DNA of 64,000 nucleotides. Source: Bacteroidota bacterium. GTDB lineage: Bacteria; Bacteroidota; Bacteroidia; Chitinophagales; Chitinophagaceae. Each line of letters begins with the position of its first letter. Position 1 is the first letter of the stretch. The stretch covers positions 248,001 through 312,000 of the forward strand of contig JAHEFI010000001.1 of assembly GCA_024640255.1 (NCBI GenBank). The letters run 5' to 3'. Both the position numbers and the translations under genes were made by a program. Of the stretch, positions 1 to 64,000 are shown in pieces. Below the pieces are notes generated by a model. It was given only the letters and a program-made list of their open reading frames with translations. It did not search any database and had not been told where the DNA came from.

Positions 1-542
1 TAACATCAGTTGGTTTGTTTAACACTGACCGTGGAAATGCATTCAATACTCGTTATACATTAAAGAATGGTGGTAACGCTTTAGCGGGTGTAATTACTTA
101 CTCTAATTCAACAGCTGGTGCAAATGAAATTACAATTGCAGCATCATACGAAGAGAATGAATTGATGAAAGCAGAAGCTTTGATCATGACAGGCTCTATC
201 GATGCAGGTGTTAAATCTATTGACGCTGTAAGAACATACCAAGGTGCTGGCTTAGCAGCTATCGCTACTGGTTTATCTTTAGCTGATGCTTACGAAGAAT
301 TAAGAGCTGAAAGAAGAATTGCTTTAGCCTTTAAAGGTTTATCTTTCTATGATGCTCGTCGTTGGGATATTATTGATCCAAGCAAAGGTCGTTCTAATGC
401 AGTGGTTATTTCTTCTACTGGTGCAGTTAACACTAAAGCGAAGATTGTTTACGGATACTTAGACTATTGGGATGTTCCAGATAATGAGTTAGCTTATAAC
501 CCACCATCTGCAACAGCAGTTCCAACTAAGAATCCTAAGTAA
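1..542 (+). CDS. RagB/SusD family nutrient-uptake outer membrane lipoprotein, C-terminal fragment
   Basis: The frame is open at the window edge, so this is the last ~180 residues of a longer protein (SusD proteins are usually 450-600 residues). The C-terminal part carries the block typical of the family, LRAERRIALAFKGLSFYD followed by ARRWD, preceded by an alpha-helical EENELMKAEAL segment of the TPR-like SusD fold. SusD-like lipoproteins sit on the outer leaflet of the outer membrane and cap a SusC TonB-dependent channel; the SusC partner should lie to the left of the window. The substrate cannot be inferred from this fragment. A strong terminator follows directly. Confidence 0.9.
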   Translation, partial: TSVGLFNTDRGNAFNTRYTLKNGGNALAGVITYSNSTAGANEITIAASYEENELMKAEALIMTGSIDAGVKSIDAVRTYQGAGLAAIATGLSLADAYEELRAERRIALAFKGLSFYDARRWDIIDPSKGRSNAVVISSTGAVNTKAKIVYGYLDYWDVPDNELAYNPPSATAVPTKNPK

Positions 543-565
543 TAGTTAAATCACTTAGAATTATA

Positions 566-597
566 AAAACAAGACCCTTTTGGGTCTTGTTTTGTTT
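566..597 (+). terminator. Rho-independent terminator of the susD-like gene
   Basis: Perfect 12-bp stem AAAACAAGACCC / GGGTCTTGTTTT with a TTTT loop, followed by a T-rich run. It starts 24 bases after the stop codon. Confidence 0.9.
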
Positions 598-631
598 TAG
601 GGATCTTTATCTTTATATAAAATTCCCCTTT

Positions 632-1339
632 ATGAAAAAGTGTATTCTTGCAGTAGTTGTATTTTTTATTAGCACAGGCATTATACATGCACAAGCCAAT
701 AGTGTCTCCACTACAGGCAAATGGGGTTCTCAAATATTTATAAGCGATGTCAATGGTAGAGCATTTGAAAATAAATATGCAGATGTGAGTGGCTCCGCTT
801 ATTTGTTTCCTGATTTTAAATTTGCAAGTATTATTTTATCTGATGGCAGAAAATATTCCAATGTAAAAGCCAGATTAAATCTTGTGGAGCATGAGGTTAA
901 TTTTATTGCTTCTAATGGAGAAGAAGGCTATATTGGAAAAGGCATGGTAAATGCTATTACCGTTATTGATACCAATAAGCAAGACATCAAAGAGTATACT
1001 TTCCAAACAGGTTTTTCTGCAATAGATAACCAAACCATTATTCATTTTTATCAGGTACTTAGTAAAGGGAAAATAGGCTTATTAAAATCCGTCAATAAAA
1101 ATATTGAGGAACACTTGAACGAGTTATCTGGAGAAAGGTCCAAAGAGTTTGCTGTTAGAGAAAACTTATATATATCTGTTGACGGTGTTTTAAAACGTGT
1201 GAAGAAAGAACCTGCTTTCTTCCTATTGGCCATGTCGGATCAAAAAGAGGCCATTAATCAGTTTATCAGCAACAATAAGCTCAATTTTAAGAGCGAAGAG
1301 CAGCTAAAAAAGTTGGTTGATTTTTACAATACATTGTAA
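632..1339 (+). CDS. Secreted protein of unknown function
   Basis: 235 residues starting at MKKCILAV. This ATG is preferred over an upstream start at 587 because that one would lie inside the terminator hairpin and delay the signal peptide. Residues 1-20 form a signal peptide ending in IIHAQ, a common Bacteroidota cleavage context. The mature part is a mix of beta strands and helices with a repeated 'DGRKYSNVKARLNL' style turn and a helical C-terminus rich in K, E and N. I recognise no domain. The gene stands alone between a terminator and the phosphate transport pair. Periplasmic or surface location is inferred from the signal peptide only. Confidence 0.7.
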   Translation: MKKCILAVVVFFISTGIIHAQANSVSTTGKWGSQIFISDVNGRAFENKYADVSGSAYLFPDFKFASIILSDGRKYSNVKARLNLVEHEVNFIASNGEEGYIGKGMVNAITVIDTNKQDIKEYTFQTGFSAIDNQTIIHFYQVLSKGKIGLLKSVNKNIEEHLNELSGERSKEFAVRENLYISVDGVLKRVKKEPAFFLLAMSDQKEAINQFISNNKLNFKSEEQLKKLVDFYNTL

Positions 1340-1452
1340 ATCAATTATTTAGATAAAATCATTTCTTAACAATTTGGTAATATTGGGACTCTTTTAATTG
1401 TAAGTAAAGGGGGAAATTTGCTATGCATTAAAAAACCAATAAAATAAATTGT

Positions 1453-2100
1453 ATGGATTTCAATTCAATCTTTAAAGTTTTCTTACCAAAGGATCGTGTA
1501 TTTTTTCAATTGTTTGAAGAAGTAGCAGAGCATGTTTATCAAATGGGTGTGAAATTAAAAGAAATGGTAAACGAACCAGATGAAGACAAGAGAGCTAATT
1601 ATTTAGCACAAATTGAAAATCTAGAACATATCAATGACGATTTAACCCATAATATTTTCACTGAATTAGGAAGAAATTTTATTACACCTTTTGATAGAGA
1701 AGATATTCACTACTTAGCAACTTCTTTAGATGATGTGGCAGATTATATTTATGCCTCAGCTAAGAAAATTAATTTCTATAAAATTAATCCTAACGATACT
1801 GGCATTCATAAATTAACTGAATTGATTTTACAAGGCAGTTTGGAAACAAAGACGGCGGTATTGGGTTTGCGCAATATGAAAAATATTAAAGCAATGACCG
1901 ATGCTATGATTAAAGTAAATAGTATTGAAAATCAGGCAGATGATGTTTTTGATATGAGTATTGAAAAATTATTTGAACAAGAAAATGATTTCAAAGTAAT
2001 TATTAAGAAAAGAGAAATTTATCAAGTACTTGAAATAGCTACTGATAAAATTGAAGACGTTTCAAATGTAATTGAAACAATCATTATCAAGTACGCTTAA
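1453..2100 (+). CDS. DUF47 family PhoU-like protein (accessory of PiT phosphate transporter)
   Basis: 215 residues, all helical, beginning MDFNSIFKVFLPKDRVFFQL. The length and the pattern (E-rich helices, HINDDLTHNIFTEL, TPFDREDIHYLATSLDD with its acidic metal-binding-like cluster, ENQADDVFD) fit the DUF47/TIGR00153 family, cytosolic PhoU-like four-helix proteins. Members are nearly always encoded directly before a PiT transporter, as here (11 bases to the next start), and are thought to control its activity. There is no signal peptide. Family assignment is firm; the exact regulatory role is inferred from the gene pair. Confidence 0.92.
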   Translation: MDFNSIFKVFLPKDRVFFQLFEEVAEHVYQMGVKLKEMVNEPDEDKRANYLAQIENLEHINDDLTHNIFTELGRNFITPFDREDIHYLATSLDDVADYIYASAKKINFYKINPNDTGIHKLTELILQGSLETKTAVLGLRNMKNIKAMTDAMIKVNSIENQADDVFDMSIEKLFEQENDFKVIIKKREIYQVLEIATDKIEDVSNVIETIIIKYA

Positions 2101-2111
2101 TTTAATTCACA

Positions 2112-3824
2112 ATGACATTATTAATTGTTATTATCGCGCTTGCGCTAATATTTGACTATATCAATGGATTCCATGATGCGGCAAACTCAATTGCTACTGT
2201 GGTTTCTACAAAGGTATTAACACCCTTTCAAGCGGTTTTATGGGCAGCTTTATTTAATTCAGTAGCCTTCTGGATTTTTAAAGACCATGCTGTTGCCAAT
2301 TCAATCAGCAAAACTGTTTATAAAGATTTCATCACTTTACCTGTTATCTTCTCTGGCTTATTAGCAGCCATATTTTGGAACTTATTAACCTGGTGGTATG
2401 GAATTCCATCTTCTAGCTCTCATACTTTGATTGGAGGCTTTGCAGGTGCTGCTATCACTCATGGATTAATGCAAAAGGGAATAGACTATTCTTGGGCAAA
2501 AATTGTAGATGCTGATACTATTATTAAAACTGTATTATTTATTTTCTTGGCACCACTTATTGGTATTGTAATTTCTGTTTTTATTACAGTAGTTACCATT
2601 ATGCGAAATGTATGGTGGAGATTATTGATTATCTCTTTAGTGACATTTGCTACTATTTTAATGTTTGATCAATTTGAGCATTCTAAAATGACCGAGAATG
2701 TTCAAAAGTTTTATGGAGTAGATAAATATTCAAAAGAAGTTAAAACAATCAGTGCTGAATTAGAAGAAAAGAAAGGTGATACTGTATTGTTAGCAAAATT
2801 GACATTGAATAAAGAGAAATTAGCAAAAGCTACAGAAACTGCTGAAAAAATTCAACCTATTATTGAGCAATACGATGAATTAGGAGCAGATAGAATTGCT
2901 AAAATGGTGAATGATAGTGGTTGGTTGAAAACCCCAGCTGTAAGCAAATTAAAAGATGCAGCAAGAAACGCCAATGATTTCTTGGTATTTGAGGCTAAAG
3001 CACCTGAAAGTAAAGAAGCTAAAGCAATTTATGAGGCTGAAAAAGAAAGAACAGAAGGATATAAAGAACCTTTAAAATTGTATTTAGCAGGTACCATTAC
3101 AGTAGATTCTGCAATGACAGCTATGAATGCTATCTATCCAATTGAAGCAAAAAACTTTGATAAAGTAAAAGCTAAGATTGTAAAATTTGATATTCAAAAA
3201 TCTTTCGCTAGTGAATTAGACAAGGCAGATAATACTATTATTGTAAATGGTATTATTGGAGCATCTATATTATTTATGTTGATTTACTTATACGTAGAGA
3301 AGTTCAAGACACCTACAGCTTATACGGTAGCTAATATGTTTAAGAAATTGCAGTTGTTTAGTTCTGCTGCATTTAGTATTGGACATGGTGGTAATGATGC
3401 GCAAAAAGTAATGGGTATTATTGGTGCTGCTTTAATTGCCAATGGAACAATTCAAGATTTTGGTTCATTACCAGGTTGGGTGCCGGTAGCTTGTTATTTA
3501 GCCATTGGTTTAGGTACTATGAGCGGAGGTTGGAAAATTGTAAAAACAATGGGATCAAAAATTACCAAAGTGACTCCATTAGAAGGGGTGGCTGCGGAAA
3601 CAGCAGGAGCATTTACATTGTTCTTCACTGGCCAAATGGGTATCCCCGTTTCTACTACTCATACTATTACAGGGTCTATTATTGGTGTTGGCGCTACCAA
3701 GCGTTTAAGTGCAGTAAGATGGGGTGTAACCACCAATTTATTATGGGCTTGGGTATTAACCATTCCAGTGAGTGGTGTATTGGCTGCAATAGTTTATGCA
3801 ATTGTACATTATGTTGTAAAATAA
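2112..3824 (+). CDS. PiT family inorganic phosphate transporter with large central soluble domain
   Basis: 570 residues. Two inverted PiT repeats are visible: the N-terminal signature DYINGFHDAANSIATVV (residues ~14-31) and the C-terminal GHGGNDAQKVMGIIGAAL (~422-440), followed by GIPVSTTHTITGSIIGVG. About ten to twelve membrane segments are predicted by eye. PiT proteins import phosphate with a cation. Between the two repeats (roughly residues 195-375) lies a long, charged, mostly helical insertion rich in K, E and A, with no membrane segment. It makes the protein longer than minimal bacterial PiT members of about 330-500 residues. The gene is co-transcribed with the DUF47 gene, and a strong terminator follows. 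Confidence 0.93.
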   Translation: MTLLIVIIALALIFDYINGFHDAANSIATVVSTKVLTPFQAVLWAALFNSVAFWIFKDHAVANSISKTVYKDFITLPVIFSGLLAAIFWNLLTWWYGIPSSSSHTLIGGFAGAAITHGLMQKGIDYSWAKIVDADTIIKTVLFIFLAPLIGIVISVFITVVTIMRNVWWRLLIISLVTFATILMFDQFEHSKMTENVQKFYGVDKYSKEVKTISAELEEKKGDTVLLAKLTLNKEKLAKATETAEKIQPIIEQYDELGADRIAKMVNDSGWLKTPAVSKLKDAARNANDFLVFEAKAPESKEAKAIYEAEKERTEGYKEPLKLYLAGTITVDSAMTAMNAIYPIEAKNFDKVKAKIVKFDIQKSFASELDKADNTIIVNGIIGASILFMLIYLYVEKFKTPTAYTVANMFKKLQLFSSAAFSIGHGGNDAQKVMGIIGAALIANGTIQDFGSLPGWVPVACYLAIGLGTMSGGWKIVKTMGSKITKVTPLEGVAAETAGAFTLFFTGQMGIPVSTTHTITGSIIGVGATKRLSAVRWGVTTNLLWAWVLTIPVSGVLAAIVYAIVHYVVK

Positions 3825-3832
3825 AAAAATGG

Positions 3833-3850
3833 AGTCCCCGTTGGGAGACT
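3833..3850. other. Hairpin of the GAGTCCCC...GGGAGACT type
   Basis: Inverted repeat AGTCCCC-GTT-GGGAGACT just after the PiT stop codon. On the plus strand it has one C-A mismatch; on the minus strand this becomes a G-U pair and the hairpin is followed by a T-rich stretch. Related hairpins lie at 8944-8973 and 8984-9013. Confidence 0.55.
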
Positions 3851-3865
3851 TTGTTTGAAAGATAG

Positions 3866-3908
3866 AAAGGTCCCAGTCGAATCAAATTGACTGGGACTTT
3901 TGCTTTTT
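3866..3908 (+). terminator. Rho-independent terminator of the DUF47-PiT operon
   Basis: Stem GTCCCAGTC / GACTGGGAC (3870-3878 with 3889-3897), A-rich before and T-rich after. Confidence 0.85.
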
Positions 3909-3944
3909 TACCTTAAATTACATAGGAAACAATTACACCAATAA

Positions 3945-5462
3945 ATGAATAATTATTGTAAGAGTATCTTTTTTTTAAGTTTTATAATATTAATTTCTAC
4001 TAATATTACTGCACAGCTTATTCAGCTTGTTACCATTATAGATGGAACAGGGAAGAAGGGTTTTAAAAGTGCGGTTAGAATTGAAGGTAATAAAATAGTT
4101 TCTGTTGGAAATTTAATACCATATAAAGGAGAAAAGGTTATAGATGGGAAAGGAATGGTGTTGGCTCCTGGTTTTATAGATTCGCATAGTCATCATTTTG
4201 GTGCTTTAATGCAGCATCCTTCAGGTATTCCAAGTGCAAGTCAGGGTGTTACTACAATAGTGATTGGTCAGGATGGAGAAAGTTTTTTAATGGATAGCTT
4301 ACGTGCAATGATAAATAGACAACCTATTGCGATTAATGTAGCAACTTATACGGGGCATTCTACTTTAAGAGAAATGGTTATGGGGGAGCATGATGTTTTA
4401 AGAAAAGCCACAGCTGCTGAAATAGATAAAATGAAACTTCTATTAAATGATGATTTACAAAAAGGCTCTTTGGGATTATCTACAGGCTTAGAATATGAAC
4501 AAGCCTTTTACTCAAGTAAGGAAGAGGTAATTGATTTAGCCAAAATTGCAGCGATGAATCACACTAGGTATATGAGCCATATAAGAAGTGAGGATGTTAC
4601 AATAGATGATGCAATGGATGAAATTATTTCAATTGGAAGAATCACTAAAATGCCTGTTCAAATTTCACATTTAAAAATTGGCATCAAGGATAAATGGAAT
4701 ACAGCTGAGTTGATTTTAAAAAAATTAGAAGCTGCAAGAGCAGAAGGTATAAATATTACTGCAGATGTTTATCCTTATAATTTTTGGAATTCAACATTAA
4801 GGGTTTTATTTGCAAAGCGAGATTATGAAAATCTTGCAAGTGCTCAATTTGCTGTTGATCAGGTTTTTGATGCCGACGAATCATATTTAGTACAGTTTGC
4901 GCCGGAGCCAAGTTATAAGGGGAAGACTATTTCTGTAATTGCAAAAGAAAGAAATGAGAGCCCAGCTAAAACGATCATTGAATTAATTAAATTAGCTACT
5001 GCATTTAAAAAAGCCAATCCAAATTATGAAGGAACCGTGGAGGCCATTGCCGCAAAAGGGATGAATGAGAAAGATGTGGCAAATTTTATTGCTTGGACTC
5101 ATTCCAATATTTGTTCAGATGGAAAAGACGGCGGACACCCAAGAGGCTATGGTTCTTTTACAAAAGTGTTAAGTAAGTACACAAGAGAGGATAAGTTATT
5201 ATTTTTAGAAGAAGCAATCCATAAAATGACAGGTTTGACCGCGGCTAATTTAGGAATAGAGAACAGAGGCACTATTCAAGAAGGTAAAATTGCAGATTTG
5301 GTCTTATTCGATCCCAATACTGTAAAAGACAATTCTACCATCCAAAATAGCAAGGCTTTGTCAGATGGTATACAAATGGTATGGGTAAATGGGCAATTAA
5401 TTTATCAAAAGAAAAAAGCAACTGGTAAATTACCCGGAACTTTAATCACTTCAAAAAATTAG
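3945..5462 (+). CDS. Secreted N-acyl-D-amino-acid deacylase (amidohydrolase family)
   Basis: 505 residues with a signal peptide (residues 1-23, ending NITAQ). The amidohydrolase metal site starts with GFIDSHSHH (His81, His83), followed by further His in MSHIRSED and QISHLKIG and Asp in CSDGKDGG. The HPRGYGSFTKVL block and the end GTIQEGKIADLVLFD are typical of D-aminoacylases / N-acyl-D-amino-acid deacylases. These zinc enzymes hydrolyse N-acyl-D-amino acids to free D-amino acids; the signal peptide places it in the periplasm or at the surface. It is the first gene of a tight operon (2 bases, then TAATG overlaps) with D-glutamate-type enzymes and a permease, which supports a D-amino-acid role. 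Exact acyl and amino acid preference is unknown. Confidence 0.85.
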   Translation: MNNYCKSIFFLSFIILISTNITAQLIQLVTIIDGTGKKGFKSAVRIEGNKIVSVGNLIPYKGEKVIDGKGMVLAPGFIDSHSHHFGALMQHPSGIPSASQGVTTIVIGQDGESFLMDSLRAMINRQPIAINVATYTGHSTLREMVMGEHDVLRKATAAEIDKMKLLLNDDLQKGSLGLSTGLEYEQAFYSSKEEVIDLAKIAAMNHTRYMSHIRSEDVTIDDAMDEIISIGRITKMPVQISHLKIGIKDKWNTAELILKKLEAARAEGINITADVYPYNFWNSTLRVLFAKRDYENLASAQFAVDQVFDADESYLVQFAPEPSYKGKTISVIAKERNESPAKTIIELIKLATAFKKANPNYEGTVEAIAAKGMNEKDVANFIAWTHSNICSDGKDGGHPRGYGSFTKVLSKYTREDKLLFLEEAIHKMTGLTAANLGIENRGTIQEGKIADLVLFDPNTVKDNSTIQNSKALSDGIQMVWVNGQLIYQKKKATGKLPGTLITSKN

Positions 5463-5464
5463 AA

Positions 5465-6511
5465 ATGAACAATGCAGTTGTGCTAACCAATGGTTTATTA
5501 AAATCTTCTGATGCAAAAACAGCACATGGTTTAATTAGAGGAACAGAAAGATTTACTATTATTGGAATAATTGATAATGAAGAAACGGCAGGTCAAGATG
5601 CAGGTGTATTACTAGATGGAAAAAATAGAAACATACCTGTATTTGCAAGTTTTAATAAAGCAATTGATGAATTAAATAATATTCATTTTTTAATTATTGG
5701 CGTTGCTACGGTTGGGGGTAGATTGCCAGGTAATATGCTGGAGATAGTTATTGAAGCAATCAAAAAGGGTATCTCTATTGTGAATGGCTTACACGAATAT
5801 CTTTCCGAAAAACCTGCTATTGTTGAATTAGCAATAAGTAATAAAGTTCAACTAATTGATGTAAGAAAACCAAAAAAAAGAGAACAGCTTCATTTCTGGA
5901 CAGGTGAAATATTCAAAGTGCAAGCTCCAATTATTGCAGTTATAGGAATGGATTGCGCAATGGGTAAGAGAACTACAGCCAGAATGTTGAAACAGGCTTG
6001 TGAAGAAGAGGGTATCAATGCACAAATGATATATACAGGTCAAACAGGATGGCTACAAGGAGGAAAGTATGGATTTATTTTTGATTCAACTTTGAATGAT
6101 TTTGTTTCTGGCGAACTAGAACATGCAATTGTTTCATGTGCTAACGAAACAAAGGCTAATATTATTTTTTTAGAAGGACAATCTTCATTAAGAAATCCAA
6201 GTGGCCCATGTGGTATTGAATTATTGATTTCTGGAAATGCAAAACACACTATTTTATTATTTGCACCGAAAAGAAAATACTTTGATAATGACCCACATTG
6301 GGGAATTATTCCAAGTGTAGCTTCTGAAATTGAACTGATTGAAAAATTAGGATCTAAAGTTATTGCTGTTGCTATGAATACCGAAGATTGTACTACAGAA
6401 GAAGCATATATTTTACAAAAAGAATATATTAGCAGTTTGGGTATACCAGTTCTATTGCCCATTCAAGAAGGTGTAACTTCTATCCTTTCAACTTTAAAAA
6501 AATTGATATAA
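5465..6511 (+). CDS. DUF1611 protein, DgcN-like (D-glutamate N-acetyltransferase family)
   Basis: 348 residues. The N-terminal half is a Rossmann-like domain; the C-terminal half has a P-loop-like motif GMDCAMGKRTTA near residues 160-171 and the QTGWLQGG and LEGQSSLRNPSG blocks typical of DUF1611. In marine Proteobacteria and haloarchaea a DUF1611 protein, DgcN, acetylates D-glutamate and the enolase-superfamily enzyme DgcA then epimerises N-acetyl-D-glutamate to the L form. Here the next gene, overlapping by one base, is exactly such an epimerase, which makes a DgcN-like role likely. This pairing is the main evidence; substrate identity is inferred. Confidence 0.8.
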   Translation: MNNAVVLTNGLLKSSDAKTAHGLIRGTERFTIIGIIDNEETAGQDAGVLLDGKNRNIPVFASFNKAIDELNNIHFLIIGVATVGGRLPGNMLEIVIEAIKKGISIVNGLHEYLSEKPAIVELAISNKVQLIDVRKPKKREQLHFWTGEIFKVQAPIIAVIGMDCAMGKRTTARMLKQACEEEGINAQMIYTGQTGWLQGGKYGFIFDSTLNDFVSGELEHAIVSCANETKANIIFLEGQSSLRNPSGPCGIELLISGNAKHTILLFAPKRKYFDNDPHWGIIPSVASEIELIEKLGSKVIAVAMNTEDCTTEEAYILQKEYISSLGIPVLLPIQEGVTSILSTLKKLI

Positions 6512-7575
6512 TGAAAATAGTTGCAGTAAGGGCCTTTATTCAACATATGGCTTTGACCAAGCCTTATGTTATTGCGTATAATACTTTTACTGATGTTTCA
6601 ATTGCTTTTTTGGAGGTTGAACTTGCTAATGGTATCATAGGTTATGGTACAGGAAGTCCTGCCGAGGAGGTAGTTGGAGAAACTACTAATACCACATTGG
6701 CTAATTTGGAATCTGATTATGTCCAAACTTTTGTAGGAAAAGATATCAGACATTTTCAACAACTCATTTTTGATGCGAGTGTTCGATTTTCAAACCTGCC
6801 AGGCACATTAGCGGCAATAGATATTGCTTTACATGATGCATTTGGAAAATGGATGGGTATTTCTATTGCACAATTTTATGGACAAAAAATACAATCCTTG
6901 CCTACATCTGTAACAATAGGAATAAAAAATGTAGAGGAGACTATTCAGGATGCCATTGAATATAAAAAATTAGGGTTTACAATTTTAAAAGTAAAAACTG
7001 GTATTGATGTTAAAGAAGATATTGAAAGGATTAGTGCAATTAATAAAACATTTGGAAATTATTTTTCTATAAGAGTAGATGCCAACCAGGGGTATTCTAT
7101 CAATGAATTAGAGACATTTATACAATCAACAAAAAACTGGAAACTAGAATTAATAGAACAACCTTTAAAAGTTGGTACAGAAAAAGAACTACAAAAATTA
7201 GATGAATCCACTAGAAAAATTTTATGTGGAGATGAGTCTTTAAAAAATCCAATATCAGCTTTGCAATTTGCCGCTAATCAAACATTTGGAATTTATAATA
7301 TTAAGCTAATGAAATGCGGGGGGTTGATTAGTGCTAAGGAAATAGCAACAATTGCTAATAATGGCAAGATTGATTTATTTTGGGGATGTAATGATGAAAG
7401 TATTATTAGTATCACTGCTGCATTACATATTGCATATAGCTGTCCTAATACAAAATATTTAGATTTGGATGGAAGTTTGGATTTAGCAGAAGACATTGTA
7501 CAGGATGGATTTATAATAGAAAATGGCCACATGAAAATTAATCCCCAACCTGGATTTGGATTTAATAAAATTTAA
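6511..7575 (+). CDS. Enolase-superfamily epimerase (dipeptide epimerase / DgcA-like)
   Basis: 354 residues with the complete muconate-lactonising subgroup active site: KVKTG (the K-x-K motif, ~residue 166), metal ligands in RVDANQGY (Asp), ELIEQP (Glu) and CGDES (Asp), the second catalytic lysine in NIKLMKCGG, and DLDGSLDL near the end. These features fit L-Ala-D/L-Glu epimerases and the N-acyl-D-glutamate racemase DgcA. The reaction is 1,1-proton transfer at an alpha carbon next to a carboxylate. It overlaps the DUF1611 gene and the permease gene by one base each (TAATG), so it is translationally coupled. The enzyme could serve murein-peptide recycling or D-Glu use; the DUF1611 neighbour favours the latter. 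Confidence 0.85.
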   Translation: MKIVAVRAFIQHMALTKPYVIAYNTFTDVSIAFLEVELANGIIGYGTGSPAEEVVGETTNTTLANLESDYVQTFVGKDIRHFQQLIFDASVRFSNLPGTLAAIDIALHDAFGKWMGISIAQFYGQKIQSLPTSVTIGIKNVEETIQDAIEYKKLGFTILKVKTGIDVKEDIERISAINKTFGNYFSIRVDANQGYSINELETFIQSTKNWKLELIEQPLKVGTEKELQKLDESTRKILCGDESLKNPISALQFAANQTFGIYNIKLMKCGGLISAKEIATIANNGKIDLFWGCNDESIISITAALHIAYSCPNTKYLDLDGSLDLAEDIVQDGFIIENGHMKINPQPGFGFNKI

Positions 7576-8975
7576 TGAAAAGCCTACAACCTAAAATCGG
7601 ATTAAGATCTGCTATTTTTTTAGTAGTGAGCGTTATTATTGGATCCGGTGTATTTAAAAAAATGGCCCCAATGGCAGATCAACTAGGCTCTCCTATTTGG
7701 GTTATTATCTGTTGGATTATTGCAGGTTTGATAAGTTTAGCTGGAGCGCTTTGTACTGCAGAAATGAGTAGTCTGTTCCCAAATTCCGGAGGAGAGTATT
7801 TTTATTTTCAAAAAATATACGGCAAGTTTTTTGCTTTTATTTATGGATGGTCAAGCTTCACGGTAATTAAGACTGCAGCTATTTCTGCTTTGGCTTATAT
7901 TTTTGCACAATCTTTTAATAGCTTAATTCCGCTACCGCAATGGGGATCGGATGCTTCTTTTTTAGGAATTGCTTTATTTCAAAATCTTTCAATCAAGTTA
8001 CTCGCTTCTTTTTTAATTATACTATTAACTTTATTGAATTATAGAGGGGTAGAATTTGCAGAAAAATTAAGTAGTATTCTTACTTATTTAATGCTTTTGG
8101 GTATAATTTTTTTTGTACTATTTGGTGTTTTTTCTACCAAAGGAAATGTAGATAATATTACTTCAAATAGTTTAGTGAAGCATGTGCCCTCAGGCATGAA
8201 TTTAGTTAAAGCTTTATTAGTGGCAAGCTTAGGAGCATTTTGGGGGTATGAAGGATGGAATAATATTGCATATATAGGAGAGGAAATTAAAAACCCCAAA
8301 AAGAATTTACCCTTGGCATTAGGTATTGGTACATTAATAGTTATTTTTTCATATGTCTTGCTTAACTTGATTTTTATTTATATTTTACCTATAGATTATT
8401 TTATTGGATTAAATAGCACTCCTAATAAAATTGCAGCAGTTGAAGTAGCTGGACAAATGGGTGGAATTTTAGGAAAAACATTAATAGCCGTTTTAATTTT
8501 AGTAACTACATTAAATTCAACTAATAGCTCCATTTTAATGTCTGCAAGAATTTTATATGCGATGGCTAGAGATAAAATGTTTTTAAATAAGGCTGCTTCA
8601 GTTCATCCAACATTTAATACACCAGATATTGCTTTATTTATTCAAGCAATATGGGCAATAGCATTAGTATTTTCTGGAAGTTTTGATCAGCTAACTGATA
8701 TGCTTATATTCGCAGCATTTTTATTTTACGGCTGTACTGCTTTAGGTGTAATCATTATGAGAATAAAGGAGCCTCAAATGGAGCGTTCCTACAAGGTAAT
8801 TGGTTATCCATTTGTACCCACTTTATTCTTTTTATTCTGTATTGCCTTGTTTATTAGCACTATCCTCAATCAACCTGGGGAAGCTATCTGGGGTATTAGT
8901 CTTATGGCTTCAGGAGTTCCTGTTTATTATTTCTTGAATATAAAAATGGAGTCCCCTTCGGGAGACTCCATTTGA
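7575..8975 (+). CDS. APC family amino acid permease
   Basis: 466 residues, about twelve hydrophobic helices, with the APC-superfamily start GLRSAIFLVVSVIIGSGVFK (unwound first helix GSGV) and a conserved WGYEGWNN segment. It resembles the y+LAT/serine-threonine exchanger-like branch found in Bacteroidota. As last gene of the operon it probably imports the (D-)amino acid handled by the three enzymes. The last residues MESPSGDSI and the stop are encoded inside a terminator-like hairpin, so the C-terminal tail is dictated by that hairpin. Confidence 0.88.
   Translation: MKSLQPKIGLRSAIFLVVSVIIGSGVFKKMAPMADQLGSPIWVIICWIIAGLISLAGALCTAEMSSLFPNSGGEYFYFQKIYGKFFAFIYGWSSFTVIKTAAISALAYIFAQSFNSLIPLPQWGSDASFLGIALFQNLSIKLLASFLIILLTLLNYRGVEFAEKLSSILTYLMLLGIIFFVLFGVFSTKGNVDNITSNSLVKHVPSGMNLVKALLVASLGAFWGYEGWNNIAYIGEEIKNPKKNLPLALGIGTLIVIFSYVLLNLIFIYILPIDYFIGLNSTPNKIAAVEVAGQMGGILGKTLIAVLILVTTLNSTNSSILMSARILYAMARDKMFLNKAASVHPTFNTPDIALFIQAIWAIALVFSGSFDQLTDMLIFAAFLFYGCTALGVIIMRIKEPQMERSYKVIGYPFVPTLFFLFCIALFISTILNQPGEAIWGISLMASGVPVYYFLNIKMESPSGDSI
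8944..8973 (-). terminator. Terminator for the leftward genes, inside the 3' end of the permease gene
   Basis: On the minus strand AAATGGAGTCTCCC-GAA-GGGGACTCCATTT pairs throughout with one G-U and is followed by TTATATT. It overlaps the last codons of the permease on the other strand. Confidence 0.7.
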
Positions 8976-8983
8976 AATTTCTG

Positions 8984-9013
8984 AAAGAGTCTCCCAACGG
9001 AGACTCTTTTTAT
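8984..9013 (+). terminator. Terminator of the D-amino-acid operon
   Basis: Stem AAAGAGTCTCC / GGAGACTCTTT with loop CAAC, followed by TTATTT. Together with the preceding hairpin it separates two convergent operons within 70 bases. Confidence 0.85.
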
Positions 9014-9991
9014 TTACATTAATACAGACTTTGCGTAAGCAAAACATTTTTTAGTTTCTTCCACTGCATTTGAACCTGCTGGGATATCATATTCTAATTC
9101 AATAGTTGCAGGAATCGCATATTTCTTATCTCTTAATAAACTAAGCACTTCTTTTAATGGAGTATCTCCTTCTCCCCATGGCATATTTTTACCGCCTTTC
9201 GCACCATTCTGTCTATCCTTAATATGCATGCTAGTAATTCTATCGTGATGCTTATTAATAAATGCAATTAAGGTTTCTTTTGTGTTAGCTCCACCAGCAG
9301 CGATATAGTGTCCGCAATCTAAGTTGATAGAGTTGTATGGTGATTGCGCCAATGCAGCATCCCATAATGTATCTGTTGCTTGAGTATGTGCATGGTATCC
9401 AACATATACTTGGTTTTTAGCGCCAAGCTCTCCTAATCTTTTTGAGTGTTCAAGACTTTCAGGAAGTTCTACTGTTACTGATTTCGCTCCCAGCGCTTTT
9501 GCTGCTCGCATAGCAAAATTAATTTCAGCATCTGAACTTTTAGGAGTTAATGCTTGATCAGGTTTATATGCATAGATAGTGATACCTGCGTCGTTAAACA
9601 TTTTTCTTAATTCTACAAACTTGCTAATAGAAGCAGTTTCACGCCAAGCTCTTGCTACTACATTTCTCTCATCCATTAATTTGATAAACTGTTCACGAGA
9701 AGTAATGTTTTTCATATCCATTGGACCTACAGGACTTCCTGCAAAAGTTTCTGCTGGATCACCCATTAACTCAATAGCACTAATGCCTGCATCCTTGCAA
9801 TATTGTAATAGTTCTTGAGCGGAACCAGGCATACTTCTAAAAGAATAAGTGATAACTCCAATTTGTACACCTTTAATTTTAGAGTTAGGATTGTACAAAG
9901 AAAGCATGGAAGAAGCAAAACCGTTTTTAGCGAATAAAATTCCCATACCTGCAAAAGCAGATTGTTGAAGAAAGTGGCGTCTGTTTTTCAT
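9014..9991 (-). CDS. Tat-exported sugar phosphate isomerase/epimerase (xylose isomerase-like TIM barrel)
   Basis: 325 residues. The N-terminus has a twin-arginine signal, KNRRHFLQQSAFAG, so export in folded form is expected. The rest matches the AP endonuclease 2 / xylose isomerase-like TIM barrel: VITYSFRSM, ISAIELMGDP, VGYHAHTQA, NLDCGHY, SMHIKDR and TIELEYD carry the usual metal-binding Glu, His and Asp positions. Such secreted proteins in Bacteroidota are linked to sugar or polyol metabolism, but the substrate is not known. Encoded 9 bases downstream of the phosphodiesterase gene in the same operon. Confidence 0.85.
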   Translation of the reverse strand: MKNRRHFLQQSAFAGMGILFAKNGFASSMLSLYNPNSKIKGVQIGVITYSFRSMPGSAQELLQYCKDAGISAIELMGDPAETFAGSPVGPMDMKNITSREQFIKLMDERNVVARAWRETASISKFVELRKMFNDAGITIYAYKPDQALTPKSSDAEINFAMRAAKALGAKSVTVELPESLEHSKRLGELGAKNQVYVGYHAHTQATDTLWDAALAQSPYNSINLDCGHYIAAGGANTKETLIAFINKHHDRITSMHIKDRQNGAKGGKNMPWGEGDTPLKEVLSLLRDKKYAIPATIELEYDIPAGSNAVEETKKCFAYAKSVLM

Positions 9992-10000
9992 AAGTGTTTT

Positions 10001-10969
10001 TTATTTAATGGAGATAGGCTGGCCTTGACTAGGAAATTGAAGTTTTAATCCCAATGTATTTTCTTTAATTAGGTCTTCTTTGATGAGTGTCTCGCAATTC
10101 TCGCAGGGTTTCATATGGGTAATCATAATGGCTACGTCTTTTAAATGGTCTCCTGCTAATTGGTGCAGGATTTCCATTTCTTTCATTAACCAATGAGGCG
10201 TTAAGTGACCGTATAAAGAACCATCTGCCACTTTATTGCTAAAAGAGACTTCAATGAAAATGGCTTTTAGTTGATTATGTTGAATTAGAGGTGCTAAATG
10301 ATTCCAAAGGTTTTTTAATTGTGATGATTTCTCTACTTCATCCGGCCCCGTATCTCCAAGGTACACTATATAATCGGATTGATTGCGTACTAAAAATGCG
10401 GTGCTTTCGTATGGCTTAACATGGCTTAATACAAAAGGCGTAACAGATACGCCTACTGCAGGAACTTCCATTTCTTTTTCGGGTACTAAGTATTGGTATT
10501 GATATTTTCCTATAGTTGGCTTATCTCCTTCATTAGCAAAATTAGACCAAGACTTGGCGCTAAATTGACTGCTTTTTAAAACATCAATTACAGAAGGAAT
10601 GGCATAAATATTTTTTTTAAAACTATCTCCTGGAGAATTTAAAACCAAACCTGCAGTATGATCTAAATGTCCGTGAGAAATAAAATAGCTATTAATATAT
10701 TTTTTTTGAATCTCGGTTGCATCTTTTAATGGAGTAAAGATGTTTAAGCTGGCAGCTTTTTGTAGTCCTGCATAGATAGTGCCTGCATCTAAACCAATAA
10801 ATTGTTCTGAACCATTAGCTCTTACTAAATAGGAAGACAAATTAGATTCATCTAATCCGCCTTTCACGCCTAAAGGCAGAATTGTAAAGCCTTTCTGAGT
10901 AGTTTGGCTTTTTACAGAATTGGATAAGCTGACTGTAAGTATGATTAATAGAAGGGAACTGAATTTCAT
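10001..10969 (-). CDS. Class II 3',5'-cyclic-nucleotide phosphodiesterase, exported
   Basis: 322 residues with signal peptide (1-21, ending NSVKSQ). The metallo-beta-lactamase-like signature SHGHLDHTAGLVLN (~residues 94-107) is the class II cAMP phosphodiesterase pattern HxHLDH; further metal ligands appear in YLGDTGPDE and the HLTPHWL and THMKPCE segments. Length fits CpdP/PDE1-type enzymes. It hydrolyses 3',5'-cyclic nucleotides and, given the signal peptide, would act in the periplasm or outside. A class III nucleotide cyclase gene lies 7.4 kb downstream on the other strand (18363-20480). First gene of a two-gene operon. Confidence 0.88.
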   Translation of the reverse strand: MKFSSLLLIILTVSLSNSVKSQTTQKGFTILPLGVKGGLDESNLSSYLVRANGSEQFIGLDAGTIYAGLQKAASLNIFTPLKDATEIQKKYINSYFISHGHLDHTAGLVLNSPGDSFKKNIYAIPSVIDVLKSSQFSAKSWSNFANEGDKPTIGKYQYQYLVPEKEMEVPAVGVSVTPFVLSHVKPYESTAFLVRNQSDYIVYLGDTGPDEVEKSSQLKNLWNHLAPLIQHNQLKAIFIEVSFSNKVADGSLYGHLTPHWLMKEMEILHQLAGDHLKDVAIMITHMKPCENCETLIKEDLIKENTLGLKLQFPSQGQPISIK

Positions 10970-11003
10970 ATAATTTAAACTGCTTATGTAAATTTAATAG
11001 ATT

Positions 11004-11011
11004 TACCTTTA
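11004..11011 (+). promoter_or_regulatory. Possible -7 box (TACCTTTA) before the L,D-transpeptidase gene
   Basis: Seven of eight bases match TAnnTTTG, with the ATG six bases further. No clear -33 box. Weak call. Confidence 0.4.
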
Positions 11012-11017
11012 TGCTGT

Positions 11018-12229
11018 ATGAATCTTATTAAAAAAGCCTTTGTTCTATCTATTCTTATCCTTCAAGTATCAGCCATTGGAGCACAAACTACACCAATAGC
11101 ATTTTCTTGGACAAAATTTCCTCACTCTATTCATGTTCTAGATAGTTTAATTTCAAAGAGTGGTGCTTATGGATTAAATAAAAACGAATATTCAGGCTTG
11201 CCAAAATCCATGATTGGTGATAGTGTAAAGTTGAATTCTTTAATTGACAAAATCGCTATACATTTTTTTAGTGATTTAGCAATTGGCACTAAACCGTCCT
11301 CTATTTTTTATCACGGAGTTCAATTTAAAATAGATAAACAAGCAGTTATTACACAGGTTTATCAATTTGCAAGAGTGGGTAAATTAGCAGATTTAGTGAA
11401 TGTTTATAATAATCAATCCAAAGAGATTACTATTTTAATCAATGAATTAAAAAAATTACAAGACTCCACGCCAAGACCTAATAAAGCTATTCAAATTATT
11501 AGCAAAGCTATTAATGATTATAAATGGCTACTTGCTATAGAAAAGGGTAATAAAATTATTTTGGTGAATTTGCCTTCAACAAAGCTAAGCGTACTAGAAA
11601 ATGGGAACCAAGTAATGCAGATGAAACTTATTGTGGGTAAGCCTGCTACCCCAAGTGGTACATTTACTGCAGTGGTGAATCAGGTTGTCATTAACCCTTA
11701 TTGGAATGTGCCTAAAAGTATTATGGTTAGGGAGATGTTGCCATCTATTCAAAATGATATAGCTTATTTTGAAAGAAATCATTTAGAATTAAGAAATGTA
11801 GATTATAAAAAAGTAGATCCATCTACAATAAATTGGTATGATATTGATACTGTTAATTTCCCCTTTTTTATAAGACAGAGTACTGGTTGTGATAATTCTC
11901 TTGGTATTATAAAATTAGATTTTGATAATCCTTATGGTATTTATTTACACGATACACCACAAAAAGAATTGTTTGCTTTAAATAACCGTTTTTTTAGTCA
12001 TGGTTGTATGAGAATGGAGAAGCCAATTGAAATGGCTAAGTATTTGTTAAAAAATAATCCAAGAGCATTAGATAGTATAGATTTTGAAAATTGTTATAAA
12101 AACCCCCAACCCATTAATATACAAATGACTGAAAAAGTTAATGTTATAGTTTGGTATCATTTGGTGGACTTTGATGAAAAGTTAAAACTGCAGTATTATC
12201 CCAATATCTACCATAAGCCCTTGAATTAG
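11018..12229 (+). CDS. L,D-transpeptidase (YkuD family, LdtD/YcbB-like)
   Basis: 403 residues with signal peptide (1-22, ending SAIGAQ). The N-terminal part is helical, including a DSLISKSGAYGLNKNEYSG peptidoglycan-binding-like stretch. The catalytic YkuD domain starts near LVNLPSTKLSVLENG (residue ~175) and ends in the active-site motif FSHGCMRMEKP (Cys ~331) after YLHDTPQK. The PSGTFTAVVNQVVINPYWNV block is typical of YcbB-like enzymes. It forms 3-3 cross-links or attaches proteins to peptidoglycan in the periplasm. Shorter than E. coli LdtD (about 600 residues). The next gene encodes another YkuD-class enzyme, 24 bases downstream. Confidence 0.9.
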   Translation: MNLIKKAFVLSILILQVSAIGAQTTPIAFSWTKFPHSIHVLDSLISKSGAYGLNKNEYSGLPKSMIGDSVKLNSLIDKIAIHFFSDLAIGTKPSSIFYHGVQFKIDKQAVITQVYQFARVGKLADLVNVYNNQSKEITILINELKKLQDSTPRPNKAIQIISKAINDYKWLLAIEKGNKIILVNLPSTKLSVLENGNQVMQMKLIVGKPATPSGTFTAVVNQVVINPYWNVPKSIMVREMLPSIQNDIAYFERNHLELRNVDYKKVDPSTINWYDIDTVNFPFFIRQSTGCDNSLGIIKLDFDNPYGIYLHDTPQKELFALNNRFFSHGCMRMEKPIEMAKYLLKNNPRALDSIDFENCYKNPQPINIQMTEKVNVIVWYHLVDFDEKLKLQYYPNIYHKPLN

Positions 12230-12232
12230 TCG

Positions 12233-12240
12233 TACCTTTG
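12233..12240 (+). promoter_or_regulatory. -7 box TACCTTTG before the second transpeptidase gene
   Basis: Exact match to the Bacteroidota -7 consensus TAnnTTTG, 13 bases before the ATG. It begins four bases after the previous stop codon, so this gene may have its own promoter. No good -33 box seen. Confidence 0.5.
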
Positions 12241-12253
12241 CAGCTTCACCCTA

Positions 12254-12925
12254 ATGAAGCAGTTAATATTTATTTTAATTTTTTTAGTGACTGGTGTAAT
12301 GCCAAGTTCTAGCCATAACAGCAATAATAGTTCCAATACTATTGCTGATCAGGCAAGTTATATCTCCACTGCTTATCATATCAATCAAGAAGCGATCGAA
12401 ATTGCCTTAAAGGGGTATCAAAAATTACACAATTTGGGGAAGCTAGCTAATCTACAATATTTAACTATTGCTGATTTTAGTAAACCTAGTAATGAAGAAA
12501 GACTTTTTATTATTGACATGCAACTAATGCAAGTGGTGGTAAAGAGTTTGGTAGCGCATGGCAAGAACTCTGGCTTAAAAGTGGCTAATAATTTTTCTAA
12601 TCAATTATCTTCTTTTCAATCCAGTTTAGGATTTTATATAACTGGTGAAATATACAAAGGTAAGCATGGAGCATCATTAGAATTGAATGGAGTTGAAAAA
12701 GGCATTAACGATCAAGCCAAAGAAAGAGCCATTGTAATTCATGGCGCAGACTATGTAAGCAATAAATATATTCAACAACAAGGATATATAGGAAGAAGCT
12801 TGGGCTGCCCAGCAGTGCCTAATAATCAGGTGTCTACTATTATTAATACGATTAAAGGAGCTTCTTGTTTATTTATTTATGCCCCTAATAGTCAGTATCA
12901 AAAAAAATCTACTTATTTAGATTAA
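12254..12925 (+). CDS. Murein L,D-transpeptidase catalytic domain protein (YkuD_2 type)
   Basis: 223 residues with signal peptide (1-20). The second half contains RAIVIHGADYVS (catalytic His) and GRSLGCPAVPNN (catalytic Cys), the hallmark of the YkuD_2 family (PF13645), which has SxGCPA instead of the SHGC found in the preceding gene. The conserved YITIADFSKP-like stretch is LTIADFSKPSNEERL. A periplasmic peptidoglycan enzyme is likely; the reaction of this subfamily is not well established. Its stop lies three bases from the stop of the convergent AraC-type gene. Confidence 0.85.
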   Translation: MKQLIFILIFLVTGVMPSSSHNSNNSSNTIADQASYISTAYHINQEAIEIALKGYQKLHNLGKLANLQYLTIADFSKPSNEERLFIIDMQLMQVVVKSLVAHGKNSGLKVANNFSNQLSSFQSSLGFYITGEIYKGKHGASLELNGVEKGINDQAKERAIVIHGADYVSNKYIQQQGYIGRSLGCPAVPNNQVSTIINTIKGASCLFIYAPNSQYQKKSTYLD

Positions 12926-12928
12926 ATA

Positions 12929-14179
12929 TTATTGAGTAACTATTGACTTAATGAAAGCAGAAGGAGTTACTCCTTTTCTTTCTTTAAAGGCGTCAATAAA
13001 TTTAGACCTTGAAGCGAATCCCGCATTGGTTGCAATTGCTTCGATAGTGAGGTTTTTAGATTCACCTTGTTCAATCATTCTACAAACATGATCGATTCTT
13101 AAATTTTTTCTCCACTCACTAAAAGTGATTTTCAATTCCTTATTAAAATAATTAGATAAAAATCTTTCTGGAATTTTTAAGTCAAATGACATTTGAGAAA
13201 GAGAGAAGTCTCTACTAATGTAGGGGCTAGTAGATAAATATTTTTCTATTATTTTTTCTATATCTTCTGTAACTGAAACATCTTTAATCTTCTTTGGCAG
13301 GTTGGATTTAATATCATCAATGATACTATCCTTACCTTTCTCTATTGTATATGATACGTTACCATACAATATCTTAGGGAATAAGAACAAGAAAATATTT
13401 TGTAAGAAAAATCCTGCACCACAAATTCCGAAATAATATTTTTCTGTAAATATTTGATAGGACGGAATACCGAAGATCGAAAACTTAATATCATACAAAG
13501 TGGACATATGCCCAATACTATTAACCGCTATTACTATTTGAATGCCACATAACAATAACATCCATTTAGTTAATATGCCATGATTTGAAGAACGAGTGCC
13601 ATGTGTTTTATATACATTATGAGCATGTCTAAAAAAGTAGATAATGGAGAATAGAGAATAGGCTAATAAATGTGCCGACCTGGAAAGAAGGATAAACTCA
13701 AAAGACACAAAATTGAAATGCAGGGTATAATTCTCTGTGACATTCACAATTTCATGGGCAATACTTGCTTTTTGATCAAATGGTAAAGTGGTAAAAGGCA
13801 GGCAATTGAAAATAATAAATACTGCAGGTAATAGATGCATCCAATCCCATTTCTCCAACTTATTATTTTCAGACAAGGTACTTTTTACATAGTAGTATAA
13901 AAATGGGCCTAAGAGGTAAGAAAGCGGCAACCAATGAACAAAGCATACTCCCTCCCAGAATAGATCCTTAGTGAAATGCAAGCCATAGTATACCAAAACG
14001 ATCAAATTGCAGCAAAGAAAGAACAGGGCCAGGAATATATTGGATCTATTTAAAGAGCTTAAATAGTAAATCAGAATAAAGGAAGTGAAAATCCCAAATA
14101 ACGGGAAGAAAATTGCCATAAGTGCGTGATTACTAGTTGAATAGACTTCAAGATAATCAAAATCAGCTAAAAATAGCAT
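12929..14179 (-). CDS. Membrane-anchored AraC family transcriptional regulator
   Basis: 416 residues. Residues ~15-270 hold seven or eight hydrophobic helices; the C-terminal ~100 residues are an AraC-type double helix-turn-helix (SLSQMSFDLKIPERFLSNYF, then AIATNAGFASRSKFIDAFKE and GVTPSAFIKS). This 7TM-AraC layout is common in Bacteroidota and suggests a membrane sensor that binds DNA directly. It is divergent from the SpoIIE sensor gene at 14345, and the inverted repeat GTTCC-N13-GGAAC lies 32 bases before its start, so autoregulation or control of the neighbour is possible. Target genes are unknown. Confidence 0.88.
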   Translation of the reverse strand: MLFLADFDYLEVYSTSNHALMAIFFPLFGIFTSFILIYYLSSLNRSNIFLALFFLCCNLIVLVYYGLHFTKDLFWEGVCFVHWLPLSYLLGPFLYYYVKSTLSENNKLEKWDWMHLLPAVFIIFNCLPFTTLPFDQKASIAHEIVNVTENYTLHFNFVSFEFILLSRSAHLLAYSLFSIIYFFRHAHNVYKTHGTRSSNHGILTKWMLLLCGIQIVIAVNSIGHMSTLYDIKFSIFGIPSYQIFTEKYYFGICGAGFFLQNIFLFLFPKILYGNVSYTIEKGKDSIIDDIKSNLPKKIKDVSVTEDIEKIIEKYLSTSPYISRDFSLSQMSFDLKIPERFLSNYFNKELKITFSEWRKNLRIDHVCRMIEQGESKNLTIEAIATNAGFASRSKFIDAFKERKGVTPSAFIKSIVTQ

Positions 14180-14211
14180 TAATTCTAAGCTTCATTGATG
14201 AGTGGATTTTT

Positions 14212-14234
14212 GTTCCAAAATGGCAAAAAGGAAC
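14212..14234. promoter_or_regulatory. Inverted repeat GTTCC-N13-GGAAC, copy 1
   Basis: Located between the divergent AraC-type regulator and the SpoIIE sensor gene, with outer flanks TTT/AAA. Same 5+13+5 layout as copies at 31808, 43778 and 48101. Probable binding site of a dimeric regulator. Confidence 0.7.
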
Positions 14235-14344
14235 AAATTAGCCCCATCTATATCACTTACTGAATGGGCATAACCGTATTTTGAATATCCGATTGGAATT
14301 CTCCTAACGCTTTCAAAATCAACAAACTAATAACAAAACCTATA

Positions 14345-17300
14345 ATGAGAAGAAGCGCCATTTTCACATTATTTATTTTTATACTATTTGGTTTTTTAAA
14401 GTCAAATGCCCAGTATCCAACAGACTATACTTTTGAGAGTTATAAGATAAAGGAAGGTCTTTCGGAAGGGGGAGCATATACGGTTTTTCAGGATCATTTA
14501 GGGTATATCTGGGTAGGAACTATAGGTTTGGAGCGATTTGATGGGTATGTTTTCAAAAATTATAGATCTAGCGTTTTTGATTCCACTTCCATACCCAGTG
14601 GGCAAAAGAGAGTAATTAAAGAAGATCATCAACACAATTTATGGGTGGGGACACAAAATGTACTTTCCAAATTGAATAGAGCTACTGATTCTTGGGAAAA
14701 TTTTTCCTACGGTAGTAATGCAACCACTTTTAATGATATCTGGTTTAGTAAAGATGATAATGAAATCTTTATCACTACTTATAACGACGGTTTATTTGTA
14801 TATAATAGATTAAATAAAACATGGAAGCAATATAGTTATGGTACTAATATGTTTACTAAAATTGTTGATATCTCAAATAATGAATTGTTAATAGGTACAG
14901 TTGATGGTTTAGTAATCTTCAATAGCAAAACAAAAAAATTTGTACAAAGTTATTTAGAAACAAAATCAATACCAACTGAGACTAATTTCAGAGATTTTGC
15001 ACAAAAAGATACAAATCATTGGTATGCTTCTTCTACTAAAGGTATTTATATTTTTAGCAAACAAGATGGATTAAAACCGGCCTTTCAATATCAAAAGGGG
15101 AATGATAATTCTATTATGGATACAATTGTCACTTCTATTTACTTTAATGCTAAGAAGCAAGAATTATGGGCAAAGATTTCTAAAAAAGGGCTAGACATTA
15201 TTCATCTAAAAACGAATACTGTAACTCATTTAAACAAGGAAACATATCCTGATGAAAATTTTATAAAAAATTCTATAAATGAAATTATAGAAGATCAACA
15301 AGGAAATATTTGGCTAGCTACAAATGATGGCGTATTTAAATATAATCCAACAAGAAGGGAGATAAAAACTATTTCAGATAAAGAACCCTATGCTTTAAAA
15401 TTACCATTTACCAAAACTTGGGGAGCTTATATTGGACCTGACAAGCATTTATGGGTAGCGGGAGGCGAACATAGTGATGATGGGATTATAGAAATTGATT
15501 TAGTTTCAAAAAAATCAACCAGGTATTTCCCTAAAACAAATGGTAAATTAGGTACAGCCTGGATATTAACAGAAGACGCCCAAAAAAATACATGGGCATT
15601 TAATACTAGATTAGTTTCAAATGCAGGATTTGAATTATTCAAAAAAGATAGAAGTGATAAATTGTTTAAATCAATTGGCAATACAAATAATTTATTGAAT
15701 GTACCATTCGATAATAGCTTTGGGCAAAGTTATATAACAGAACATAAAAGCTATATTTTCGGGGGACGCTCAGCAATAGAATTAATTGATAGTAGTGGAA
15801 ATTTTGTAGGTAAGCCCTATGCCCCTTTAACTTCATTAAAGAATGAAAGAATTTATTCTTTCTATAATGTAAGCAAGGGAAAAACATATATTCTAACAGA
15901 AAAGAGACTTTTGTTATGGGATGAAGAAAAAAATTCTTTTAAAAATCTTGCACCTAAAATAGATTTTAAAGATTTTGCATTTAGGTCAGTCTTTAGCATT
16001 TTTAATTTGGTGGTATACAATGATAGTATTGTTTATGTTTCTGGATATGATTATGGTTTAGCAGAAATTAATTTAAAGCAACAAAGTAAAAAAGTTTTTA
16101 CCATTAACGATGGTATGCCAACGCAATTAGTGTATGATTTAAAGATGGATCCAGGAAATAATTTATGGATGTCATCTGATTATGGTTTAATTAGATATAG
16201 TATTCAGAAAAAACAATTTAAAAATATAACACCAAGCGAAGGTGCTCAAGGTTATGAATATAATTCATGGGCAAATTTTTTGACTAAGGATGGAGATTTT
16301 ATTTATTCCGGACAAGGAGGAATTAACTACTTCAATTATAAAGACGTAACAGATAATGAACAAAAGCCAAATATTATTATTCAAAGAGTTACTGTCAAAA
16401 ATAAAATTATACCTATTGAGTCTGTAAAGACAGATGAATCAATTGTTGTGAAATACAATGAAAATGTCTTGGCATTTGATTTTGTAGCTTTTAATTATAA
16501 GAATACTGCACAGAATAAGTACAAGTATATGATGGTCGGCTATGACAATGATTGGAGAGAATCTGGATCCCGTCATTATACTACTTATACCAACCTTCCC
16601 GCGGGAGATTATACATTTAGAGTAATTGCATCCAATAATGATGGACTTTGGAATGAAGAAGGTGCTTATGTTAAAATAAAAATATTACCAGCTCCTTGGT
16701 TTACTTGGTGGGCATATACCATTTACATATTAATCATATTATTGGGTATTTATTTATTTATTCAATACAAGCAAAAGCAACAAAAGAAGCATTTAGAAGA
16801 CGAACGTAAGAACAATGAATTGGCAGAAGCGAAAGCATTACAAGAAAGATTACTGCCAAAGCAAAACCCAGTTATAGATCATCTAGATATTGCTACCTAT
16901 TTAAGAACTTCAACAGAGGTGGGCGGTGATTATTATGATTTCTTCCAACAACCAGATGGATCTTTGTATGCCATCTGTGGGGATGCGACTGGTCATGGTA
17001 CACCCTCTGGAATGTTAGTGTCTATTACAAAAGCTGGTATCATTGGTTTACCACAAATGCCACCTAACAAAATGCTATCAGCTTTAAATACCGTTGTTAA
17101 GAAAGTGGATTTAGGTATTTTAAGAATGAGCTTAAATATTGCTTATTTAAAAGGCAATCAACTAACATTAAGTTCTGCTGGTATGCCTCCATATTTTATC
17201 TATCGTGCTCATAATCAAGCAACTGAAGAAATAATGCTGTCAGGTATACCATTGGGAAGTTTTAATAAAGTAGAATATGATGAGCTGACAACTGAATTTA

Positions 17301-17521
17301 ATAAAGGGGATATTTTGGCTATTATTTCGGATGGTTTGGCAGAAGCACCTAACGCAAAAGGCGAATTATTTGACTATCCTCAAATTCAATCAATTATTAC
17401 AGAAAATAGCCATTTGAATGCTCAGACTTTAATTGACGAGTTAATGAGTCAGGCAGATGTTTGGTTAGATGGGGCCCATAATCCGGATGATATTACCATT
17501 GTTATAATAAAACATAACTAA
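14345..17521 (+). CDS. Beta-propeller/Y_Y_Y sensor with SpoIIE-type PP2C phosphatase output
   Basis: 1058 residues. Signal peptide 1-22; two-component-regulator propeller repeats (for example GYIWVGTIGLERFDG, NLWVGTQN, NIWLATNDGVFKYNP, NLWMSSDYGL) over ~25-690; a Y_Y_Y domain ~700-780 (NYKNTAQNKYKYMMVGYD, YTTYTNLPAGDYTFRV); one membrane helix ~786-806; a charged coiled linker; and a PP2C/SpoIIE domain ~840-1058 with metal-binding Asp in EVGGDYYDFF, CGDATGHG, ISDGLAEAPN and NPDDITIV. This is a hybrid-sensor architecture with the kinase replaced by a phosphatase. The expected target is a phosphorylated STAS protein, and one is encoded three genes on. Periplasmic ligand unknown. Confidence 0.92.
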   Translation: MRRSAIFTLFIFILFGFLKSNAQYPTDYTFESYKIKEGLSEGGAYTVFQDHLGYIWVGTIGLERFDGYVFKNYRSSVFDSTSIPSGQKRVIKEDHQHNLWVGTQNVLSKLNRATDSWENFSYGSNATTFNDIWFSKDDNEIFITTYNDGLFVYNRLNKTWKQYSYGTNMFTKIVDISNNELLIGTVDGLVIFNSKTKKFVQSYLETKSIPTETNFRDFAQKDTNHWYASSTKGIYIFSKQDGLKPAFQYQKGNDNSIMDTIVTSIYFNAKKQELWAKISKKGLDIIHLKTNTVTHLNKETYPDENFIKNSINEIIEDQQGNIWLATNDGVFKYNPTRREIKTISDKEPYALKLPFTKTWGAYIGPDKHLWVAGGEHSDDGIIEIDLVSKKSTRYFPKTNGKLGTAWILTEDAQKNTWAFNTRLVSNAGFELFKKDRSDKLFKSIGNTNNLLNVPFDNSFGQSYITEHKSYIFGGRSAIELIDSSGNFVGKPYAPLTSLKNERIYSFYNVSKGKTYILTEKRLLLWDEEKNSFKNLAPKIDFKDFAFRSVFSIFNLVVYNDSIVYVSGYDYGLAEINLKQQSKKVFTINDGMPTQLVYDLKMDPGNNLWMSSDYGLIRYSIQKKQFKNITPSEGAQGYEYNSWANFLTKDGDFIYSGQGGINYFNYKDVTDNEQKPNIIIQRVTVKNKIIPIESVKTDESIVVKYNENVLAFDFVAFNYKNTAQNKYKYMMVGYDNDWRESGSRHYTTYTNLPAGDYTFRVIASNNDGLWNEEGAYVKIKILPAPWFTWWAYTIYILIILLGIYLFIQYKQKQQKKHLEDERKNNELAEAKALQERLLPKQNPVIDHLDIATYLRTSTEVGGDYYDFFQQPDGSLYAICGDATGHGTPSGMLVSITKAGIIGLPQMPPNKMLSALNTVVKKVDLGILRMSLNIAYLKGNQLTLSSAGMPPYFIYRAHNQATEEIMLSGIPLGSFNKVEYDELTTEFNKGDILAIISDGLAEAPNAKGELFDYPQIQSIITENSHLNAQTLIDELMSQADVWLDGAHNPDDITIVIIKHN

Positions 17522-17591
17522 TGTTATTCATCATTGAATTTTAATTAAATTTAGTAGCATAAAAATTTTAAAATAGTACAAATTAATAACA

Positions 17592-18008
17592 ATGAAAAAA
17601 CCAAGTGTTGAACTTAAGTTGCCTATTATTCCAAATATGGAATTAATCGCAACACAGACTGCCGAAGTAATCGCTAGGCACATGAATTTGAATGACGATC
17701 AAAGCGGAGAAATTAGCATGGCTTTAATTGAAGCTTGTATTAATGCTTTTGAACATTCAAAATCTGACAGTAATGTATTTATTCACTTTTTAATTGAAGA
17801 AGATTCTTTAGTAGTAAAAGTGATTGATCAAGGAGTAGGCTTTGATAAAACCAAAGTAGAAATTCCAAAGATTGAAAACAAAATTGGTAAAGATGAACGT
17901 AAGCGTGGCTGGGGCTTACAGCTGATTCAAGAGCTAATGGACTCTGTAGAATTTGAATCAAGTAGTGATGGGACAACAGTAACAATGAAAAAAAATATAA
18001 AACATTAA
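17592..18008 (+). CDS. RsbW/SpoIIAB-like anti-sigma-type serine kinase (HATPase)
   Basis: 138 residues matching the HATPase_c_2 family: N box MALIEACINAFEHS, G1 box VIDQGVGFD, G2 region RGWGLQLIQELMD. Size and lack of other domains are those of partner-switching kinases such as RsbW, RsbT or SpoIIAB. They phosphorylate a STAS antagonist on Ser/Thr, and the phosphatase reverses this. Encoded 13 bases before the STAS gene and directly after the SpoIIE sensor, so a complete partner-switch module is present. No cognate sigma factor gene is seen nearby; the regulated partner may be different, perhaps the cyclase encoded two genes on. Confidence 0.9.
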   Translation: MKKPSVELKLPIIPNMELIATQTAEVIARHMNLNDDQSGEISMALIEACINAFEHSKSDSNVFIHFLIEEDSLVVKVIDQGVGFDKTKVEIPKIENKIGKDERKRGWGLQLIQELMDSVEFESSSDGTTVTMKKNIKH

Positions 18009-18021
18009 AAATAAACTAACC

Positions 18022-18363
18022 ATGAGCGGATTTATTAAAAGCACAAAAGAAGCAAATCAAATTGTAATCATTGAAACAGATGGATATTTAAACAACGAAG
18101 GTGGAGAAGCTATATCTGCAATTTGTTATGAGAAAATGAGTTCAGGTCAGAACAAATTTTTGATTAATATGGCTGGAACCAAGGTGGTTAATAGCATTGG
18201 CGTGTCTATCTTAATTGAAATCATTGAGAAATTACAAGAAGTAGATGGAAAAATTGGTTACTATAATTTAGCACCAATTGTTTCTAAGACTTTTAATATT
18301 ATGGGTCTAACTAAGTATTCGACTGTTTTTGAATCAGAAGAAGCAGCAGTTAGTGGCTTATAA
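18022..18363 (+). CDS. STAS domain anti-sigma factor antagonist (SpoIIAA/RsbV-like)
   Basis: 113 residues, single STAS domain. The motif KVVNSIGVSILIEIIEKL contains the serine that is normally phosphorylated (NSIG, usually DSxG or NSxG) followed by the conserved helix. Its stop overlaps the start of the cyclase gene (TAATG), so the two proteins are made together. Expected to be phosphorylated by the kinase encoded upstream and dephosphorylated by one or more of the five SpoIIE-type phosphatases in this region. Confidence 0.92.
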   Translation: MSGFIKSTKEANQIVIIETDGYLNNEGGEAISAICYEKMSSGQNKFLINMAGTKVVNSIGVSILIEIIEKLQEVDGKIGYYNLAPIVSKTFNIMGLTKYSTVFESEEAAVSGL

Positions 18364-20480
18364 TGACCAAGCAGTTTAATATAAATGAGCTGCAATTAAA
18401 GTATCTTGAATTAGAGACTTTATTGGATATAACAAACGAGTTAAGCTCTTTTGAAAATGTCTCTGTGTTATTACAAGAGATATTAATCAAGTCTTGTGCT
18501 GTATTAAATGCTTCTTCCGGAATGATATTAATGCAGAATGAAAATTCTGATTTATTTCAAATTGAAGCAGAGTTTAATATAGATCTAGATGCTTTAAAAG
18601 GCGTTATATTCAATAAAAAGCGTGGTTTCTTTAATGAGGTTTACCAAAATAGAAAAGCCATTCATGTTCAAATTTCAGGCGATCCTTTTTTATCCAAAAC
18701 CAAATGCACTTATGGCTTAATTGCCCCTTTATTGGATAAAAAGGAATTAGCAGGCGTAATTGTTTTATTTGATAAGGAATCAAGAGCGGGTATCTCTCCT
18801 TTTGATGAGTCAGATACTAATATGCTCTCCGCTATTGCTACACAGGCAGGAGTTGCCTATAACAATATCAAACTGATTGAAAATATCAAAGAAGCTAAAA
18901 CCTTCAATGATAACGTCATGCAGTCTATTGTTACAGGTGTATTCACTACTAATTTAATGGGCGAAATTAATCATGTTAATAGAGCAGCCGCTTCAATAAT
19001 TAACCTAGAGAGAGAAGCTGTTATTGGTAACCATTATGAGTATGTTTTTGAATCCAACGAAATTATCAATGCCTTAATTTCAAAATGCGAAGAAGTACTT
19101 GAAACAATTTCTGAATCTGAAATTCAAATAGAATGTAATGGCAAATCTACTTCAGTTAATATTTCAGTATCTCCTTTATTGAATGATCAGAATGAGCCTA
19201 TTGGATCGGTTGTGGCTATGGAAGATTTATCCAATTTAGATAAATTAAAATCCACTTTCAAAAAGTATGTCTCTAAACAAATTGTAGACCAGCTTTTAGA
19301 AAATGACGATATGTTGAATTTAGGAGGTCAGGAACAAGAAGCGACCATTCTATTTTCTGATATAAGAGGATTTACATCCATGTCAGAAACCATGGCTCCA
19401 AATGAAGTGGTTGAAACGCTGAATGATTATTTCAATTTAATGATTGAAATAATTTTCAAGTATAACGGTACATTAGATAAAATTATTGGAGATGCCTTAA
19501 TGGTAATTTATGGCGCTCCTAATTCCACAGAAAAAGACACGGAGAATGCGGTATTGACTGCAATTGAAATGCAGGAAAAATTAATTGAGTTTAATCAACA
19601 AAGAATCATACACTCTAAATTACCAATCACTATTGGCATAGGTATCAATAGAGGTAAAGTAATTAGTGGAAATATTGGATCAAGACAACAAATGAACTTT
19701 ACTGTCATTGGCGATTCGGTAAACCTGGCTTCAAGATTATGTTCTGTCGCTAAATCCGACGAGATTATTGTTTCTGATGCTGTTTGGAAGCAAATCAAAA
19801 CCAATAAAGTTTTTAAAAATAGAAAATTAAATCCTGTAAAAGTAAAAGGCAAAGCCAAGCCAATTGAAATTAAAGAGATCTTATACAAGAGACCAGAATT
19901 TAATTATGAAGTTGCATATGGTATGATTGAAGATTTTTTAATTAATCATTTGCCGAAAGAATATACTTATCACACAATAAATCATATTAGAGATGTAGTA
20001 GTGCAATCTGAAAGAATTGCAAAAAAAGAGAAAATTAATAAAGAAGATATTGCTGATTTAAAATTAGCTGCTTGGTTACATGATGTTGGATATATCTGGG
20101 AGCCTTCAAGACATGAAGCTAGAGGTGCAGAGTATGCTACCACTGTATTAAATGCAATGGATTTTCCAGCACAAAAAATAAATAGGATAACGGGGATGAT
20201 TATGGCTACCAAGATTCCTCAAAGCCCTAAAAACCTTTTAGAACAAATAATTTGTGATGCAGACCTAGATTATTTAGGAAGAGAGGGCTACGAAGAAAAT
20301 AGTCTTTTATTATTACAAGAATTGAGGCTTAAAAAAGAAGTTACAGAATTGGATTGGTTAAAAATTCAAGATCAGTTTTTAACCAAACATGCTTATTTCA
20401 CTAAAACATCTAATGCTACAAGAAATAAACTAAAGGCAGATGTTTTAGCAAATATTAAATCTAAACTAAAAAATAAATAG
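18363..20480 (+). CDS. GAF-PAS-class III nucleotide cyclase-HD domain fusion
   Basis: 705 residues, no signal peptide. GAF ~20-170, PAS-like ~180-290, a short coiled linker (LDKLKSTFKKYVSKQIVDQLL), class III cyclase ~320-500, HD domain ~530-690. Cyclase catalytic residues are present: metal Asp in LFSDIRGFTSM and KIIGDALMVIYGAP, transition-state Asn/Arg in GDSVNLASRLC. Lys before IIGD and Asp in VIGDS fit ATP as substrate, so adenylate cyclase is likely. The HD domain keeps its metal set (HTINHIRD, AAWLHDVGY, RHEARG, CDADLDYL). The start overlaps the STAS stop, suggesting cyclase activity is controlled by the partner switch; this is inference. Confidence 0.9.
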   Translation: MTKQFNINELQLKYLELETLLDITNELSSFENVSVLLQEILIKSCAVLNASSGMILMQNENSDLFQIEAEFNIDLDALKGVIFNKKRGFFNEVYQNRKAIHVQISGDPFLSKTKCTYGLIAPLLDKKELAGVIVLFDKESRAGISPFDESDTNMLSAIATQAGVAYNNIKLIENIKEAKTFNDNVMQSIVTGVFTTNLMGEINHVNRAAASIINLEREAVIGNHYEYVFESNEIINALISKCEEVLETISESEIQIECNGKSTSVNISVSPLLNDQNEPIGSVVAMEDLSNLDKLKSTFKKYVSKQIVDQLLENDDMLNLGGQEQEATILFSDIRGFTSMSETMAPNEVVETLNDYFNLMIEIIFKYNGTLDKIIGDALMVIYGAPNSTEKDTENAVLTAIEMQEKLIEFNQQRIIHSKLPITIGIGINRGKVISGNIGSRQQMNFTVIGDSVNLASRLCSVAKSDEIIVSDAVWKQIKTNKVFKNRKLNPVKVKGKAKPIEIKEILYKRPEFNYEVAYGMIEDFLINHLPKEYTYHTINHIRDVVVQSERIAKKEKINKEDIADLKLAAWLHDVGYIWEPSRHEARGAEYATTVLNAMDFPAQKINRITGMIMATKIPQSPKNLLEQIICDADLDYLGREGYEENSLLLLQELRLKKEVTELDWLKIQDQFLTKHAYFTKTSNATRNKLKADVLANIKSKLKNK

Positions 20481-20481
20481 T

Positions 20482-21153
20482 ATGGCAGAAGCAGGACATA
20501 GCTCAAACAAGTTACATTTTCAATTAGATAGGATTTCTTTTTTTACTGATGGCGTTTTTGCAATTGCCATCACTTTATTAGTGATAGAATTTAAAGTGCC
20601 TGTTATTGAACATGCTACTGACGAGGCTTTATGGCATTCATTAAAAGAAATGTCATGGAAAATGCTTGGGTTTATAATTAGCTTTTGTATTGTTGGATAT
20701 TATTGGTCTGTTCATCACCGTATTTTTGGATATGTAGAAAAGTATACCACCAGACTTTTATGGCTTAATTTACTTTTCTTATTCTCGGTGGTACTATTGC
20801 CTTTTACCTCAGGCTTATTAGGAGAGTACGCGGCAGATTCTGAATTACACTTGCCGTATGCAGTATATGTTATTAATATTTGCTTAACTGCTACTATGAA
20901 TGCGATTTTATGGTTCTATTTAACCAATCATAATTTAGACTTATTCACTCATAAGATTTCAAGAGAGAGAATTCTGTTAGGATTCTATTTTACGCTAGTT
21001 GTACCTATAATATTTTTAATTTCTCTTGGTGCGGTATTTATTAATCCAACAGTGGGTAGATTAATTCCTTTATTAATACCATTTGTATTAAGATATGGTA
21101 TGGTAGGATTGAGTGCCAGAGCTGCTGCTAATGAAAAAAATAATAAAAGCTAA
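20482..21153 (+). CDS. TMEM175-like (DUF1211) membrane protein, putative potassium channel
   Basis: 223 residues with six hydrophobic helices. The N-terminal motif RISFFTDGVFAIAITLLVIE corresponds to the RxxxFSDGVxAIxxTLL signature of bacterial TMEM175 proteins (here FTD instead of FSD). Bacterial members form tetrameric K+-permeable channels. It starts one base after the cyclase stop and is therefore part of the signalling operon, which is an uncommon context. C-terminal tail is basic and cytosolic by charge. Confidence 0.88.
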   Translation: MAEAGHSSNKLHFQLDRISFFTDGVFAIAITLLVIEFKVPVIEHATDEALWHSLKEMSWKMLGFIISFCIVGYYWSVHHRIFGYVEKYTTRLLWLNLLFLFSVVLLPFTSGLLGEYAADSELHLPYAVYVINICLTATMNAILWFYLTNHNLDLFTHKISRERILLGFYFTLVVPIIFLISLGAVFINPTVGRLIPLLIPFVLRYGMVGLSARAAANEKNNKS

Positions 21154-21185
21154 AATCTCTTCGAAAAATATATTAAACGATTGCT

Positions 21186-23051
21186 ATGAAAAAATTCTTT
21201 ATTTTATGTCTATTCATTGTGCCATTCAATTATTTAAATGCGCAGTATTATAAAGACCTAGAATTCAATTTATCTGATTCTTTGAAATTAGTTGAAAATT
21301 CAAAGTCTTATGAAAAAAAGATTGATATTTTAATGAATATTGGTATGCGATACCAATGGGCAAAAGGAGATACAGCAATTTTATATTTTAATAAAGCAAT
21401 AGATGTTGCAAAACAAAATAATGATCAAATATTAGAGTTCATTGCAATTTCTAATATATCAATGACTTTAAATCAGACAATTGGAAATTATCCTTTAGGC
21501 TTACATTATGCAACAGAGTCAATAAAACTTGCAAATAAAATTTCAAATTTTTCTGACAGTTTAAGGGGATGGTATTATTATAATTTATCTTTTAGTTACG
21601 GTTATTTACATAATAAAGAGCTTGCCACAAAAAATATACTTGGACGTTGGCCAATTAGTAGAAGATTAAAACCAGGTTTTGCAGATGGAAATATAGGTAA
21701 AGCCTATTATATTATTGAAGAATATGATTCTGCGACAAAATACAATAGATCGGTAATAGATTATTATAATGAATTTCCGTATGAAAAAAGATGGAGTGGC
21801 GCATATATAGTTGGTGGAGATATATTTAGAGCATTAAAGCAATATGACTCAGCAATTATATATTACAAATTGGCAATTCCGTTGACATTTATTAGTTCTT
21901 TATATAAAGATTATTTAGAAGCAGCTTCTGGGTTAACTAGTGCTTATGCTGCGACTAATCAATACGATTCTGCAATTTATTATGGAACACAGGTTGTAAA
22001 GTATTCTGAAAAATTCACCTTTACTGAAGGTTTATTGAATGCATATAAGGTATTGTATCAAATGTATAAGAAACAAAATAGACTTGATAGTTCTTTTAAA
22101 TACCTTGAAAAATCACAACAATTAAGCGAACAATTATATAATTCTTCAAAAATAAATGAGGCACAGAATATTGCACTTGGAGAGGAGACAAAAGCAAAAG
22201 AAATGGCAGAACAAGAAGCTATTCAAAGAAGAAAACTAATAATAACTTCAATATGTTTACTACTATTTGCAATTGGCGTGTACTTGAATGGCAAGAGAAA
22301 GCAAAGAGAAAGATTAAGAAAGATAGAAGAAGATAGAAAAAATAATGAATTAGCTGCAGCCCGAGATTTACAACAAAGTATGCTTCCTAAGGAGAACCCT
22401 AAGCGAGTAGATTTAGATATTGCTACTTTTATAAGATCATCAACCGAAGTGGGGGGTGATTATTACGACTTCTTTCCTCAAGCTGATGGATCCATATTTA
22501 GTGTATGTGGAGATGCCACTGGGCATGGAGTTACTTCAGGAATGATGGTATCTGTTACTAAGGCTGGATTAAATGGAATAAGCCCAGTTAAGCCTAATAA
22601 GATATTACAAAGATTAAATGGTGTCGTTAAACGAATCGACCTAGGTACATTAAGAATGAGCTTAAATATTGCCGAAATCACTCAAGATGAGGTTTATTTA
22701 AGTTCAGCTGCAATGCCTCCAATTTATCTTTATAAGGCTTCAACTAAAACAATTGAAGAGTTTATGAATAATGGCTTACCACTTGGAGGATTAAGAGATG
22801 AGGAGTTTATATTAGAAGCAAGAAATTTTGAGTCAGGTGATGTATTGGTTCAATTGTCAGATGGTTTACCAGAGGCGCCTAATTCTAAAGGAGAGATGTA
22901 TGATTATGATAGATTAAGAAGTTTGATATTAGCATCGGTTCATTTATCATCCAAAGAAATCATTGATGTTTTAATGAAATCTGTAGATGAATGGATGGAA
23001 GGCAAACATAATCCGGATGATATAACATTGGTGGTTACAAAGAAAAAATAA
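21186..23051 (+). CDS. TPR-TM-SpoIIE phosphatase, paralogue 1
   Basis: 621 residues: signal peptide 1-19; TPR-like helical repeats ~35-335 with the recurring YDSAI.YY pattern; membrane helix ~349-366 followed by NGKRKQRERLRKIEEDRKN; PP2C/SpoIIE domain ~400-621 with EVGGDYYDFF, CGDATGHG, QLSDGLPEAPN and NPDDITLVV. The TPR part should be periplasmic and the phosphatase cytosolic. The phosphatase domain is nearly identical to paralogue 2 (three or four amino-acid changes by eye), whereas the TPR parts differ strongly, so inputs differ and output is shared. The 5' leader AAACGATTGCTATGAAAAAA is also duplicated before paralogue 2. Confidence 0.9.
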   Translation: MKKFFILCLFIVPFNYLNAQYYKDLEFNLSDSLKLVENSKSYEKKIDILMNIGMRYQWAKGDTAILYFNKAIDVAKQNNDQILEFIAISNISMTLNQTIGNYPLGLHYATESIKLANKISNFSDSLRGWYYYNLSFSYGYLHNKELATKNILGRWPISRRLKPGFADGNIGKAYYIIEEYDSATKYNRSVIDYYNEFPYEKRWSGAYIVGGDIFRALKQYDSAIIYYKLAIPLTFISSLYKDYLEAASGLTSAYAATNQYDSAIYYGTQVVKYSEKFTFTEGLLNAYKVLYQMYKKQNRLDSSFKYLEKSQQLSEQLYNSSKINEAQNIALGEETKAKEMAEQEAIQRRKLIITSICLLLFAIGVYLNGKRKQRERLRKIEEDRKNNELAAARDLQQSMLPKENPKRVDLDIATFIRSSTEVGGDYYDFFPQADGSIFSVCGDATGHGVTSGMMVSVTKAGLNGISPVKPNKILQRLNGVVKRIDLGTLRMSLNIAEITQDEVYLSSAAMPPIYLYKASTKTIEEFMNNGLPLGGLRDEEFILEARNFESGDVLVQLSDGLPEAPNSKGEMYDYDRLRSLILASVHLSSKEIIDVLMKSVDEWMEGKHNPDDITLVVTKKK

Positions 23052-23072
23052 ATTATTTTATAAACGATTGCT

Positions 23073-24965
23073 ATGAAAAAAATTATTTTTATTTTATTAG
23101 GTATTACATTTTTATCAACTTGTTTAAATGCACAGTTTGATAATAACTTTCATTTTGGTGATTCTATTAAAATGGCAGAATCGATTCAAGATAGTAAAGC
23201 TAAGACTGATTTATATATTAAAATAGGTAGTAATTATGTTTACTATAAGGGAGATTCTAGTTTATATTACTTAAATATTGCAAAAGATATAGCTCAAAAA
23301 AATAATCTTTATGATAGATTAATATATGCTGATTTCTATATTTCAAATGTATATAAAGGTGTTTTAGGAAACTATCCCCTAGGAATTTTTTACGCTTTTG
23401 AGATGTTAAAAGATTATGATTTGGTTAAAGAACACAATTCAAAAATAGAAAACATTTCTTTCAATAACGTTGCTTCAGCGTATTTTACTATTGCAGATGC
23501 ATATTCATATTTAGGAAATAAAGAAAAAACAAAGGAGTATATTAATAAGTTTTTTTCTACAATTAGATTAGACACTTTGAATACTACTTTACAAGGAAAT
23601 TATATTAGCAATACAAGTAAAATATTTTTTCAAATCAGAGAATTGGATAGTGCTTATAAATATATTCAACAAGGAATTGCAATAAATAATACATTTTCAA
23701 CTAAGTGGAGCTTTCCTTTCATGATGATGGGAGATGTGCTTTTAGCAAAAAAAGAGTATCAAAAAGCTATTTACAATTATAAAGCAGCTATACCATTGGC
23801 TATTCCATGGAAATTTTATAAAGATGTTTTTCAATGTAATTATGGGATTGCTTCTGCATATTTTAATTTAAACAAAATTGACTCTGCGATTTATTATGCA
23901 ACAGAAGTACAAAAAATGTCTAAAACAATAACATTTACTGAGGGTTCATTAAAAAATAGTTTACTTCTTTATTCTTTATATAAAATAAAAAATAATAAAG
24001 ATAGCGCTTTAAAGTATATCGAAATGGCTGAAGATCTTAGAAATAATATTTTTAATAATATTAAGGCTAATGATGCTCAAAATATGGCTATTAATGAAGA
24101 AGTTAAACAAAGAGAATTGAGAGAGCAAAAAGCCAAGCAACAAAAAATATTAATTATAACAGGAATTTGCGCAATTCTTTTGGCTATTGGAATTTATCTA
24201 AATGGTAAACGTAAACAAAAAGAACGTTTAAGACAAATTGAAGAAGAAAGAAAGAACAGTGAACTAAGGGCTGCAAGAGATTTACAACAAAGTATGCTTC
24301 CAAAAGAGAATCCTAAAAGATCAGATTTAGATATTGCTACTTTCATAAGATCATCAACCGAAGTGGGGGGTGATTATTATGACTTCTTCCCACAGGCAGA
24401 TGGCTCTATATTTAGTGTGTGTGGAGATGCCACTGGGCATGGAGTTACATCTGGAATGATGGTATCCGTTGCTAAAGCTGGATTAAACGGAATTAGCCCA
24501 GTGAAACCTAATAAAATTTTACAAAGATTGAACGGTGTTGTTAAGAGAATAGACCTTGGCACACTTAGAATGAGTTTAAATATTGCTGAAATTACACAAG
24601 ATGAGGTTTATTTAAGTTCGGCTGCAATGCCTCCAATTTACCTTTATAAGGCTTCAACGAAATCTATCGAGGAGTTTATGAATAATGGGTTGCCTTTAGG
24701 TGGATTAAGAGATGAAGAGTTTGTATTGGAAGCAAGAAATTTTGAATCAGGTGATGTATTGGTTCAATTGTCAGATGGTTTACCTGAGGCGCCTAATTCT
24801 AAAGGAGAGATGTATGATTATGATAGATTAAGAAGTTTGATATTGGCATCGGTTCATTTATCATCTAAAGAAATCATTGATGTGTTAATGAAATCAGTAG
24901 ATGAGTGGATGGAAGGAAAACATAATCCAGATGATATCACATTGGTTGTAACTAAGAAAAAATAG
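23073..24965 (+). CDS. TPR-TM-SpoIIE phosphatase, paralogue 2
   Basis: 630 residues with signal peptide 1-20 (ending CLNAQ), TPR-like sensor ~35-340, membrane helix ~357-374 (ICAILLAIGIYLNGKRKQ), coiled linker and SpoIIE domain ~410-630. All PP2C acidic residues are kept. Compared with paralogue 1 the phosphatase differs at SVAKAG (Thr to Ala), KSIEEF and EEFVLE only, while the DNA shows many synonymous changes. The output domain is thus under strong purifying selection or older conversion. Starts 22 bases after paralogue 1, with the same leader sequence. Confidence 0.9.
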   Translation: MKKIIFILLGITFLSTCLNAQFDNNFHFGDSIKMAESIQDSKAKTDLYIKIGSNYVYYKGDSSLYYLNIAKDIAQKNNLYDRLIYADFYISNVYKGVLGNYPLGIFYAFEMLKDYDLVKEHNSKIENISFNNVASAYFTIADAYSYLGNKEKTKEYINKFFSTIRLDTLNTTLQGNYISNTSKIFFQIRELDSAYKYIQQGIAINNTFSTKWSFPFMMMGDVLLAKKEYQKAIYNYKAAIPLAIPWKFYKDVFQCNYGIASAYFNLNKIDSAIYYATEVQKMSKTITFTEGSLKNSLLLYSLYKIKNNKDSALKYIEMAEDLRNNIFNNIKANDAQNMAINEEVKQRELREQKAKQQKILIITGICAILLAIGIYLNGKRKQKERLRQIEEERKNSELRAARDLQQSMLPKENPKRSDLDIATFIRSSTEVGGDYYDFFPQADGSIFSVCGDATGHGVTSGMMVSVAKAGLNGISPVKPNKILQRLNGVVKRIDLGTLRMSLNIAEITQDEVYLSSAAMPPIYLYKASTKSIEEFMNNGLPLGGLRDEEFVLEARNFESGDVLVQLSDGLPEAPNSKGEMYDYDRLRSLILASVHLSSKEIIDVLMKSVDEWMEGKHNPDDITLVVTKKK

Positions 24966-24968
24966 AGT

Positions 24969-26867
24969 ATGAAAAAAATTGCATCTTTTTTAATTGTAAC
25001 ATTAATTGTTAGTCCATTATTTTCTCAAGAAAATATTAATGAATATAATAATTTATCATTTACCGAAAAAATTAAGGATAGTATTGGTATTATAAATAGT
25101 ATGTCAAATACAAAAGAAAAAGCACTTTATTTTGACAAATTAGCTACTTATTATTTTTATTCTAATTCAGACTCTTCTTTAAAGTATATGTTAAAGTCGG
25201 AAAGTTTAGCTAAAAAGCTCAACTTGCCAATACTTGCTGCTGACAATCATGTTTATTTAAGTATGTTGTATAGAATGATGAAAAGTAATTATTCTACTTC
25301 TTTATATTATGCAAATTTGGCCAAAAAAGAAGTTGAAGTAGAAAACATTACAGATTCTTCGTTTCAAGCAAATTTATTTATGCAATTTTTAGGTATTTAT
25401 GCAAGTCTTGGTAATTTCTCCAAAGTTAAAAAAATGCTTAATGAAAATGCATATCAAATTATGAATCCTGGTAAAACCTCGGAGTCAATTTGGACAACAA
25501 TAGGTATGATCGGTGTTTATTATAATCAAATAAATGAATTTGATTCTGCTATCAAATATTCTTATTTAGCGCTAGACCTAAATAAAAGCCTCCCTTTAGC
25601 AAAGAAGTGGGGATTCCCTTATTACATTCTCGGAGACAGTTATTTAAAAACTAAACAATATCAAAAGGCAATTGATATACTTAATGAAGGAAAAGAAATT
25701 ATTTTATCAAATAATTTCGAAAAAGATATTGCTGAATCTTATGAAATAATAGCAGATGCAAATTTTCAACTTAATAATATAGATTCCGCTATTTATTATG
25801 CAAATTTATCTTACCAAATGAGCGAAAAAATTGCATATGTTGATGCGATTTTAAAATCAAGTACTTTATTGTCTTCTATTTATAATAAAATAAATAAAGT
25901 TGATAGCGCGTATAAATATTTGTCTATTAGTAACAAAATAAAAGATTTACTAGCAGATAAGTCAAAATTAAATGAAATAGAAAATATCACTTTAAATGAA
26001 GAAGTTAGACAACAACAAAAAGATGAAGAGGATTCAAATAGAAAAAAACTTATCATTGGATTTGGTTTAACCTTCATTATTGGGTTTACTTGGCTAACTG
26101 TATACAATAGAATGAAGCAGAAGAATAAGATTCGACAAATAGAAGAAGATAGAAAAAACAATGAATTAAAAGCAGCGAGAGACCTTCAATTAAGTTTTCT
26201 ACCTAAAAGTCTCCCTAATAGAAATGATTTAGATATAGCAACTTTTATTAGATCTTCTACAGAGGTTGGCGGAGACTATTATGACTTCTTTCCTCAGGAT
26301 AATGGGAATATATACTCCATTTGTGGTGATGCCACTGGTCATGGAGTAACTTCTGGAATGATGGTCTCAATAACTAAGGCAGGTTTGAATGGTATTGATG
26401 CACTAGCTCCCAATATAATACTTCAAAAATTAAATAAGGTTGTCAAAAAGGTAGACCTAGGCACATTAAGAATGAGTTTAAATATTGTTGAAATAAGCAA
26501 TAATGAATTGAATATCAGTTCAGCTGCTATGCCACCTATTTATCTTTATAAGGCTAATTCAAACACCGTAGAGGAAATTATGAATAGCGGCCTTCCTTTA
26601 GGAGGCTTAAGACATGAAGATTTTGATCAATTAACAAGATCTTTTGAACCTGGTGACGTGCTTATTCAGCTTTCTGATGGACTTCCAGAAGCTCCTAATA
26701 AAAGCGGCGAAATGTATGATTATGACAGATTGAGATCTTTAATTCAAACTGCTTGCAGCCAATCAGCACAAGAAATCATAAACACATTAGTTCAATCAGT
26801 TGATTTATGGATGGGTGGTTCTCATAATCCAGACGATATTACCTTGGTGGTGATTAAGAAGAAGTAA
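24969..26867 (+). CDS. TPR-TM-SpoIIE phosphatase, paralogue 3
   Basis: 632 residues: signal peptide 1-19, TPR-like sensor ~30-350 (FDSAIKYSYLALDL, IDSAIYYANLSYQM), membrane helix ~361-379 (KKLIIGFGLTFIIGFTW), SpoIIE domain ~410-632 with the full acidic set. It starts three bases after the stop of paralogue 2. The last 207 coding bases (26661-26867) are nearly identical to those of paralogue 4, with four differences by my count, while the preceding part of the domain is clearly more divergent. This points to a recent conversion tract. Confidence 0.9.
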   Translation: MKKIASFLIVTLIVSPLFSQENINEYNNLSFTEKIKDSIGIINSMSNTKEKALYFDKLATYYFYSNSDSSLKYMLKSESLAKKLNLPILAADNHVYLSMLYRMMKSNYSTSLYYANLAKKEVEVENITDSSFQANLFMQFLGIYASLGNFSKVKKMLNENAYQIMNPGKTSESIWTTIGMIGVYYNQINEFDSAIKYSYLALDLNKSLPLAKKWGFPYYILGDSYLKTKQYQKAIDILNEGKEIILSNNFEKDIAESYEIIADANFQLNNIDSAIYYANLSYQMSEKIAYVDAILKSSTLLSSIYNKINKVDSAYKYLSISNKIKDLLADKSKLNEIENITLNEEVRQQQKDEEDSNRKKLIIGFGLTFIIGFTWLTVYNRMKQKNKIRQIEEDRKNNELKAARDLQLSFLPKSLPNRNDLDIATFIRSSTEVGGDYYDFFPQDNGNIYSICGDATGHGVTSGMMVSITKAGLNGIDALAPNIILQKLNKVVKKVDLGTLRMSLNIVEISNNELNISSAAMPPIYLYKANSNTVEEIMNSGLPLGGLRHEDFDQLTRSFEPGDVLIQLSDGLPEAPNKSGEMYDYDRLRSLIQTACSQSAQEIINTLVQSVDLWMGGSHNPDDITLVVIKKK

Positions 26868-26869
26868 AC

Positions 26870-28738
26870 ATGAAAAAAGCAACAATTTTCTCTTTATTAT
26901 TTTTTTGCTTCATAAGCAATGCAACAGCACAATTTAAAGAAAAAAAAATAATTAATGTTAATGATTCCCTTCAATTGATTGAGAGAAGCACATCATATGT
27001 CAAAAAGCATACGATTTTTATGAATTTGGGGAAGTATTATCAATATTATAAAGGTGATAGTGCCATAGGGTACTTTTTAAAAGCTGTAAATATTGCTAGA
27101 GAAAATAACGACCAAGTAAATTTATACATCTCTCTAAGTTATTTATCCATTACTGCTAGGCAGACTGTAGGAAATTATCCTTTAGCCTTAAGTTCAGCCA
27201 TAGAGTCTTTAAAAGTTGCCAATTCAATAAAAAATAAAGAGGATATTAAGAGAGAGTGGTGCTTGCAAAATTTAGCACAAACTTATGCAAGCTTAAATAA
27301 TAAAAATTTAGCATTAAAATATATTAATGAAACTTGGCCGATTTATGAAAGATCAAATCCGGATTTTAAACCCTTTGAATTAGCAAGAACATATTTTGAG
27401 ATCAATGAATATGACTCTTCCTATATCTACATAAAAAAAGCAGTTGAATTTGAAAATAAAAAACCTTTTGAAAAAAGAATAGGTACAGCATATATTGGAA
27501 TGGCCAATGTTTATAGTGCAAGAAATCACTTTGATTCTGCAATTATCTATTATAAAATATCAATTCCTCATTCTTATATTAAGTCTGTTAGAAAAGATTA
27601 TCTGGAAGCGACTTCTGGAATGGCCAAAGCATATTTTAACCTAAATCAAATTGATTCTGCAATACATTATAGCAATGAGGTTGTAAAAAATTCGATTGAT
27701 TTTACTTATAATGAAGGTCTATTAATTTCATTTAATATATTATACAAGTCATTTAAAATCGGCAATAAAAGTGACAGTGCTTTAAAATATTTAGAAAAGT
27801 ATGAACAGTTAACTGAAAAATTACATAATGCTTCAAAAAACAATGATGCTCAAAATTTAGCTCTATTAGAGGTTGCCAAAATAAAGGAATTAGAAGAAGA
27901 AAAAGCATTACAACAAAAAAAGCTAATTACTGTATCTATTATTTTAATTCTTTCATTGATTTTAGTTTTTATAAATGGAAAAAGAAAACAAAAATTGTTA
28001 ATACAAAAAAATGAAGAAGCACGAAAAAATAAAGAATTACAAGCTGCAAAAGATTTACAATTAAGTTTATTGTCTAAAAAAAATCCACAAAGATCAGATT
28101 TAGATATAGCTACTTATATAAGATCGTCAACTGAGGTAGGTGGTGATTATTATGATTTTACTACTTTATCTGATGGATCTATTATTTCTATTTGTGGAGA
28201 CGCAACTGGTCACGGTGTTGCTTCTGGCATGATGGTATCAGTAACTAAAGCGGGTTTAAAAGGAATTGGGATAGAACAGCTATCTGCAACTTTATATAAA
28301 TTGAATAATGTTGTAAAAGAAATGAATTTAGGAGTATTGCGAATGAGCTTAAATATGGCTAAAATTTCTACAAATTCTATTGAATTATGTTCTGCCGCAA
28401 TGCCACCCATTTATTTATATAACAATACTACTAATTCTGTCGAAGAGATATCGGAACAAGGCCTTCCATTAGGTGGGTTGAAAAATGCTGATTATGAAAC
28501 AATTACAAGATCTTTTGAGCCCGGTGATTTGCTTATTCAGCTTTCTGATGGACTTCCAGAAGCTCCTAATAAAAGCGGAGAAATGTATGATTATGACAGA
28601 TTGAGGTCCTTAATTCAAACTGCTTGCAGCCAATCAGCACAAGAAATCATAAACACATTAGTTCAATCAGTTGATTTATGGATGGGTGGCTCTCATAATC
28701 CAGACGATATTACCTTGGTGGTGATTAAGAAGAAGTAA
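26870..28738 (+). CDS. TPR-TM-SpoIIE phosphatase, paralogue 4
   Basis: 622 residues with signal peptide 1-21 (ending NATAQ), TPR-like sensor ~35-330, membrane helix ~350-368 (ITVSIILILSLILVFINGK) and SpoIIE domain ~405-622. The domain is the most divergent of the four in its first two thirds (YDFTTLSDGSIISICGD in place of YDFFPQ...), yet its last 69 residues match paralogue 3 almost exactly. PP2C metal ligands are present. It starts two bases after paralogue 3 and ends the tandem; the stop codon lies in a (TAAT)n run shared with the convergent gene. Confidence 0.9.
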   Translation: MKKATIFSLLFFCFISNATAQFKEKKIINVNDSLQLIERSTSYVKKHTIFMNLGKYYQYYKGDSAIGYFLKAVNIARENNDQVNLYISLSYLSITARQTVGNYPLALSSAIESLKVANSIKNKEDIKREWCLQNLAQTYASLNNKNLALKYINETWPIYERSNPDFKPFELARTYFEINEYDSSYIYIKKAVEFENKKPFEKRIGTAYIGMANVYSARNHFDSAIIYYKISIPHSYIKSVRKDYLEATSGMAKAYFNLNQIDSAIHYSNEVVKNSIDFTYNEGLLISFNILYKSFKIGNKSDSALKYLEKYEQLTEKLHNASKNNDAQNLALLEVAKIKELEEEKALQQKKLITVSIILILSLILVFINGKRKQKLLIQKNEEARKNKELQAAKDLQLSLLSKKNPQRSDLDIATYIRSSTEVGGDYYDFTTLSDGSIISICGDATGHGVASGMMVSVTKAGLKGIGIEQLSATLYKLNNVVKEMNLGVLRMSLNMAKISTNSIELCSAAMPPIYLYNNTTNSVEEISEQGLPLGGLKNADYETITRSFEPGDLLIQLSDGLPEAPNKSGEMYDYDRLRSLIQTACSQSAQEIINTLVQSVDLWMGGSHNPDDITLVVIKKK

Positions 28739-28755
28739 TTAATTAATTAATTAAT
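28736..28755. repeat. Tetranucleotide repeat (TAAT)5 at a convergent gene junction
   Basis: Twenty bases of TAAT units include the stop of the SpoIIE paralogue 4 and reach the stop of the convergent membrane-protein gene at 28751. No hairpin terminator is visible here. Confidence 0.8.
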
Positions 28756-29506
28756 ACTCTTTATTATTTAATTGTTTAAGTAGCTTGTTATTTAACTCTT
28801 TTGCTATTTGCATTACATATAAGTAATAATCGCATCTTCCCATCATTTTATTAACAGACAGTCGTAGTTCTGGAGCTGTTATTTTACTTCTAAATGATGG
28901 AATTGTTTTAAAATCTTCTAATTGCTCAGCGTTAGATCTTGTTTGAAAAGGTAATTTTGCTGTAGTGTCTAGGATAAAGCCAAATGAAAAGGATTTTCCC
29001 ATAAATTCATTCATATCTTCATCTAATACAGTATTATTTATGGCAAGTTTACCATATAAAGCTTCATAATATTGTGCAATTAACTTTTTAGTCTCATTAT
29101 TTTTTATAAAACTTAAACTCCCAGAAGAGATAGTGTTTTTATAGGAAGCATTATTAATGAATAGTCCAATTCCATATCTGGTGTTTACATATGTCTTAAT
29201 AATAGAGTCTACTAGTTCATTTTCATTTATTTTTTGATGACTATAGGCAAATGAAAAATCTTTAATCTTTTCAAATTGTTTTAATGCACTAGTGTATTCT
29301 TCAATTCTATTGTCAATTTCACTAGAATCTTGTCTTAAATCATCAATCATGGCCACCAAATTTTGATTTTTATGATTCTCAATAACTTGATGCTCTCTAA
29401 TATTTTCAGCAAAAAATCCTAGTGTAACAGCTGCAAAAAGCATAATAAACTCAGTTATATACTCTTTCCACTTCTTAGGATGATGAGAATGATGATGTAC
29501 TTCCAT
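28751..29506 (-). CDS. His-head single-pass membrane protein, array 1 gene 4 (type A head)
   Basis: 251 residues. Constant head MEVHHHSHHPKKWKEY, then one membrane helix (~17-35, ITEFIMLFAAVTLGFF) and AENIREHQV; the remaining ~200 residues are helical and charged. The motif SGSLSFIKNNETKKLIAQYY in the body recalls DUF6090-type proteins of Bacteroidota, which also have an N-terminal TM helix and a similar 'SG.L..I.N..' stretch; that link is only a resemblance by eye. Last gene of a leftward array of four. No catalytic motif is visible and the function is unknown. Confidence 0.75.
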   Translation of the reverse strand: MEVHHHSHHPKKWKEYITEFIMLFAAVTLGFFAENIREHQVIENHKNQNLVAMIDDLRQDSSEIDNRIEEYTSALKQFEKIKDFSFAYSHQKINENELVDSIIKTYVNTRYGIGLFINNASYKNTISSGSLSFIKNNETKKLIAQYYEALYGKLAINNTVLDEDMNEFMGKSFSFGFILDTTAKLPFQTRSNAEQLEDFKTIPSFRSKITAPELRLSVNKMMGRCDYYLYVMQIAKELNNKLLKQLNNKEY

Positions 29507-29507
29507 T

Positions 29508-30281
29508 TTAGTGATTTAATTCTTCTTGTATAATTTTAATTAACTCTATAGCTTTTGCTTTTTGATCAATAGCCATTGCTCTGTATACAAATAATTGTCC
29601 TGTATATATAAAAGTTTTATTTGATAGTTTAAACATGTCAGCAGGATTTTTACTTAAAAACTTACTTCCTGTTTTAACATAAATCTTATTTATTTTATCT
29701 TTTTTTAAAGTTACAATTGATTTGCCATTTAATACATTGCCGGAATAGTCGAAAAGTCTTGCATACATCACATTGCTTCTTTCAGTTAATACATCTTGAA
29801 ATGTGCTATTAAAACCCTCTTCTTGTCCCTTAATTCTGTCTTGCCCTTTTATATAATCCTTGATTTTATCATTTATAACTTTGTTTTTAATTAATCGAAA
29901 TCCTCCAGCATTTTTTAATTGGTCAATTGTTCCATTTGCGTATTGTAAAATCACTTCAGTGTCAACCATGTTTTCTGCCCAAATATATGCACTGTCTGCA
30001 CTTTTTACTTCCCAATTGTCTTCGTAAACTATATCTGATAATTTTCGTCCATAATCATATACCTCTTTCATATTAATTTCTTTACGACTAATATCATCTA
30101 TATCAATTTTCAAGTCTGTTAGCATGCTAACTAAATAGTCATGCTCTTTATGTCTTTCTGCTCTGTATTCAAGATAAGATTCTGCCATAAATCCAGCAAA
30201 AACAGCCATAAATAGCATAAAGAATTCTGAAATATACTCTTTCCATTTCTTAGGATGATGAGAATGATGATGTACTTCCAT
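29508..30281 (-). CDS. His-head single-pass membrane protein, array 1 gene 3 (type A head)
   Basis: 257 residues. Head MEVHHHSHHPKKWKEY as in the downstream gene, membrane helix with a variant sequence (FFMLFMAVFAGFMAESYLEY), then a body with the same IKNK-type block (KNAGGFRLIKNKVINDKI). Body identity to the other members is low outside these landmarks. Its ATG overlaps the stop of the preceding gene (TAATG), so expression is coupled. The near-identical DNA over the heads of this and the next gene contrasts with their different bodies. Confidence 0.75.
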   Translation of the reverse strand: MEVHHHSHHPKKWKEYISEFFMLFMAVFAGFMAESYLEYRAERHKEHDYLVSMLTDLKIDIDDISRKEINMKEVYDYGRKLSDIVYEDNWEVKSADSAYIWAENMVDTEVILQYANGTIDQLKNAGGFRLIKNKVINDKIKDYIKGQDRIKGQEEGFNSTFQDVLTERSNVMYARLFDYSGNVLNGKSIVTLKKDKINKIYVKTGSKFLSKNPADMFKLSNKTFIYTGQLFVYRAMAIDQKAKAIELIKIIQEELNH

Positions 30282-31009
30282 TATTTATATTTTGCATTAA
30301 TCAATTTGACTGCCTTATTACTATATAAGTTTATTGAATCAATATCTCCAAGAAAGCCTATATAGGCCAATTTAAAGTTAGTGATTGTGTAAGCTACTTT
30401 TTTTACAACTAAAGGATTTGGAGGTTTAATTCCCTTTTTATCTGGAATTTCATCCATTTTAAAGGATAATATATCATTATAATATTCATGTTCTGTTAGA
30501 TCTTCTAACTGCTCCTTAAGCTTACTTCTTAAGCGTACAGTTTCGGCTTCAACAGTTTTATAATCAAGAATAAAAAAATTAATTTTTGAAATATAATATG
30601 CTAATTCTGTATTCTCCTCATTTCTAAAATAACCTTTTGCATCAGCCTCGTTTCTGCTTTTATCATTTTGGTTAAAATCCCAATAAGCTAAATGATTAAA
30701 AAGTAATCGATAATATAATTTTTGATTGATTTCGTTTGGATCCATTTTTAATATAGGAAAAACGCTGTCACATGTAGCAAACTTTTTCTCATAATCTTGC
30801 TGATGAAATTCTAATTGTTTTAAATCTCTTTCAATATCCAAGGCAACAATCTTCATTAATTCTGTCTTCTTTTCATTCTCTGCTAGGTGTTCTCTTATAT
30901 TTTCGGCAAAAAAACCAAGAGTTACAGCCGCAAACAACATTACAAATTCAATAATGTATTCAGACCATTTCTTTTTATGAGTAGGATGGTGTGGGTGATG
31001 TACTTCCAT
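30281..31009 (-). CDS. His-head single-pass membrane protein, array 1 gene 2 (type B head)
   Basis: 242 residues. Head MEVHHPHHPTHKKKWSEY followed by the helix IIEFVMLFAAVTLGFFAENI. The body belongs with the genes at 31009 and 47304: all are 242 residues and share the block NDKSRNEADAKGYF and 'NTELAYYISK.NFF'. Starts with a one-base overlap of the preceding stop. Unknown function; periplasmic body assumed from the position of the single membrane helix. Confidence 0.75.
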   Translation of the reverse strand: MEVHHPHHPTHKKKWSEYIIEFVMLFAAVTLGFFAENIREHLAENEKKTELMKIVALDIERDLKQLEFHQQDYEKKFATCDSVFPILKMDPNEINQKLYYRLLFNHLAYWDFNQNDKSRNEADAKGYFRNEENTELAYYISKINFFILDYKTVEAETVRLRSKLKEQLEDLTEHEYYNDILSFKMDEIPDKKGIKPPNPLVVKKVAYTITNFKLAYIGFLGDIDSINLYSNKAVKLINAKYK

Positions 31010-31737
31010 TATTTATATTCTTTATTAATAAGGTCAATCGATTTTTTAGCGTAAACAGACATAGAATCAATATTCATGATATAAACATCACTACATAATT
31101 TAAGCATTGAAAATTGATAATTCATTTTATTAGCTGTTTCGGAGTCTATTTTTTTAATCCCTACTTTATTGGGTATTTCAATAGCTGGAAATCTCCATTG
31201 TTTGTCAAATAATTTATGATCAGTGTATTCAGGGAATAGTGTTAAAATAGTTTTGTCGGCCTCGTTCTCAAAAGCTTCCATATCTTTCAAATCGTTTTTA
31301 AAGAAATTGAATTTAGAGATATAGTAGTTTAATTCAGTATTTTCTTTTTCTGTTAAATAGCCTTTAGCTTCTGCTTCATTTCTACTTTTTTCATTTGGAT
31401 TAAAATGCCACCACCAAATTGTTTTTAATATTAAAGCATAAAATGCTTTTTGATCCACTTTTGATTGATCACCATTATTTAATGCAATCAAACTATCGCA
31501 ATTTTTAATTTTTTCTTGACTAAAGCTTTTATGAAATTCAAATTGTTTAAGATCGGCTTCTAAATCATGCGCTACTGTTTGTAATAGTTCTTTTTTCTTT
31601 TCTTTTTCAGACATGTGTTCTCTTACATTTTCAGCAAAGAAACCTAATGTTACGGCTGTAAATAACATTACAAATTCAATAATGTATTCTGACCATTTTT
31701 TCTTGTGTGTAGGGTGGTGTGGGTGATGTACTTCCAT
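31009..31737 (-). CDS. His-head single-pass membrane protein, array 1 gene 1 (type B head)
   Basis: 242 residues from the ATG at 31737. The reading frame is open 17 codons further upstream, but MEVHHPHHPTHKKKW is the start conserved in all paralogues, so the internal ATG is chosen. Body block NEKSRNEAEAKGYLTEKENT groups it with 30281 and 47304. First gene of the four-gene array; the inverted repeat GTTCC-N13-GGAAC ends 70 bases before this start, and TTGAC...TATCTTAA between them may be the promoter. Confidence 0.78.
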   Translation of the reverse strand: MEVHHPHHPTHKKKWSEYIIEFVMLFTAVTLGFFAENVREHMSEKEKKKELLQTVAHDLEADLKQFEFHKSFSQEKIKNCDSLIALNNGDQSKVDQKAFYALILKTIWWWHFNPNEKSRNEAEAKGYLTEKENTELNYYISKFNFFKNDLKDMEAFENEADKTILTLFPEYTDHKLFDKQWRFPAIEIPNKVGIKKIDSETANKMNYQFSMLKLCSDVYIMNIDSMSVYAKKSIDLINKEYK

Positions 31738-31807
31738 TTTGTAGATTTTAACAGCACTTAAGATATTGTTAGTTAAGCATTTAGTCAACTATATTTTGCA
31801 CTGTTTT

Positions 31808-31830
31808 GTTCCTAAATTTCAAATTGGAAC
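31808..31830. promoter_or_regulatory. Inverted repeat GTTCC-N13-GGAAC, copy 2
   Basis: Lies 70 bases before the first gene of array 1 (leftward) and 57 bases before the DUF1801 gene (rightward). Read leftward the flanks are AAATAT before and AAAA after, as in copies 3 and 4. Confidence 0.75.
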
Positions 31831-31887
31831 ATATTTAGGCCTAAAAACAACCAAAAAAGCCCATTTTGGGTTAATTTAGGTAGCAAG

Positions 31888-32244
31888 ATGAACACAAAAC
31901 CTACAACAGTAGAGGAATATATTAAATCATTTCCTAAATCAACACAGGTCTTATTAAAGCAAGTAAGAGCTGTTATTAAAGAAATTGCTCCAGAGGCAGA
32001 AGAGCTTATAGCATATGGTATGCCGGGGTATAAATTGAATAAAAAGCCTTTAGTGTATTTTGCTGGATATGAAAAACATATTGGCTTTTATGCCACACCC
32101 AATGGACACGAAAAATTCGCAAAAGAACTTTCTAAATACAAACAGGGTAAAGGTTCGGTACAATTTCCCATTGAAGAACCAATGCCTTTAGCATTAATTA
32201 AAAAGATAGTTGTCTTTAGGGTCAAAGAAAACTTAAAGAAGTAG
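31888..32244 (+). CDS. DUF1801 family protein (YdhG-like)
   Basis: 118 residues, one DUF1801 domain: VEEYIKSFPKSTQVLLKQVR, EELIAYGMPGYKLNKKPL, YFAGYEKHIGFYATP and FPIEEPMPLALIKKIV are the conserved blocks. The Bacillus homologue YdhG/Fra has been described as a frataxin-like iron chaperone; most members are uncharacterised. Cytosolic, single gene, divergent from array 1. Fold assignment is firm, function is not. Confidence 0.9.
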   Translation: MNTKPTTVEEYIKSFPKSTQVLLKQVRAVIKEIAPEAEELIAYGMPGYKLNKKPLVYFAGYEKHIGFYATPNGHEKFAKELSKYKQGKGSVQFPIEEPMPLALIKKIVVFRVKENLKK

Positions 32245-32249
32245 TAGCC

Positions 32250-34652
32250 TTAATACTCGGCATTAAATTTATTTTCTAGCATTTTGTCTTTTAAAGTTGA
32301 TTTAAAAGAGTATGCTAGCGTAATCATAAATGCTCTTGTGTCTGATTTGCTTGAACGGAAAACAGAAAAAGTAGATGTTTGCGTATTGTATCCACTCTTT
32401 AATGTATTAAATGCATCTACAATAATAAAGTTCAATTTAAAATTACTCTTACCTAATTTTTCTTGTAATCCAAGATCAACATTATAGTTGGCAAAGCTTT
32501 CACCCTGTGGAGTTGTTTTAGGAGAAATGTAATTAGCTATTATTTGAAGCTTGCTTGAACTATTTAAATTAAAATTATTAATCAATTTACCACTCCAGTT
32601 GGTACCACTTCTAATGCCATCATTCACTAAATTAGAACCATTGATATTTTGCTGAAATAAAGTAGCACTTACGTTATAATCATAAAATCGAAAAGGCTTA
32701 CCATTAATCATTGTTTCTACACCGTAGTTATCTGTATTGCCAATATTCATAGGCATATTTAAAATAGCTCCGTTAGCCAATTGAGTATAATAAGATCTAA
32801 TAGCATTAATAGAATGTCTGAAAAATAAGTTAGTAGTGAAATTAATTTTTGCATTTCCAGTATTGTAAGAAAGCTCGTATGCATCTATGATTTCTGGTTT
32901 CAAATTTGGATTACCACTGTGCGGGCTAAGAATATCAGTAATATCAACAAAAGGATTTAACTGACCCAAACCTGGTCTATTAATTCTTTTACCATAACTT
33001 AGTTTGATACTTTCTTTTTGATTAAAACTATAAGCTACATGTGCAGTGGGGAATAATTTTACATAATCATTTGTAAACCTTGTGCTTTGAGTGTTGGTTT
33101 CACCATTATTAGATACCTGCTCGGCTCTAATTCCTGTAGCATAATTCCAACTCGATTCCTTTCCTTTTATATAATTTGTATTATGATACTGAAAGTAAAG
33201 TGCTTGAACCTGCTCGTTAAAATTAAAAATATTACTTGCTGCTGTATTAGTAATATAGTTTTCGTTTATTTTATCTGCTGTTAAAAAATCCGTTTTGATA
33301 GTTCTAAATAAGCCCTTGTATCCTGTTTCTATAACACCCATTTCTGAAGTGGGAATACTATAATCTATAGCTGCATTAGTAATAACACCATCTTCGTAAT
33401 TATGTGTAAGCTGTGTTTGTCTTGCAGCAATAGCCATGCCGTCAATATTTAATGCCGTTGTGTATATATCTGTATTTTGACGACCTTTCTCCAATGAAGT
33501 GCTCAAACTAGTATTTAAAGACTTACTTGAATTTTCAAATGTTTTTAAATAGTTTAATGCAAATTCACCTTCTTTCACTCTTTCGTATTCATAAGAGTGG
33601 CGATCATTGCTACTAGTAAAGCCAGTATTTTTATTGTAAAGTTTACTAACTAAATCTTCATTATTATCTTGGCCCTCCATATTGCCAATGGCTTCAAAAG
33701 AAAAAGCATTGTACTGGTTTGGGGTGTAGTCAATATTTAATTTTAAATTTTGTAGTGTTTCTAGTCTCTTATCATTTCTATTTTGTCCTACAAAATAATT
33801 ATCTAACAAGTTAAAATTGGTTCGATCACTTTGAATTTTTCTAGATCTTCCTGCAAATCTATTATCGTAGCCAAGTCCTATATTCCATTTACCAACTTTG
33901 TTATTTAAAATAATAGAACTATTCATTCTACCCTTGGCACCCACACCAGCCCCCAATGCTAAAGCACCATTGGTTCCAGCTTGCTTGTTTTTCTTCAATT
34001 TGATATTAATAATTCCACTTTCAGCATTCGCATCATATTTTGAAGAAGCGTTATTAATAATCTCAATACTTTCAATACTACTAGCGGCAATTTGATCAGT
34101 ATTAGCAATTCCTGAATTTCTTCCATTAATTAAAATCAAAGGAGTCTTTCCTCTCAAAGTAATTGCACCCTCATTATCTACCGTAACTGTAGGAGTTGAT
34201 TTTAAAATATCAGTAGCAGTACCACCTATCTGAGTTATATTATTTGCTGTATTTACTACAAAACCCTCAGATGTTTTTTCAATCATCTTTTTCTGTGCCA
34301 CTACAATAACATTACTAAGCTCAGATTTATTTTCTTCAATATTCAAATCTTTTAATTGGTATTCCTTACTATCAGAACTAAGGGTAACATTTTTTGAAAT
34401 AGACAGATATCCTACAAGCTTAACGCTTAGTTTGTATTTTCCAAAAGCAAGGTTATTGAAACTAAATTGACCCAAGCTATCAGATGCTTCATATAAAAGC
34501 ACTTTTGTTGAATCTTGTGCATTGGATAGGGTAACAGTAGCAAATTCTAATGGCTTGCCATTATTGACAATATTTCCGTATATTTTTCCTTGAGCTAAAG
34601 CTATATCTTGAATACCTGCCAAAAGGCATATAATGATTATATATTTTTTCAC
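32250..34652 (-). CDS. TonB-dependent receptor-like outer membrane beta-barrel protein
   Basis: 800 residues. Signal peptide 1-20; carboxypeptidase regulatory-like beta-sandwich ~22-100 (GKIYGNIVNNGKPLEFATV); plug-like domain ~105-215 (KTSEGFVVNTANNITQIGGT, TLRGKTPLILINGRNSG, IESIEIINNASSKYDANAES); then a long beta-barrel with the INRPGLGQLNPFVD and SGNPNLKPEIIDAYELSY motifs of the outer membrane beta-barrel family PF14905. Probably imports or senses a ligand at the outer membrane. No SusD partner next to it, which is usual for this subgroup. The DUF1801 gene converges with it, five bases between stops. Confidence 0.92.
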   Translation of the reverse strand: MKKYIIIICLLAGIQDIALAQGKIYGNIVNNGKPLEFATVTLSNAQDSTKVLLYEASDSLGQFSFNNLAFGKYKLSVKLVGYLSISKNVTLSSDSKEYQLKDLNIEENKSELSNVIVVAQKKMIEKTSEGFVVNTANNITQIGGTATDILKSTPTVTVDNEGAITLRGKTPLILINGRNSGIANTDQIAASSIESIEIINNASSKYDANAESGIINIKLKKNKQAGTNGALALGAGVGAKGRMNSSIILNNKVGKWNIGLGYDNRFAGRSRKIQSDRTNFNLLDNYFVGQNRNDKRLETLQNLKLNIDYTPNQYNAFSFEAIGNMEGQDNNEDLVSKLYNKNTGFTSSNDRHSYEYERVKEGEFALNYLKTFENSSKSLNTSLSTSLEKGRQNTDIYTTALNIDGMAIAARQTQLTHNYEDGVITNAAIDYSIPTSEMGVIETGYKGLFRTIKTDFLTADKINENYITNTAASNIFNFNEQVQALYFQYHNTNYIKGKESSWNYATGIRAEQVSNNGETNTQSTRFTNDYVKLFPTAHVAYSFNQKESIKLSYGKRINRPGLGQLNPFVDITDILSPHSGNPNLKPEIIDAYELSYNTGNAKINFTTNLFFRHSINAIRSYYTQLANGAILNMPMNIGNTDNYGVETMINGKPFRFYDYNVSATLFQQNINGSNLVNDGIRSGTNWSGKLINNFNLNSSSKLQIIANYISPKTTPQGESFANYNVDLGLQEKLGKSNFKLNFIIVDAFNTLKSGYNTQTSTFSVFRSSKSDTRAFMITLAYSFKSTLKDKMLENKFNAEY

Positions 34653-34778
34653 TGTTCAAAATTATCCAATAAAAAAGGAATGGGCTTGTTAAATTATACG
34701 AATGGAGTCTGTGTTTTGACAAAACTCATTAATTAAGGTTTAAATAGAAATCATTAATTTTATTCAAATTCCTATAAT

Positions 34779-35249
34779 ATGAATGAATTGGTTCAAATAG
34801 TTAATTACAAACCTGAATATAGAGCAGCTTTCGCCGATTTAAATAAAGAGTGGATTTCCAAGTATTTTAAAATGGAAGAGGCCGATCATAAAGCATTAGA
34901 CAATGCAGATTCTTATATCATAAACAATGGCGGTTATATTTTAGTCGCTTTGTATGAAAATGAACCTATAGGGGTATGTGCATTAATCAAAATGGACGAT
35001 CCTGATTATGATTTTGAATTAGCCAAAATGGCTGTCTCACCAAAAGCACAAGGAAAGAAAATTGGTTGGATGATTGGTGAAGCAATAAAAGATAAGGCAA
35101 GAAAGCTAGGAGCTAAAAAACTTTATCTTGAAAGCAATACTATACTCACTCCTGCAATTAATCTATACAGGAAGCTTGGCTTTATTGAAGTTTTTGGACG
35201 CACAACTCCATATGAGCGTTGTAATATACAGATGGAGCTTGTTTTGTAG
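34779..35249 (+). CDS. GNAT family N-acetyltransferase
   Basis: 156 residues. Acetyl-CoA binding motif A MAVSPKAQGKKIGWMIGEAI (Q-x-x-x-G-x pattern) and the following LGAKKLYLESNTILTPAINL with YRKLGFIEV near the end are classic GNAT. Similar Bacteroidota proteins are annotated as generic acetyltransferases; the substrate is unknown. Divergent from the barrel gene, convergent with the methyltransferase. Confidence 0.9.
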   Translation: MNELVQIVNYKPEYRAAFADLNKEWISKYFKMEEADHKALDNADSYIINNGGYILVALYENEPIGVCALIKMDDPDYDFELAKMAVSPKAQGKKIGWMIGEAIKDKARKLGAKKLYLESNTILTPAINLYRKLGFIEVFGRTTPYERCNIQMELVL

Positions 35250-35254
35250 AAGAA

Positions 35255-35881
35255 TTAGTTTTTCTTAAAAAGTAAAGATAATATTCTTGGTATTTGAGAC
35301 CTATCATTGTCATCAAACCATTCTTCAAGCACTAATAAGGAAAAATTATATTTTTTTGAAGCATGAATAAAATCTGAAACATTATGTGTAAAGCAAGTAA
35401 CTTCTTGTTCACCTTCAGGTGTATTGTATCTTGCTTTTGATCCTGCATATTGTTTGAATGGATGAAATTCTCCAATATACATATACCCTCCAGTCTTAAG
35501 AACTTTACTTGTTTTATTAAAGATCTCGTCTATACTTTCAACATGTTCAAGAATTAAACTAAAAGAAATTAAGTCAATTTCATCAGTAGAAAAATTCCAT
35601 GGCTTATTGATATCAGCTATTACAAATTCAACATTGCTAGTGTTAACTTTCTTAGAGGCTTTAGCCATCATTTCTTCTGAAAAATCTGCTGCAATTACTT
35701 TTTGTGCTCTTTGTTCAAACCAAACGGTATTCTTACCTGTACCACAACCAAATTCCAGCACTTTGTGAAAATCAATAGAAGATAGAACAGACCTTAAAGC
35801 CACTGCTTCCAGATCTCTGGTCTTATTCTCATTGGTATCATATTGCTCAGACCACTCTTTGTATGCTTCTTTAATATTCAT
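35255..35881 (-). CDS. Class I SAM-dependent methyltransferase
   Basis: 208 residues from MNIKEAYKEWSEQYDTNENK; an in-frame start 18 codons upstream would reach into the divergent gene's leader and is not preferred. Motif I VLEFGCGTGKNTVWF, motif II-like VIAADFSEEMMAKA, motif III VIADINKPW and motif IV-like DLISFSLILEHV are clear. Resembles small-molecule methyltransferases of the UbiE/Coq5 type; substrate unknown. Shares a short divergent promoter region with the threonine dehydrogenase gene. Confidence 0.9.
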   Translation of the reverse strand: MNIKEAYKEWSEQYDTNENKTRDLEAVALRSVLSSIDFHKVLEFGCGTGKNTVWFEQRAQKVIAADFSEEMMAKASKKVNTSNVEFVIADINKPWNFSTDEIDLISFSLILEHVESIDEIFNKTSKVLKTGGYMYIGEFHPFKQYAGSKARYNTPEGEQEVTCFTHNVSDFIHASKKYNFSLLVLEEWFDDNDRSQIPRILSLLFKKN

Positions 35882-35946
35882 ATCACAAAATTTGATGTTT
35901 TTTGTGGAATAACCTAATTTCACGGCTACAAACAAACATTAGTTTA

Positions 35947-36894
35947 ATGGGTAAGATTCTAGTCATTGGTGCAGGGGGGCAATTGGGTACAGAATTGACA
36001 AAAGTACTAGCTGACAGATACGGAAACGAAGCGATCATTGCTACAGATTTTCAAGAGGCTGTTAGACCTAAATTCAATTATTGTAGTTTTTATATTTTGA
36101 ATGTTCTGAATAAGACAGAGTTGGAGGCTATCATAAAAACAGAAGGAGTTAGTCAGATTTATCATTTAGCGGCTATTTTGTCTGCAGCTGGTGAAAAAAA
36201 TCCATTACAAGCTTGGGATTTAAATATGGGTGGCTTACTCAATGTATTAGAGGTTTCTAGAGAATATAAAATAGAGAAAGTATTTTGGCCAAGTTCCATT
36301 GCTGTTTTTGGTCCACATTCAGAAAAAGATCAAACACCTCAAAATGCTTTTAAAGATCCAAATACTATTTACGGTATTTCAAAATTAGCAGGAGAACATT
36401 GGTGCGAGTATTATTTTAATAAATATGGAGTGGATGTAAGAAGTATTAGATACCCTGGATTAATTGGATACAAGTCAATGCCAGGTGGAGGTACAACAGA
36501 TTATGCGGTGGATATTTATCACAAAGCATTGAAGGGTGAAAAATTTTCTTGCTTTTTAAATGAACATACTTACTTGCCAATGATGTATATGGATGATGCA
36601 ATTAATGCAACACTTCAATTAATGGATGCACCAAAAGAAAAAATTACTATCAGAACTAGTTACAATATTTCAGGATTAAGTTTTTCTCCTGCGGAAATTT
36701 ATCAAAGCATAGTAAAACACTACCCTAATTTTGAAATTAAGTATCAATCAGATTTTAGACAAGCTATTGCAGACAGCTGGCCTAATAGTATTGACGATAG
36801 CGCTGCAAAAGCAGACTGGGCTTGGCATCCAAAATTTGATCTAGAAGCCATGACCTCGGCTATTATTACTAATTTGCCAAAGTATTTTAATTAA
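35947..36894 (+). CDS. SDR-type L-threonine 3-dehydrogenase (NAD-dependent epimerase-like)
   Basis: 315 residues from MGKILVIGAGGQLGTELTK; the frame extends 15 codons upstream but the Rossmann motif GAGGQLG should sit close to the N-terminus. Catalytic YGISKLAGE (Tyr-x3-Lys) and the WPSSIAVFGPH block match the UDP-galactose-epimerase-like threonine dehydrogenases known from Flavobacterium frigidimaris. Oxidises L-Thr to 2-amino-3-ketobutyrate with NAD+. The next gene, 13 bases on, encodes the enzyme that cleaves this product, which makes the assignment strong. Confidence 0.9.
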   Translation: MGKILVIGAGGQLGTELTKVLADRYGNEAIIATDFQEAVRPKFNYCSFYILNVLNKTELEAIIKTEGVSQIYHLAAILSAAGEKNPLQAWDLNMGGLLNVLEVSREYKIEKVFWPSSIAVFGPHSEKDQTPQNAFKDPNTIYGISKLAGEHWCEYYFNKYGVDVRSIRYPGLIGYKSMPGGGTTDYAVDIYHKALKGEKFSCFLNEHTYLPMMYMDDAINATLQLMDAPKEKITIRTSYNISGLSFSPAEIYQSIVKHYPNFEIKYQSDFRQAIADSWPNSIDDSAAKADWAWHPKFDLEAMTSAIITNLPKYFN

Positions 36895-36907
36895 TAATTG
36901 AATAGAT

Positions 36908-38107
36908 ATGTACAATCAGTTTAAACCAGTTTTAACAAAAGAGTTGGCTTCAATTAAAGAAGCAGGATTATATAAAAAAGAAAGAATCATTACTTCTCCA
37001 CAAGCTGCAGAGATTACTATTGAAGGAGGTAAAACTGTTTTAAATTTTTGTGCAAACAACTATCTAGGTTTATCATCTCATCCCAAAGTAATAGAAGCTG
37101 CAAAAGCTGCTATAGATTCACACGGTTTTGGCTTGTCTTCTGTTAGATTTATTTGTGGCACACAGGATATTCATAAAATTTTGGAAGAAAAAATCTCTGC
37201 TTTCTTAGGGACAGAAGATACCATTTTATATGCTGCGGCATTTGATGCGAATGGTGGTGTGTTTGAACCATTGTTTGGAGAAAAAGATGCTATCATTTCT
37301 GATTCATTAAATCACGCATCCATTATTGATGGAGTAAGATTAACAAAATCTATGCGTTATAGATATGAGCATAATTCAATGGAAGATTTAGAATCTAAAT
37401 TACAAGAAGCTATTGCAGCAGGTGCTCAACAAAAAATTATTGTAACAGATGGCGCTTTCTCTATGGATGGAACCATTGCACAATTAGATAAAATTGTTGA
37501 ACTAGCTGAAAAATATGAAGCATTGGTGATGAGCGATGAATGTCATTCAACAGGTTTTTTGGGAAAGACAGGAAGAGGTGTCCATGAATTAAAAGGAGTG
37601 ATGGGCAAGATTGATATTATTACTGGCACATTGGGCAAAGCATTAGGTGGCGCATCTGGTGGATTTACTTCAGGCAGAAAAGAAATTATTGATTTATTAA
37701 GACAAAGATCAAGACCATATTTATTCTCTAATACATTAGCACCATCAATTACAGGCGCTTCTATCGCGGTATTTGATTTATTGTCTCAAACAACTGAGTT
37801 AAGAGATCAATTAGAAACTAACACGCAATATTTTAGAGAGAAAATAACTGCTGCTGGATTTGATATTAAACCAGGAACACATCCAATTGTTCCCATCATG
37901 TTATATGATGCGGTTGTATCACAAACAATGGCAGAAAAGTTATTAGAAAAGGGGATTTATGTAATTGGATTTTACTACCCAGTGGTAGCAAAAGGGCAAG
38001 CAAGAATTCGTGTTCAAATTTCTGCTGCTCATACTAAAGAACATCTAGATAAAGCTATACAAGCATTTACTGAAGTGGGCAAGGAATTAGGAGTAATTAA
38101 AGGATAA
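36908..38107 (+). CDS. kbl: Glycine C-acetyltransferase (2-amino-3-ketobutyrate CoA ligase)
   Basis: 399 residues, alpha-oxoamine synthase family. Visible landmarks: NFCANNYLGLSSHPKV, HGFGLSSVRFICGTQ, SLNHASIIDGVRL, DECHSTGFLGKTGRG and the PLP-binding lysine in GTLGKALGGASGG (~residue 240). Length is standard. Converts 2-amino-3-ketobutyrate and CoA to glycine and acetyl-CoA, completing threonine catabolism with the preceding dehydrogenase. Confidence 0.95.
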   Translation: MYNQFKPVLTKELASIKEAGLYKKERIITSPQAAEITIEGGKTVLNFCANNYLGLSSHPKVIEAAKAAIDSHGFGLSSVRFICGTQDIHKILEEKISAFLGTEDTILYAAAFDANGGVFEPLFGEKDAIISDSLNHASIIDGVRLTKSMRYRYEHNSMEDLESKLQEAIAAGAQQKIIVTDGAFSMDGTIAQLDKIVELAEKYEALVMSDECHSTGFLGKTGRGVHELKGVMGKIDIITGTLGKALGGASGGFTSGRKEIIDLLRQRSRPYLFSNTLAPSITGASIAVFDLLSQTTELRDQLETNTQYFREKITAAGFDIKPGTHPIVPIMLYDAVVSQTMAEKLLEKGIYVIGFYYPVVAKGQARIRVQISAAHTKEHLDKAIQAFTEVGKELGVIKG

Positions 38108-38123
38108 TATTCCTTAAAATATT

Positions 38124-38131
38124 TATTTTTG
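38124..38131 (+). promoter_or_regulatory. -7 box TATTTTTG of the GH97 gene
   Basis: Exact TAnnTTTG match; the chosen ATG at 38135 follows four bases later, suggesting an almost leaderless transcript and deciding the start codon. Confidence 0.55.
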
Positions 38132-38134
38132 AGG

Positions 38135-40195
38135 ATGAAAAGTAAATATTTTTTTGCCCTAGTTTTTGTTTCTACCAGCTTGTTTGCACAAAAAAATGAG
38201 TTTCGTTTTAGCGATTTTGAACTAAGTACCTCATTGAATAGTAATAAACAATTTACTTATTCTTTAAATTATCTAGGGAAGCATATAATCAAAGAATCTG
38301 CTATTGGCCTTGATTTAGCAAAGCCTTTACAAAAATTAGTAGCTTTTAATTTACTAGGCTTAGATACTTCAGAAGTTAATACTACTTGGAAGCCTATCTG
38401 GGGAGAGCAAGACGAAATCCGAAATAATTACAAAGAAATTACTTGTCATTTACAATCCATTAATTCTCCTTCCATTTTAATGGACGTACAATTCAGAATT
38501 TTTAAAGATGGGATAGGATTTAGGTATATATTCCCAAAACAAAACAATCTTCAATATTTTATTGTCAAAGACGAATTAACAGAATTTCACTTAAGTGGCG
38601 ATCATAAAGCATTCTGGATTCCAGGCGATTTTGATACAAATGAGTACATGTATAATACTACTAAACTTTCAGAAGTAAACGCAATGGACGCTGCTAGTAA
38701 AGAAAAAGATATTGCAGTAACTTCTTTGATATCTAATCAAAGTGTTCAAACTCCTTTGATGTTAAAATCAGAAGATGGGATTTATATTAATATTCATGAA
38801 GCAGCATTATTGAATTATCCTGCTATGAATTTAAATCTTGATAAAACCAATTATACTTTAACATCAACGCTTGTTCCAGACCCGGTTGGCAATAAAGCCT
38901 ATTTACAAGCACCATTCAACACACCTTGGAGAACCATTATTATTTCTAACAAAGCGAAAAATATTTTAGCATCTAAAACAATTTTAAATTTAAATGAACC
39001 AACCAAACTTGAAAAAACAGATTGGATAAAACCTCAAAAATATATGGGTGTTTGGTGGGAGATGCATATTGGGAAAGCTACATGGCAAAAAGAAGGCGGC
39101 AAACATGGGGCTACAACAGAGAACACTAAAAAATATCTTGACTTTGCAGCTGCACATCATTTTGACGGGGTTTTAGTTGAAGGTTGGAATAAAGGATGGG
39201 AAGAATGGTTTGGTAATTGGAGAGAAGATGTATTTGATTTTGTGACTCCTTATGATGATTATAATATTGACTACTTATCTAAATATGCAAAAGAAAAAGG
39301 CATTAAATTAATTATGCATCATGAAACATCAGGTGCAGTGACAAGTTATGAAAGAAGATTTGATACAGCTTTTAGATTTATGCAACTTTATGGTATTAAT
39401 ACAGTTAAAACTGGTTATGTTGGAAAGATCATTCCAAGAGGAGAACACCATGATGGGCAGTGGATGGTTAATCATTATTTAAGGGTAGCAGAAAAAACTG
39501 GTGAATATAAAATTATGTTGGATGCTCATGAGCCTGTTCATTCTACTGGATTACATAGAACATATCCCAATTGGATGTCTAATGAAGCAGCAAGAGGAAC
39601 TGAATTTAATAATGCGCCAACTTTAGGCATTGTGCCTGAACATCAAACTATTTTACCATTTACAAGGTTAATGGGCGGCCCAATGGACTATACACCTGGT
39701 TTATTTCATTTCAAATTAAATCAATTTGATTCAAGTAGAAAGCAGGTTGTAAAATCAACACTTGCTAAACAGTTAGCCTTATATGTTACTATGTATAGTC
39801 CACTGCAAATGGCAGCTGATTTACCTGAGAACTATTTAAAACATATGGATGCATTTCAATTTATTGAAGATGTTCCAGTAAACTGGTCTGAAACAAATAT
39901 TATAGATGCAGAACCAGGCGATTTTATCACTATTGCAAGAAGAGGCAAAAACACTAAGAATTGGTTTGTTGGTTCTATTACAGATGAAAATGAAAGGATA
40001 TCTACTATCAAATTAGATTTTCTAGAAAAAGGTAAAAAATATTTAGCAACTATTTATAAAGATGGAGCGGATGCCAATTATGATCAATATCCTGAGTCAT
40101 ATAATATTGAAAAAAAGTTTGTTGATGCAAATACATCTTTAAATATAAAAATGGCAAGAGGAGGAGGATTTGCAATATCTCTTATCCAACAATAA
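38135..40195 (+). CDS. Glycoside hydrolase family 97 protein
   Basis: 686 residues from MKSKYFFALVFVSTSLFAQ, which is a signal peptide; the frame is also open two codons upstream at a TTG. N-terminal beta-sandwich ~20-275 (GH97_N), central TIM barrel ~290-560 (YMGVWWEMHIGKATW, DGVLVEGWNKGWE, MLDAHEPVHSTGLHRTYPN, VPEHQTILPFTRLMGGPMDY), C-terminal beta domain ~570-686. The Glu-rich motifs HEP and PEH are typical of SusB-like members. Family enzymes are alpha-glucosidases or alpha-galactosidases in the periplasm. I cannot separate inverting from retaining with certainty. Preceded by its own promoter-like box. Confidence 0.93.
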   Translation: MKSKYFFALVFVSTSLFAQKNEFRFSDFELSTSLNSNKQFTYSLNYLGKHIIKESAIGLDLAKPLQKLVAFNLLGLDTSEVNTTWKPIWGEQDEIRNNYKEITCHLQSINSPSILMDVQFRIFKDGIGFRYIFPKQNNLQYFIVKDELTEFHLSGDHKAFWIPGDFDTNEYMYNTTKLSEVNAMDAASKEKDIAVTSLISNQSVQTPLMLKSEDGIYINIHEAALLNYPAMNLNLDKTNYTLTSTLVPDPVGNKAYLQAPFNTPWRTIIISNKAKNILASKTILNLNEPTKLEKTDWIKPQKYMGVWWEMHIGKATWQKEGGKHGATTENTKKYLDFAAAHHFDGVLVEGWNKGWEEWFGNWREDVFDFVTPYDDYNIDYLSKYAKEKGIKLIMHHETSGAVTSYERRFDTAFRFMQLYGINTVKTGYVGKIIPRGEHHDGQWMVNHYLRVAEKTGEYKIMLDAHEPVHSTGLHRTYPNWMSNEAARGTEFNNAPTLGIVPEHQTILPFTRLMGGPMDYTPGLFHFKLNQFDSSRKQVVKSTLAKQLALYVTMYSPLQMAADLPENYLKHMDAFQFIEDVPVNWSETNIIDAEPGDFITIARRGKNTKNWFVGSITDENERISTIKLDFLEKGKKYLATIYKDGADANYDQYPESYNIEKKFVDANTSLNIKMARGGGFAISLIQQ

Positions 40196-40219
40196 ATGTA
40201 TTATATCTAGAATACAATT

Positions 40220-40227
40220 TATCTTTG
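40220..40227 (+). promoter_or_regulatory. -7 box TATCTTTG before the NAD(P)-binding protein gene
   Basis: Exact TAnnTTTG match, four bases before the ATG at 40232; near-leaderless start. Confidence 0.55.
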
Positions 40228-40231
40228 TTTC

Positions 40232-40891
40232 ATGAAAAACAAAGTAGTTATTACTGGATCTACTGGCATGGTAGGAAGTGTTGTTCTTGAGTTATGCTTA
40301 GATAGTAGTGAAGTATCTGAGATTATCTCACTTGTCAGAAAGCCAACCAATATTCAGCACTCGAAATACAAAGAAGTGGTAGTTGCTGATTTTTTACAAT
40401 ATCAAGATCAAGCCGCTTTATTCAATGATGTCAATATTGTTTATTATTGTCTTGGTGCCTATACTGGTTCTGTTCCTGCAGATGAATTTAGAATAATCAA
40501 TTATGATTATCCATTAAACCTAGCTAAAGCCATTCATGAAAAATCGCCGAATGCTAGATTTTGTTTACTTAGTGGTCAAGGGGCTGACAGAACAGAGAAA
40601 AGTACAATGCAATTTGCAAGAGATAAGGGTGCAATAGAAAATGCACTTTCAGCTTTACATTTTGGATCCTTTTATTCATTTAGGCCGGGTTATATTTACC
40701 CCACTAAAAAAAGAAAAGAACCCAATACTTTTTATGTAATTTCAAGAATGGTCTATCCACTTTTAAAGTTATTGGGAAAGTCATTAAGTATTACAGATCA
40801 ACAGTTAGCAAAAGCTATTTTTAATGTTGGTTTGAATGGCTATTCAAAAGAAATATTAGAAAACAAAGACATGAGATTGCTTCAATTATAA
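40232..40891 (+). CDS. NAD(P)-binding Rossmann-fold protein (atypical SDR, HTATIP2-like)
   Basis: 219 residues with the nucleotide-binding start VVITGSTGMVGSVVLELCL and the YYCLGAYTG, NYDYPLNLAKAIHEK, CLLSGQGADR and FYSFRPGYIYP blocks of atypical short-chain dehydrogenase/NmrA-like proteins. The usual YxxxK is not obvious, so it may bind NAD(P) without the classical reaction. Heads a small rightward cluster with SRPBCC and ACT proteins (10 and 16 bases apart). Role unknown. Confidence 0.82.
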   Translation: MKNKVVITGSTGMVGSVVLELCLDSSEVSEIISLVRKPTNIQHSKYKEVVVADFLQYQDQAALFNDVNIVYYCLGAYTGSVPADEFRIINYDYPLNLAKAIHEKSPNARFCLLSGQGADRTEKSTMQFARDKGAIENALSALHFGSFYSFRPGYIYPTKKRKEPNTFYVISRMVYPLLKLLGKSLSITDQQLAKAIFNVGLNGYSKEILENKDMRLLQL

Positions 40892-40901
40892 TAATAAATT
40901 T

Positions 40902-41303
40902 ATGATTACCATTAAGAATACAGTGAATGCCCCAATTGAAAAGGTTTGGGAATATTGGACAAAAGAAGAGCATGTTAAAAATTGGAATTTTGCAGCAGCT
41001 GATTGGCATTGCCCTAATGCAACAAATAACCTTCAAGTAGGTAGTGAATTTCATTATACAATGGCAGCCAAAGACAATTCCTTTAGTTTTGATTATTGGG
41101 GAACTTATAAAAACATAGAGATAAATAAACAACTTGATTTTGTATTAGGAGATGGAAGAAAGGTGGTGGTTAGTTTTGAATCAACTGAAGATGGAACTAT
41201 AGTTACTGAACATTTTGAACCGGAGCAACAAAATCCATCAGAATTACAACAAACAGGTTGGCAAATGATTTTGGATAATTTTAAGGCTTATGTCGAATGC
41301 TAA
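40902..41303 (+). CDS. SRPBCC family protein (AHSA1/START-like)
   Basis: 133 residues: ITIKNTVNAPIEKVWEYWT at the start, NWNFAAADWHCPNATNN, GSEFHYTMAAKDNSFSFDYW and the C-terminal GWQMILDNFKAYVE are characteristic of the AHSA1 branch of the SRPBCC ligand-binding fold. Probably a small hydrophobic-ligand binding or stress protein. No catalytic residues can be named. Confidence 0.9.
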   Translation: MITIKNTVNAPIEKVWEYWTKEEHVKNWNFAAADWHCPNATNNLQVGSEFHYTMAAKDNSFSFDYWGTYKNIEINKQLDFVLGDGRKVVVSFESTEDGTIVTEHFEPEQQNPSELQQTGWQMILDNFKAYVEC

Positions 41304-41319
41304 ATTTCAATAATTCACT

Positions 41320-41712
41320 ATGAATAAACCTGAAACTAATCTGAATATTCTTTTACAGAATATGAATCCAATATTAAATGAAGGCGATTATGTTTTTTGT
41401 ACTCTCTCCAATAATGAAAAAATAGACTTGAACAAAGTTCTTGGATCTTTCAAAGAAAAAGAAGGCACAACTCTAATTATTACAAAAGAGTATGCAGATT
41501 TAATGGGGTTCTCTTATACTTCTATAATGTCTTGGATTAGTTTAGAGGTTCATTCATCATTAGAAGCGGTTGGTCTAACAGCAGCTTTTTCAAAAGTATT
41601 AGCTGATGCTAATATTTCTTGTAATGTAGTTGCAGGCTATTACCATGACCATATATTTGTTTTAAAGCAAGATGCACTAAGAGCTATTGGATTATTAAAA
41701 GACTATAAATAA
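41320..41712 (+). CDS. Tandem ACT domain protein
   Basis: 130 residues. The order MNPILNEGDYVFCTL (ACT_3-like) followed by WISLEVHSSLEAVGLTAAFS and SCNVVAGYYHDHIFV (ACT_7-like) matches the small two-domain ACT proteins formerly called DUF2241. Related proteins bind amino acids or their derivatives and may regulate metabolism or toxicity resistance; the ligand is unknown. Last gene of the rightward cluster, convergent with the esterase. Confidence 0.85.
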   Translation: MNKPETNLNILLQNMNPILNEGDYVFCTLSNNEKIDLNKVLGSFKEKEGTTLIITKEYADLMGFSYTSIMSWISLEVHSSLEAVGLTAAFSKVLADANISCNVVAGYYHDHIFVLKQDALRAIGLLKDYK

Positions 41713-41722
41713 TTTATAGTAA

Positions 41723-42529
41723 TTATTTATTTAAAATCTTTTCAATTTCTTGAAACATTAAATGGATTCCTGGTAGGTACATTGCGCCATGACTGAATCC
41801 TTGTAATTCATATAGAGATATATTTCTATTTCCTGCTAATTTCATCATTCTAACGAAATAAGCATTTTCCTCATATCGTCCTAATAATTCTAATTCTCTA
41901 TCACCTGTTATATCAATGATAGGTGGTGTATTAGATTTTATAAAATTTAACGGCGCATACTCATTAATAACAGGTTGAATGTCTTTGATATTGTTTTCAG
42001 CCCTTATAGTAAAATGAGTTATTACCTGTGGGCTTAATGGAATACATGCCTTAATACTACTATTGGGAATATGGTATTTTAATAACCACGCTTCATCCAT
42101 TGTTAACATCATTGATAAATAACCTCCTGCAGAATGTCCAGATAAAAATATTTTACTAGTATCACCTCCATATTGTTGAATATTATTATATACCCAAGCA
42201 AAAGATGCAGCAGCATCTTCAATATATTTTGGTGCTTTTACTTTAGGGCTTAATCTATATTCAACTGATACAATAATAAATTTATTGCTTTTTAGTTCTT
42301 CGGAAATTTTTTTGGTTCCACCTGTTAATCCACCACCATGAAACCAAATTATAACTGGTAAATCTTTTTTATTTCCTTCTGGAATATAAATATCTAATTT
42401 ACACTGATCTTTTTGGTATGAATCTGTATTTTCTTTTTCATTGTAATAAGATACATTAAACACATCATTCTTTTGTGCATAAATTGCAGTACAAAATAAA
42501 ATATTTATAATTAAAATAATTTTTTTCAT
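41723..42529 (-). CDS. Secreted alpha/beta hydrolase (carboxylesterase-like)
   Basis: 268 residues with signal peptide 1-18. Oxyanion-hole motif WFHGGGLTGG, nucleophile elbow GHSAGGYLS (Ser ~135), acid in ITGDRELE and catalytic His in GFSHGAMY. Fits BD-FAE/esterase-lipase family proteins of Bacteroidota that cleave acyl or feruloyl esters. Its ATG lies 2 bases after the stop of the His-head gene at 42532, so the two are probably co-transcribed. Confidence 0.9.
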   Translation of the reverse strand: MKKIILIINILFCTAIYAQKNDVFNVSYYNEKENTDSYQKDQCKLDIYIPEGNKKDLPVIIWFHGGGLTGGTKKISEELKSNKFIIVSVEYRLSPKVKAPKYIEDAAASFAWVYNNIQQYGGDTSKIFLSGHSAGGYLSMMLTMDEAWLLKYHIPNSSIKACIPLSPQVITHFTIRAENNIKDIQPVINEYAPLNFIKSNTPPIIDITGDRELELLGRYEENAYFVRMMKLAGNRNISLYELQGFSHGAMYLPGIHLMFQEIEKILNK

Positions 42530-42531
42530 TT

Positions 42532-43335
42532 TTATTCTTTTTCTGAATTGTAATCAAAATGTATTTTTTTAAAATAAATCCTTAATAAATGTAATAATTC
42601 ATGGCATTGTTTTTGGGCTGGCTCAATTCTTAATTCATTTGAACGTTTTATTACATTGTTCATTCCTCCTGTTATATTAATAAAAGACGATTCATTAAAA
42701 TTATTTTCCTCTAGTAATTTTATCTTCTTAGGTAATGCATGTAAGGGTTTTGTAATTATAGAATCTCCTTCAACATATGCATTATCATAATTAAGAATAT
42801 AAAGTATATTTTGATCAAAATATTTAAATCTGATAGGATCTATGAATTGGTTCAAAAAGTTTTCTTCTCTAATTTCTCTAGATTCTAATACTTTAGTGTA
42901 ATGACTATAATTTTGTATTGCATTAATTAATTCATCATCATCAATAAAATTAAGTCTACCTGTATTTTTGACTTCATCAAGTGCCATATTATTTATACTT
43001 GGTATTGAACGGTTGGAGATTTGTCCAAGTAGTACATAGTTTTCAATTAAATGGTTTTTTAATTGGCCACTTTCATAGTATTTTGTAATTATTTCAAATA
43101 AGCTATCTATTTTTTTTCTTTTAGGTAATGCTGTCGAAAATAAAACCGAATCTTTTTGTATATCACGATATAATGTTTTCAAGCTTTTTTCAGTTTTATG
43201 AATTTCTACTTGATGCTCTCTTATATTTTCTGCGAAAAATCCTAAAGTAACGGCTGTAAATAATAGAACAAATTCAATAATATACTCAGACCATTTCTTT
43301 TTATGGTTTGCGTGATGAGGGTGATGTACTTCCAT
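42532..43335 (-). CDS. His-head single-pass membrane protein, solitary member (type B head, type A-like body)
   Basis: 267 residues. The head MEVHHPHHANHKKKWSEY and helix IIEFVLLFTAVTLGFF are type B, yet the body has the type A landmark 'VKNTGRLNFIDDDELINAIQNY' style stretch (compare SGSLSFIKNNE) and lacks the SRNEA.AKGY block of the other type B genes. It thus looks like a mosaic. Located away from the two arrays, followed by an esterase gene, and without a GTTCC-N13-GGAAC site upstream. Function unknown. Confidence 0.75.
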   Translation of the reverse strand: MEVHHPHHANHKKKWSEYIIEFVLLFTAVTLGFFAENIREHQVEIHKTEKSLKTLYRDIQKDSVLFSTALPKRKKIDSLFEIITKYYESGQLKNHLIENYVLLGQISNRSIPSINNMALDEVKNTGRLNFIDDDELINAIQNYSHYTKVLESREIREENFLNQFIDPIRFKYFDQNILYILNYDNAYVEGDSIITKPLHALPKKIKLLEENNFNESSFINITGGMNNVIKRSNELRIEPAQKQCHELLHLLRIYFKKIHFDYNSEKE

Positions 43336-43499
43336 GACTTAATTTTGTAATTGTATATAAGTTAAACTTTCTAAAGAATATGAAAAATTGAATTTCTTGT
43401 TAATTCTAGGGGATAAAAGAATACCTATTATGTTAAAACCAACCTAAATTAATTTCTTTTTAAATAATTTTATATCTAACTTCAAGTAAAATTAATACT

Positions 43500-43718
43500 A
43501 TGAAAAAATTAATCTTTGCTAGCTTATTTAGCTTTAGCTGCATTTTTGCTTTTGCGGCAGATCATTGTACTGCTGATTGTCACAAAAATGAACATAAATG
43601 CACTGCCGCATGTCATAAAAATGGAGCAGGTCATGTTTCCAATCATGGCGAAAAAGGACATATGTGCGCCAAGGAATCATGTAAGCACGATTGCTCGAAA
43701 GAATGCACGAAAAAGTAA
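43500..43718 (+). CDS. Small exported Cys/His-rich protein, putative metal binder
   Basis: 72 residues. Signal peptide of about 19 residues ending FAFAA, then a 50-residue mature part with eight Cys and nine His in CTADCHK, CTAACHK, HMCAKESCKHDC and SKECTK repeats. The spacing CxxxC-H resembles no family I can name; a periplasmic metal-binding or buffering role is inferred from composition. A strong terminator 20 bases downstream shows that it is a monocistronic unit. An overlapping open frame on the same strand at 43516 is considered a shadow. Confidence 0.72.
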   Translation: MKKLIFASLFSFSCIFAFAADHCTADCHKNEHKCTAACHKNGAGHVSNHGEKGHMCAKESCKHDCSKECTKK

Positions 43719-43738
43719 TCTTTACTTCTAAAAATTTC

Positions 43739-43767
43739 AAAGGGAACCCTAAAAGTTCCCTTTTTTG
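43739..43767 (+). terminator. Rho-independent terminator of the Cys/His-rich protein gene
   Basis: Stem AAAGGGAAC / GTTCCCTTT with a 6-base loop, followed by TTT. Confidence 0.85.
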
Positions 43768-43777
43768 GCTTTAATAT

Positions 43778-43800
43778 GTTCCCAAATATTATATTGGAAC
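43778..43800. promoter_or_regulatory. Inverted repeat GTTCC-N13-GGAAC, copy 3
   Basis: 80 bases before the SnoaL-like lipoprotein gene, with flank AATAT before and AAATT after. TTTTGAC and a TATATTTTG box lie between site and gene. Confidence 0.75.
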
Positions 43801-43880
43801 AAATTCCGGCTATTTGAAGCTAGAATTTTGACTTTTTGGATATATTTTGTTCGCTCAATCTAAACCAAATTCAAAAAAAA

Positions 43881-44363
43881 ATGAAAAAGCTATTATCGGT
43901 TCTTTTTGTGTCAACAATGCTATTTGCATGTAATAATGAAGCTGCAAAAAAAGAACAGGTTGAAAATGAGAATGTAAAATTCTATGATCATGTATGGGAT
44001 GTAGTAATTAACCAAGGGAATGTTAATTACCTAGATACAGCCTATGCCGCAGATGTGGTTTTACATACTGTACCTGAAATTAAAGGCAAGGATAGTGCAA
44101 AGGCATACTATGCTAATTATGTTACTGGTTTTAGCAATAGACAATTTATTGTAAAAGAGATCTTTGCAAAAGGAGACAAAGTGGTAAAATACTGGCAGTT
44201 TAAAGGAACTCATACTGGTCCATTCTTTGGTATTCCTGCAACAGGAAAGACAATTGATGTGATTGGATGTACAATTGCAAAAGTGGTAGATGGTAAAATT
44301 ACAGAAGAACAAGACTTCTTTGATAACTACGCTTTCTTACAACAAATTGGACTTATTAAATAA
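43881..44363 (+). CDS. SnoaL/NTF2-like lipoprotein
   Basis: 160 residues from MKKLLSVLFVSTMLFACNNE; the lipobox (LFAC, Cys17) decides this start rather than the one 15 codons upstream. The mature part is a SnoaL-like ester cyclase/NTF2 fold: WDVVINQGNVNYLDTAYAADVVLHT, GKDSAKAYYANYVTGFSNRQFIVKEIFA, GDKVVKYWQFKGTHTGPFFG, GKITEEQDFFDNYAFLQQIG. Active site not assignable. Single gene with a strong terminator after it and a GTTCC-N13-GGAAC site before it. Confidence 0.87.
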   Translation: MKKLLSVLFVSTMLFACNNEAAKKEQVENENVKFYDHVWDVVINQGNVNYLDTAYAADVVLHTVPEIKGKDSAKAYYANYVTGFSNRQFIVKEIFAKGDKVVKYWQFKGTHTGPFFGIPATGKTIDVIGCTIAKVVDGKITEEQDFFDNYAFLQQIGLIK

Positions 44364-44379
44364 TTCGTTTTTTTAAGTT

Positions 44380-44417
44380 AAAGGGCCGCTCTCTTTTGAG
44401 ATGCGGCCCTTTTTTTA
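44380..44417 (+). terminator. Rho-independent terminator of the SnoaL-like gene
   Basis: Stem AAAGGGCCGC(TCTC) / (GAGA)TGCGGCCCTTT followed by TTTTATTT. Confidence 0.9.
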
Positions 44418-44443
44418 TTTCTTCATATTTATTAAATTGTTGC

Positions 44444-45742
44444 ATGATTAAGATCTCCATAACCTTCTTATTTGCAGCCTTATTTAGCTTATCTGTTAAC
44501 GCCGTAGCAGGTAAACAAAGTATTTACCAAATGCATGACGCAAATAAAATGATCGTTCCAATTGGTGGAAATACCTGGACTATTAACGGTGCTAAAGTAT
44601 CTAATAATGGTTTATCTGATTGGACTTCTTCTACAACAAGCGTACAAACCTATATTTATCTTTCGCAAAGCGGCTCACTTCATCTCTCTCTTAATATGAA
44701 TCCGGGAGGGAAGAATATCTTGAAAATTACCATTCAAGGTCTTTCAAAGGAATTGACTGTTGAGGGCGAAAAGGAAAGTGAATATTATGTTGGAAAATGG
44801 GAAAATGTACAACAGGGTTATGTGAAGATTGAAATGCAAGGTGTATCAAGATCTGCCAATAGTTTCGGAACTATCAGTTCACTAGGCATTAGTGGCACTG
44901 CTGTAAACAATGAAACGGCGTTTGTGAAAGATAACAATGACAATTATTTCTATTGGGGAAGAAGGGGTCCATCAGTTCATTTGAAATACGATTTACCATC
45001 TTCTGAAATTACTGACTTTTATAATGAAATAAAAGTGCCTGAAGGGAATGATGTTATTGGCTCTTACTTTATGGCCAACGGTTTTGCAGAAGGCTATTTT
45101 GGTATTCAGGTTAATTCATCAATAGAAAGAAGAATTCTTTTTTCTGTTTGGAGTCCTTATGCTACCGATAATCCTGCAAGCATACCATCTGAATTTAAGA
45201 TCGCTATGCTCAAAAAAGGGAATAATGTTCATGCAGGAGAATTTGGTAATGAGGGATCAGGTGGACAGAGCTATCTGGTGTATCCATGGAAAGCAGGGAT
45301 GACCTATAAGTTTCTTTTGCGCGGGCAACCACAGTCGGATAATTCAACCATCTTTACTGCTTATTTCTTTGCACCTGAAGAAAACAAATGGCTTCTTATT
45401 GCTAGTTTCAAAAGGCCATCTACTAATACTTACCTAAAAAAACTACATTCCTTTTTGGAAAACTTTGTTACTGAAACTGGAAACCAAGCCAGAATGGCCC
45501 TTTATGGCAACCAATGGGTAAGAGATACCAATGGAGTTTGGATAGCACTCAATTCAGCAAAATTCACTGCAGATCAAACTGCCAGAAAGCGATTCAGACT
45601 TGATTATTTCGGTGGAATCAATGGAGGCAGCTTTTTTCTAAAAAATTGCGGGTTCTTTTCCCCATCCACAACTATTGACAGTCAATTCAATATTGAGATG
45701 CCAACTAAAGCTCCAGTTATTTATTTCGAAGATCTACCTTAA
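44444..45742 (+). CDS. Secreted DUF5077/DUF3472 domain protein
   Basis: 432 residues starting MIKISITFLFAALFSLSV; the frame opens 16 codons upstream but that start lies in the terminator. After the signal peptide comes a carbohydrate-binding-like beta domain (DUF5077, ~25-150: ANKMIVPIGGNTWTINGAK) and then DUF3472 (~160-420: YFYWGRRGPSVHLKYDLPSS, YFMANGFAEGYFGIQVNS, FSVWSPYATDNP, GGQSYLVYPWKAGMTYKFLL). Found in Bacteroidota polysaccharide-related gene sets; biochemical role unknown. Its base composition is slightly less AT-rich than the flanking His-head genes. Confidence 0.85.
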   Translation: MIKISITFLFAALFSLSVNAVAGKQSIYQMHDANKMIVPIGGNTWTINGAKVSNNGLSDWTSSTTSVQTYIYLSQSGSLHLSLNMNPGGKNILKITIQGLSKELTVEGEKESEYYVGKWENVQQGYVKIEMQGVSRSANSFGTISSLGISGTAVNNETAFVKDNNDNYFYWGRRGPSVHLKYDLPSSEITDFYNEIKVPEGNDVIGSYFMANGFAEGYFGIQVNSSIERRILFSVWSPYATDNPASIPSEFKIAMLKKGNNVHAGEFGNEGSGGQSYLVYPWKAGMTYKFLLRGQPQSDNSTIFTAYFFAPEENKWLLIASFKRPSTNTYLKKLHSFLENFVTETGNQARMALYGNQWVRDTNGVWIALNSAKFTADQTARKRFRLDYFGGINGGSFFLKNCGFFSPSTTIDSQFNIEMPTKAPVIYFEDLP

Positions 45743-45754
45743 TATAAAAACAAA

Positions 45755-46519
45755 TTACTTTATTTCAGATCTTAAAAGTCTTATAAGGGCGTCGTTACTT
45801 TTTTTAGCTCGCTTCAAATTTGTTCTATATACAAATAGGTAGTTGTAATATTTTTGAACTTCATAAATAAATTCATCAGATCTCAATAAATTTTTTGTTT
45901 TATCTAAGTCGAACATAAAATTTTGAAATCCATCTGGGTCATTTAAAACGTACTCGTTTGAAAAATTTTGTTTTTCTCTTATAAGTTTTCCTATACCAAT
46001 TGGGTAGTAGTTATTAAAAACAGTACCAACTTGATCAAAAAATTCATTAGTAGCTTCAATTGCTTTAAAATCTACTTCATAATATGTAGCCAAAGTGTCT
46101 TTTAAATCACCTTCTTCTAAATTACCTAGTAAGCCACTTGACTGAAGATTTTTAAATGAACTATTGTTCACATATAATGTTGTAGAATAAGCAATAAGCT
46201 TTGGAATTGTTTTGAAAGAGTCAATTAGCTGAGCTTGACTTATTTTATTGGTCTTAGCAAGGTATAAAAGATTATTTATCTTATTGAATCTTAAAATGCA
46301 GCTATCTTCAACTGCAAGCACATGTTCAATTTCTATTGAGTCCGCAAGTAAATCTTTTAAAATAGCTATTTTATTTTGTTCAATCTTATGATTAATTACT
46401 TGATGTTCTCTAAGATTTTCGGCTAGAAATCCTAGCGTTACCGCTGCAAATAACATGATGAATTCTGTAATATATTCTTTCCAGTTTTTTGGTTTGTGAC
46501 TGTGGTGATGTACTTCCAT
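45755..46519 (-). CDS. His-head single-pass membrane protein, array 2 gene 3 (type A head)
   Basis: 254 residues. Head variant MEVHHHSHKPKNWKEY, helix ITEFIMLFAAVTLGFLAENL. Body landmark LQSSGLLGNLEEGDLKDTLATYY aligns with the SGSLSFIKNNETKKLI block of 28751. Its ATG overlaps the previous stop by one base. Last gene of a three-gene leftward array; stop converges with the DUF3472 gene 12 bases away. Confidence 0.75.
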   Translation of the reverse strand: MEVHHHSHKPKNWKEYITEFIMLFAAVTLGFLAENLREHQVINHKIEQNKIAILKDLLADSIEIEHVLAVEDSCILRFNKINNLLYLAKTNKISQAQLIDSFKTIPKLIAYSTTLYVNNSSFKNLQSSGLLGNLEEGDLKDTLATYYEVDFKAIEATNEFFDQVGTVFNNYYPIGIGKLIREKQNFSNEYVLNDPDGFQNFMFDLDKTKNLLRSDEFIYEVQKYYNYLFVYRTNLKRAKKSNDALIRLLRSEIK

Positions 46520-47304
46520 TATTTATATATTGGTTCAATTAATTTTAATAGTTGTGCGCCTTGATCTCTTAGCTCTATCTGAAATCTTAAACCCACTGTA
46601 GTTCTTTCTTGTCTTAAATGCCATGCTTTGGCTAAAGTTTCAATTTGCTCATTAGTTAGTTTTGTAGTTTCTAAAGATTTTGTAATTCCATCTTTAAATT
46701 TGGAATAATTTTCATAACGAAATTTATGGAAAGTGGAATCTAATTTATTTAACAATTTTAATTCTTCCTCACTATGATATTTAAAAAAAGATATTGGTAA
46801 AATTTTGGTAATTGTAGGTCTAAATTCTGCATTATATTGCTCAAGTTCAACCATTGATCTTGTTTCTGCTTGACTTGCATTTTCTTCATACCTTAATATA
46901 GCATTTAACACCTCCTTATTTTGAATATATCTTAATGATCCTGAATTTTTCATTTCTTCAAATATTGTTTTTTTATTGGAGAAACGATATAACCATAAGT
47001 CAATACTTTCAGATAATTTTTTTAAGTCAACCTTTTGTTTTTCAAAACCATATATTAAAGATAATGAGTCATAATAGTTTACAGTTCTTTGATTGTTAAT
47101 AATTATTGAATCTAATTGTTTTTGATTTTCTTTTACATCCAATATGAAAGATTTAATAAATTCTTCTGATCTTTCACTTTCAGTATGTTTTTCTCTAACA
47201 TTTTCAGCAATAAAACCCATACTGACTGCCAGAAACAACATCAGAAATTCGGTTAAATATTCTTTCCATTTTTTGGGATGATGCGAATGATGATGTACTT
47301 CCAT
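46519..47304 (-). CDS. His-head single-pass membrane protein, array 2 gene 2 (type A head)
   Basis: 261 residues. Head MEVHHHSHHPKKWKEY, helix LTEFLMLFLAVSMGFIAENV. Body contains EEMKNSGSLRYIQNKEVLNA, the A-type landmark, and a K/E-rich helical end. One-base TAATG overlaps on both sides show translational coupling. Function unknown. Confidence 0.75.
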   Translation of the reverse strand: MEVHHHSHHPKKWKEYLTEFLMLFLAVSMGFIAENVREKHTESERSEEFIKSFILDVKENQKQLDSIIINNQRTVNYYDSLSLIYGFEKQKVDLKKLSESIDLWLYRFSNKKTIFEEMKNSGSLRYIQNKEVLNAILRYEENASQAETRSMVELEQYNAEFRPTITKILPISFFKYHSEEELKLLNKLDSTFHKFRYENYSKFKDGITKSLETTKLTNEQIETLAKAWHLRQERTTVGLRFQIELRDQGAQLLKLIEPIYK

Positions 47305-48032
47305 TATTTATTATTTTCTATTAAATTTATTGCTTTGTTTGCATAATATGACATTGAATCCATATCAACTGTAAGTCCATCAAAAACACCCTTGGTTGTT
47401 GCTAAGAAAATAATTGCTTTTTTGCTAGCTTCTGGTTTTATTGTTGTTATCCCCATTTTGCTTTCTAAAGGTGGTGATGGGTATCTCCAAATTTTATAAA
47501 CAATTTCTTCATCTGCAATTTGAGGAAGAATTTCATTGATAAATAATTTTGCCTGTTCTTCTAATATTTTATCTCCTTGGATATAGTCATTCATCCAAAA
47601 ATTATATTTCTTTATGAAATAAGCTAGATCTCTATTTTCTTCTTTAAAGAAATACCCCTTTGATTCAGCATCTTTAATACTTTTATCATTAGGGTAAAAA
47701 AAATAATTTGGAGCATAATTCATTATATCCCTATAATAATCTTTTTGGTCTACTTTGTTTGGATTTGTATTTAATATAATTTTAATACTATCTGAAAACT
47801 TATTTTTTTCTGATGCCAAACCTTTTAGTGTTTGTAATTGCTCTAAATCACTTCTTAAATCTTTAGCAACCACATGTAGTAATTCTTTAGCTTTATTTTC
47901 CTCTGCTAAATGTTCTCTTATATTTTCAGCAAAAAAGCCTAATGTTACAGCAAGGAATAGCATAAAAAATTCCAAGAAATATTCAGACCATTTCTTTTTG
48001 TGTGCGGGATGGTGTGGGTGATGTACTTCCAT
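47304..48032 (-). CDS. His-head single-pass membrane protein, array 2 gene 1 (type B head)
   Basis: 242 residues. Head MEVHHPHHPAHKKKWSEY; body landmark NDKSIKDAESKGYFFKEENRD and the EIL...YRIWRYPSPPLE-like end group it with the B genes of array 1. First gene of array 2, with the inverted repeat ending 68 bases before the ATG. The array order B-A-A mirrors B-B-A-A in array 1, which suggests segmental duplication. Confidence 0.77.
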   Translation of the reverse strand: MEVHHPHHPAHKKKWSEYFLEFFMLFLAVTLGFFAENIREHLAEENKAKELLHVVAKDLRSDLEQLQTLKGLASEKNKFSDSIKIILNTNPNKVDQKDYYRDIMNYAPNYFFYPNDKSIKDAESKGYFFKEENRDLAYFIKKYNFWMNDYIQGDKILEEQAKLFINEILPQIADEEIVYKIWRYPSPPLESKMGITTIKPEASKKAIIFLATTKGVFDGLTVDMDSMSYYANKAINLIENNK

Positions 48033-48100
48033 TTTTGTATTTATTGTCTAATTAAGAAACGTTTATTTAGCCAATAAAGTCAAATAAACAGTAAGTAATT

Positions 48101-48123
48101 GTTCCAATTTAGATAAAAGGAAC
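48101..48123. promoter_or_regulatory. Inverted repeat GTTCC-N13-GGAAC, copy 4
   Basis: 68 bases before array 2. Read leftward, flanked by AAATAT and AATT. TTTGAC and TTTCTTAA lie between site and ATG at nearly the same distances as before array 1. Confidence 0.75.
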
Positions 48124-48141
48124 ATATTTGGTTTAAAAATA

Positions 48142-48239
48142 AAAAAGGGTCTACGCTTTTGACAGCATAAACCCTTGAAAATCTTGCCTTTCGGCTGTGG
48201 GCCCACCAGGGCATGATCCTGGGACCCCCTGATTATGAG
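48142..48239. repeat. Direct repeat (att-like), left copy
   Basis: 98 bases, 96 identical to 54141-54238. Includes a terminator hairpin on the minus strand (AAGGGTTTATGCT pairs with AGCGTAGACCCTT, then T-rich) and a tRNA 3' fragment. Confidence 0.85.
48198..48239 (-). pseudogene. 3' fragment of the CAU tRNA gene
   Basis: Equivalent to the last 42 bases of the intact gene at 54197-54270: begins in the anticodon loop (CTCATAA), keeps the T arm CCAGG/CCTGG and the 3' acceptor strand. The 5' half is absent. Probably the displaced original end of the tRNA gene after integration. Confidence 0.8.
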
Positions 48240-48360
48240 CGTTTAAAAGCCAGTTCTAGCTATTTTCATTTATTGATATTCAATCACTTCTGTACTCAAA
48301 ATAGATTTAGTTTTCCTATATTTCACCTGCTTTTGAAGTTTTTTATAAGATCTGGCACCA

Positions 48361-50028
48361 TTATTTTGGTTTTATACTATTTGCATAAACATCGTATTTG
48401 TAAAAGTCATCTTCAGTAAATTGACTACCACTTCTAATAAAAACAGATTTTCTTGTTAAAGATTTATTCCAATAGTTATGTGGATCTATGTATGAAAAAT
48501 CTGCTTGTCCGTCACCATTGAAATCATGGAAAATCAACCAAGGCTTCCAAGATGAGCCTGGTGATCCACTATGTCTTGAAGCATTAATTGAATATATGAA
48601 TTTTGAATCATCTAAAGTGAAACTGCCATCTTTATTTTGCATGTAAAGGTGAAAATAGAAATCATCATAATTAGTAGCTCCAGAACAAATTATATCATTT
48701 AAGCCATCACCATCAAAGTCTATTAATCTAAAATCACTATTTAATGAACCTTCTTTGAAGTATGGTAAAAAAGTAATTGAATTATTATCAAACTTTCCAC
48801 CTCCCTTATTGTATACTATCCTACTGCTTAATGTAAACGGAAGATAAGTTGTTGTAACCATGCTATTTTCATTAGTACCCTCAATTATATCTTTCCAACC
48901 ATCTTTATTTACATCGGCAATTTTAATATTATACACACCACCTCCACCTTTATTTAAATTATTATTATCCCAAATATTAAAATATGTAACATTACTACTA
49001 AAGTATGGATAATCTGGAATACCCCAGGCTATATACATGTCACCTGTTGCTACAACCAAATCAGGATAGCCATCATTATTCAAATCAGCAATATCACCAC
49101 TATGATTGTATTTTAATACTGGAGTAATGTTTGTCAAATCTTTTAAATCGTAACCACCTTTGCCATCTGAAAGCACTAACCTAATTGGTTGAAGTGGATT
49201 TGATGTAGTAACATCATCTCCGTGATCAAAAATGACGACATCAGTATAACCATCTTTATTAATATCATATGCAATAGATCTTCTTTGATTACCACCAAAA
49301 TGTTGTAAAGTTTTAACATTGAAAAGTGATTTATTATCAAAAGATTTTGTTGATGGATTCCATATTAACCATTGAGCATTGTCCATTGGTTGTGAATTAT
49401 AAGACCCAGTTCCTGGATTAAATACATCAATCCAACCATCATTATTAAAATCACCCACAATTAATTGAGGCATAAAGCCACTCCATTGTGTTCCATAATT
49501 AGGATTTATTGGTTGTCCAAATTTGAACATTAAAACATCCCACATAACACCACAATCTCTCCAATAATTTATTTCATCTTTTGATTTTAAGTATGAATCT
49601 ACCTTATAACCCATGAACCTACCTAATGGATTATTAACTACCGTAATAGATTTATTTAAAGTATTTGAAGAAGTTACTTTAGAGGTTACATTTATATTAA
49701 TTGAATAATTTCCAGGTTTCTTAAATCCCGGAATTTGAATTAATAAACTTGATTGACTTAAACTTGAGTCTAACTTAAAAATTTGTTTAGAACTATCAAT
49801 CCAAGTGGCAGTTACGGAATATAAGACTCCAGAAGTAGGTAATTTTGAAATAACTGATATTACTAAAGGTAATGTATCGGCTACATTATAAGTTCCTGTA
49901 TCAAGATTTGTAGTGAATTTTATATTCTCTTCTTGAATTGAAATTATAACAGGAGGTGTTGTAGTTTTTTCTGTTTTAGTACAAGAATAAATAAGTATTA
50001 TAAAAAAAATCAAAATATTTTTTTTCAT
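48361..50028 (-). CDS. FG-GAP/VCBS repeat lipoprotein
   Basis: 555 residues. Lipoprotein signal MKKNILIFFIILIYSCTK (Cys16). Residues ~35-135 form an Ig-like beta domain shared almost word for word with the next protein (TNLDTGTYNVADTLPLVI). From ~150 to the end there are FG-GAP repeats with calcium-binding loops: GDFNNDGWIDVF, DINKDGYTDVV, DLNNDGYPDLVV, DVNKDGWKDII, DFDGDGLNDII, DFNGDGQADFS. A surface beta-propeller adhesion or carbohydrate-binding role is typical. Last of three related leftward genes in the islet. Confidence 0.88.
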   Translation of the reverse strand: MKKNILIFFIILIYSCTKTEKTTTPPVIISIQEENIKFTTNLDTGTYNVADTLPLVISVISKLPTSGVLYSVTATWIDSSKQIFKLDSSLSQSSLLIQIPGFKKPGNYSININVTSKVTSSNTLNKSITVVNNPLGRFMGYKVDSYLKSKDEINYWRDCGVMWDVLMFKFGQPINPNYGTQWSGFMPQLIVGDFNNDGWIDVFNPGTGSYNSQPMDNAQWLIWNPSTKSFDNKSLFNVKTLQHFGGNQRRSIAYDINKDGYTDVVIFDHGDDVTTSNPLQPIRLVLSDGKGGYDLKDLTNITPVLKYNHSGDIADLNNDGYPDLVVATGDMYIAWGIPDYPYFSSNVTYFNIWDNNNLNKGGGGVYNIKIADVNKDGWKDIIEGTNENSMVTTTYLPFTLSSRIVYNKGGGKFDNNSITFLPYFKEGSLNSDFRLIDFDGDGLNDIICSGATNYDDFYFHLYMQNKDGSFTLDDSKFIYSINASRHSGSPGSSWKPWLIFHDFNGDGQADFSYIDPHNYWNKSLTRKSVFIRSGSQFTEDDFYKYDVYANSIKPK

Positions 50029-50116
50029 TATTTAAAAAGTATATTTATTTGAATAATATTATGATGAATTAATTCCTACTTTAACAATATTAACTACTTC
50101 ATTTTTAAAAGTAATT

Positions 50117-51775
50117 TTAAGGTTTTATTAAGGATTTTAAACTTGCAGCAAAGGGATCAAATTGATAGTAATCTTGTTCTACAAATTGATTCCCTTGACG
50201 AATAAAAACTGATTTATATATAATTTCACCATTATCAGCATCATCAATATATGATAAGTCTTTTTTACCATCTCCATTATAATCAAAATATAATATTCTT
50301 GGTTTATACATGCCTTTTCTTGAATTATTGATTGAATAATTTATTAATGAGTTATCTATAGAAAAAGATTTATCTTTTTGTTGAAGATAAAATACGAAAT
50401 TCCATTTATTATATAAAGTAGTATTTAATGCTACAATATCATTCAGTCCATCGCCATTAATATCGTCAACTATATAATCTTGAATACCAACCATCAAATC
50501 GTTGTTATTAAAATTAGGCAATATAATTAATCCATTTTTATTAAACCTTCCTTTGCCCTGATTGATTAAAACTCTATTTTTTGAAAGATCATTTGAGGCA
50601 ATCAAGATATCTTTTTCACCATCATTATTAACATCAGCAATTGTTGCATTATAAGCATCTCCTGCAGCTTGCGGAAATGATTCACCAAAACTATTATTTC
50701 CGGGAAAATTAATACTATCACTACCGAAATGTGCATAATTTATATCACTAAAATAAGGAGCAGTAGAATTTCCCCAAAATATGAAACTATTTGAATTACA
50801 TGTTATAAATAAATCTACATTCCCATCTGAATTTAAATCACCAACATCACCACCTTCAATTGTAAATTGTGAATATTTTGAGGGAATATTCACTTTATTA
50901 ATATCGTAACCTCCTTTTCCATCACTTAGGCAAATCATCATAGGTTGATTAACACTTGGTTGAAATCCCTCATCAGCATGACCAAAAATCACCAAGTCAA
51001 CATAGTTGTCATTATTTAAATTTAATGAAATCACTTTTACTGGATTTTTTAAATCAAAAGTTCCGTCATTAAATAAATTTTTTTCCTCAAATTTTTTAGT
51101 TGTAGGATTCCAGATTAAAAAAGCTGATTTTGCTTGTATCCCTTTATAGTCTGCCCCACCATTAAAAACATCTATATATCCGTCATTGTTGAAATCACCA
51201 GCTGCTAATGATAGAAGAAAAGTGCCATATTTATTTCTATCGCCATATGGTTTTTGAAATACAATAGTAATTAAGTCTAACATTACACTTGTATTATACC
51301 AATATGATAAACCTTTATCTTTTTGTCTTGTTTTAGCTAATGTTTCTTGATCTATTTTATATCCTGTAAACCTAGCTAAAGGGTTGTTAATAAAAGAAAT
51401 TGACTTATTAATTGTATTTGTAACACTTGATTTAGAAGTGATATTAATTCCAATAGAGTAATTACCTGCTTTTTTGAGACCAGGTATATTCAAGTTTAAT
51501 ATTGAAACTGAAAGACTAGTATCTAATTTAAAAATCTGTTTTGAACTATCTGTCCAATTAATTATAATAGAATAAATAACTCCTGCTGTTGGTAATTTTG
51601 AACTTACTGTAATTACTAAAGGTAATGTATCGGCTACATTATAAGTTCCTGTATCAAGATTGGTTGTGAATTTTATTAACTCTTCTTCAACGACTTTAAC
51701 AGGCAGGGTTCCTTTATCGGTTTTACTACACGCAATAAAAAATAAAATACCCAAAGCAAAGATTACTCTTTTCAT
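50117..51775 (-). CDS. FG-GAP/VCBS repeat lipoprotein, paralogue
   Basis: 552 residues. Lipoprotein signal MKRVIFALGILFFIACSK (Cys16). Same layout as the downstream gene: shared Ig-like domain (~30-130), then FG-GAP loops GDFNNDGYIDVF, NLNNDNYVDLV, DLNSDGNVDLF, DVNNDGEKDIL, DINGDGLNDIV, DYNGDGKKDLS. DNA of the segment for TNLDTGTYNVADTLP is nearly identical between the two genes while flanks have diverged, showing duplication with partial conversion. An upstream element AATCTATCCTTTGGGG is shared with the gene at 51824. Confidence 0.88.
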   Translation of the reverse strand: MKRVIFALGILFFIACSKTDKGTLPVKVVEEELIKFTTNLDTGTYNVADTLPLVITVSSKLPTAGVIYSIIINWTDSSKQIFKLDTSLSVSILNLNIPGLKKAGNYSIGINITSKSSVTNTINKSISFINNPLARFTGYKIDQETLAKTRQKDKGLSYWYNTSVMLDLITIVFQKPYGDRNKYGTFLLSLAAGDFNNDGYIDVFNGGADYKGIQAKSAFLIWNPTTKKFEEKNLFNDGTFDLKNPVKVISLNLNNDNYVDLVIFGHADEGFQPSVNQPMMICLSDGKGGYDINKVNIPSKYSQFTIEGGDVGDLNSDGNVDLFITCNSNSFIFWGNSTAPYFSDINYAHFGSDSINFPGNNSFGESFPQAAGDAYNATIADVNNDGEKDILIASNDLSKNRVLINQGKGRFNKNGLIILPNFNNNDLMVGIQDYIVDDINGDGLNDIVALNTTLYNKWNFVFYLQQKDKSFSIDNSLINYSINNSRKGMYKPRILYFDYNGDGKKDLSYIDDADNGEIIYKSVFIRQGNQFVEQDYYQFDPFAASLKSLIKP

Positions 51776-51787
51776 ATTTTAAGATTT

Positions 51788-51803
51788 AATCTATCCTTTG
51801 GGG
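51788..51803 (-). promoter_or_regulatory. Shared upstream element of FG-GAP genes, copy 1
   Basis: Read leftward CCCCAAAGGATAGATT, ending 12 bases before the ATG of the lipoprotein gene. Identical 16 bases occur before the gene starting at 53998. Confidence 0.55.
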
Positions 51804-51823
51804 TAATCAAATATATGAAAAAA

Positions 51824-53998
51824 TTATAATTTCAACATCTTAAATTGATAAGCTATTTTATTATCGTTTGACATTACTTTTATTATGTAAGTTCCTGTTG
51901 ACAATTGACCAAGATTTATTTGAATTCCCGGTATTAAATTTTGTTTAATAGCAACAATAGTCCCTGTTGCTAAATCAATTACTTCTATATTTAATCTCTG
52001 ATAGCCTTTAACTACAAAATCAAAATTTAATTGGCTAATAAAGGGATTTGGCGCAAGTTTGATATATTCTTCAGAATTTAAATTTATAACATCAGTGACT
52101 AAAAAATAGTACGGTGAACTCGTAGCACTAGTACATCCATTTTGAGTAGTTTTAACTGTATAAGAACCAGGAAGGATTGGTTTAATTTTTTGTGTAGTAT
52201 CTGTAATTAAAGCTCCATCTTTGTACCAAGTATTTCCGATACTAATACTTGATATTAGATAGTTTGCAGTATCTCTAACTATTGAAGGATTTGATGGAAT
52301 AGGAAGTTTAACTAAATTTATTGTATCAGAAGAAATTAAACAACCCAAACTGTCGGTTCTAGTAACAAATAATTTACTACTATCCGTAAATGATTTGCTA
52401 GAAATATTGCTTAAATCAGTTTTTGATCCATAAAACCACCTCAATGAATCTCCTTTATTTATATTGGTTATTGTTAATTTCAATGAATCACCTGTACAAA
52501 ATGAAAATTTATTAGTATTAAATATTGGTTTCTGTAATCTACCTGGTAAACATATTATTCTTTTCTTCAATGTACTTAACAATGATTTTGCAAATAAATC
52601 ATATTGATAATAATCCTTTTCAATAAATCTACTTCCTTCTTTTATAAACACAGTTTTAAATGGCATTATATTACCAGTATTTAAAACCGAATCATACATT
52701 CCACAATCGTCACCCCATGCTGAATTTATATATCCGATATCCATTTTACCATCATTATTATAATCATAACTAAAAAGATGAGTTCCTGAACCTCCTGAAC
52801 CTCCTAGAATTTTAGTCTTAAATGATGATGAAAATTGTATTATTGTAGTATCATAATAAAATGAATGATCGGATTTTTGAATTACAGAATAAATATTATT
52901 ATAAGATCTTTTTCCATTTAAGCCACCTCCCGTAACCGTAATAAAATCATTTAATCCATCACTATTAATATCCATCATCATATAATCACCACCATCACCT
53001 TGTGGTATATATCTTGGAATATTTATTACATTTTTATCATTAAAGCGCCCTAGTCCTTGATTAATAATAATTTTGTCATCTGTAGGATTTGCGCCATAGA
53101 CTATTAAGTCATTTTTACCATCATTATTTACATCAGAAATTACACCACCAAATGAATTGGCGCAACTTGAGCATGCTTCACCAAATCCGTTATTACTCAT
53201 AGTCGGAAAACTATTTAAGTCACTTACAAATAGAGGGTGATTTTTTGAATCAAAAAATGGGAAATTGGATGTACCCCAAAATATATAAGCAAAATTATTT
53301 GCTGAAATATACATATCTGGAAGTCCATCTCCATTTAAGTCATCAATATCTCCTGACCCTTTATAAATAGTCGGCTTTCCATTTGGTGTACCTGGAGGAA
53401 ATACATCATTTTCGTTTGTAATTATTTCAGAATAATCATATCCTCCTTTACCATCACTAATTATTAATTTAATTGGAGCAAAAGCATCATCACCTGGAAA
53501 TATTACAATATCAACATAATTATCTGAATTTAGATAAACTGGAACAGCCTTCATTGCACTAATTAGAACTTCAATTGATTTATCTTTAATTAGATTAGTG
53601 TCTTTAAATACTTTATTTACACTATCCCATAATAAGAAGGAGAATCCAATACCTCGATTTCTATCTTTATAACTAGCAGAGTCAATTCCTCCAGGCGTAA
53701 AAACATCAATCCAGCCATCATTATTGAAATCTCCACATATTGAACCACCCCAACCACCTTGAATACAATTACGTTGAGTTGCAATTTGAGAAAAACTTAA
53801 AGGGTTTTGAAAAGTTTGAACAACTAAATCTTTCATTAAAGGAAAATTTCTTTTCCAAAATGTAGCACCTAATTTTTTTACATCGTTTGGAGCTTTGTAG
53901 CCTTTAAAATTTTTAACTACAGAGTCTAGATTTTGAGTTTGAGCAAAAGTGATTTGAGTTGTAAGTAAAATCCCTAAAGCTAAGATTATTCTTTTCAT
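51824..53998 (-). CDS. FG-GAP repeat protein with type IX secretion sorting domain
   Basis: 724 residues from MKRIILALGILLTTQITFAQ, a signal peptide; an upstream in-frame ATG 18 codons earlier is rejected because it would bury the signal and the shared upstream element. FG-GAP loops (GDFNNDGWIDVF, DLNGDGLPDMY, DVNNDGKNDLI, DINSDGLNDFI, DYNNDGKMDIG) span ~90-480; ~510-640 are Ig/PKD-like segments (FCTGDSLKLTI, SLGCLISSDTI); the last ~80 residues (LAPNPFISQLNFDF to YQFKMLKL) are a T9SS type A sorting domain. Exported to the cell surface by the type IX system. First gene of the islet operon. Confidence 0.9.
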   Translation of the reverse strand: MKRIILALGILLTTQITFAQTQNLDSVVKNFKGYKAPNDVKKLGATFWKRNFPLMKDLVVQTFQNPLSFSQIATQRNCIQGGWGGSICGDFNNDGWIDVFTPGGIDSASYKDRNRGIGFSFLLWDSVNKVFKDTNLIKDKSIEVLISAMKAVPVYLNSDNYVDIVIFPGDDAFAPIKLIISDGKGGYDYSEIITNENDVFPPGTPNGKPTIYKGSGDIDDLNGDGLPDMYISANNFAYIFWGTSNFPFFDSKNHPLFVSDLNSFPTMSNNGFGEACSSCANSFGGVISDVNNDGKNDLIVYGANPTDDKIIINQGLGRFNDKNVINIPRYIPQGDGGDYMMMDINSDGLNDFITVTGGGLNGKRSYNNIYSVIQKSDHSFYYDTTIIQFSSSFKTKILGGSGGSGTHLFSYDYNNDGKMDIGYINSAWGDDCGMYDSVLNTGNIMPFKTVFIKEGSRFIEKDYYQYDLFAKSLLSTLKKRIICLPGRLQKPIFNTNKFSFCTGDSLKLTITNINKGDSLRWFYGSKTDLSNISSKSFTDSSKLFVTRTDSLGCLISSDTINLVKLPIPSNPSIVRDTANYLISSISIGNTWYKDGALITDTTQKIKPILPGSYTVKTTQNGCTSATSSPYYFLVTDVINLNSEEYIKLAPNPFISQLNFDFVVKGYQRLNIEVIDLATGTIVAIKQNLIPGIQINLGQLSTGTYIIKVMSNDNKIAYQFKMLKL

Positions 53999-54011
53999 AG
54001 ATAATTTTTTC

Positions 54012-54027
54012 AATCTATCCTTTGGGG
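54012..54027 (-). promoter_or_regulatory. Shared upstream element of FG-GAP genes, copy 2
   Basis: Same 16 bases as 51788-51803, ending 13 bases before the ATG at 53998. Confidence 0.55.
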
Positions 54028-54140
54028 GTATTACAAATTTAAATAGTTCCAATTAATTCCATCCCTTTACATCGATTTACTCCTGTTTTTCTTCAAAAAA
54101 ACAAAACCTGGTCCAAACTTGGCCGAGAATTACCCCAAAC

Positions 54141-54238
54141 AAAAAGGGTCTACGCATTTAACAGCATAAACCCTTGAAAATCTTGCCTTTCGGCTGTGGG
54201 CCCACCAGGGCATGATCCTGGGACCCCCTGATTATGAG
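54141..54238. repeat. Direct repeat (att-like), right copy
   Basis: 96 of 98 bases identical to 48142-48239; the two changes lie in the terminator loop. This copy is continuous with the intact tRNA 5' half. Confidence 0.85.
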
Positions 54239-54270
54239 TCAGGTGCTCTAACCAACTGAGCTATAGGCCC
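54197..54270 (-). tRNA. tRNA with CAU anticodon (Met or Ile2)
   Basis: 74 bases. Acceptor GGGCCTA/TGGGCCC, D arm GCTC/GAGC with AGTTGGTTA loop, anticodon arm CCTGA-CTCATAA-TCAGG (anticodon CAT), T arm CCAGG-ATCATGC-CCTGG, discriminator A, no encoded CCA. A CAU anticodon may be elongator Met or lysidine-modified Ile; the GGGCCTA acceptor resembles tRNA-Ile, but this does not decide it. The D-loop and lack of initiator features argue against initiator Met. Confidence 0.88.
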
Positions 54271-54290
54271 GCATCTTTCGATGTAGGCGG

Positions 54291-54298
54291 CAAAAATA
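54291..54298 (-). promoter_or_regulatory. -7 box TATTTTTG of the CAU tRNA gene
   Basis: Exact TAnnTTTG match on the minus strand, 20 bases before the tRNA 5' end. Confidence 0.55.
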
Positions 54299-54342
54299 GG
54301 ATATTTTAACCTTTTTTAAAGCTATCTACCCGATTTTTCAGC

Positions 54343-54350
54343 TATTTTTG
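54343..54350 (+). promoter_or_regulatory. -7 box TATTTTTG of the outer membrane protein gene
   Basis: Exact TAnnTTTG match, four bases before the ATG; transcript nearly leaderless. Confidence 0.6.
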
Positions 54351-54354
54351 CGCC

Positions 54355-55086
54355 ATGAAGAAAGTATTTTTATCTATCGCGGCAGTGTGGTTCTTTGGAG
54401 TAGTTGCAAATGCCCAAACTAAGAGTTCAACAAATGTAGATTTAACCGGCAGAGCCGCAGATCATTTAATGTTCCAATTTGGTACAGATACATGGTTGAA
54501 TACTCCCGATAGTGTAAAATTAGGTGGCGGAACAAGCAGACACTTTAATGTGTACTTCATGTACGACAAGCCTTTTAAGACAAATAAGCATTATAGTTTA
54601 GCTTATGGTGGTGGAATAGGAACATCTAATATCTTTTTTGATAATCATACTAATGTGGATTTAAAATCTACAGCAGCAACTTTGCCATTTAGAAAAATCG
54701 ACGCAGCTGCTAATCACTTTAATAAAGTAAAAGTTGCTACAATCTATTTACAAGCTCCAATTGAAATTAGATATTATAGTAATCCCGAAAATCCAGGAAA
54801 GTCTTGGAAATACGCAGCTGGTGTAAAAGCGGGATTTTTATATAAGTCGTATACTAAATCTAAAAACTGGGTTAACTCAGCTGGAAATTCTATTTATGGA
54901 AAATCTTATGTAGTTAAAGAAGCTAATAAAAGATTCTTTAATGCAACTGATATTAGTTTAACAGGTAGAGCCGGATATGGTATTTTCTCTTTAGATGTAG
55001 GTTACCAAGTAACAGGCGTTTTAAGAGATGGATATGGTCCAGTGATGAACAGATTTTCTGTTGGATTTACAATAAGTGGGTTATAA
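54355..55086 (+). CDS. Outer membrane beta-barrel protein
   Basis: 243 residues with signal peptide 1-20 (ending VVANAQ). The mature part alternates hydrophobic and polar residues in strands (FNVYFMYDKPF, HYSLAYGGGIGTSNIFF, IYLQAPIEIRYYSN, WKYAAGVKAGFLYKSYTKS, ISLTGRAGYGIFSLDVGYQV) and ends in FSVGFTISGL, as expected for small PorT-like barrels of the outer_membrane beta-barrel group. Function unknown. Single gene with own promoter-like box and terminator. Confidence 0.83.
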   Translation: MKKVFLSIAAVWFFGVVANAQTKSSTNVDLTGRAADHLMFQFGTDTWLNTPDSVKLGGGTSRHFNVYFMYDKPFKTNKHYSLAYGGGIGTSNIFFDNHTNVDLKSTAATLPFRKIDAAANHFNKVKVATIYLQAPIEIRYYSNPENPGKSWKYAAGVKAGFLYKSYTKSKNWVNSAGNSIYGKSYVVKEANKRFFNATDISLTGRAGYGIFSLDVGYQVTGVLRDGYGPVMNRFSVGFTISGL

Positions 55087-55106
55087 TAAAATCATTATAA
55101 AAAACT

Positions 55107-55132
55107 AAAACCCTCTTTACGGAGGGTTTTTT
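55107..55132 (+). terminator. Rho-independent terminator of the outer membrane protein gene
   Basis: AAAACCCTC-TTTACG-GAGGGTTTT followed by TT and A/T bases. Confidence 0.85.
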
Positions 55133-55150
55133 ATTCAAACGAGTTTTAAC

Positions 55151-56338
55151 TTGATCGAGAAAAAACAAATATTACAAGAAGAACAAAGAGCTGTGCTAGT
55201 TGGTGTGATTCAAAAAGATCAAACCGAGGAACAAGTAAATGAATATCTAGATGAATTAGCTTTTTTAGCAGAAACTGCAGGCGCTAGTACAATTAAAATT
55301 TTCAAACAAAGATTACAACATCCGGATAGCAGAACCTTTGTAGGTAAAGGAAAGTTAGAAGAGATAAAGGATTATGTAAGATCTAGAAATATTAATTTGG
55401 TAATTTTTGATGATGAATTAACAGGTTCGCAAATTCAGAATATCGAAAAAGAATTAGGCACTAAGACCATTGATAGAAGTGACCTAATCCTAGACATTTT
55501 TGCTAGTAGAGCAAGAACTGCACAAGCAAAAGTGCAGGTTGAATTAGCGCAATATCAATACTTATTACCAAGATTAAAAGGTATGTGGTCTCACTTGGAA
55601 AGACAGGGAGCGGGTATTGGTTCAAGAGGTCCGGGTGAAACAGAAATAGAAACGGATAGACGTATTGTTAAAGATAAAATCTCTTTATTAAGAAAGCGTT
55701 TACAAGAAATAGATAAGCAAGCGTTCACACAAAGAAAAGATAGAGGTGAGTTTATTCGTGTTGCGTTGGTTGGATACACGAATGTGGGCAAGAGTACAAT
55801 CATGAACTTATTAAGTAAGAGTGAAGTGTTTGCGGAGAATAAATTATTTGCCACTTTAGATACTACTACCAGAAAAGTGGTTTACGAAGCAACCCCTTTT
55901 TTATTAAGTGATACTGTTGGATTCATCAGAAAATTGCCTCACCATTTAGTAGAAAGTTTTAAGAGCACATTAGATGAGGTAAGAGAAGCAGATGTTTTAT
56001 TACATGTTGTAGATATTTCTCATGCACAATATGAAGATCAAATTGCGGTTGTTAATAAAACTTTACAAGAGTTAAAAGCATTTGATAAACCATGTGTTAT
56101 CATATTCAATAAAATGGATTTATACAGAGAGAAATATTTTGATGAATGGATTTCAGACGAAGTAAAACAAGATCTTTTATTTGAATTAAAAGAAAAATGG
56201 AGTTGGGAAACTAATAACAATTGCGTTTTTGTTTCTGCTGTAGAAAAACAAAACATTGAAGAATTAAGAACCATCATTTTACATAAAGTAAGAGATATGT
56301 ATCAAATTAAATATCCTTACAAAACAGTCTTCTTTTAG
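55151..56338 (+). CDS. hflX: Ribosome-associated GTPase HflX
   Basis: 395 residues; probable TTG start (MIEKKQILQEEQRAVLVGV). N-terminal HflX domain with HPDSRTFVGKGKLEE, the hallmark GAGIGSRGPGETEIETDRR (~residue 155) and helical linker, then the GTPase domain: G1 GYTNVGKST (~210), G2 FATLDTTTRKV, G3 LSDTVGFI, G4 IFNKMDL, G5 VSAVE. HflX binds the large ribosomal subunit and splits stalled or stress-hibernating ribosomes. Length is normal. Confidence 0.95.
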   Translation: MIEKKQILQEEQRAVLVGVIQKDQTEEQVNEYLDELAFLAETAGASTIKIFKQRLQHPDSRTFVGKGKLEEIKDYVRSRNINLVIFDDELTGSQIQNIEKELGTKTIDRSDLILDIFASRARTAQAKVQVELAQYQYLLPRLKGMWSHLERQGAGIGSRGPGETEIETDRRIVKDKISLLRKRLQEIDKQAFTQRKDRGEFIRVALVGYTNVGKSTIMNLLSKSEVFAENKLFATLDTTTRKVVYEATPFLLSDTVGFIRKLPHHLVESFKSTLDEVREADVLLHVVDISHAQYEDQIAVVNKTLQELKAFDKPCVIIFNKMDLYREKYFDEWISDEVKQDLLFELKEKWSWETNNNCVFVSAVEKQNIEELRTIILHKVRDMYQIKYPYKTVFF

Positions 56339-56347
56339 AATTTCATT

Positions 56348-56680
56348 ATGGAATGGCATTTAATCTCTGACGCTCCTTTAAGTTTAGAATGGTCCGATCA
56401 AAATATGGTAGATCTGGAAGTGGCAGGTAAAAAAATTACATTAGCCAGATGGAAAGAAGGTTTTTATGCCTTTTCCCAAAAATGCCCCCATGCTAGTGGA
56501 AGAATGTCAGCTGGATATATCAACCCCCTTGGACAGGTGGTTTGTCCATTACACCGATATGCTTTTGATATGAAAAATGGCCGAAATACAACGGGAGAGG
56601 GCTATTTTTTAAAGACCTACCCAGTGGAAGAGCGCCCAGAGGGAATTTTTATCGGTTTTAAGCCGAATTCTTTCTTTTAA
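56348..56680 (+). CDS. Rieske [2Fe-2S] domain protein
   Basis: 110 residues with the complete cluster-binding pattern: KCPHASGRMSAG (Cys-x-His) and VVCPLHRYAFDMKNG (Cys-x-x-His). Such small cytosolic Rieske proteins act as electron carriers, for example NirD-like or oxygenase ferredoxins. No oxygenase gene lies beside it. Starts 9 bases after hflX, so probably the second gene of that operon. Confidence 0.9.
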   Translation: MEWHLISDAPLSLEWSDQNMVDLEVAGKKITLARWKEGFYAFSQKCPHASGRMSAGYINPLGQVVCPLHRYAFDMKNGRNTTGEGYFLKTYPVEERPEGIFIGFKPNSFF

Positions 56681-56682
56681 AC

Positions 56683-56713
56683 TTTTGTTCTTTAGTAAAT
56701 TTCATTATTTTTG
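56683..56713 (+). promoter_or_regulatory. Promoter of tRNA-Asn
   Basis: -33 box TTTTG (56683-56687) and -7 box TATTTTTG (56706-56713) separated by 18 bases; tRNA starts 20 bases later. Confidence 0.65.
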
Positions 56714-56733
56714 CGACCCATTAAAGGGAACAC

Positions 56734-56810
56734 TCCTCCTTAGCTCAGTTGGTTAGAGCATCTGACTGTTAATCAGAGGGTCTCAGGTTCAAGTCCTGAA
56801 GGGGGAGCCA
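56734..56810 (+). tRNA. tRNA-Asn (GUU)
   Basis: Acceptor TCCTCCT/AGGGGGA, D arm GCTC/GAGC, anticodon arm TCTGA-CTGTTAA-TCAGA (GTT), T arm CTCAGG-TTCAAGT-CCTGA, discriminator G and an encoded CCA. Its 3' half is antisense to the end of the recombinase gene, consistent with an att site. Confidence 0.95.
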
Positions 56811-58317
56811 TAATAGACAGGAGGTCATTTTCGACCTCCTTTTTATTTTTAGACACTTCTAACTCTTTGATTATCATAAGTAAAATTGACACTGGTTTAG
56901 AAAAGGGGGTGGTTGCAACTCGTCCATTTTCAATTACCATTTTTTCATCAAAAATACAACCAAGGATTTTCTTCTTGGTACGTCCATCAGCTTTACGAAA
57001 GAACTGCACTAGGTTTTCCAACATAGGTACTTCCTTGGTAATATAGTTCTTATAGGTGCTACCAACCTTCAAAACAGTATTAAGATTTGACTCTGCAATT
57101 ACAATGTCCTTTTCAACCAATGCTTTAAGGTCATGGTATTCTTGTGGATCAATATCGTTGTCTAAAAATCGCTCCTGAAGAGTAGATTTGCGCAACTTAA
57201 ATTTTGCTACTTCCTTCTGTAGCTTTTCTATTTCAACCTTGCGTTGAAAGTCCTCACGATCAAAGATCCTTTCAAGTATTTTACGGTAGAGATTAAGTGA
57301 TTGTGCAGACAGTTGAATCATCTCAAGAATGTCTTCTACAGACTTATGAGCAGCTGAAATTCTATGTCGACTTTTACATTGATTTACAGGACATACATAA
57401 TAGTGGTGAATTGATTTGTTTCTGCTTAAAGCTCCGTATGCAGTTAATGGTTTATTATGAACAGGACATGCTAAAAAGCCCTTCAATGGATATAAGTCAG
57501 ATTTATCGTCATGGAACTTCATCTTTCTTTTACGTCCGTTAAGAACTTCATTAGCTCTGTAATAAATTTCTTCACTGATTAATGGTGGATGAAGTCCTTG
57601 ACTTAATTGCGATGGTTCTTTCTTCCATTCCTTCACGTATATTTTTCCCATGTAAGCGGGGTTGCGTATCAAGTCAAGAAAAGTTTGTTTGTGCATCTTC
57701 ATCCCTCGCTGATTAATCCATCTTCTAATTTCGTCTGCTGCGTAACCTCCACTAGCCATTTTCTCAAATGCTTCAATTATTATTGGTGCGTCGTTATTTG
57801 GTTTCAATGTTGATTTATCGCCATCACGGTAATTTGAATAACCTCTTGGTGCTGAACCTGTCCAACATCCTTCAATTTGAGCACGCCTCATCCCTTCTGT
57901 TGTGCGAATAGAATTCTTATCATTTTCTATCTCGGGTAATGTAAGGTATAAGGATAGCAGAACCTTATTATCGGGATTGCTGAAATCAATATGCTGCTCA
58001 ACTGTACCAACTCCAACTCCTAATTTCTCCAATTCTTTAATGGTAGTTAAAGCATCATACTGATTTCTTGAGAAGCGATCCCATCTAAGACACAGCACTT
58101 GGTCTACTGACTTCTTGTGCTTTTTAATGTAAGCCATTAGCTTTTTCCATTCAGGTCTATCAAAAGTTTTACCTGAATAGTCCTCGGTGTAGGTATCAAT
58201 GATATTGTATCCACGTAGGTTACAGTAGTCGTTTAATACCTTCTCTTGGTGTTGTAAACTAAACCCACGATCTGCTTGATCATCGGTGCTTACTCTCTTG
58301 TATAATATTACGTTCAT
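56773..58317 (-). CDS. Large serine recombinase (site-specific integrase)
   Basis: 514 residues from MNVILYKRVSTDDQ; 16 codons upstream are open but the catalytic start YKRVSTDDQ (Ser ~10) should be N-terminal. Resolvase domain ~1-145 with LCLRWDRFSRNQYD; recombinase domain ~160-260 (GSAPRGYSNY, TFLDLIRNPAYMGKIYV); zinc ribbon ~285-330 (FLACPVHNKPL, YYVCPVNQCKSR); coiled coil ~345-420. The last ~12 residues, APPSGLEPETL and stop, are encoded by the antisense strand of tRNA-Asn, and the segment before by its terminator. Integrates and excises the element. Use of a tRNA gene as target is more typical of tyrosine integrases. Confidence 0.92.
   Translation of the reverse strand: MNVILYKRVSTDDQADRGFSLQHQEKVLNDYCNLRGYNIIDTYTEDYSGKTFDRPEWKKLMAYIKKHKKSVDQVLCLRWDRFSRNQYDALTTIKELEKLGVGVGTVEQHIDFSNPDNKVLLSLYLTLPEIENDKNSIRTTEGMRRAQIEGCWTGSAPRGYSNYRDGDKSTLKPNNDAPIIIEAFEKMASGGYAADEIRRWINQRGMKMHKQTFLDLIRNPAYMGKIYVKEWKKEPSQLSQGLHPPLISEEIYYRANEVLNGRKRKMKFHDDKSDLYPLKGFLACPVHNKPLTAYGALSRNKSIHHYYVCPVNQCKSRHRISAAHKSVEDILEMIQLSAQSLNLYRKILERIFDREDFQRKVEIEKLQKEVAKFKLRKSTLQERFLDNDIDPQEYHDLKALVEKDIVIAESNLNTVLKVGSTYKNYITKEVPMLENLVQFFRKADGRTKKKILGCIFDEKMVIENGRVATTPFSKPVSILLMIIKELEVSKNKKEVENDLLSIMAPPSGLEPETL
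56819..56850 (+). terminator. Terminator of tRNA-Asn
   Basis: AGGAGGTC-ATTTTC-GACCTCCT followed by TTTTATTTTT, eight bases after the CCA. It also lies inside the 3' coding end of the antisense recombinase gene. Confidence 0.85.
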
Positions 58318-58339
58318 AGTTTGTAGTATTTTGCGAGAG

Positions 58340-58468
58340 CTAATTTTTGTAGCACTCGTATTCAATTTGAGCGAGAGACTTCATTAAGTCCTCCACTAAC
58401 TTTAAGTCATGACCAGTGACTCGTTCATTTTTTAAATGGTCTTGGTTTTTGCTGAAATCACTTTCCAT
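58340..58468 (-). CDS. Small protein of 42 residues upstream of the recombinase
   Basis: Open frame ATG to TAG: MESDFSKNQDHLKNERV then a helix-prone HDLKLVEDLMKSLAQIEYEC. It ends 22 bases before the recombinase ATG on the same strand. The charge pattern and position suggest a real small gene, perhaps an excisionase-like or regulatory partner, but no family is recognised. Confidence 0.45.
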   Translation of the reverse strand: MESDFSKNQDHLKNERVTGHDLKLVEDLMKSLAQIEYECYKN

Positions 58469-58556
58469 AGATTTTAATTTAAGCGTGGCTGGCTGTTGCT
58501 AAAATACTTTACCATCCAACCAGCACACGCTAGCTTAGTTACTTTCATAGATAGTA

Positions 58557-58841
58557 TTATGCTAGTCGGAAAACTCTTTTGAAGTTTCCTCCAACATTTC
58601 TAACTGTAATTTTGTAATGAGGAAATTGTTCTTTAGAGACTTTTCGTACGGCATACTCCAATTTTAATTGAATTGGAAAAGATTGACCTGTGCGTAAACG
58701 TTCTAAGTATCCTTTTACCTTTAATACGTCTTTGTAGTCAAGACCAGCAATAGTGCTAGGCATGTTGTCATCGATAATAAATTCCTCCATGTGATTGATT
58801 GGTCTATTTGTGCCAAACAATCGTTTAAAAATATGTATCAT
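58557..58841 (-). CDS. Protein of unknown function in the mobile element
   Basis: 94 residues: MIHIFKRLFGTNRPINHMEE, then a basic domain with LKVKGYLERLRTGQSFPIQL and FPHYKITVRNVGGNFKRVFR. No signal peptide or membrane helix. The rich K/R content would allow nucleic-acid binding, but no known fold is recognised. A second in-frame ATG (MEEFI) at residue 18 is possible. Confidence 0.55.
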   Translation of the reverse strand: MIHIFKRLFGTNRPINHMEEFIIDDNMPSTIAGLDYKDVLKVKGYLERLRTGQSFPIQLKLEYAVRKVSKEQFPHYKITVRNVGGNFKRVFRLA

Positions 58842-58916
58842 AGCTGTATGATTTTTGCTGTATGGTTTGCCAGTTAATTTTTAAAGCAAACACAATTCAG
58901 TGGTTTAAAAAATTAA

Positions 58917-59032
58917 GCAAGGGGCTGGGTGACCCCTTGCCTGTTCGTATCCGTTCTCCCTAGCCACAGGGAGGGCTGTTTAAAATCAAACCTCGATTCT
59001 GCGTTAAAAATTTCCGGCAGAAATTTTCAGAA
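58917..59032 (-). terminator. Cluster of three hairpins downstream of the methyltransferase gene
   Basis: Minus-strand hairpins: AAAATTTC-TGCCG-GAAATTTT near 59010-59030, CTCCCT-GTGGCT-AGGGAG (58956-58973), and GCAAGGGG-TCACCCAG-CCCCTTGC (58917-58940) followed by TTAATTTTTT. The last looks like a terminator; the set as a whole is unusually structured for this AT-rich element. Confidence 0.6.
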
Positions 59033-59039
59033 TATTTGA

Positions 59040-60422
59040 TTATTTGGTAGTTAAACCATCCAAAATTGCAACCTCCTCTTCAATGAATTCTTTTGTCATG
59101 AATGGTATTCTCTTCATGGCAAATTCATGATACTTTTCGTTGACTTCAAATCCAACGTAGTTTCTTCCGAGCATAAGTGCGGCTTCGCCTGTTGATCCGG
59201 ATCCGCTGTAGGGATCTAAAATCAAATCTCCTGGTTGACTTGTTGTAAGTATTGCCAATAGACACAACTTACTGTCATAAGGGGCTGCGTGATCAAATTC
59301 AGGATCAACCTTCTTGAATACAGCGGTATTAGCACCTGCACTTGACATGACATCCTCGTATTCTTGAAGATCAATGAAGTCACGAAAGTTTTTATAGGGT
59401 TTGCGAATAGATTCATTTGAATGAACTGTTCCTTTAGCACCTCTGTTTTTGAAACCTTTATTAACTTTCATGGGTTCATCTCGCCAAATTTTAAGAGGGT
59501 AGTATGAGTAATTTTCATGGTCTTTAACCAAGTGGAAAATCTTTTCATAACTCTTCATCAAATGTCTGTCTGAATTCACTGGCTTCATGTTCTTTTTATG
59601 AAGGATGATTTCATTCACGCACTTGAATAAACCCTCTTGATGCAAACGAAGTATCAACATATTAGATACCAATGGGCTATAACCCATACCGCCATACTCA
59701 CCGAAATTCATAAAGTATGACCCTGTATCTTTTAACACACGATGCACCTCTCTAAAATGAGGCATCAAACTTTCAACGAACTCTTCTGGCTTTTCCTCAT
59801 GACCAATTTCAACTTTTTCTGGTGTTGAATTACCATAGCAACGAGCTTGAAAATATGGTGGTGACGAAACCACCGTTGTCACAATACCACTCTTTACCTT
59901 TTTCATGGATTCGCTGGATTCGTTATATAACTTGAATCTGGTATCCACTTCCTTTGGAATGATCTCCTTATCTTTTTCTTCCGCTCTTTCCTTGGCAAAC
60001 TTGTGATAGTTTTTGATTAAGTTGTCGGCTGATGCTGGTGTGTATTCACCGCTTCGCATCTTTTCTTCAATTTTCATATCCAACAACTCTTTCAATCCAT
60101 CTGCCTTCGCTTGTTTTGTTGCTTGAATTACATTATCAATCCTTCTTACAGTTGATGCAGAGACTGAATGGTCTAATAATTCGGCAGCTTTATCAAAACG
60201 TGTGACCTTCTTTTTATCCTTTGATGTAGCATTTTCATCTACTGCTTTTGGATCTAAGTCATTACGTTTACCTTGTTCAGGTGGAAATAGGCTCAAGTAA
60301 TATTGGGATTCATTAATAATCTCCTCTTGAGTTTTAACTCTTTGAAGATTGTGCATTACTACACACGCTTCAGAAGTCTTTGAGTCTTCAACAACCACTA
60401 CTTCTATGGTCGCCCACTTCAA
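59040..60422 (-). CDS. DNA methyltransferase part of a ParB-like/methyltransferase gene split by TAG
   Basis: 460 residues if begun at the TTG directly after the TAG. The first ~45 residues (WATIEVVVVEDSKTSEACVV, MHNLQRVKTQEEIINE) finish the ParB-like domain that starts in the next entry; ~50-150 form a helical linker with a KorB/ParB-type helix-turn-helix region (SVSASTVRRIDNVIQA). Methyltransferase motif IV is VVSSPPYFQARCYG (~195) and motif I DPYSGSGSTGEAAL with NYVGFEVNEKYH (~405), the order of beta-class N4-cytosine/N6-adenine enzymes. Target sequence unknown. No restriction endonuclease gene is seen, so it may protect or regulate the element. Whether it is translated is uncertain. Confidence 0.78.
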   Translation of the reverse strand: MKWATIEVVVVEDSKTSEACVVMHNLQRVKTQEEIINESQYYLSLFPPEQGKRNDLDPKAVDENATSKDKKKVTRFDKAAELLDHSVSASTVRRIDNVIQATKQAKADGLKELLDMKIEEKMRSGEYTPASADNLIKNYHKFAKERAEEKDKEIIPKEVDTRFKLYNESSESMKKVKSGIVTTVVSSPPYFQARCYGNSTPEKVEIGHEEKPEEFVESLMPHFREVHRVLKDTGSYFMNFGEYGGMGYSPLVSNMLILRLHQEGLFKCVNEIILHKKNMKPVNSDRHLMKSYEKIFHLVKDHENYSYYPLKIWRDEPMKVNKGFKNRGAKGTVHSNESIRKPYKNFRDFIDLQEYEDVMSSAGANTAVFKKVDPEFDHAAPYDSKLCLLAILTTSQPGDLILDPYSGSGSTGEAALMLGRNYVGFEVNEKYHEFAMKRIPFMTKEFIEEEVAILDGLTTK

Positions 60423-60611
60423 CTATTTAGCCGCCTCCCAGCGTAATACTCCAGATTGTATTACATTTTTATTGTTAATCACTATCGGCTCAAGTTGTCC
60501 GTACTTGTGCATCGAATTAGCAAGCATGTCTACTTTTCTTCTTGAGTAGATCTTGCTGTTTGCTTTGCTTGGAGACAATAAATTAATGTCCAAGCTGGTT
60601 ACATTTTTCAT
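60423..60611 (-). CDS. ParB-like N-terminal fragment, ends at an in-frame TAG
   Basis: 62 residues MKNVTSLDINLLSPSKANSK to VLRWEAAK. The block YGQLEPIVINN and VIQSGVLRWEAAK is the ParB/Srx-like nucleotide-binding motif (usually GHRRxxAA). After TAG the same frame continues without a gap into LKWATIEVVVVED, exactly what should follow in a ParB domain. The original gene was therefore one frame from 60611 to 59040, and the TAG is a nonsense change, a sequencing error or a recoding site. Confidence 0.75.
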   Translation of the reverse strand: MKNVTSLDINLLSPSKANSKIYSRRKVDMLANSMHKYGQLEPIVINNKNVIQSGVLRWEAAK

Positions 60612-60875
60612 GTATCTATATTTAAAAATTAAAAAACAGTGGCGATTTTTGCAGCAACACGCACTTTAGTTGCAAGTCATCTGGCTCATTCTATCGAGCC
60701 CTTGTCTCTTGGTATCTCATACCGATGGTTTTATTTATGATTAAAATTTTGGTTCTGATTTGAAGGCGCTACTATGAGGCTCTGATTTGTATTTCTGTCA
60801 TACTTTATTTTTTGCGATTAATTTAATAGTATTAATAGTAAACAAAAAAGCTTTACTAAAAAGTGAGCAAAAAAA
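60612..60875. other. Intergenic region with no gene
   Basis: 264 AT-rich bases between the ParB-like start and the next leftward gene. Leader of the ParB/methyltransferase gene; includes imperfect dyads such as GGCTC...GAGCC (60690-60702). No open frame of interest. Confidence 0.5.
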
Positions 60876-61478
60876 TTAATCTAGTTCATTAATGCATTTT
60901 TTTAGATTGCTTACTAATTGTTGAAGTGTACCATTTTCGTTCATCCTCCTATCCATTTCTTCGTTTATGATTTTCGCTGATATTTCTTCTGTTTTTGAAC
61001 CTTTGATTGCATACTTCTTTCCCGTTTTTTTATCAATTAGCATATCAGTCTCTTTATCAATAGATCCGATATTCACTCTTATAAACTGGTTTTTGGGCTC
61101 ATTAGTGGGGAATGAAGCTCTTGCAACTAACCATTCTCTTTTTACATCGTTAATTTTATTATTTGCTCTATCTTTTTTTACCTCAACAAGACCTTTGGCG
61201 GTATTCATGATTATATATCTTTCTAAATCTGCAGCTGCTTTAATCATTTTTTTCAAAGAAGGATTATTAATTAATTTAGTATATTCTTTAAGCGCTAATA
61301 GATTCTCATTGATAAGCGATTCAGAATCGAAGTCAGATAATCTTGCATTTTTTAATCTCTCTTGAGATAATGCTGTATGATTCTCAATAAAGTTTAATGC
61401 AGAACCATTTACCTCTTTATCGGCAAGTATGTTGCCAAATGGCTTTGTTAAAATTTTCTTGTATGATTGTTTTTTCAT
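60876..61478 (-). CDS. Mobile-element protein of unknown function, helical
   Basis: 200 residues from MKKQSYKKILTKPFGNILAD; six residues upstream are open, but the promoter box TACCTTTG lies there, so the later ATG is chosen. Predominantly helical and basic, with RLKNARLSDFDSESLINENL, MIKAAADLERYIIMNTAKGL and a C-terminal EEMDRRMNENGTLQQLVSNL. No family recognised; no membrane or signal sequence. May act on DNA, given its charge and neighbours. Confidence 0.6.
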   Translation of the reverse strand: MKKQSYKKILTKPFGNILADKEVNGSALNFIENHTALSQERLKNARLSDFDSESLINENLLALKEYTKLINNPSLKKMIKAAADLERYIIMNTAKGLVEVKKDRANNKINDVKREWLVARASFPTNEPKNQFIRVNIGSIDKETDMLIDKKTGKKYAIKGSKTEEISAKIINEEMDRRMNENGTLQQLVSNLKKCINELD

Positions 61479-61482
61479 ACCG

Positions 61483-61514
61483 CAAAGGTAAGGCAATCTT
61501 ACTCAATTAGCAAA
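61483..61514 (-). promoter_or_regulatory. Promoter of the gene ending at 60876
   Basis: -7 box TACCTTTG (61490-61483, exact) and TTTG (61514-61511) 20 bases upstream; ATG four bases after the -7 box, i.e. essentially leaderless. Confidence 0.65.
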
Positions 61515-61677
61515 AAATATTTCTTTACTAATATCAAGTTTTATCAAAAAAATATTTTGTATTTGGTATTAATAATTGAATTTCAATTACTTGGATGGGA
61601 ATATTTTTTTTACTTCATTTCAAAAGAATTGATGTTGGTTACCTGAAAAGAGCTTTTTGGTGTGTAAAAGGCACGTA

Positions 61678-61908
61678 TTAATCCACCAAGCATTCAGGGT
61701 ATTTCAATTTGTAAAGCTCAAATAGACCTTCACGAACGATGTCGCTCTTCTGGCGACGAGTCAACGCACAGAGACGATCCAGTCTGTTCTTTTCAATGGT
61801 ATCGATGCGTAATCTTACAAATTCACTTTTTACAATAGCTTTTTGGTTCTTCATAGGTGGTTTATCAATAAATACTGCAGAATTTAAGAAAGACGTGGAA
61901 CTTGCCAT
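61678..61908 (-). CDS. Ribbon-helix-helix-like small DNA-binding protein
   Basis: 76 residues (or 58 from the internal ATG at 61854, MKNQKAIVKSEF). The segment KSEFVRLRIDTIEKNRLDRL followed by CALTRRQKSDIVREGLFELY has the strand-helix-helix pattern of CopG/MetJ-like regulators, with RQKSDIVREGL as second helix. Such proteins on mobile elements repress conjugation or plasmid-maintenance genes. Divergent from the DUF6291-like gene. Confidence 0.65.
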   Translation of the reverse strand: MASSTSFLNSAVFIDKPPMKNQKAIVKSEFVRLRIDTIEKNRLDRLCALTRRQKSDIVREGLFELYKLKYPECLVD

Positions 61909-61970
61909 CTTTTTTGTGGCAACAATGGATTTTGCTGATTTTGGTTGTATTTATTAGAAACTGGAATACT

Positions 61971-62675
61971 ATGGGATACAAAGAAGAAACAGAATTAGCA
62001 GACGTAGCTAATGTAAATGACAATAATGAAGAGGCACCAATTGGGATGCCACCACAGATACTAATGAAGGTATCATGGGGTAAGCAGTTGAAATTTCTAA
62101 CTGATGAAGATAAAGCTGCTGTTTTTACAAACATCTTTAATTACTACCTTGGTGACGATTTGGTTGAAATGAATCCAGTCGCAGAAATGTTCTTTGCAAC
62201 TGCAGCAGAATTATTTGATTACAACATAAACAAATACGAGGAAACAGTAAAGCTAAATCGGATTAAAGGAAAGAAGGGTGGTCGTCCACCAAAAGAAACC
62301 CGAAATAACCCAACGGGTTTATTGGAAAACCCGAATAACCTAAAAGAAAAAGTAAAAGATAAAGCAAAAGAAATAGTAAAAGAAAAAGAAATTGTAATAG
62401 ATAGTTCTAGTATAAAGCAATATCAAAATAAAATCAGAAAAATAATTGAAATAGATTTTCGTTCTTTGCCAGACCAGCAATCTAAATTCTTTTGTTACGA
62501 TGTAATTGAACTAGTAGAAAAGCTGGGGTGGTCTAGATTTGATTTAATTGTGTTTGGAACTCCAGCTAAAGATATTACCAGTGTTTTATCTGCATATAAT
62601 TTAATTGAGCTGGAACAGCAGGTAAAGAACACCAGGAGAAATTACTCTTATTTTCTTGATAAGTTAATTGAATAA
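61971..62675 (+). CDS. DUF6291-like protein with AT-hook-like motif
   Basis: 234 residues from MGYKEETELADVANVND; 23 hydrophobic codons upstream are open but would overlap the divergent gene and do not resemble a signal. N-terminal domain ~25-110 (LKFLTDEDKAAVFTNIFNYY, AEMFFATAAELFDYNINKYE) resembles DUF6291 proteins of phage and mobile elements; it is followed by KKGGRPPKETRNN (AT-hook-like GRP), a K/E-rich linker and a C-terminal helical domain. Possible role in element replication; inferred from gene context only. Confidence 0.6.
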   Translation: MGYKEETELADVANVNDNNEEAPIGMPPQILMKVSWGKQLKFLTDEDKAAVFTNIFNYYLGDDLVEMNPVAEMFFATAAELFDYNINKYEETVKLNRIKGKKGGRPPKETRNNPTGLLENPNNLKEKVKDKAKEIVKEKEIVIDSSSIKQYQNKIRKIIEIDFRSLPDQQSKFFCYDVIELVEKLGWSRFDLIVFGTPAKDITSVLSAYNLIELEQQVKNTRRNYSYFLDKLIE

Positions 62676-62682
62676 ACTATCC

Positions 62683-62760
62683 TCAACGAAGAGGTGAGTG
62701 GAACGAACCATGACGAAGTCTTCGACTTCAAACCCCATCACCCCAATTCCGCTCGACCCC
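62683..62760. other. GC-richer structured spacer
   Basis: Contains the perfect hairpin GAAGTC-TTC-GACTTC (62715-62729) nested between AAGAGG near 62690 and CCTCTT near 62755, which can pair as an outer stem. Could be a small structured RNA, an attenuator or a nicking-site region; no family recognised. Confidence 0.35.
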
Positions 62761-62782
62761 TCTTCCCCATGAAAAAAACACA

Positions 62783-62998
62783 ATGAATTTTTGCAACTTT
62801 TTGCCGTATAACTTTAATGATAGATACAACTATTCAGTGGAATACCCCAAATATTCTTTGTATTTCATTGGTATCGATGAATGTATCGGAAACGAAAAGA
62901 TGATCAAAATTTGGGGACATAAAACTGGTCTGTGGGGATTCTTCAATATCTATCCTATTCGTGAATTAAGACCAATAAAAAATATTTTTTCAAATTGA
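62783..62998 (+). CDS. Small protein of unknown function
   Basis: 71 residues rich in aromatic residues (MNFCNFLPYNFNDRYNYSVE, YPKYSLYFIGID, GHKTGLWGFFNIYPIREL). No signal peptide. No family recognised. Lies among rightward small genes of the element. Confidence 0.45.
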   Translation: MNFCNFLPYNFNDRYNYSVEYPKYSLYFIGIDECIGNEKMIKIWGHKTGLWGFFNIYPIRELRPIKNIFSN

Positions 62999-63041
62999 GT
63001 GCGAATGTATCACATCGTACTATTTATATTAAACAACAACT

Positions 63042-63209
63042 ATGAAATTAGAACCACTAGCAAACGTTAAGAAAGCAAATCGATTGAAAATGATTATAAC
63101 AACAGAACAATTTCACAGGCTCGCACAAAATGTCATCAACGAACAGGAATTAGATACCATAAAGAAGACCTATTTAGTTAAACAACCAAACAATGGCAAG
63201 AAGAAATAG
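63042..63209 (+). CDS. Small protein of 55 residues, overlaps next gene
   Basis: MKLEPLANVKKANRLKMIIT then TEQFHRLAQNVINEQELDTI and a basic tail KQPNNGKKK. The last 17 bases overlap the start of the gene at 63193 in another frame, typical of coupled small phage/plasmid genes. The helix REQ..LAQNVINEQE suggests an alpha-helical protein. Unknown function. Confidence 0.5.
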   Translation: MKLEPLANVKKANRLKMIITTEQFHRLAQNVINEQELDTIKKTYLVKQPNNGKKK

Positions 63210-63507
63210 AAAAAGAATTGAAATCAAGTATCCTGAAATTGCAGTGTTTGCATTATCCAAAGGATCGCAAATGAATGAACTTGTGCATAAGGGACAAAGT
63301 TATTATTACATGTTAAACATGATTGAAACACTTATGAGAAAGAGTAATGTTGTAAGTGGCAAGGTTGGAATATCAGGATATAAGGAAGACGTTGCAGCAT
63401 ACTTGGCAGCCTTATTAGAGGTCTATTTTTACAAAGACATGGAAATAGACTTGATGGAAGACATCAACGAATATGACCCTGATATTATGCCAAACAAGTT
63501 TTACTAG
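63193..63507 (+). CDS. Small basic protein of unknown function
   Basis: 104 residues. Basic N-terminus MARRNRKRIEIKYPEIAVFA, then a helical part GQSYYYMLNMIETLMRKSNV and YKEDVAAYLAALLEVYFYKD, acidic end. Ends in TAG, showing that TAG is used as a stop in this element. No family recognised. Confidence 0.55.
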   Translation: MARRNRKRIEIKYPEIAVFALSKGSQMNELVHKGQSYYYMLNMIETLMRKSNVVSGKVGISGYKEDVAAYLAALLEVYFYKDMEIDLMEDINEYDPDIMPNKFY

Positions 63508-63664
63508 GGATCATGAAGCAATTGAATTTCATAATAGCAAGATTTGCAATTCTTTGCGCTTTGCCAGTATACTTTCACCGCAGATCAACTTGCTGAATTT
63601 GTTTGGCATGAGATAAAATCAACTTGTTTTCAAATGGAATCAAGTCAAATTTTATTTTTGGAAT

Positions 63665-63686
63665 AATGTAAAGTATACTTTACATT
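63665..63686. promoter_or_regulatory. Perfect 22-bp palindrome, probable operator
   Basis: Core TGTAAAGTATACTTTACA (63667-63684), extended by AA/TT... symmetric bases to 22. Lies 22 bases before the ATG of the membrane protein gene at 63709. Perfect dyads of this size are typical repressor sites, for example of small XRE-type regulators. Confidence 0.65.
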
Positions 63687-63708
63687 TGGGTTCACTAAAT
63701 AATAATTT

Positions 63709-64000
63709 ATGAAACCTTCATTTCTATTACCAAATCGTTTTAAGAAAGCAGGGATTTTTTTCTTCCCAATTGGAATAATTGTATGGGTGCTAATTCATCG
63801 AGGATTATTTAGCACTGATTTAAACCACCAGATGAAAGTATTAATACTTACCCTATCATTCCTTAGTTTCTTATTTGGACTTTATTTTATTACTTTCTCA
63901 AAAGAACCAATTGAAGATGAATATATTAATAGTGTAAGGTTGAAGTCCTTTCAAATCAGCTCCATTACTCAAATGGCATTTTTCTTAATATCATTCATCA
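63709..64000 (+). CDS. Two- or three-helix membrane protein, 3' end beyond window
   Basis: First 97 residues visible: MKPSFLLPNRFKKAGIFFFP, helices GIFFFPIGIIVWVLIH (~15-30) and LILTLSFLSFLFGLYFITFS (~45-64), then cytosolic EPIEDEYINSVRLKSFQISS and the start of another helix. Small membrane proteins with EDEYI..LR..SFQI occur in Bacteroidota directly before a small XRE-family regulator gene; such a gene is expected just right of the window. Function unknown. Confidence 0.65.
   Translation, partial: MKPSFLLPNRFKKAGIFFFPIGIIVWVLIHRGLFSTDLNHQMKVLILTLSFLSFLFGLYFITFSKEPIEDEYINSVRLKSFQISSITQMAFFLISFI

Follow-up and report, generated by a model that had tools for sequence, protein, structure and literature searches.

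In Dehalococcoides, genomic islands lie in tandem downstream of one RNA gene, ssrA, bounded by repeats of the 3′ end of that gene and with a conserved region around the repeat; 16 of them carry an integration module and 15, proposed to be cis-mobilizable elements, do not (PMC3146451). CIMEs, stretches of DNA bounded by attL and attR that hold no integration or transfer genes, are likewise found in tandem at tRNA genes and are regarded as decayed remnants of ICEs or IMEs that are moved by accretion (PMC5704250). Arrays of short, recombinase-free cargo cassettes that are mobilised by a recombinase encoded elsewhere are known from CALINs and integron cassettes (PMC11389934). The portions of the literature on which we draw further describe fGI-2 of the Methylophilaceae, where copies of the tRNA-Lys 3′ end stand before variable cargo blocks that range from 330 bp to 42 kb (PMC10872708), the additive flexible genomic islands of Alteromonas (PMC5217437), and the tycheposons, tRNA-associated elements of 4–200 kb with a tyrosine recombinase and metabolic cargo that have been proposed to be satellites (PMC10872708, PMC11389934).

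The locus compared with these systems here lies in a window of 64,000 nucleotides from a lake-dwelling member of the Chitinophagaceae (Bacteroidota), where an islet of three genes adjoins a tRNA-CAU gene. In our view this islet probably belongs, as a non-autonomous integrative cassette once mobilised in trans, to a tyrosine-integrase family specific for tRNA-CAU that we call class A.

Boundaries and cargo of the islet

The islet is delimited by two 98-bp direct repeats at 48142–48239 and 54141–54238, which are identical in 96 of 98 positions (98%) and start 5999 bp apart; a repeat of this length with 2 mismatches cannot be due to chance. ARAGORN places a tRNA-Met gene with anticodon CAU at 54270..54196, on the minus strand like all other features described below, and detects no second tRNA between the two repeats. 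The tRNA part of the repeat corresponds to positions 33–75 of this tRNA (43 nt) and opens with CTCATAA, the complete anticodon loop, of which position 33 is the first base; the identity extends through the terminator and ends just past it. A sequence-only reading of this DNA had described two such repeats, each made of a tRNA 3′ half and a terminator, the left one starting at the edge of the anticodon loop, and both repeat comparison and ARAGORN agree with it. Anticodon loops are reportedly crossover places of some integrase subfamilies, an observation said to go back to Williams in 2002. The loop of the intact tRNA (54232..54238) and the CTCATAA at the distal junction (48233..48239) would represent the two sides of the crossover region. 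The proximal repeat copy (54141..54238), with its 43-nt tRNA 3′ half and terminator hairpin, probably arrived with the islet and reconstituted the target tRNA gene (54196..54270), and the distal copy (48142..48239) would be the displaced tRNA 3′ half and terminator of the earlier downstream DNA. A conserved left arm (54040..54137), with a tandem GGCCAAGTTTGGACCAGGTTTTG and then conserved blocks, lies within the islet behind the proximal terminator; a profile search did not find it beyond the distal repeat copy. A right arm (48240..48358; TAAATCTATTT...ATATCAATAAATGAAAA... to the junction) precedes the distal half.

Between the repeats lie only three genes, all of which encode FG-GAP proteins (Pfam, E-values of 1e-17 to 1e-22). 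Gene a (48361..50028, 555 aa) and gene b (50117..51775, 552 aa) are lipoprotein-like, with lipoprotein-type signals read from their sequences, and gene c (51824..53998, 724 aa from its ATG) combines FG-GAP repeats, an Ig-like stretch and a T9SS sorting domain (TIGR04183, 28.9 bits at a cut-off of 23). No recombinase gene was found between the repeats, and no integrase remnant was seen within the islet; the earlier description of an integrase-free interval with two lipoproteins and one T9SS cargo agrees with this. The islet has at both ends the direct repeat of the tRNA 3′ part that is general to tRNA-targeted tyrosine-integrase elements, and it carries no integrase of its own.

We infer that the FG-GAP proteins are the selected cargo of the islet. 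The sequence-only reading saw in them the sole cargo of the islet. They are not special to the site: FG-GAP genes are one of many cargoes in class-A cassettes (found in G135, G066, G005 and G006) and also adjoin other tRNAs, including a second tRNA-CAU and a tRNA-Asp in the same genome. In G013, an FG-GAP gene is followed by a right arm of the variant type seen in the window (76% identical to it) and a decayed tRNA half. Nor are the three genes fixed in all relatives, as just 22 of the 147 genomes compared within the genus have a homologue of gene b.

Class-A arms, cassettes and integrases across the genus

These 147 genomes, which include freshwater MAGs titled Sediminibacterium, are MAGs or other, mostly fragmented assemblies, in which contigs often break at the tRNA-half repeats and gene calls are based on ORFs. 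The tRNA tail was matched at E ≤ 1e-6 in 111 of them, and about 110 stretches around the matches were scanned for tRNA halves, arms, genes and integrases. Downstream of tRNA-CAU, further halves often follow one another, separated by unrelated DNA; G066 (locus L080) has four such sites in tandem, and G146 (L078) has at least three, with three different full-length integrases, each beside its own junction. Because of these tandem halves around unrelated DNA and the different integrases at their own junctions, tRNA-CAU is a genus-wide integration hotspot for several integrase families. The other cargo at the same tRNA that the sequence-only reading had led us to expect in relatives is abundant; already the closest relative with the locus among those examined (G152, 86.6% nucleotide identity in the flank) carries different cargo there. 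The earlier view of the islet as an integrated unit is supported, but the islet is not a lone one, being one of dozens of cassettes at tRNA-CAU. Two genomes considered as strict empty sites (G136 and G043) have DNA like the distal flank of the window directly after the tRNA; as the gene in this flank is one of a paralogous MEVHH... family, they are only suggestive.

Many distal halves in these arrays are preceded by the class-A right arm (GGCCAGGTT..GGCCAGGTTTTCACCAAAAACGGGTTAAAAGAGGTGAAATATGAGAAATATAAATCTATTTCAATCTTGTATCCTATTGATTATCAATAAAAGAAAAGG.... followed by CTCATAATCAGG), and the terminators of the corresponding proximal halves are followed by the class-A left arm (GGCCAAGTTTGGGCCAGGTTTTGTGTTTTTAGAGGGAAAACAGGGGTGAATGGAGGTGAAGGGGTGGAATT). 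Two blocks, a tandem GGCCARGTT and GGTGAA, recur in both arms with unchanged orientation and are candidate arm-type binding sites of the integrase. All 30 class-A halves that keep CTCATAA intact match the tRNA from position 33 onwards, while in halves of other classes the match begins mostly anywhere from position 27 to 33. The right arm is found at 57 places in 40 of the 147 genomes, class A having been defined from the same loci in which it was counted. Across 46 consecutive site-to-site intervals, left and right arm are paired in 21, both missing in 11 and mixed in 14 (Fisher p=0.03), so that their pairing is only moderately tight and the arrays are partly mosaic or decayed.

Recombinase genes are absent from 25 of the 26 class-A cassettes that are bounded on both sides; these 25 come from 22 genomes and measure 516–6612 bp, with a median of 2.1 kb. 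The 26th, of 8.4 kb in G066, encodes a 192-aa recombinase that consists of the catalytic domain only. Cargo in class-A cassettes is varied and includes, besides FG-GAP proteins, amylases, a TonB receptor, an AcrB-type efflux operon, a sulfatase, Fic and the MEVHH... membrane proteins, a family with no Pfam match. It lies in both orientations (36 plus, 24 minus). Defence was considered as a general cargo function and dropped, as PADLOC matches are only scattered. A search for the exact pattern of either arm in viral contigs returned none, giving no sign of carriage in known viral sequences.

The islet of the window was tested with profiles from which its own sequence had been kept out. Its left arm, after the terminator, is recognised with an E-value of 1.1e-17 (nhmmer) and 83% identity over 93 nt (BLAST), and is the sole good copy in its genome. 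The right arm alone scores weakly (E=0.19), yet it stands at exactly the expected position before the distal half, and a BLAST search with this stretch hits the class-A right arms of about 20 genomes, at 71–73% identity and in register. In the alignment it appears as a diverged class-A arm (71–76%) without the tandem GGCCAGGTT repeat. In the position of its junction, on the first base of the loop, the islet likewise agrees with class A.

Integrases of class A are rare. The protein, of 419 aa with a Phage_int_SAM_5 domain and a weak Phage_integrase match, is intact in only three of the 147 genomes (G112, G149 and G155, 81–82% identical), plus one fragment, and class-A right-arm genomes outnumber integrase genomes by more than 10:1. 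A right arm lies 1.1–1.8 kb downstream of the integrase in G112 and G155, and in G149 the next one follows after 11.5 kb, with other genes between. Next to the integrase are encoded a 73-aa, excisionase-like HTH_17 protein, DNA methylases (one of them fused to ParB) and an AAA-like protein, and elsewhere on the stretches from G112 and G149 lie genes of restriction and other defence types, along with one for a replication initiation protein. The left end of the three autonomous elements falls outside the contigs or shows no tRNA half, so that their left arm is putative. For the islet itself, the matching tyrosine integrase sought elsewhere in its own genome did not emerge: no class-A integrase, and no helper, was seen in the assembly, which is 86.6% complete. 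A large serine recombinase at the neighbouring tRNA-Asn was considered as a helper and set aside, as it belongs to a different site and no link was found.

By their distribution, integrase-less class-A cassettes appear to have moved recently between species, since they are 93–97% identical in hosts whose hflX genes are only 72–79% identical. The cassettes of L083, L115 and L179 are 94.7–97.2% identical at an hflX identity of 79% between the host species, with the far end decayed in L083 and no site found there in L179; those of L093 and L098 are 93.4% identical against 72.0% for hflX, and those of L086 and L093 96.0% against 71.6%. The copies of this last cassette in L086, L093 and L094 differ in the class of their right arm. 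Beyond the genus, the left arm follows tRNA-CAU in two other genera (94% identity in G387; also in G402), and in a further family it occurs near tRNA-CAU in the opposite orientation (87%, G458).

Origin of the islet

Under the cassette reading that we prefer, a circular form would carry the right arm and then the tRNA 3′ half, the terminator and the left arm, around the core CTCATAA. Recombination between this core and the anticodon loop in the chromosomal tRNA gene would be the work of a class-A-type integrase from another element. The incoming half would make the tRNA whole again, and the old one would end up 6 kb downstream together with its terminator. To judge from the arms, the recombination site is probably long and bipartite, comprising left arm, tRNA half and right arm, and not the tRNA repeat alone, and the arms presumably serve as the substrate of a class-A integrase acting in trans. 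The earlier notion of an integrated element whose integrase was lost or is supplied in trans gains weight here, as the ends of the islet match conserved arms and the right arm is common to integrase-encoding elements.

The two halves of that notion are not equally probable. An element that was once autonomous could have shed the genes for its integrase and its replication after entering the tRNA, leaving a decayed CIME whose three genes are now ordinary chromosomal ones, and the islet may indeed be fixed today, given the divergence of its right arm and the missing tandem GGCCAGGTT repeat. Such a remnant would also suit the lack of an integrase in the islet and of a class-A integrase in its genome, as well as the decay of tRNA halves, which is frequent in the arrays and seen in G013. 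Both arms and both cores are nevertheless still present, no trace of an integrase is seen in the islet, and the recent exchange of related integrase-less class-A cassettes between species speaks for a mobile state and not just a product of decay. We therefore regard loss in place as unlikely, and infer that the islet arrived as an integrase-less cassette.

Much less plausible is an integron-like process, with a recombinase encoded in the chromosome, perhaps of the catalytic-domain-only type of about 190 aa seen in the genus, acting on the folded single strand of the tRNA half or of its hairpins. Arrays of small cassettes with a repeated, hairpin-bearing site would fit this, and minimal tyrosine recombinases do exist in the genome of the window, but they occur in or beside only 2 class-A loci, for which reason we also rejected them as the trans factor. 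Class-A arms instead adjoin the 419-aa SAM_5-type integrase, long conserved flanking arms are a feature of attP and not of attC, and cargo is found in both orientations. Least credible of all is an origin with no site-specific step, whether the tRNA 3′ end and terminator were simply duplicated as a segment and genes were inserted later, or the repeats underwent homologous recombination. The terminator is indeed part of the repeat, and RecA-type exchange would find homology in tandem tRNA halves, but neither the same break base in every class-A half with an intact loop nor conserved arms around unrelated cargo would be expected from duplication.

Relation to described systems

Integrase-less tandem islands at RNA genes are already known from the ssrA islands of Dehalococcoides, CIMEs and additive islands. 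The Dehalococcoides islands resemble class A in forming tandem arrays at an RNA gene, with units both with and without an integration module (PMC3146451). They differ in combining a serine recombinase with the tmRNA 3′ end, where class A has a tyrosine integrase and the anticodon loop of tRNA-CAU, and class A is dominated by integrase-less units (arm in 40 genomes, integrase in 3) with two long arms. Like a CIME, the islet of the window is flanked by attL and attR and holds no recombination or transfer genes; as to an origin by decay of an ICE or IME, it contains no remnant genes, and class-A cassettes differ from CIMEs in being numerous and short, with arms in common and movement between species.

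CALINs are similar in that they too are recombinase-free cassette arrays, the mobilisation in trans being likely for class A. The class-A site, however, is no folded attC-type site served by IntI, nor an attI: it is a tRNA half at the anticodon loop with flanking arms, of the double-stranded attP type, and its integrase combines Phage_int_SAM_5 and Phage_integrase domains. The additive flexible islands of Methylophilaceae and Alteromonas share with class A the variable cargo blocks in freshwater or marine bacteria, but the portions of the accounts used here describe no common arm family or matching integrase (PMC10872708, PMC5217437). Tycheposons, as presented in the parts of the sources on which we draw, carry their own tyrosine recombinase, unlike most class-A cassettes and the islet of the window.

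Integrase-less genomic islands are often set aside as relics, and class A makes their movement directly testable, with named arms, an integrase and a 43-nt tRNA core. In lake bacteria, where cassettes of this kind may account for part of the variable surface and metabolic gene content, they can be looked for by the sequence signature that class A provides. We give roughly equal credence for and against the broader view of an integron-like cassette economy at a tRNA anticodon loop, in which dozens of integrase-less cassettes with conserved bipartite arms would be served by rare helpers in trans and pass between genera, perhaps even between families of Chitinophagales, the tRNA 3′ half being rewritten at each insertion. 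What is new relative to the known systems is a defined family of two-arm cassettes whose site is a tRNA anticodon loop, in which recombinase-free units dominate and elements with the matching integrase are rare.

Right arms and short intervals of the class-A cassettes

In class A, the cassette family with conserved left and right arms around a tRNA-CAU 3' half, the outer right arm is conserved, but the ~26 nt closest to the junction (the first base of the anticodon loop, CTCATAA) vary by subtype. These core-proximal versions include GGTATAGAATACC and AACAAGTGGGATGTT, with AGCTAGAACTGGCT in the window; several are inverted repeats, and this ~26-nt segment is a possible specificity determinant. 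Two class-A intervals, of 516 bp (G066, oriented stretch L080, 16164-16680) and 684 bp (G019, oriented stretch L036, 617-1301), carry no ORF of at least 60 aa and may be MITE-like minimal units or deletion products.

Cargo and recombinases at tRNA genes

Among the commonest genes of the tRNA-CAU arrays, the tandem tRNA halves with differing cargo between them, are those for a family of MEVHHPHHPTHKKKWSEY(L/I)LEF... membrane proteins of about 250 aa, found at 40000-48032 of the window and at many other loci, and without a match in Pfam or NCBIfam. At a second tRNA-CAU of the window's own genome (L186, contig 40, 5403-10727), an FGc/FGb pair, at 70% and 65% to the window's FGc and FGb, and a 423-aa tyrosine-recombinase gene directly follow the tRNA; this pair is cargo related to the window's, on a different element. 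In genome G146 (L078, 3936-16027), consecutive elements at one tRNA encode three tyrosine integrases, each from a different family and each adjoined by its own junction.

A second, unrelated integrative element lies 2.5 kb from the first hotspot in the window, where the gene for a large serine recombinase (530 aa, 56734-58365) overlaps the neighbouring tRNA-Asn with its 3' end; G146 has a similar recombinase at the same place.

The T-loop of tRNA-CAU

Because the tRNA 3' half arrives with incoming cassettes, the T-loop ATCATGC, present in 54 of the 56 full tRNA-CAU copies of the genus (window copy, 54196-54270), may be a mobile-element allele that became fixed there. Its A54-T58 replaces the conserved T54-A58 combination, and most relatives outside the genus have the usual TTCRANC-type T-loop.
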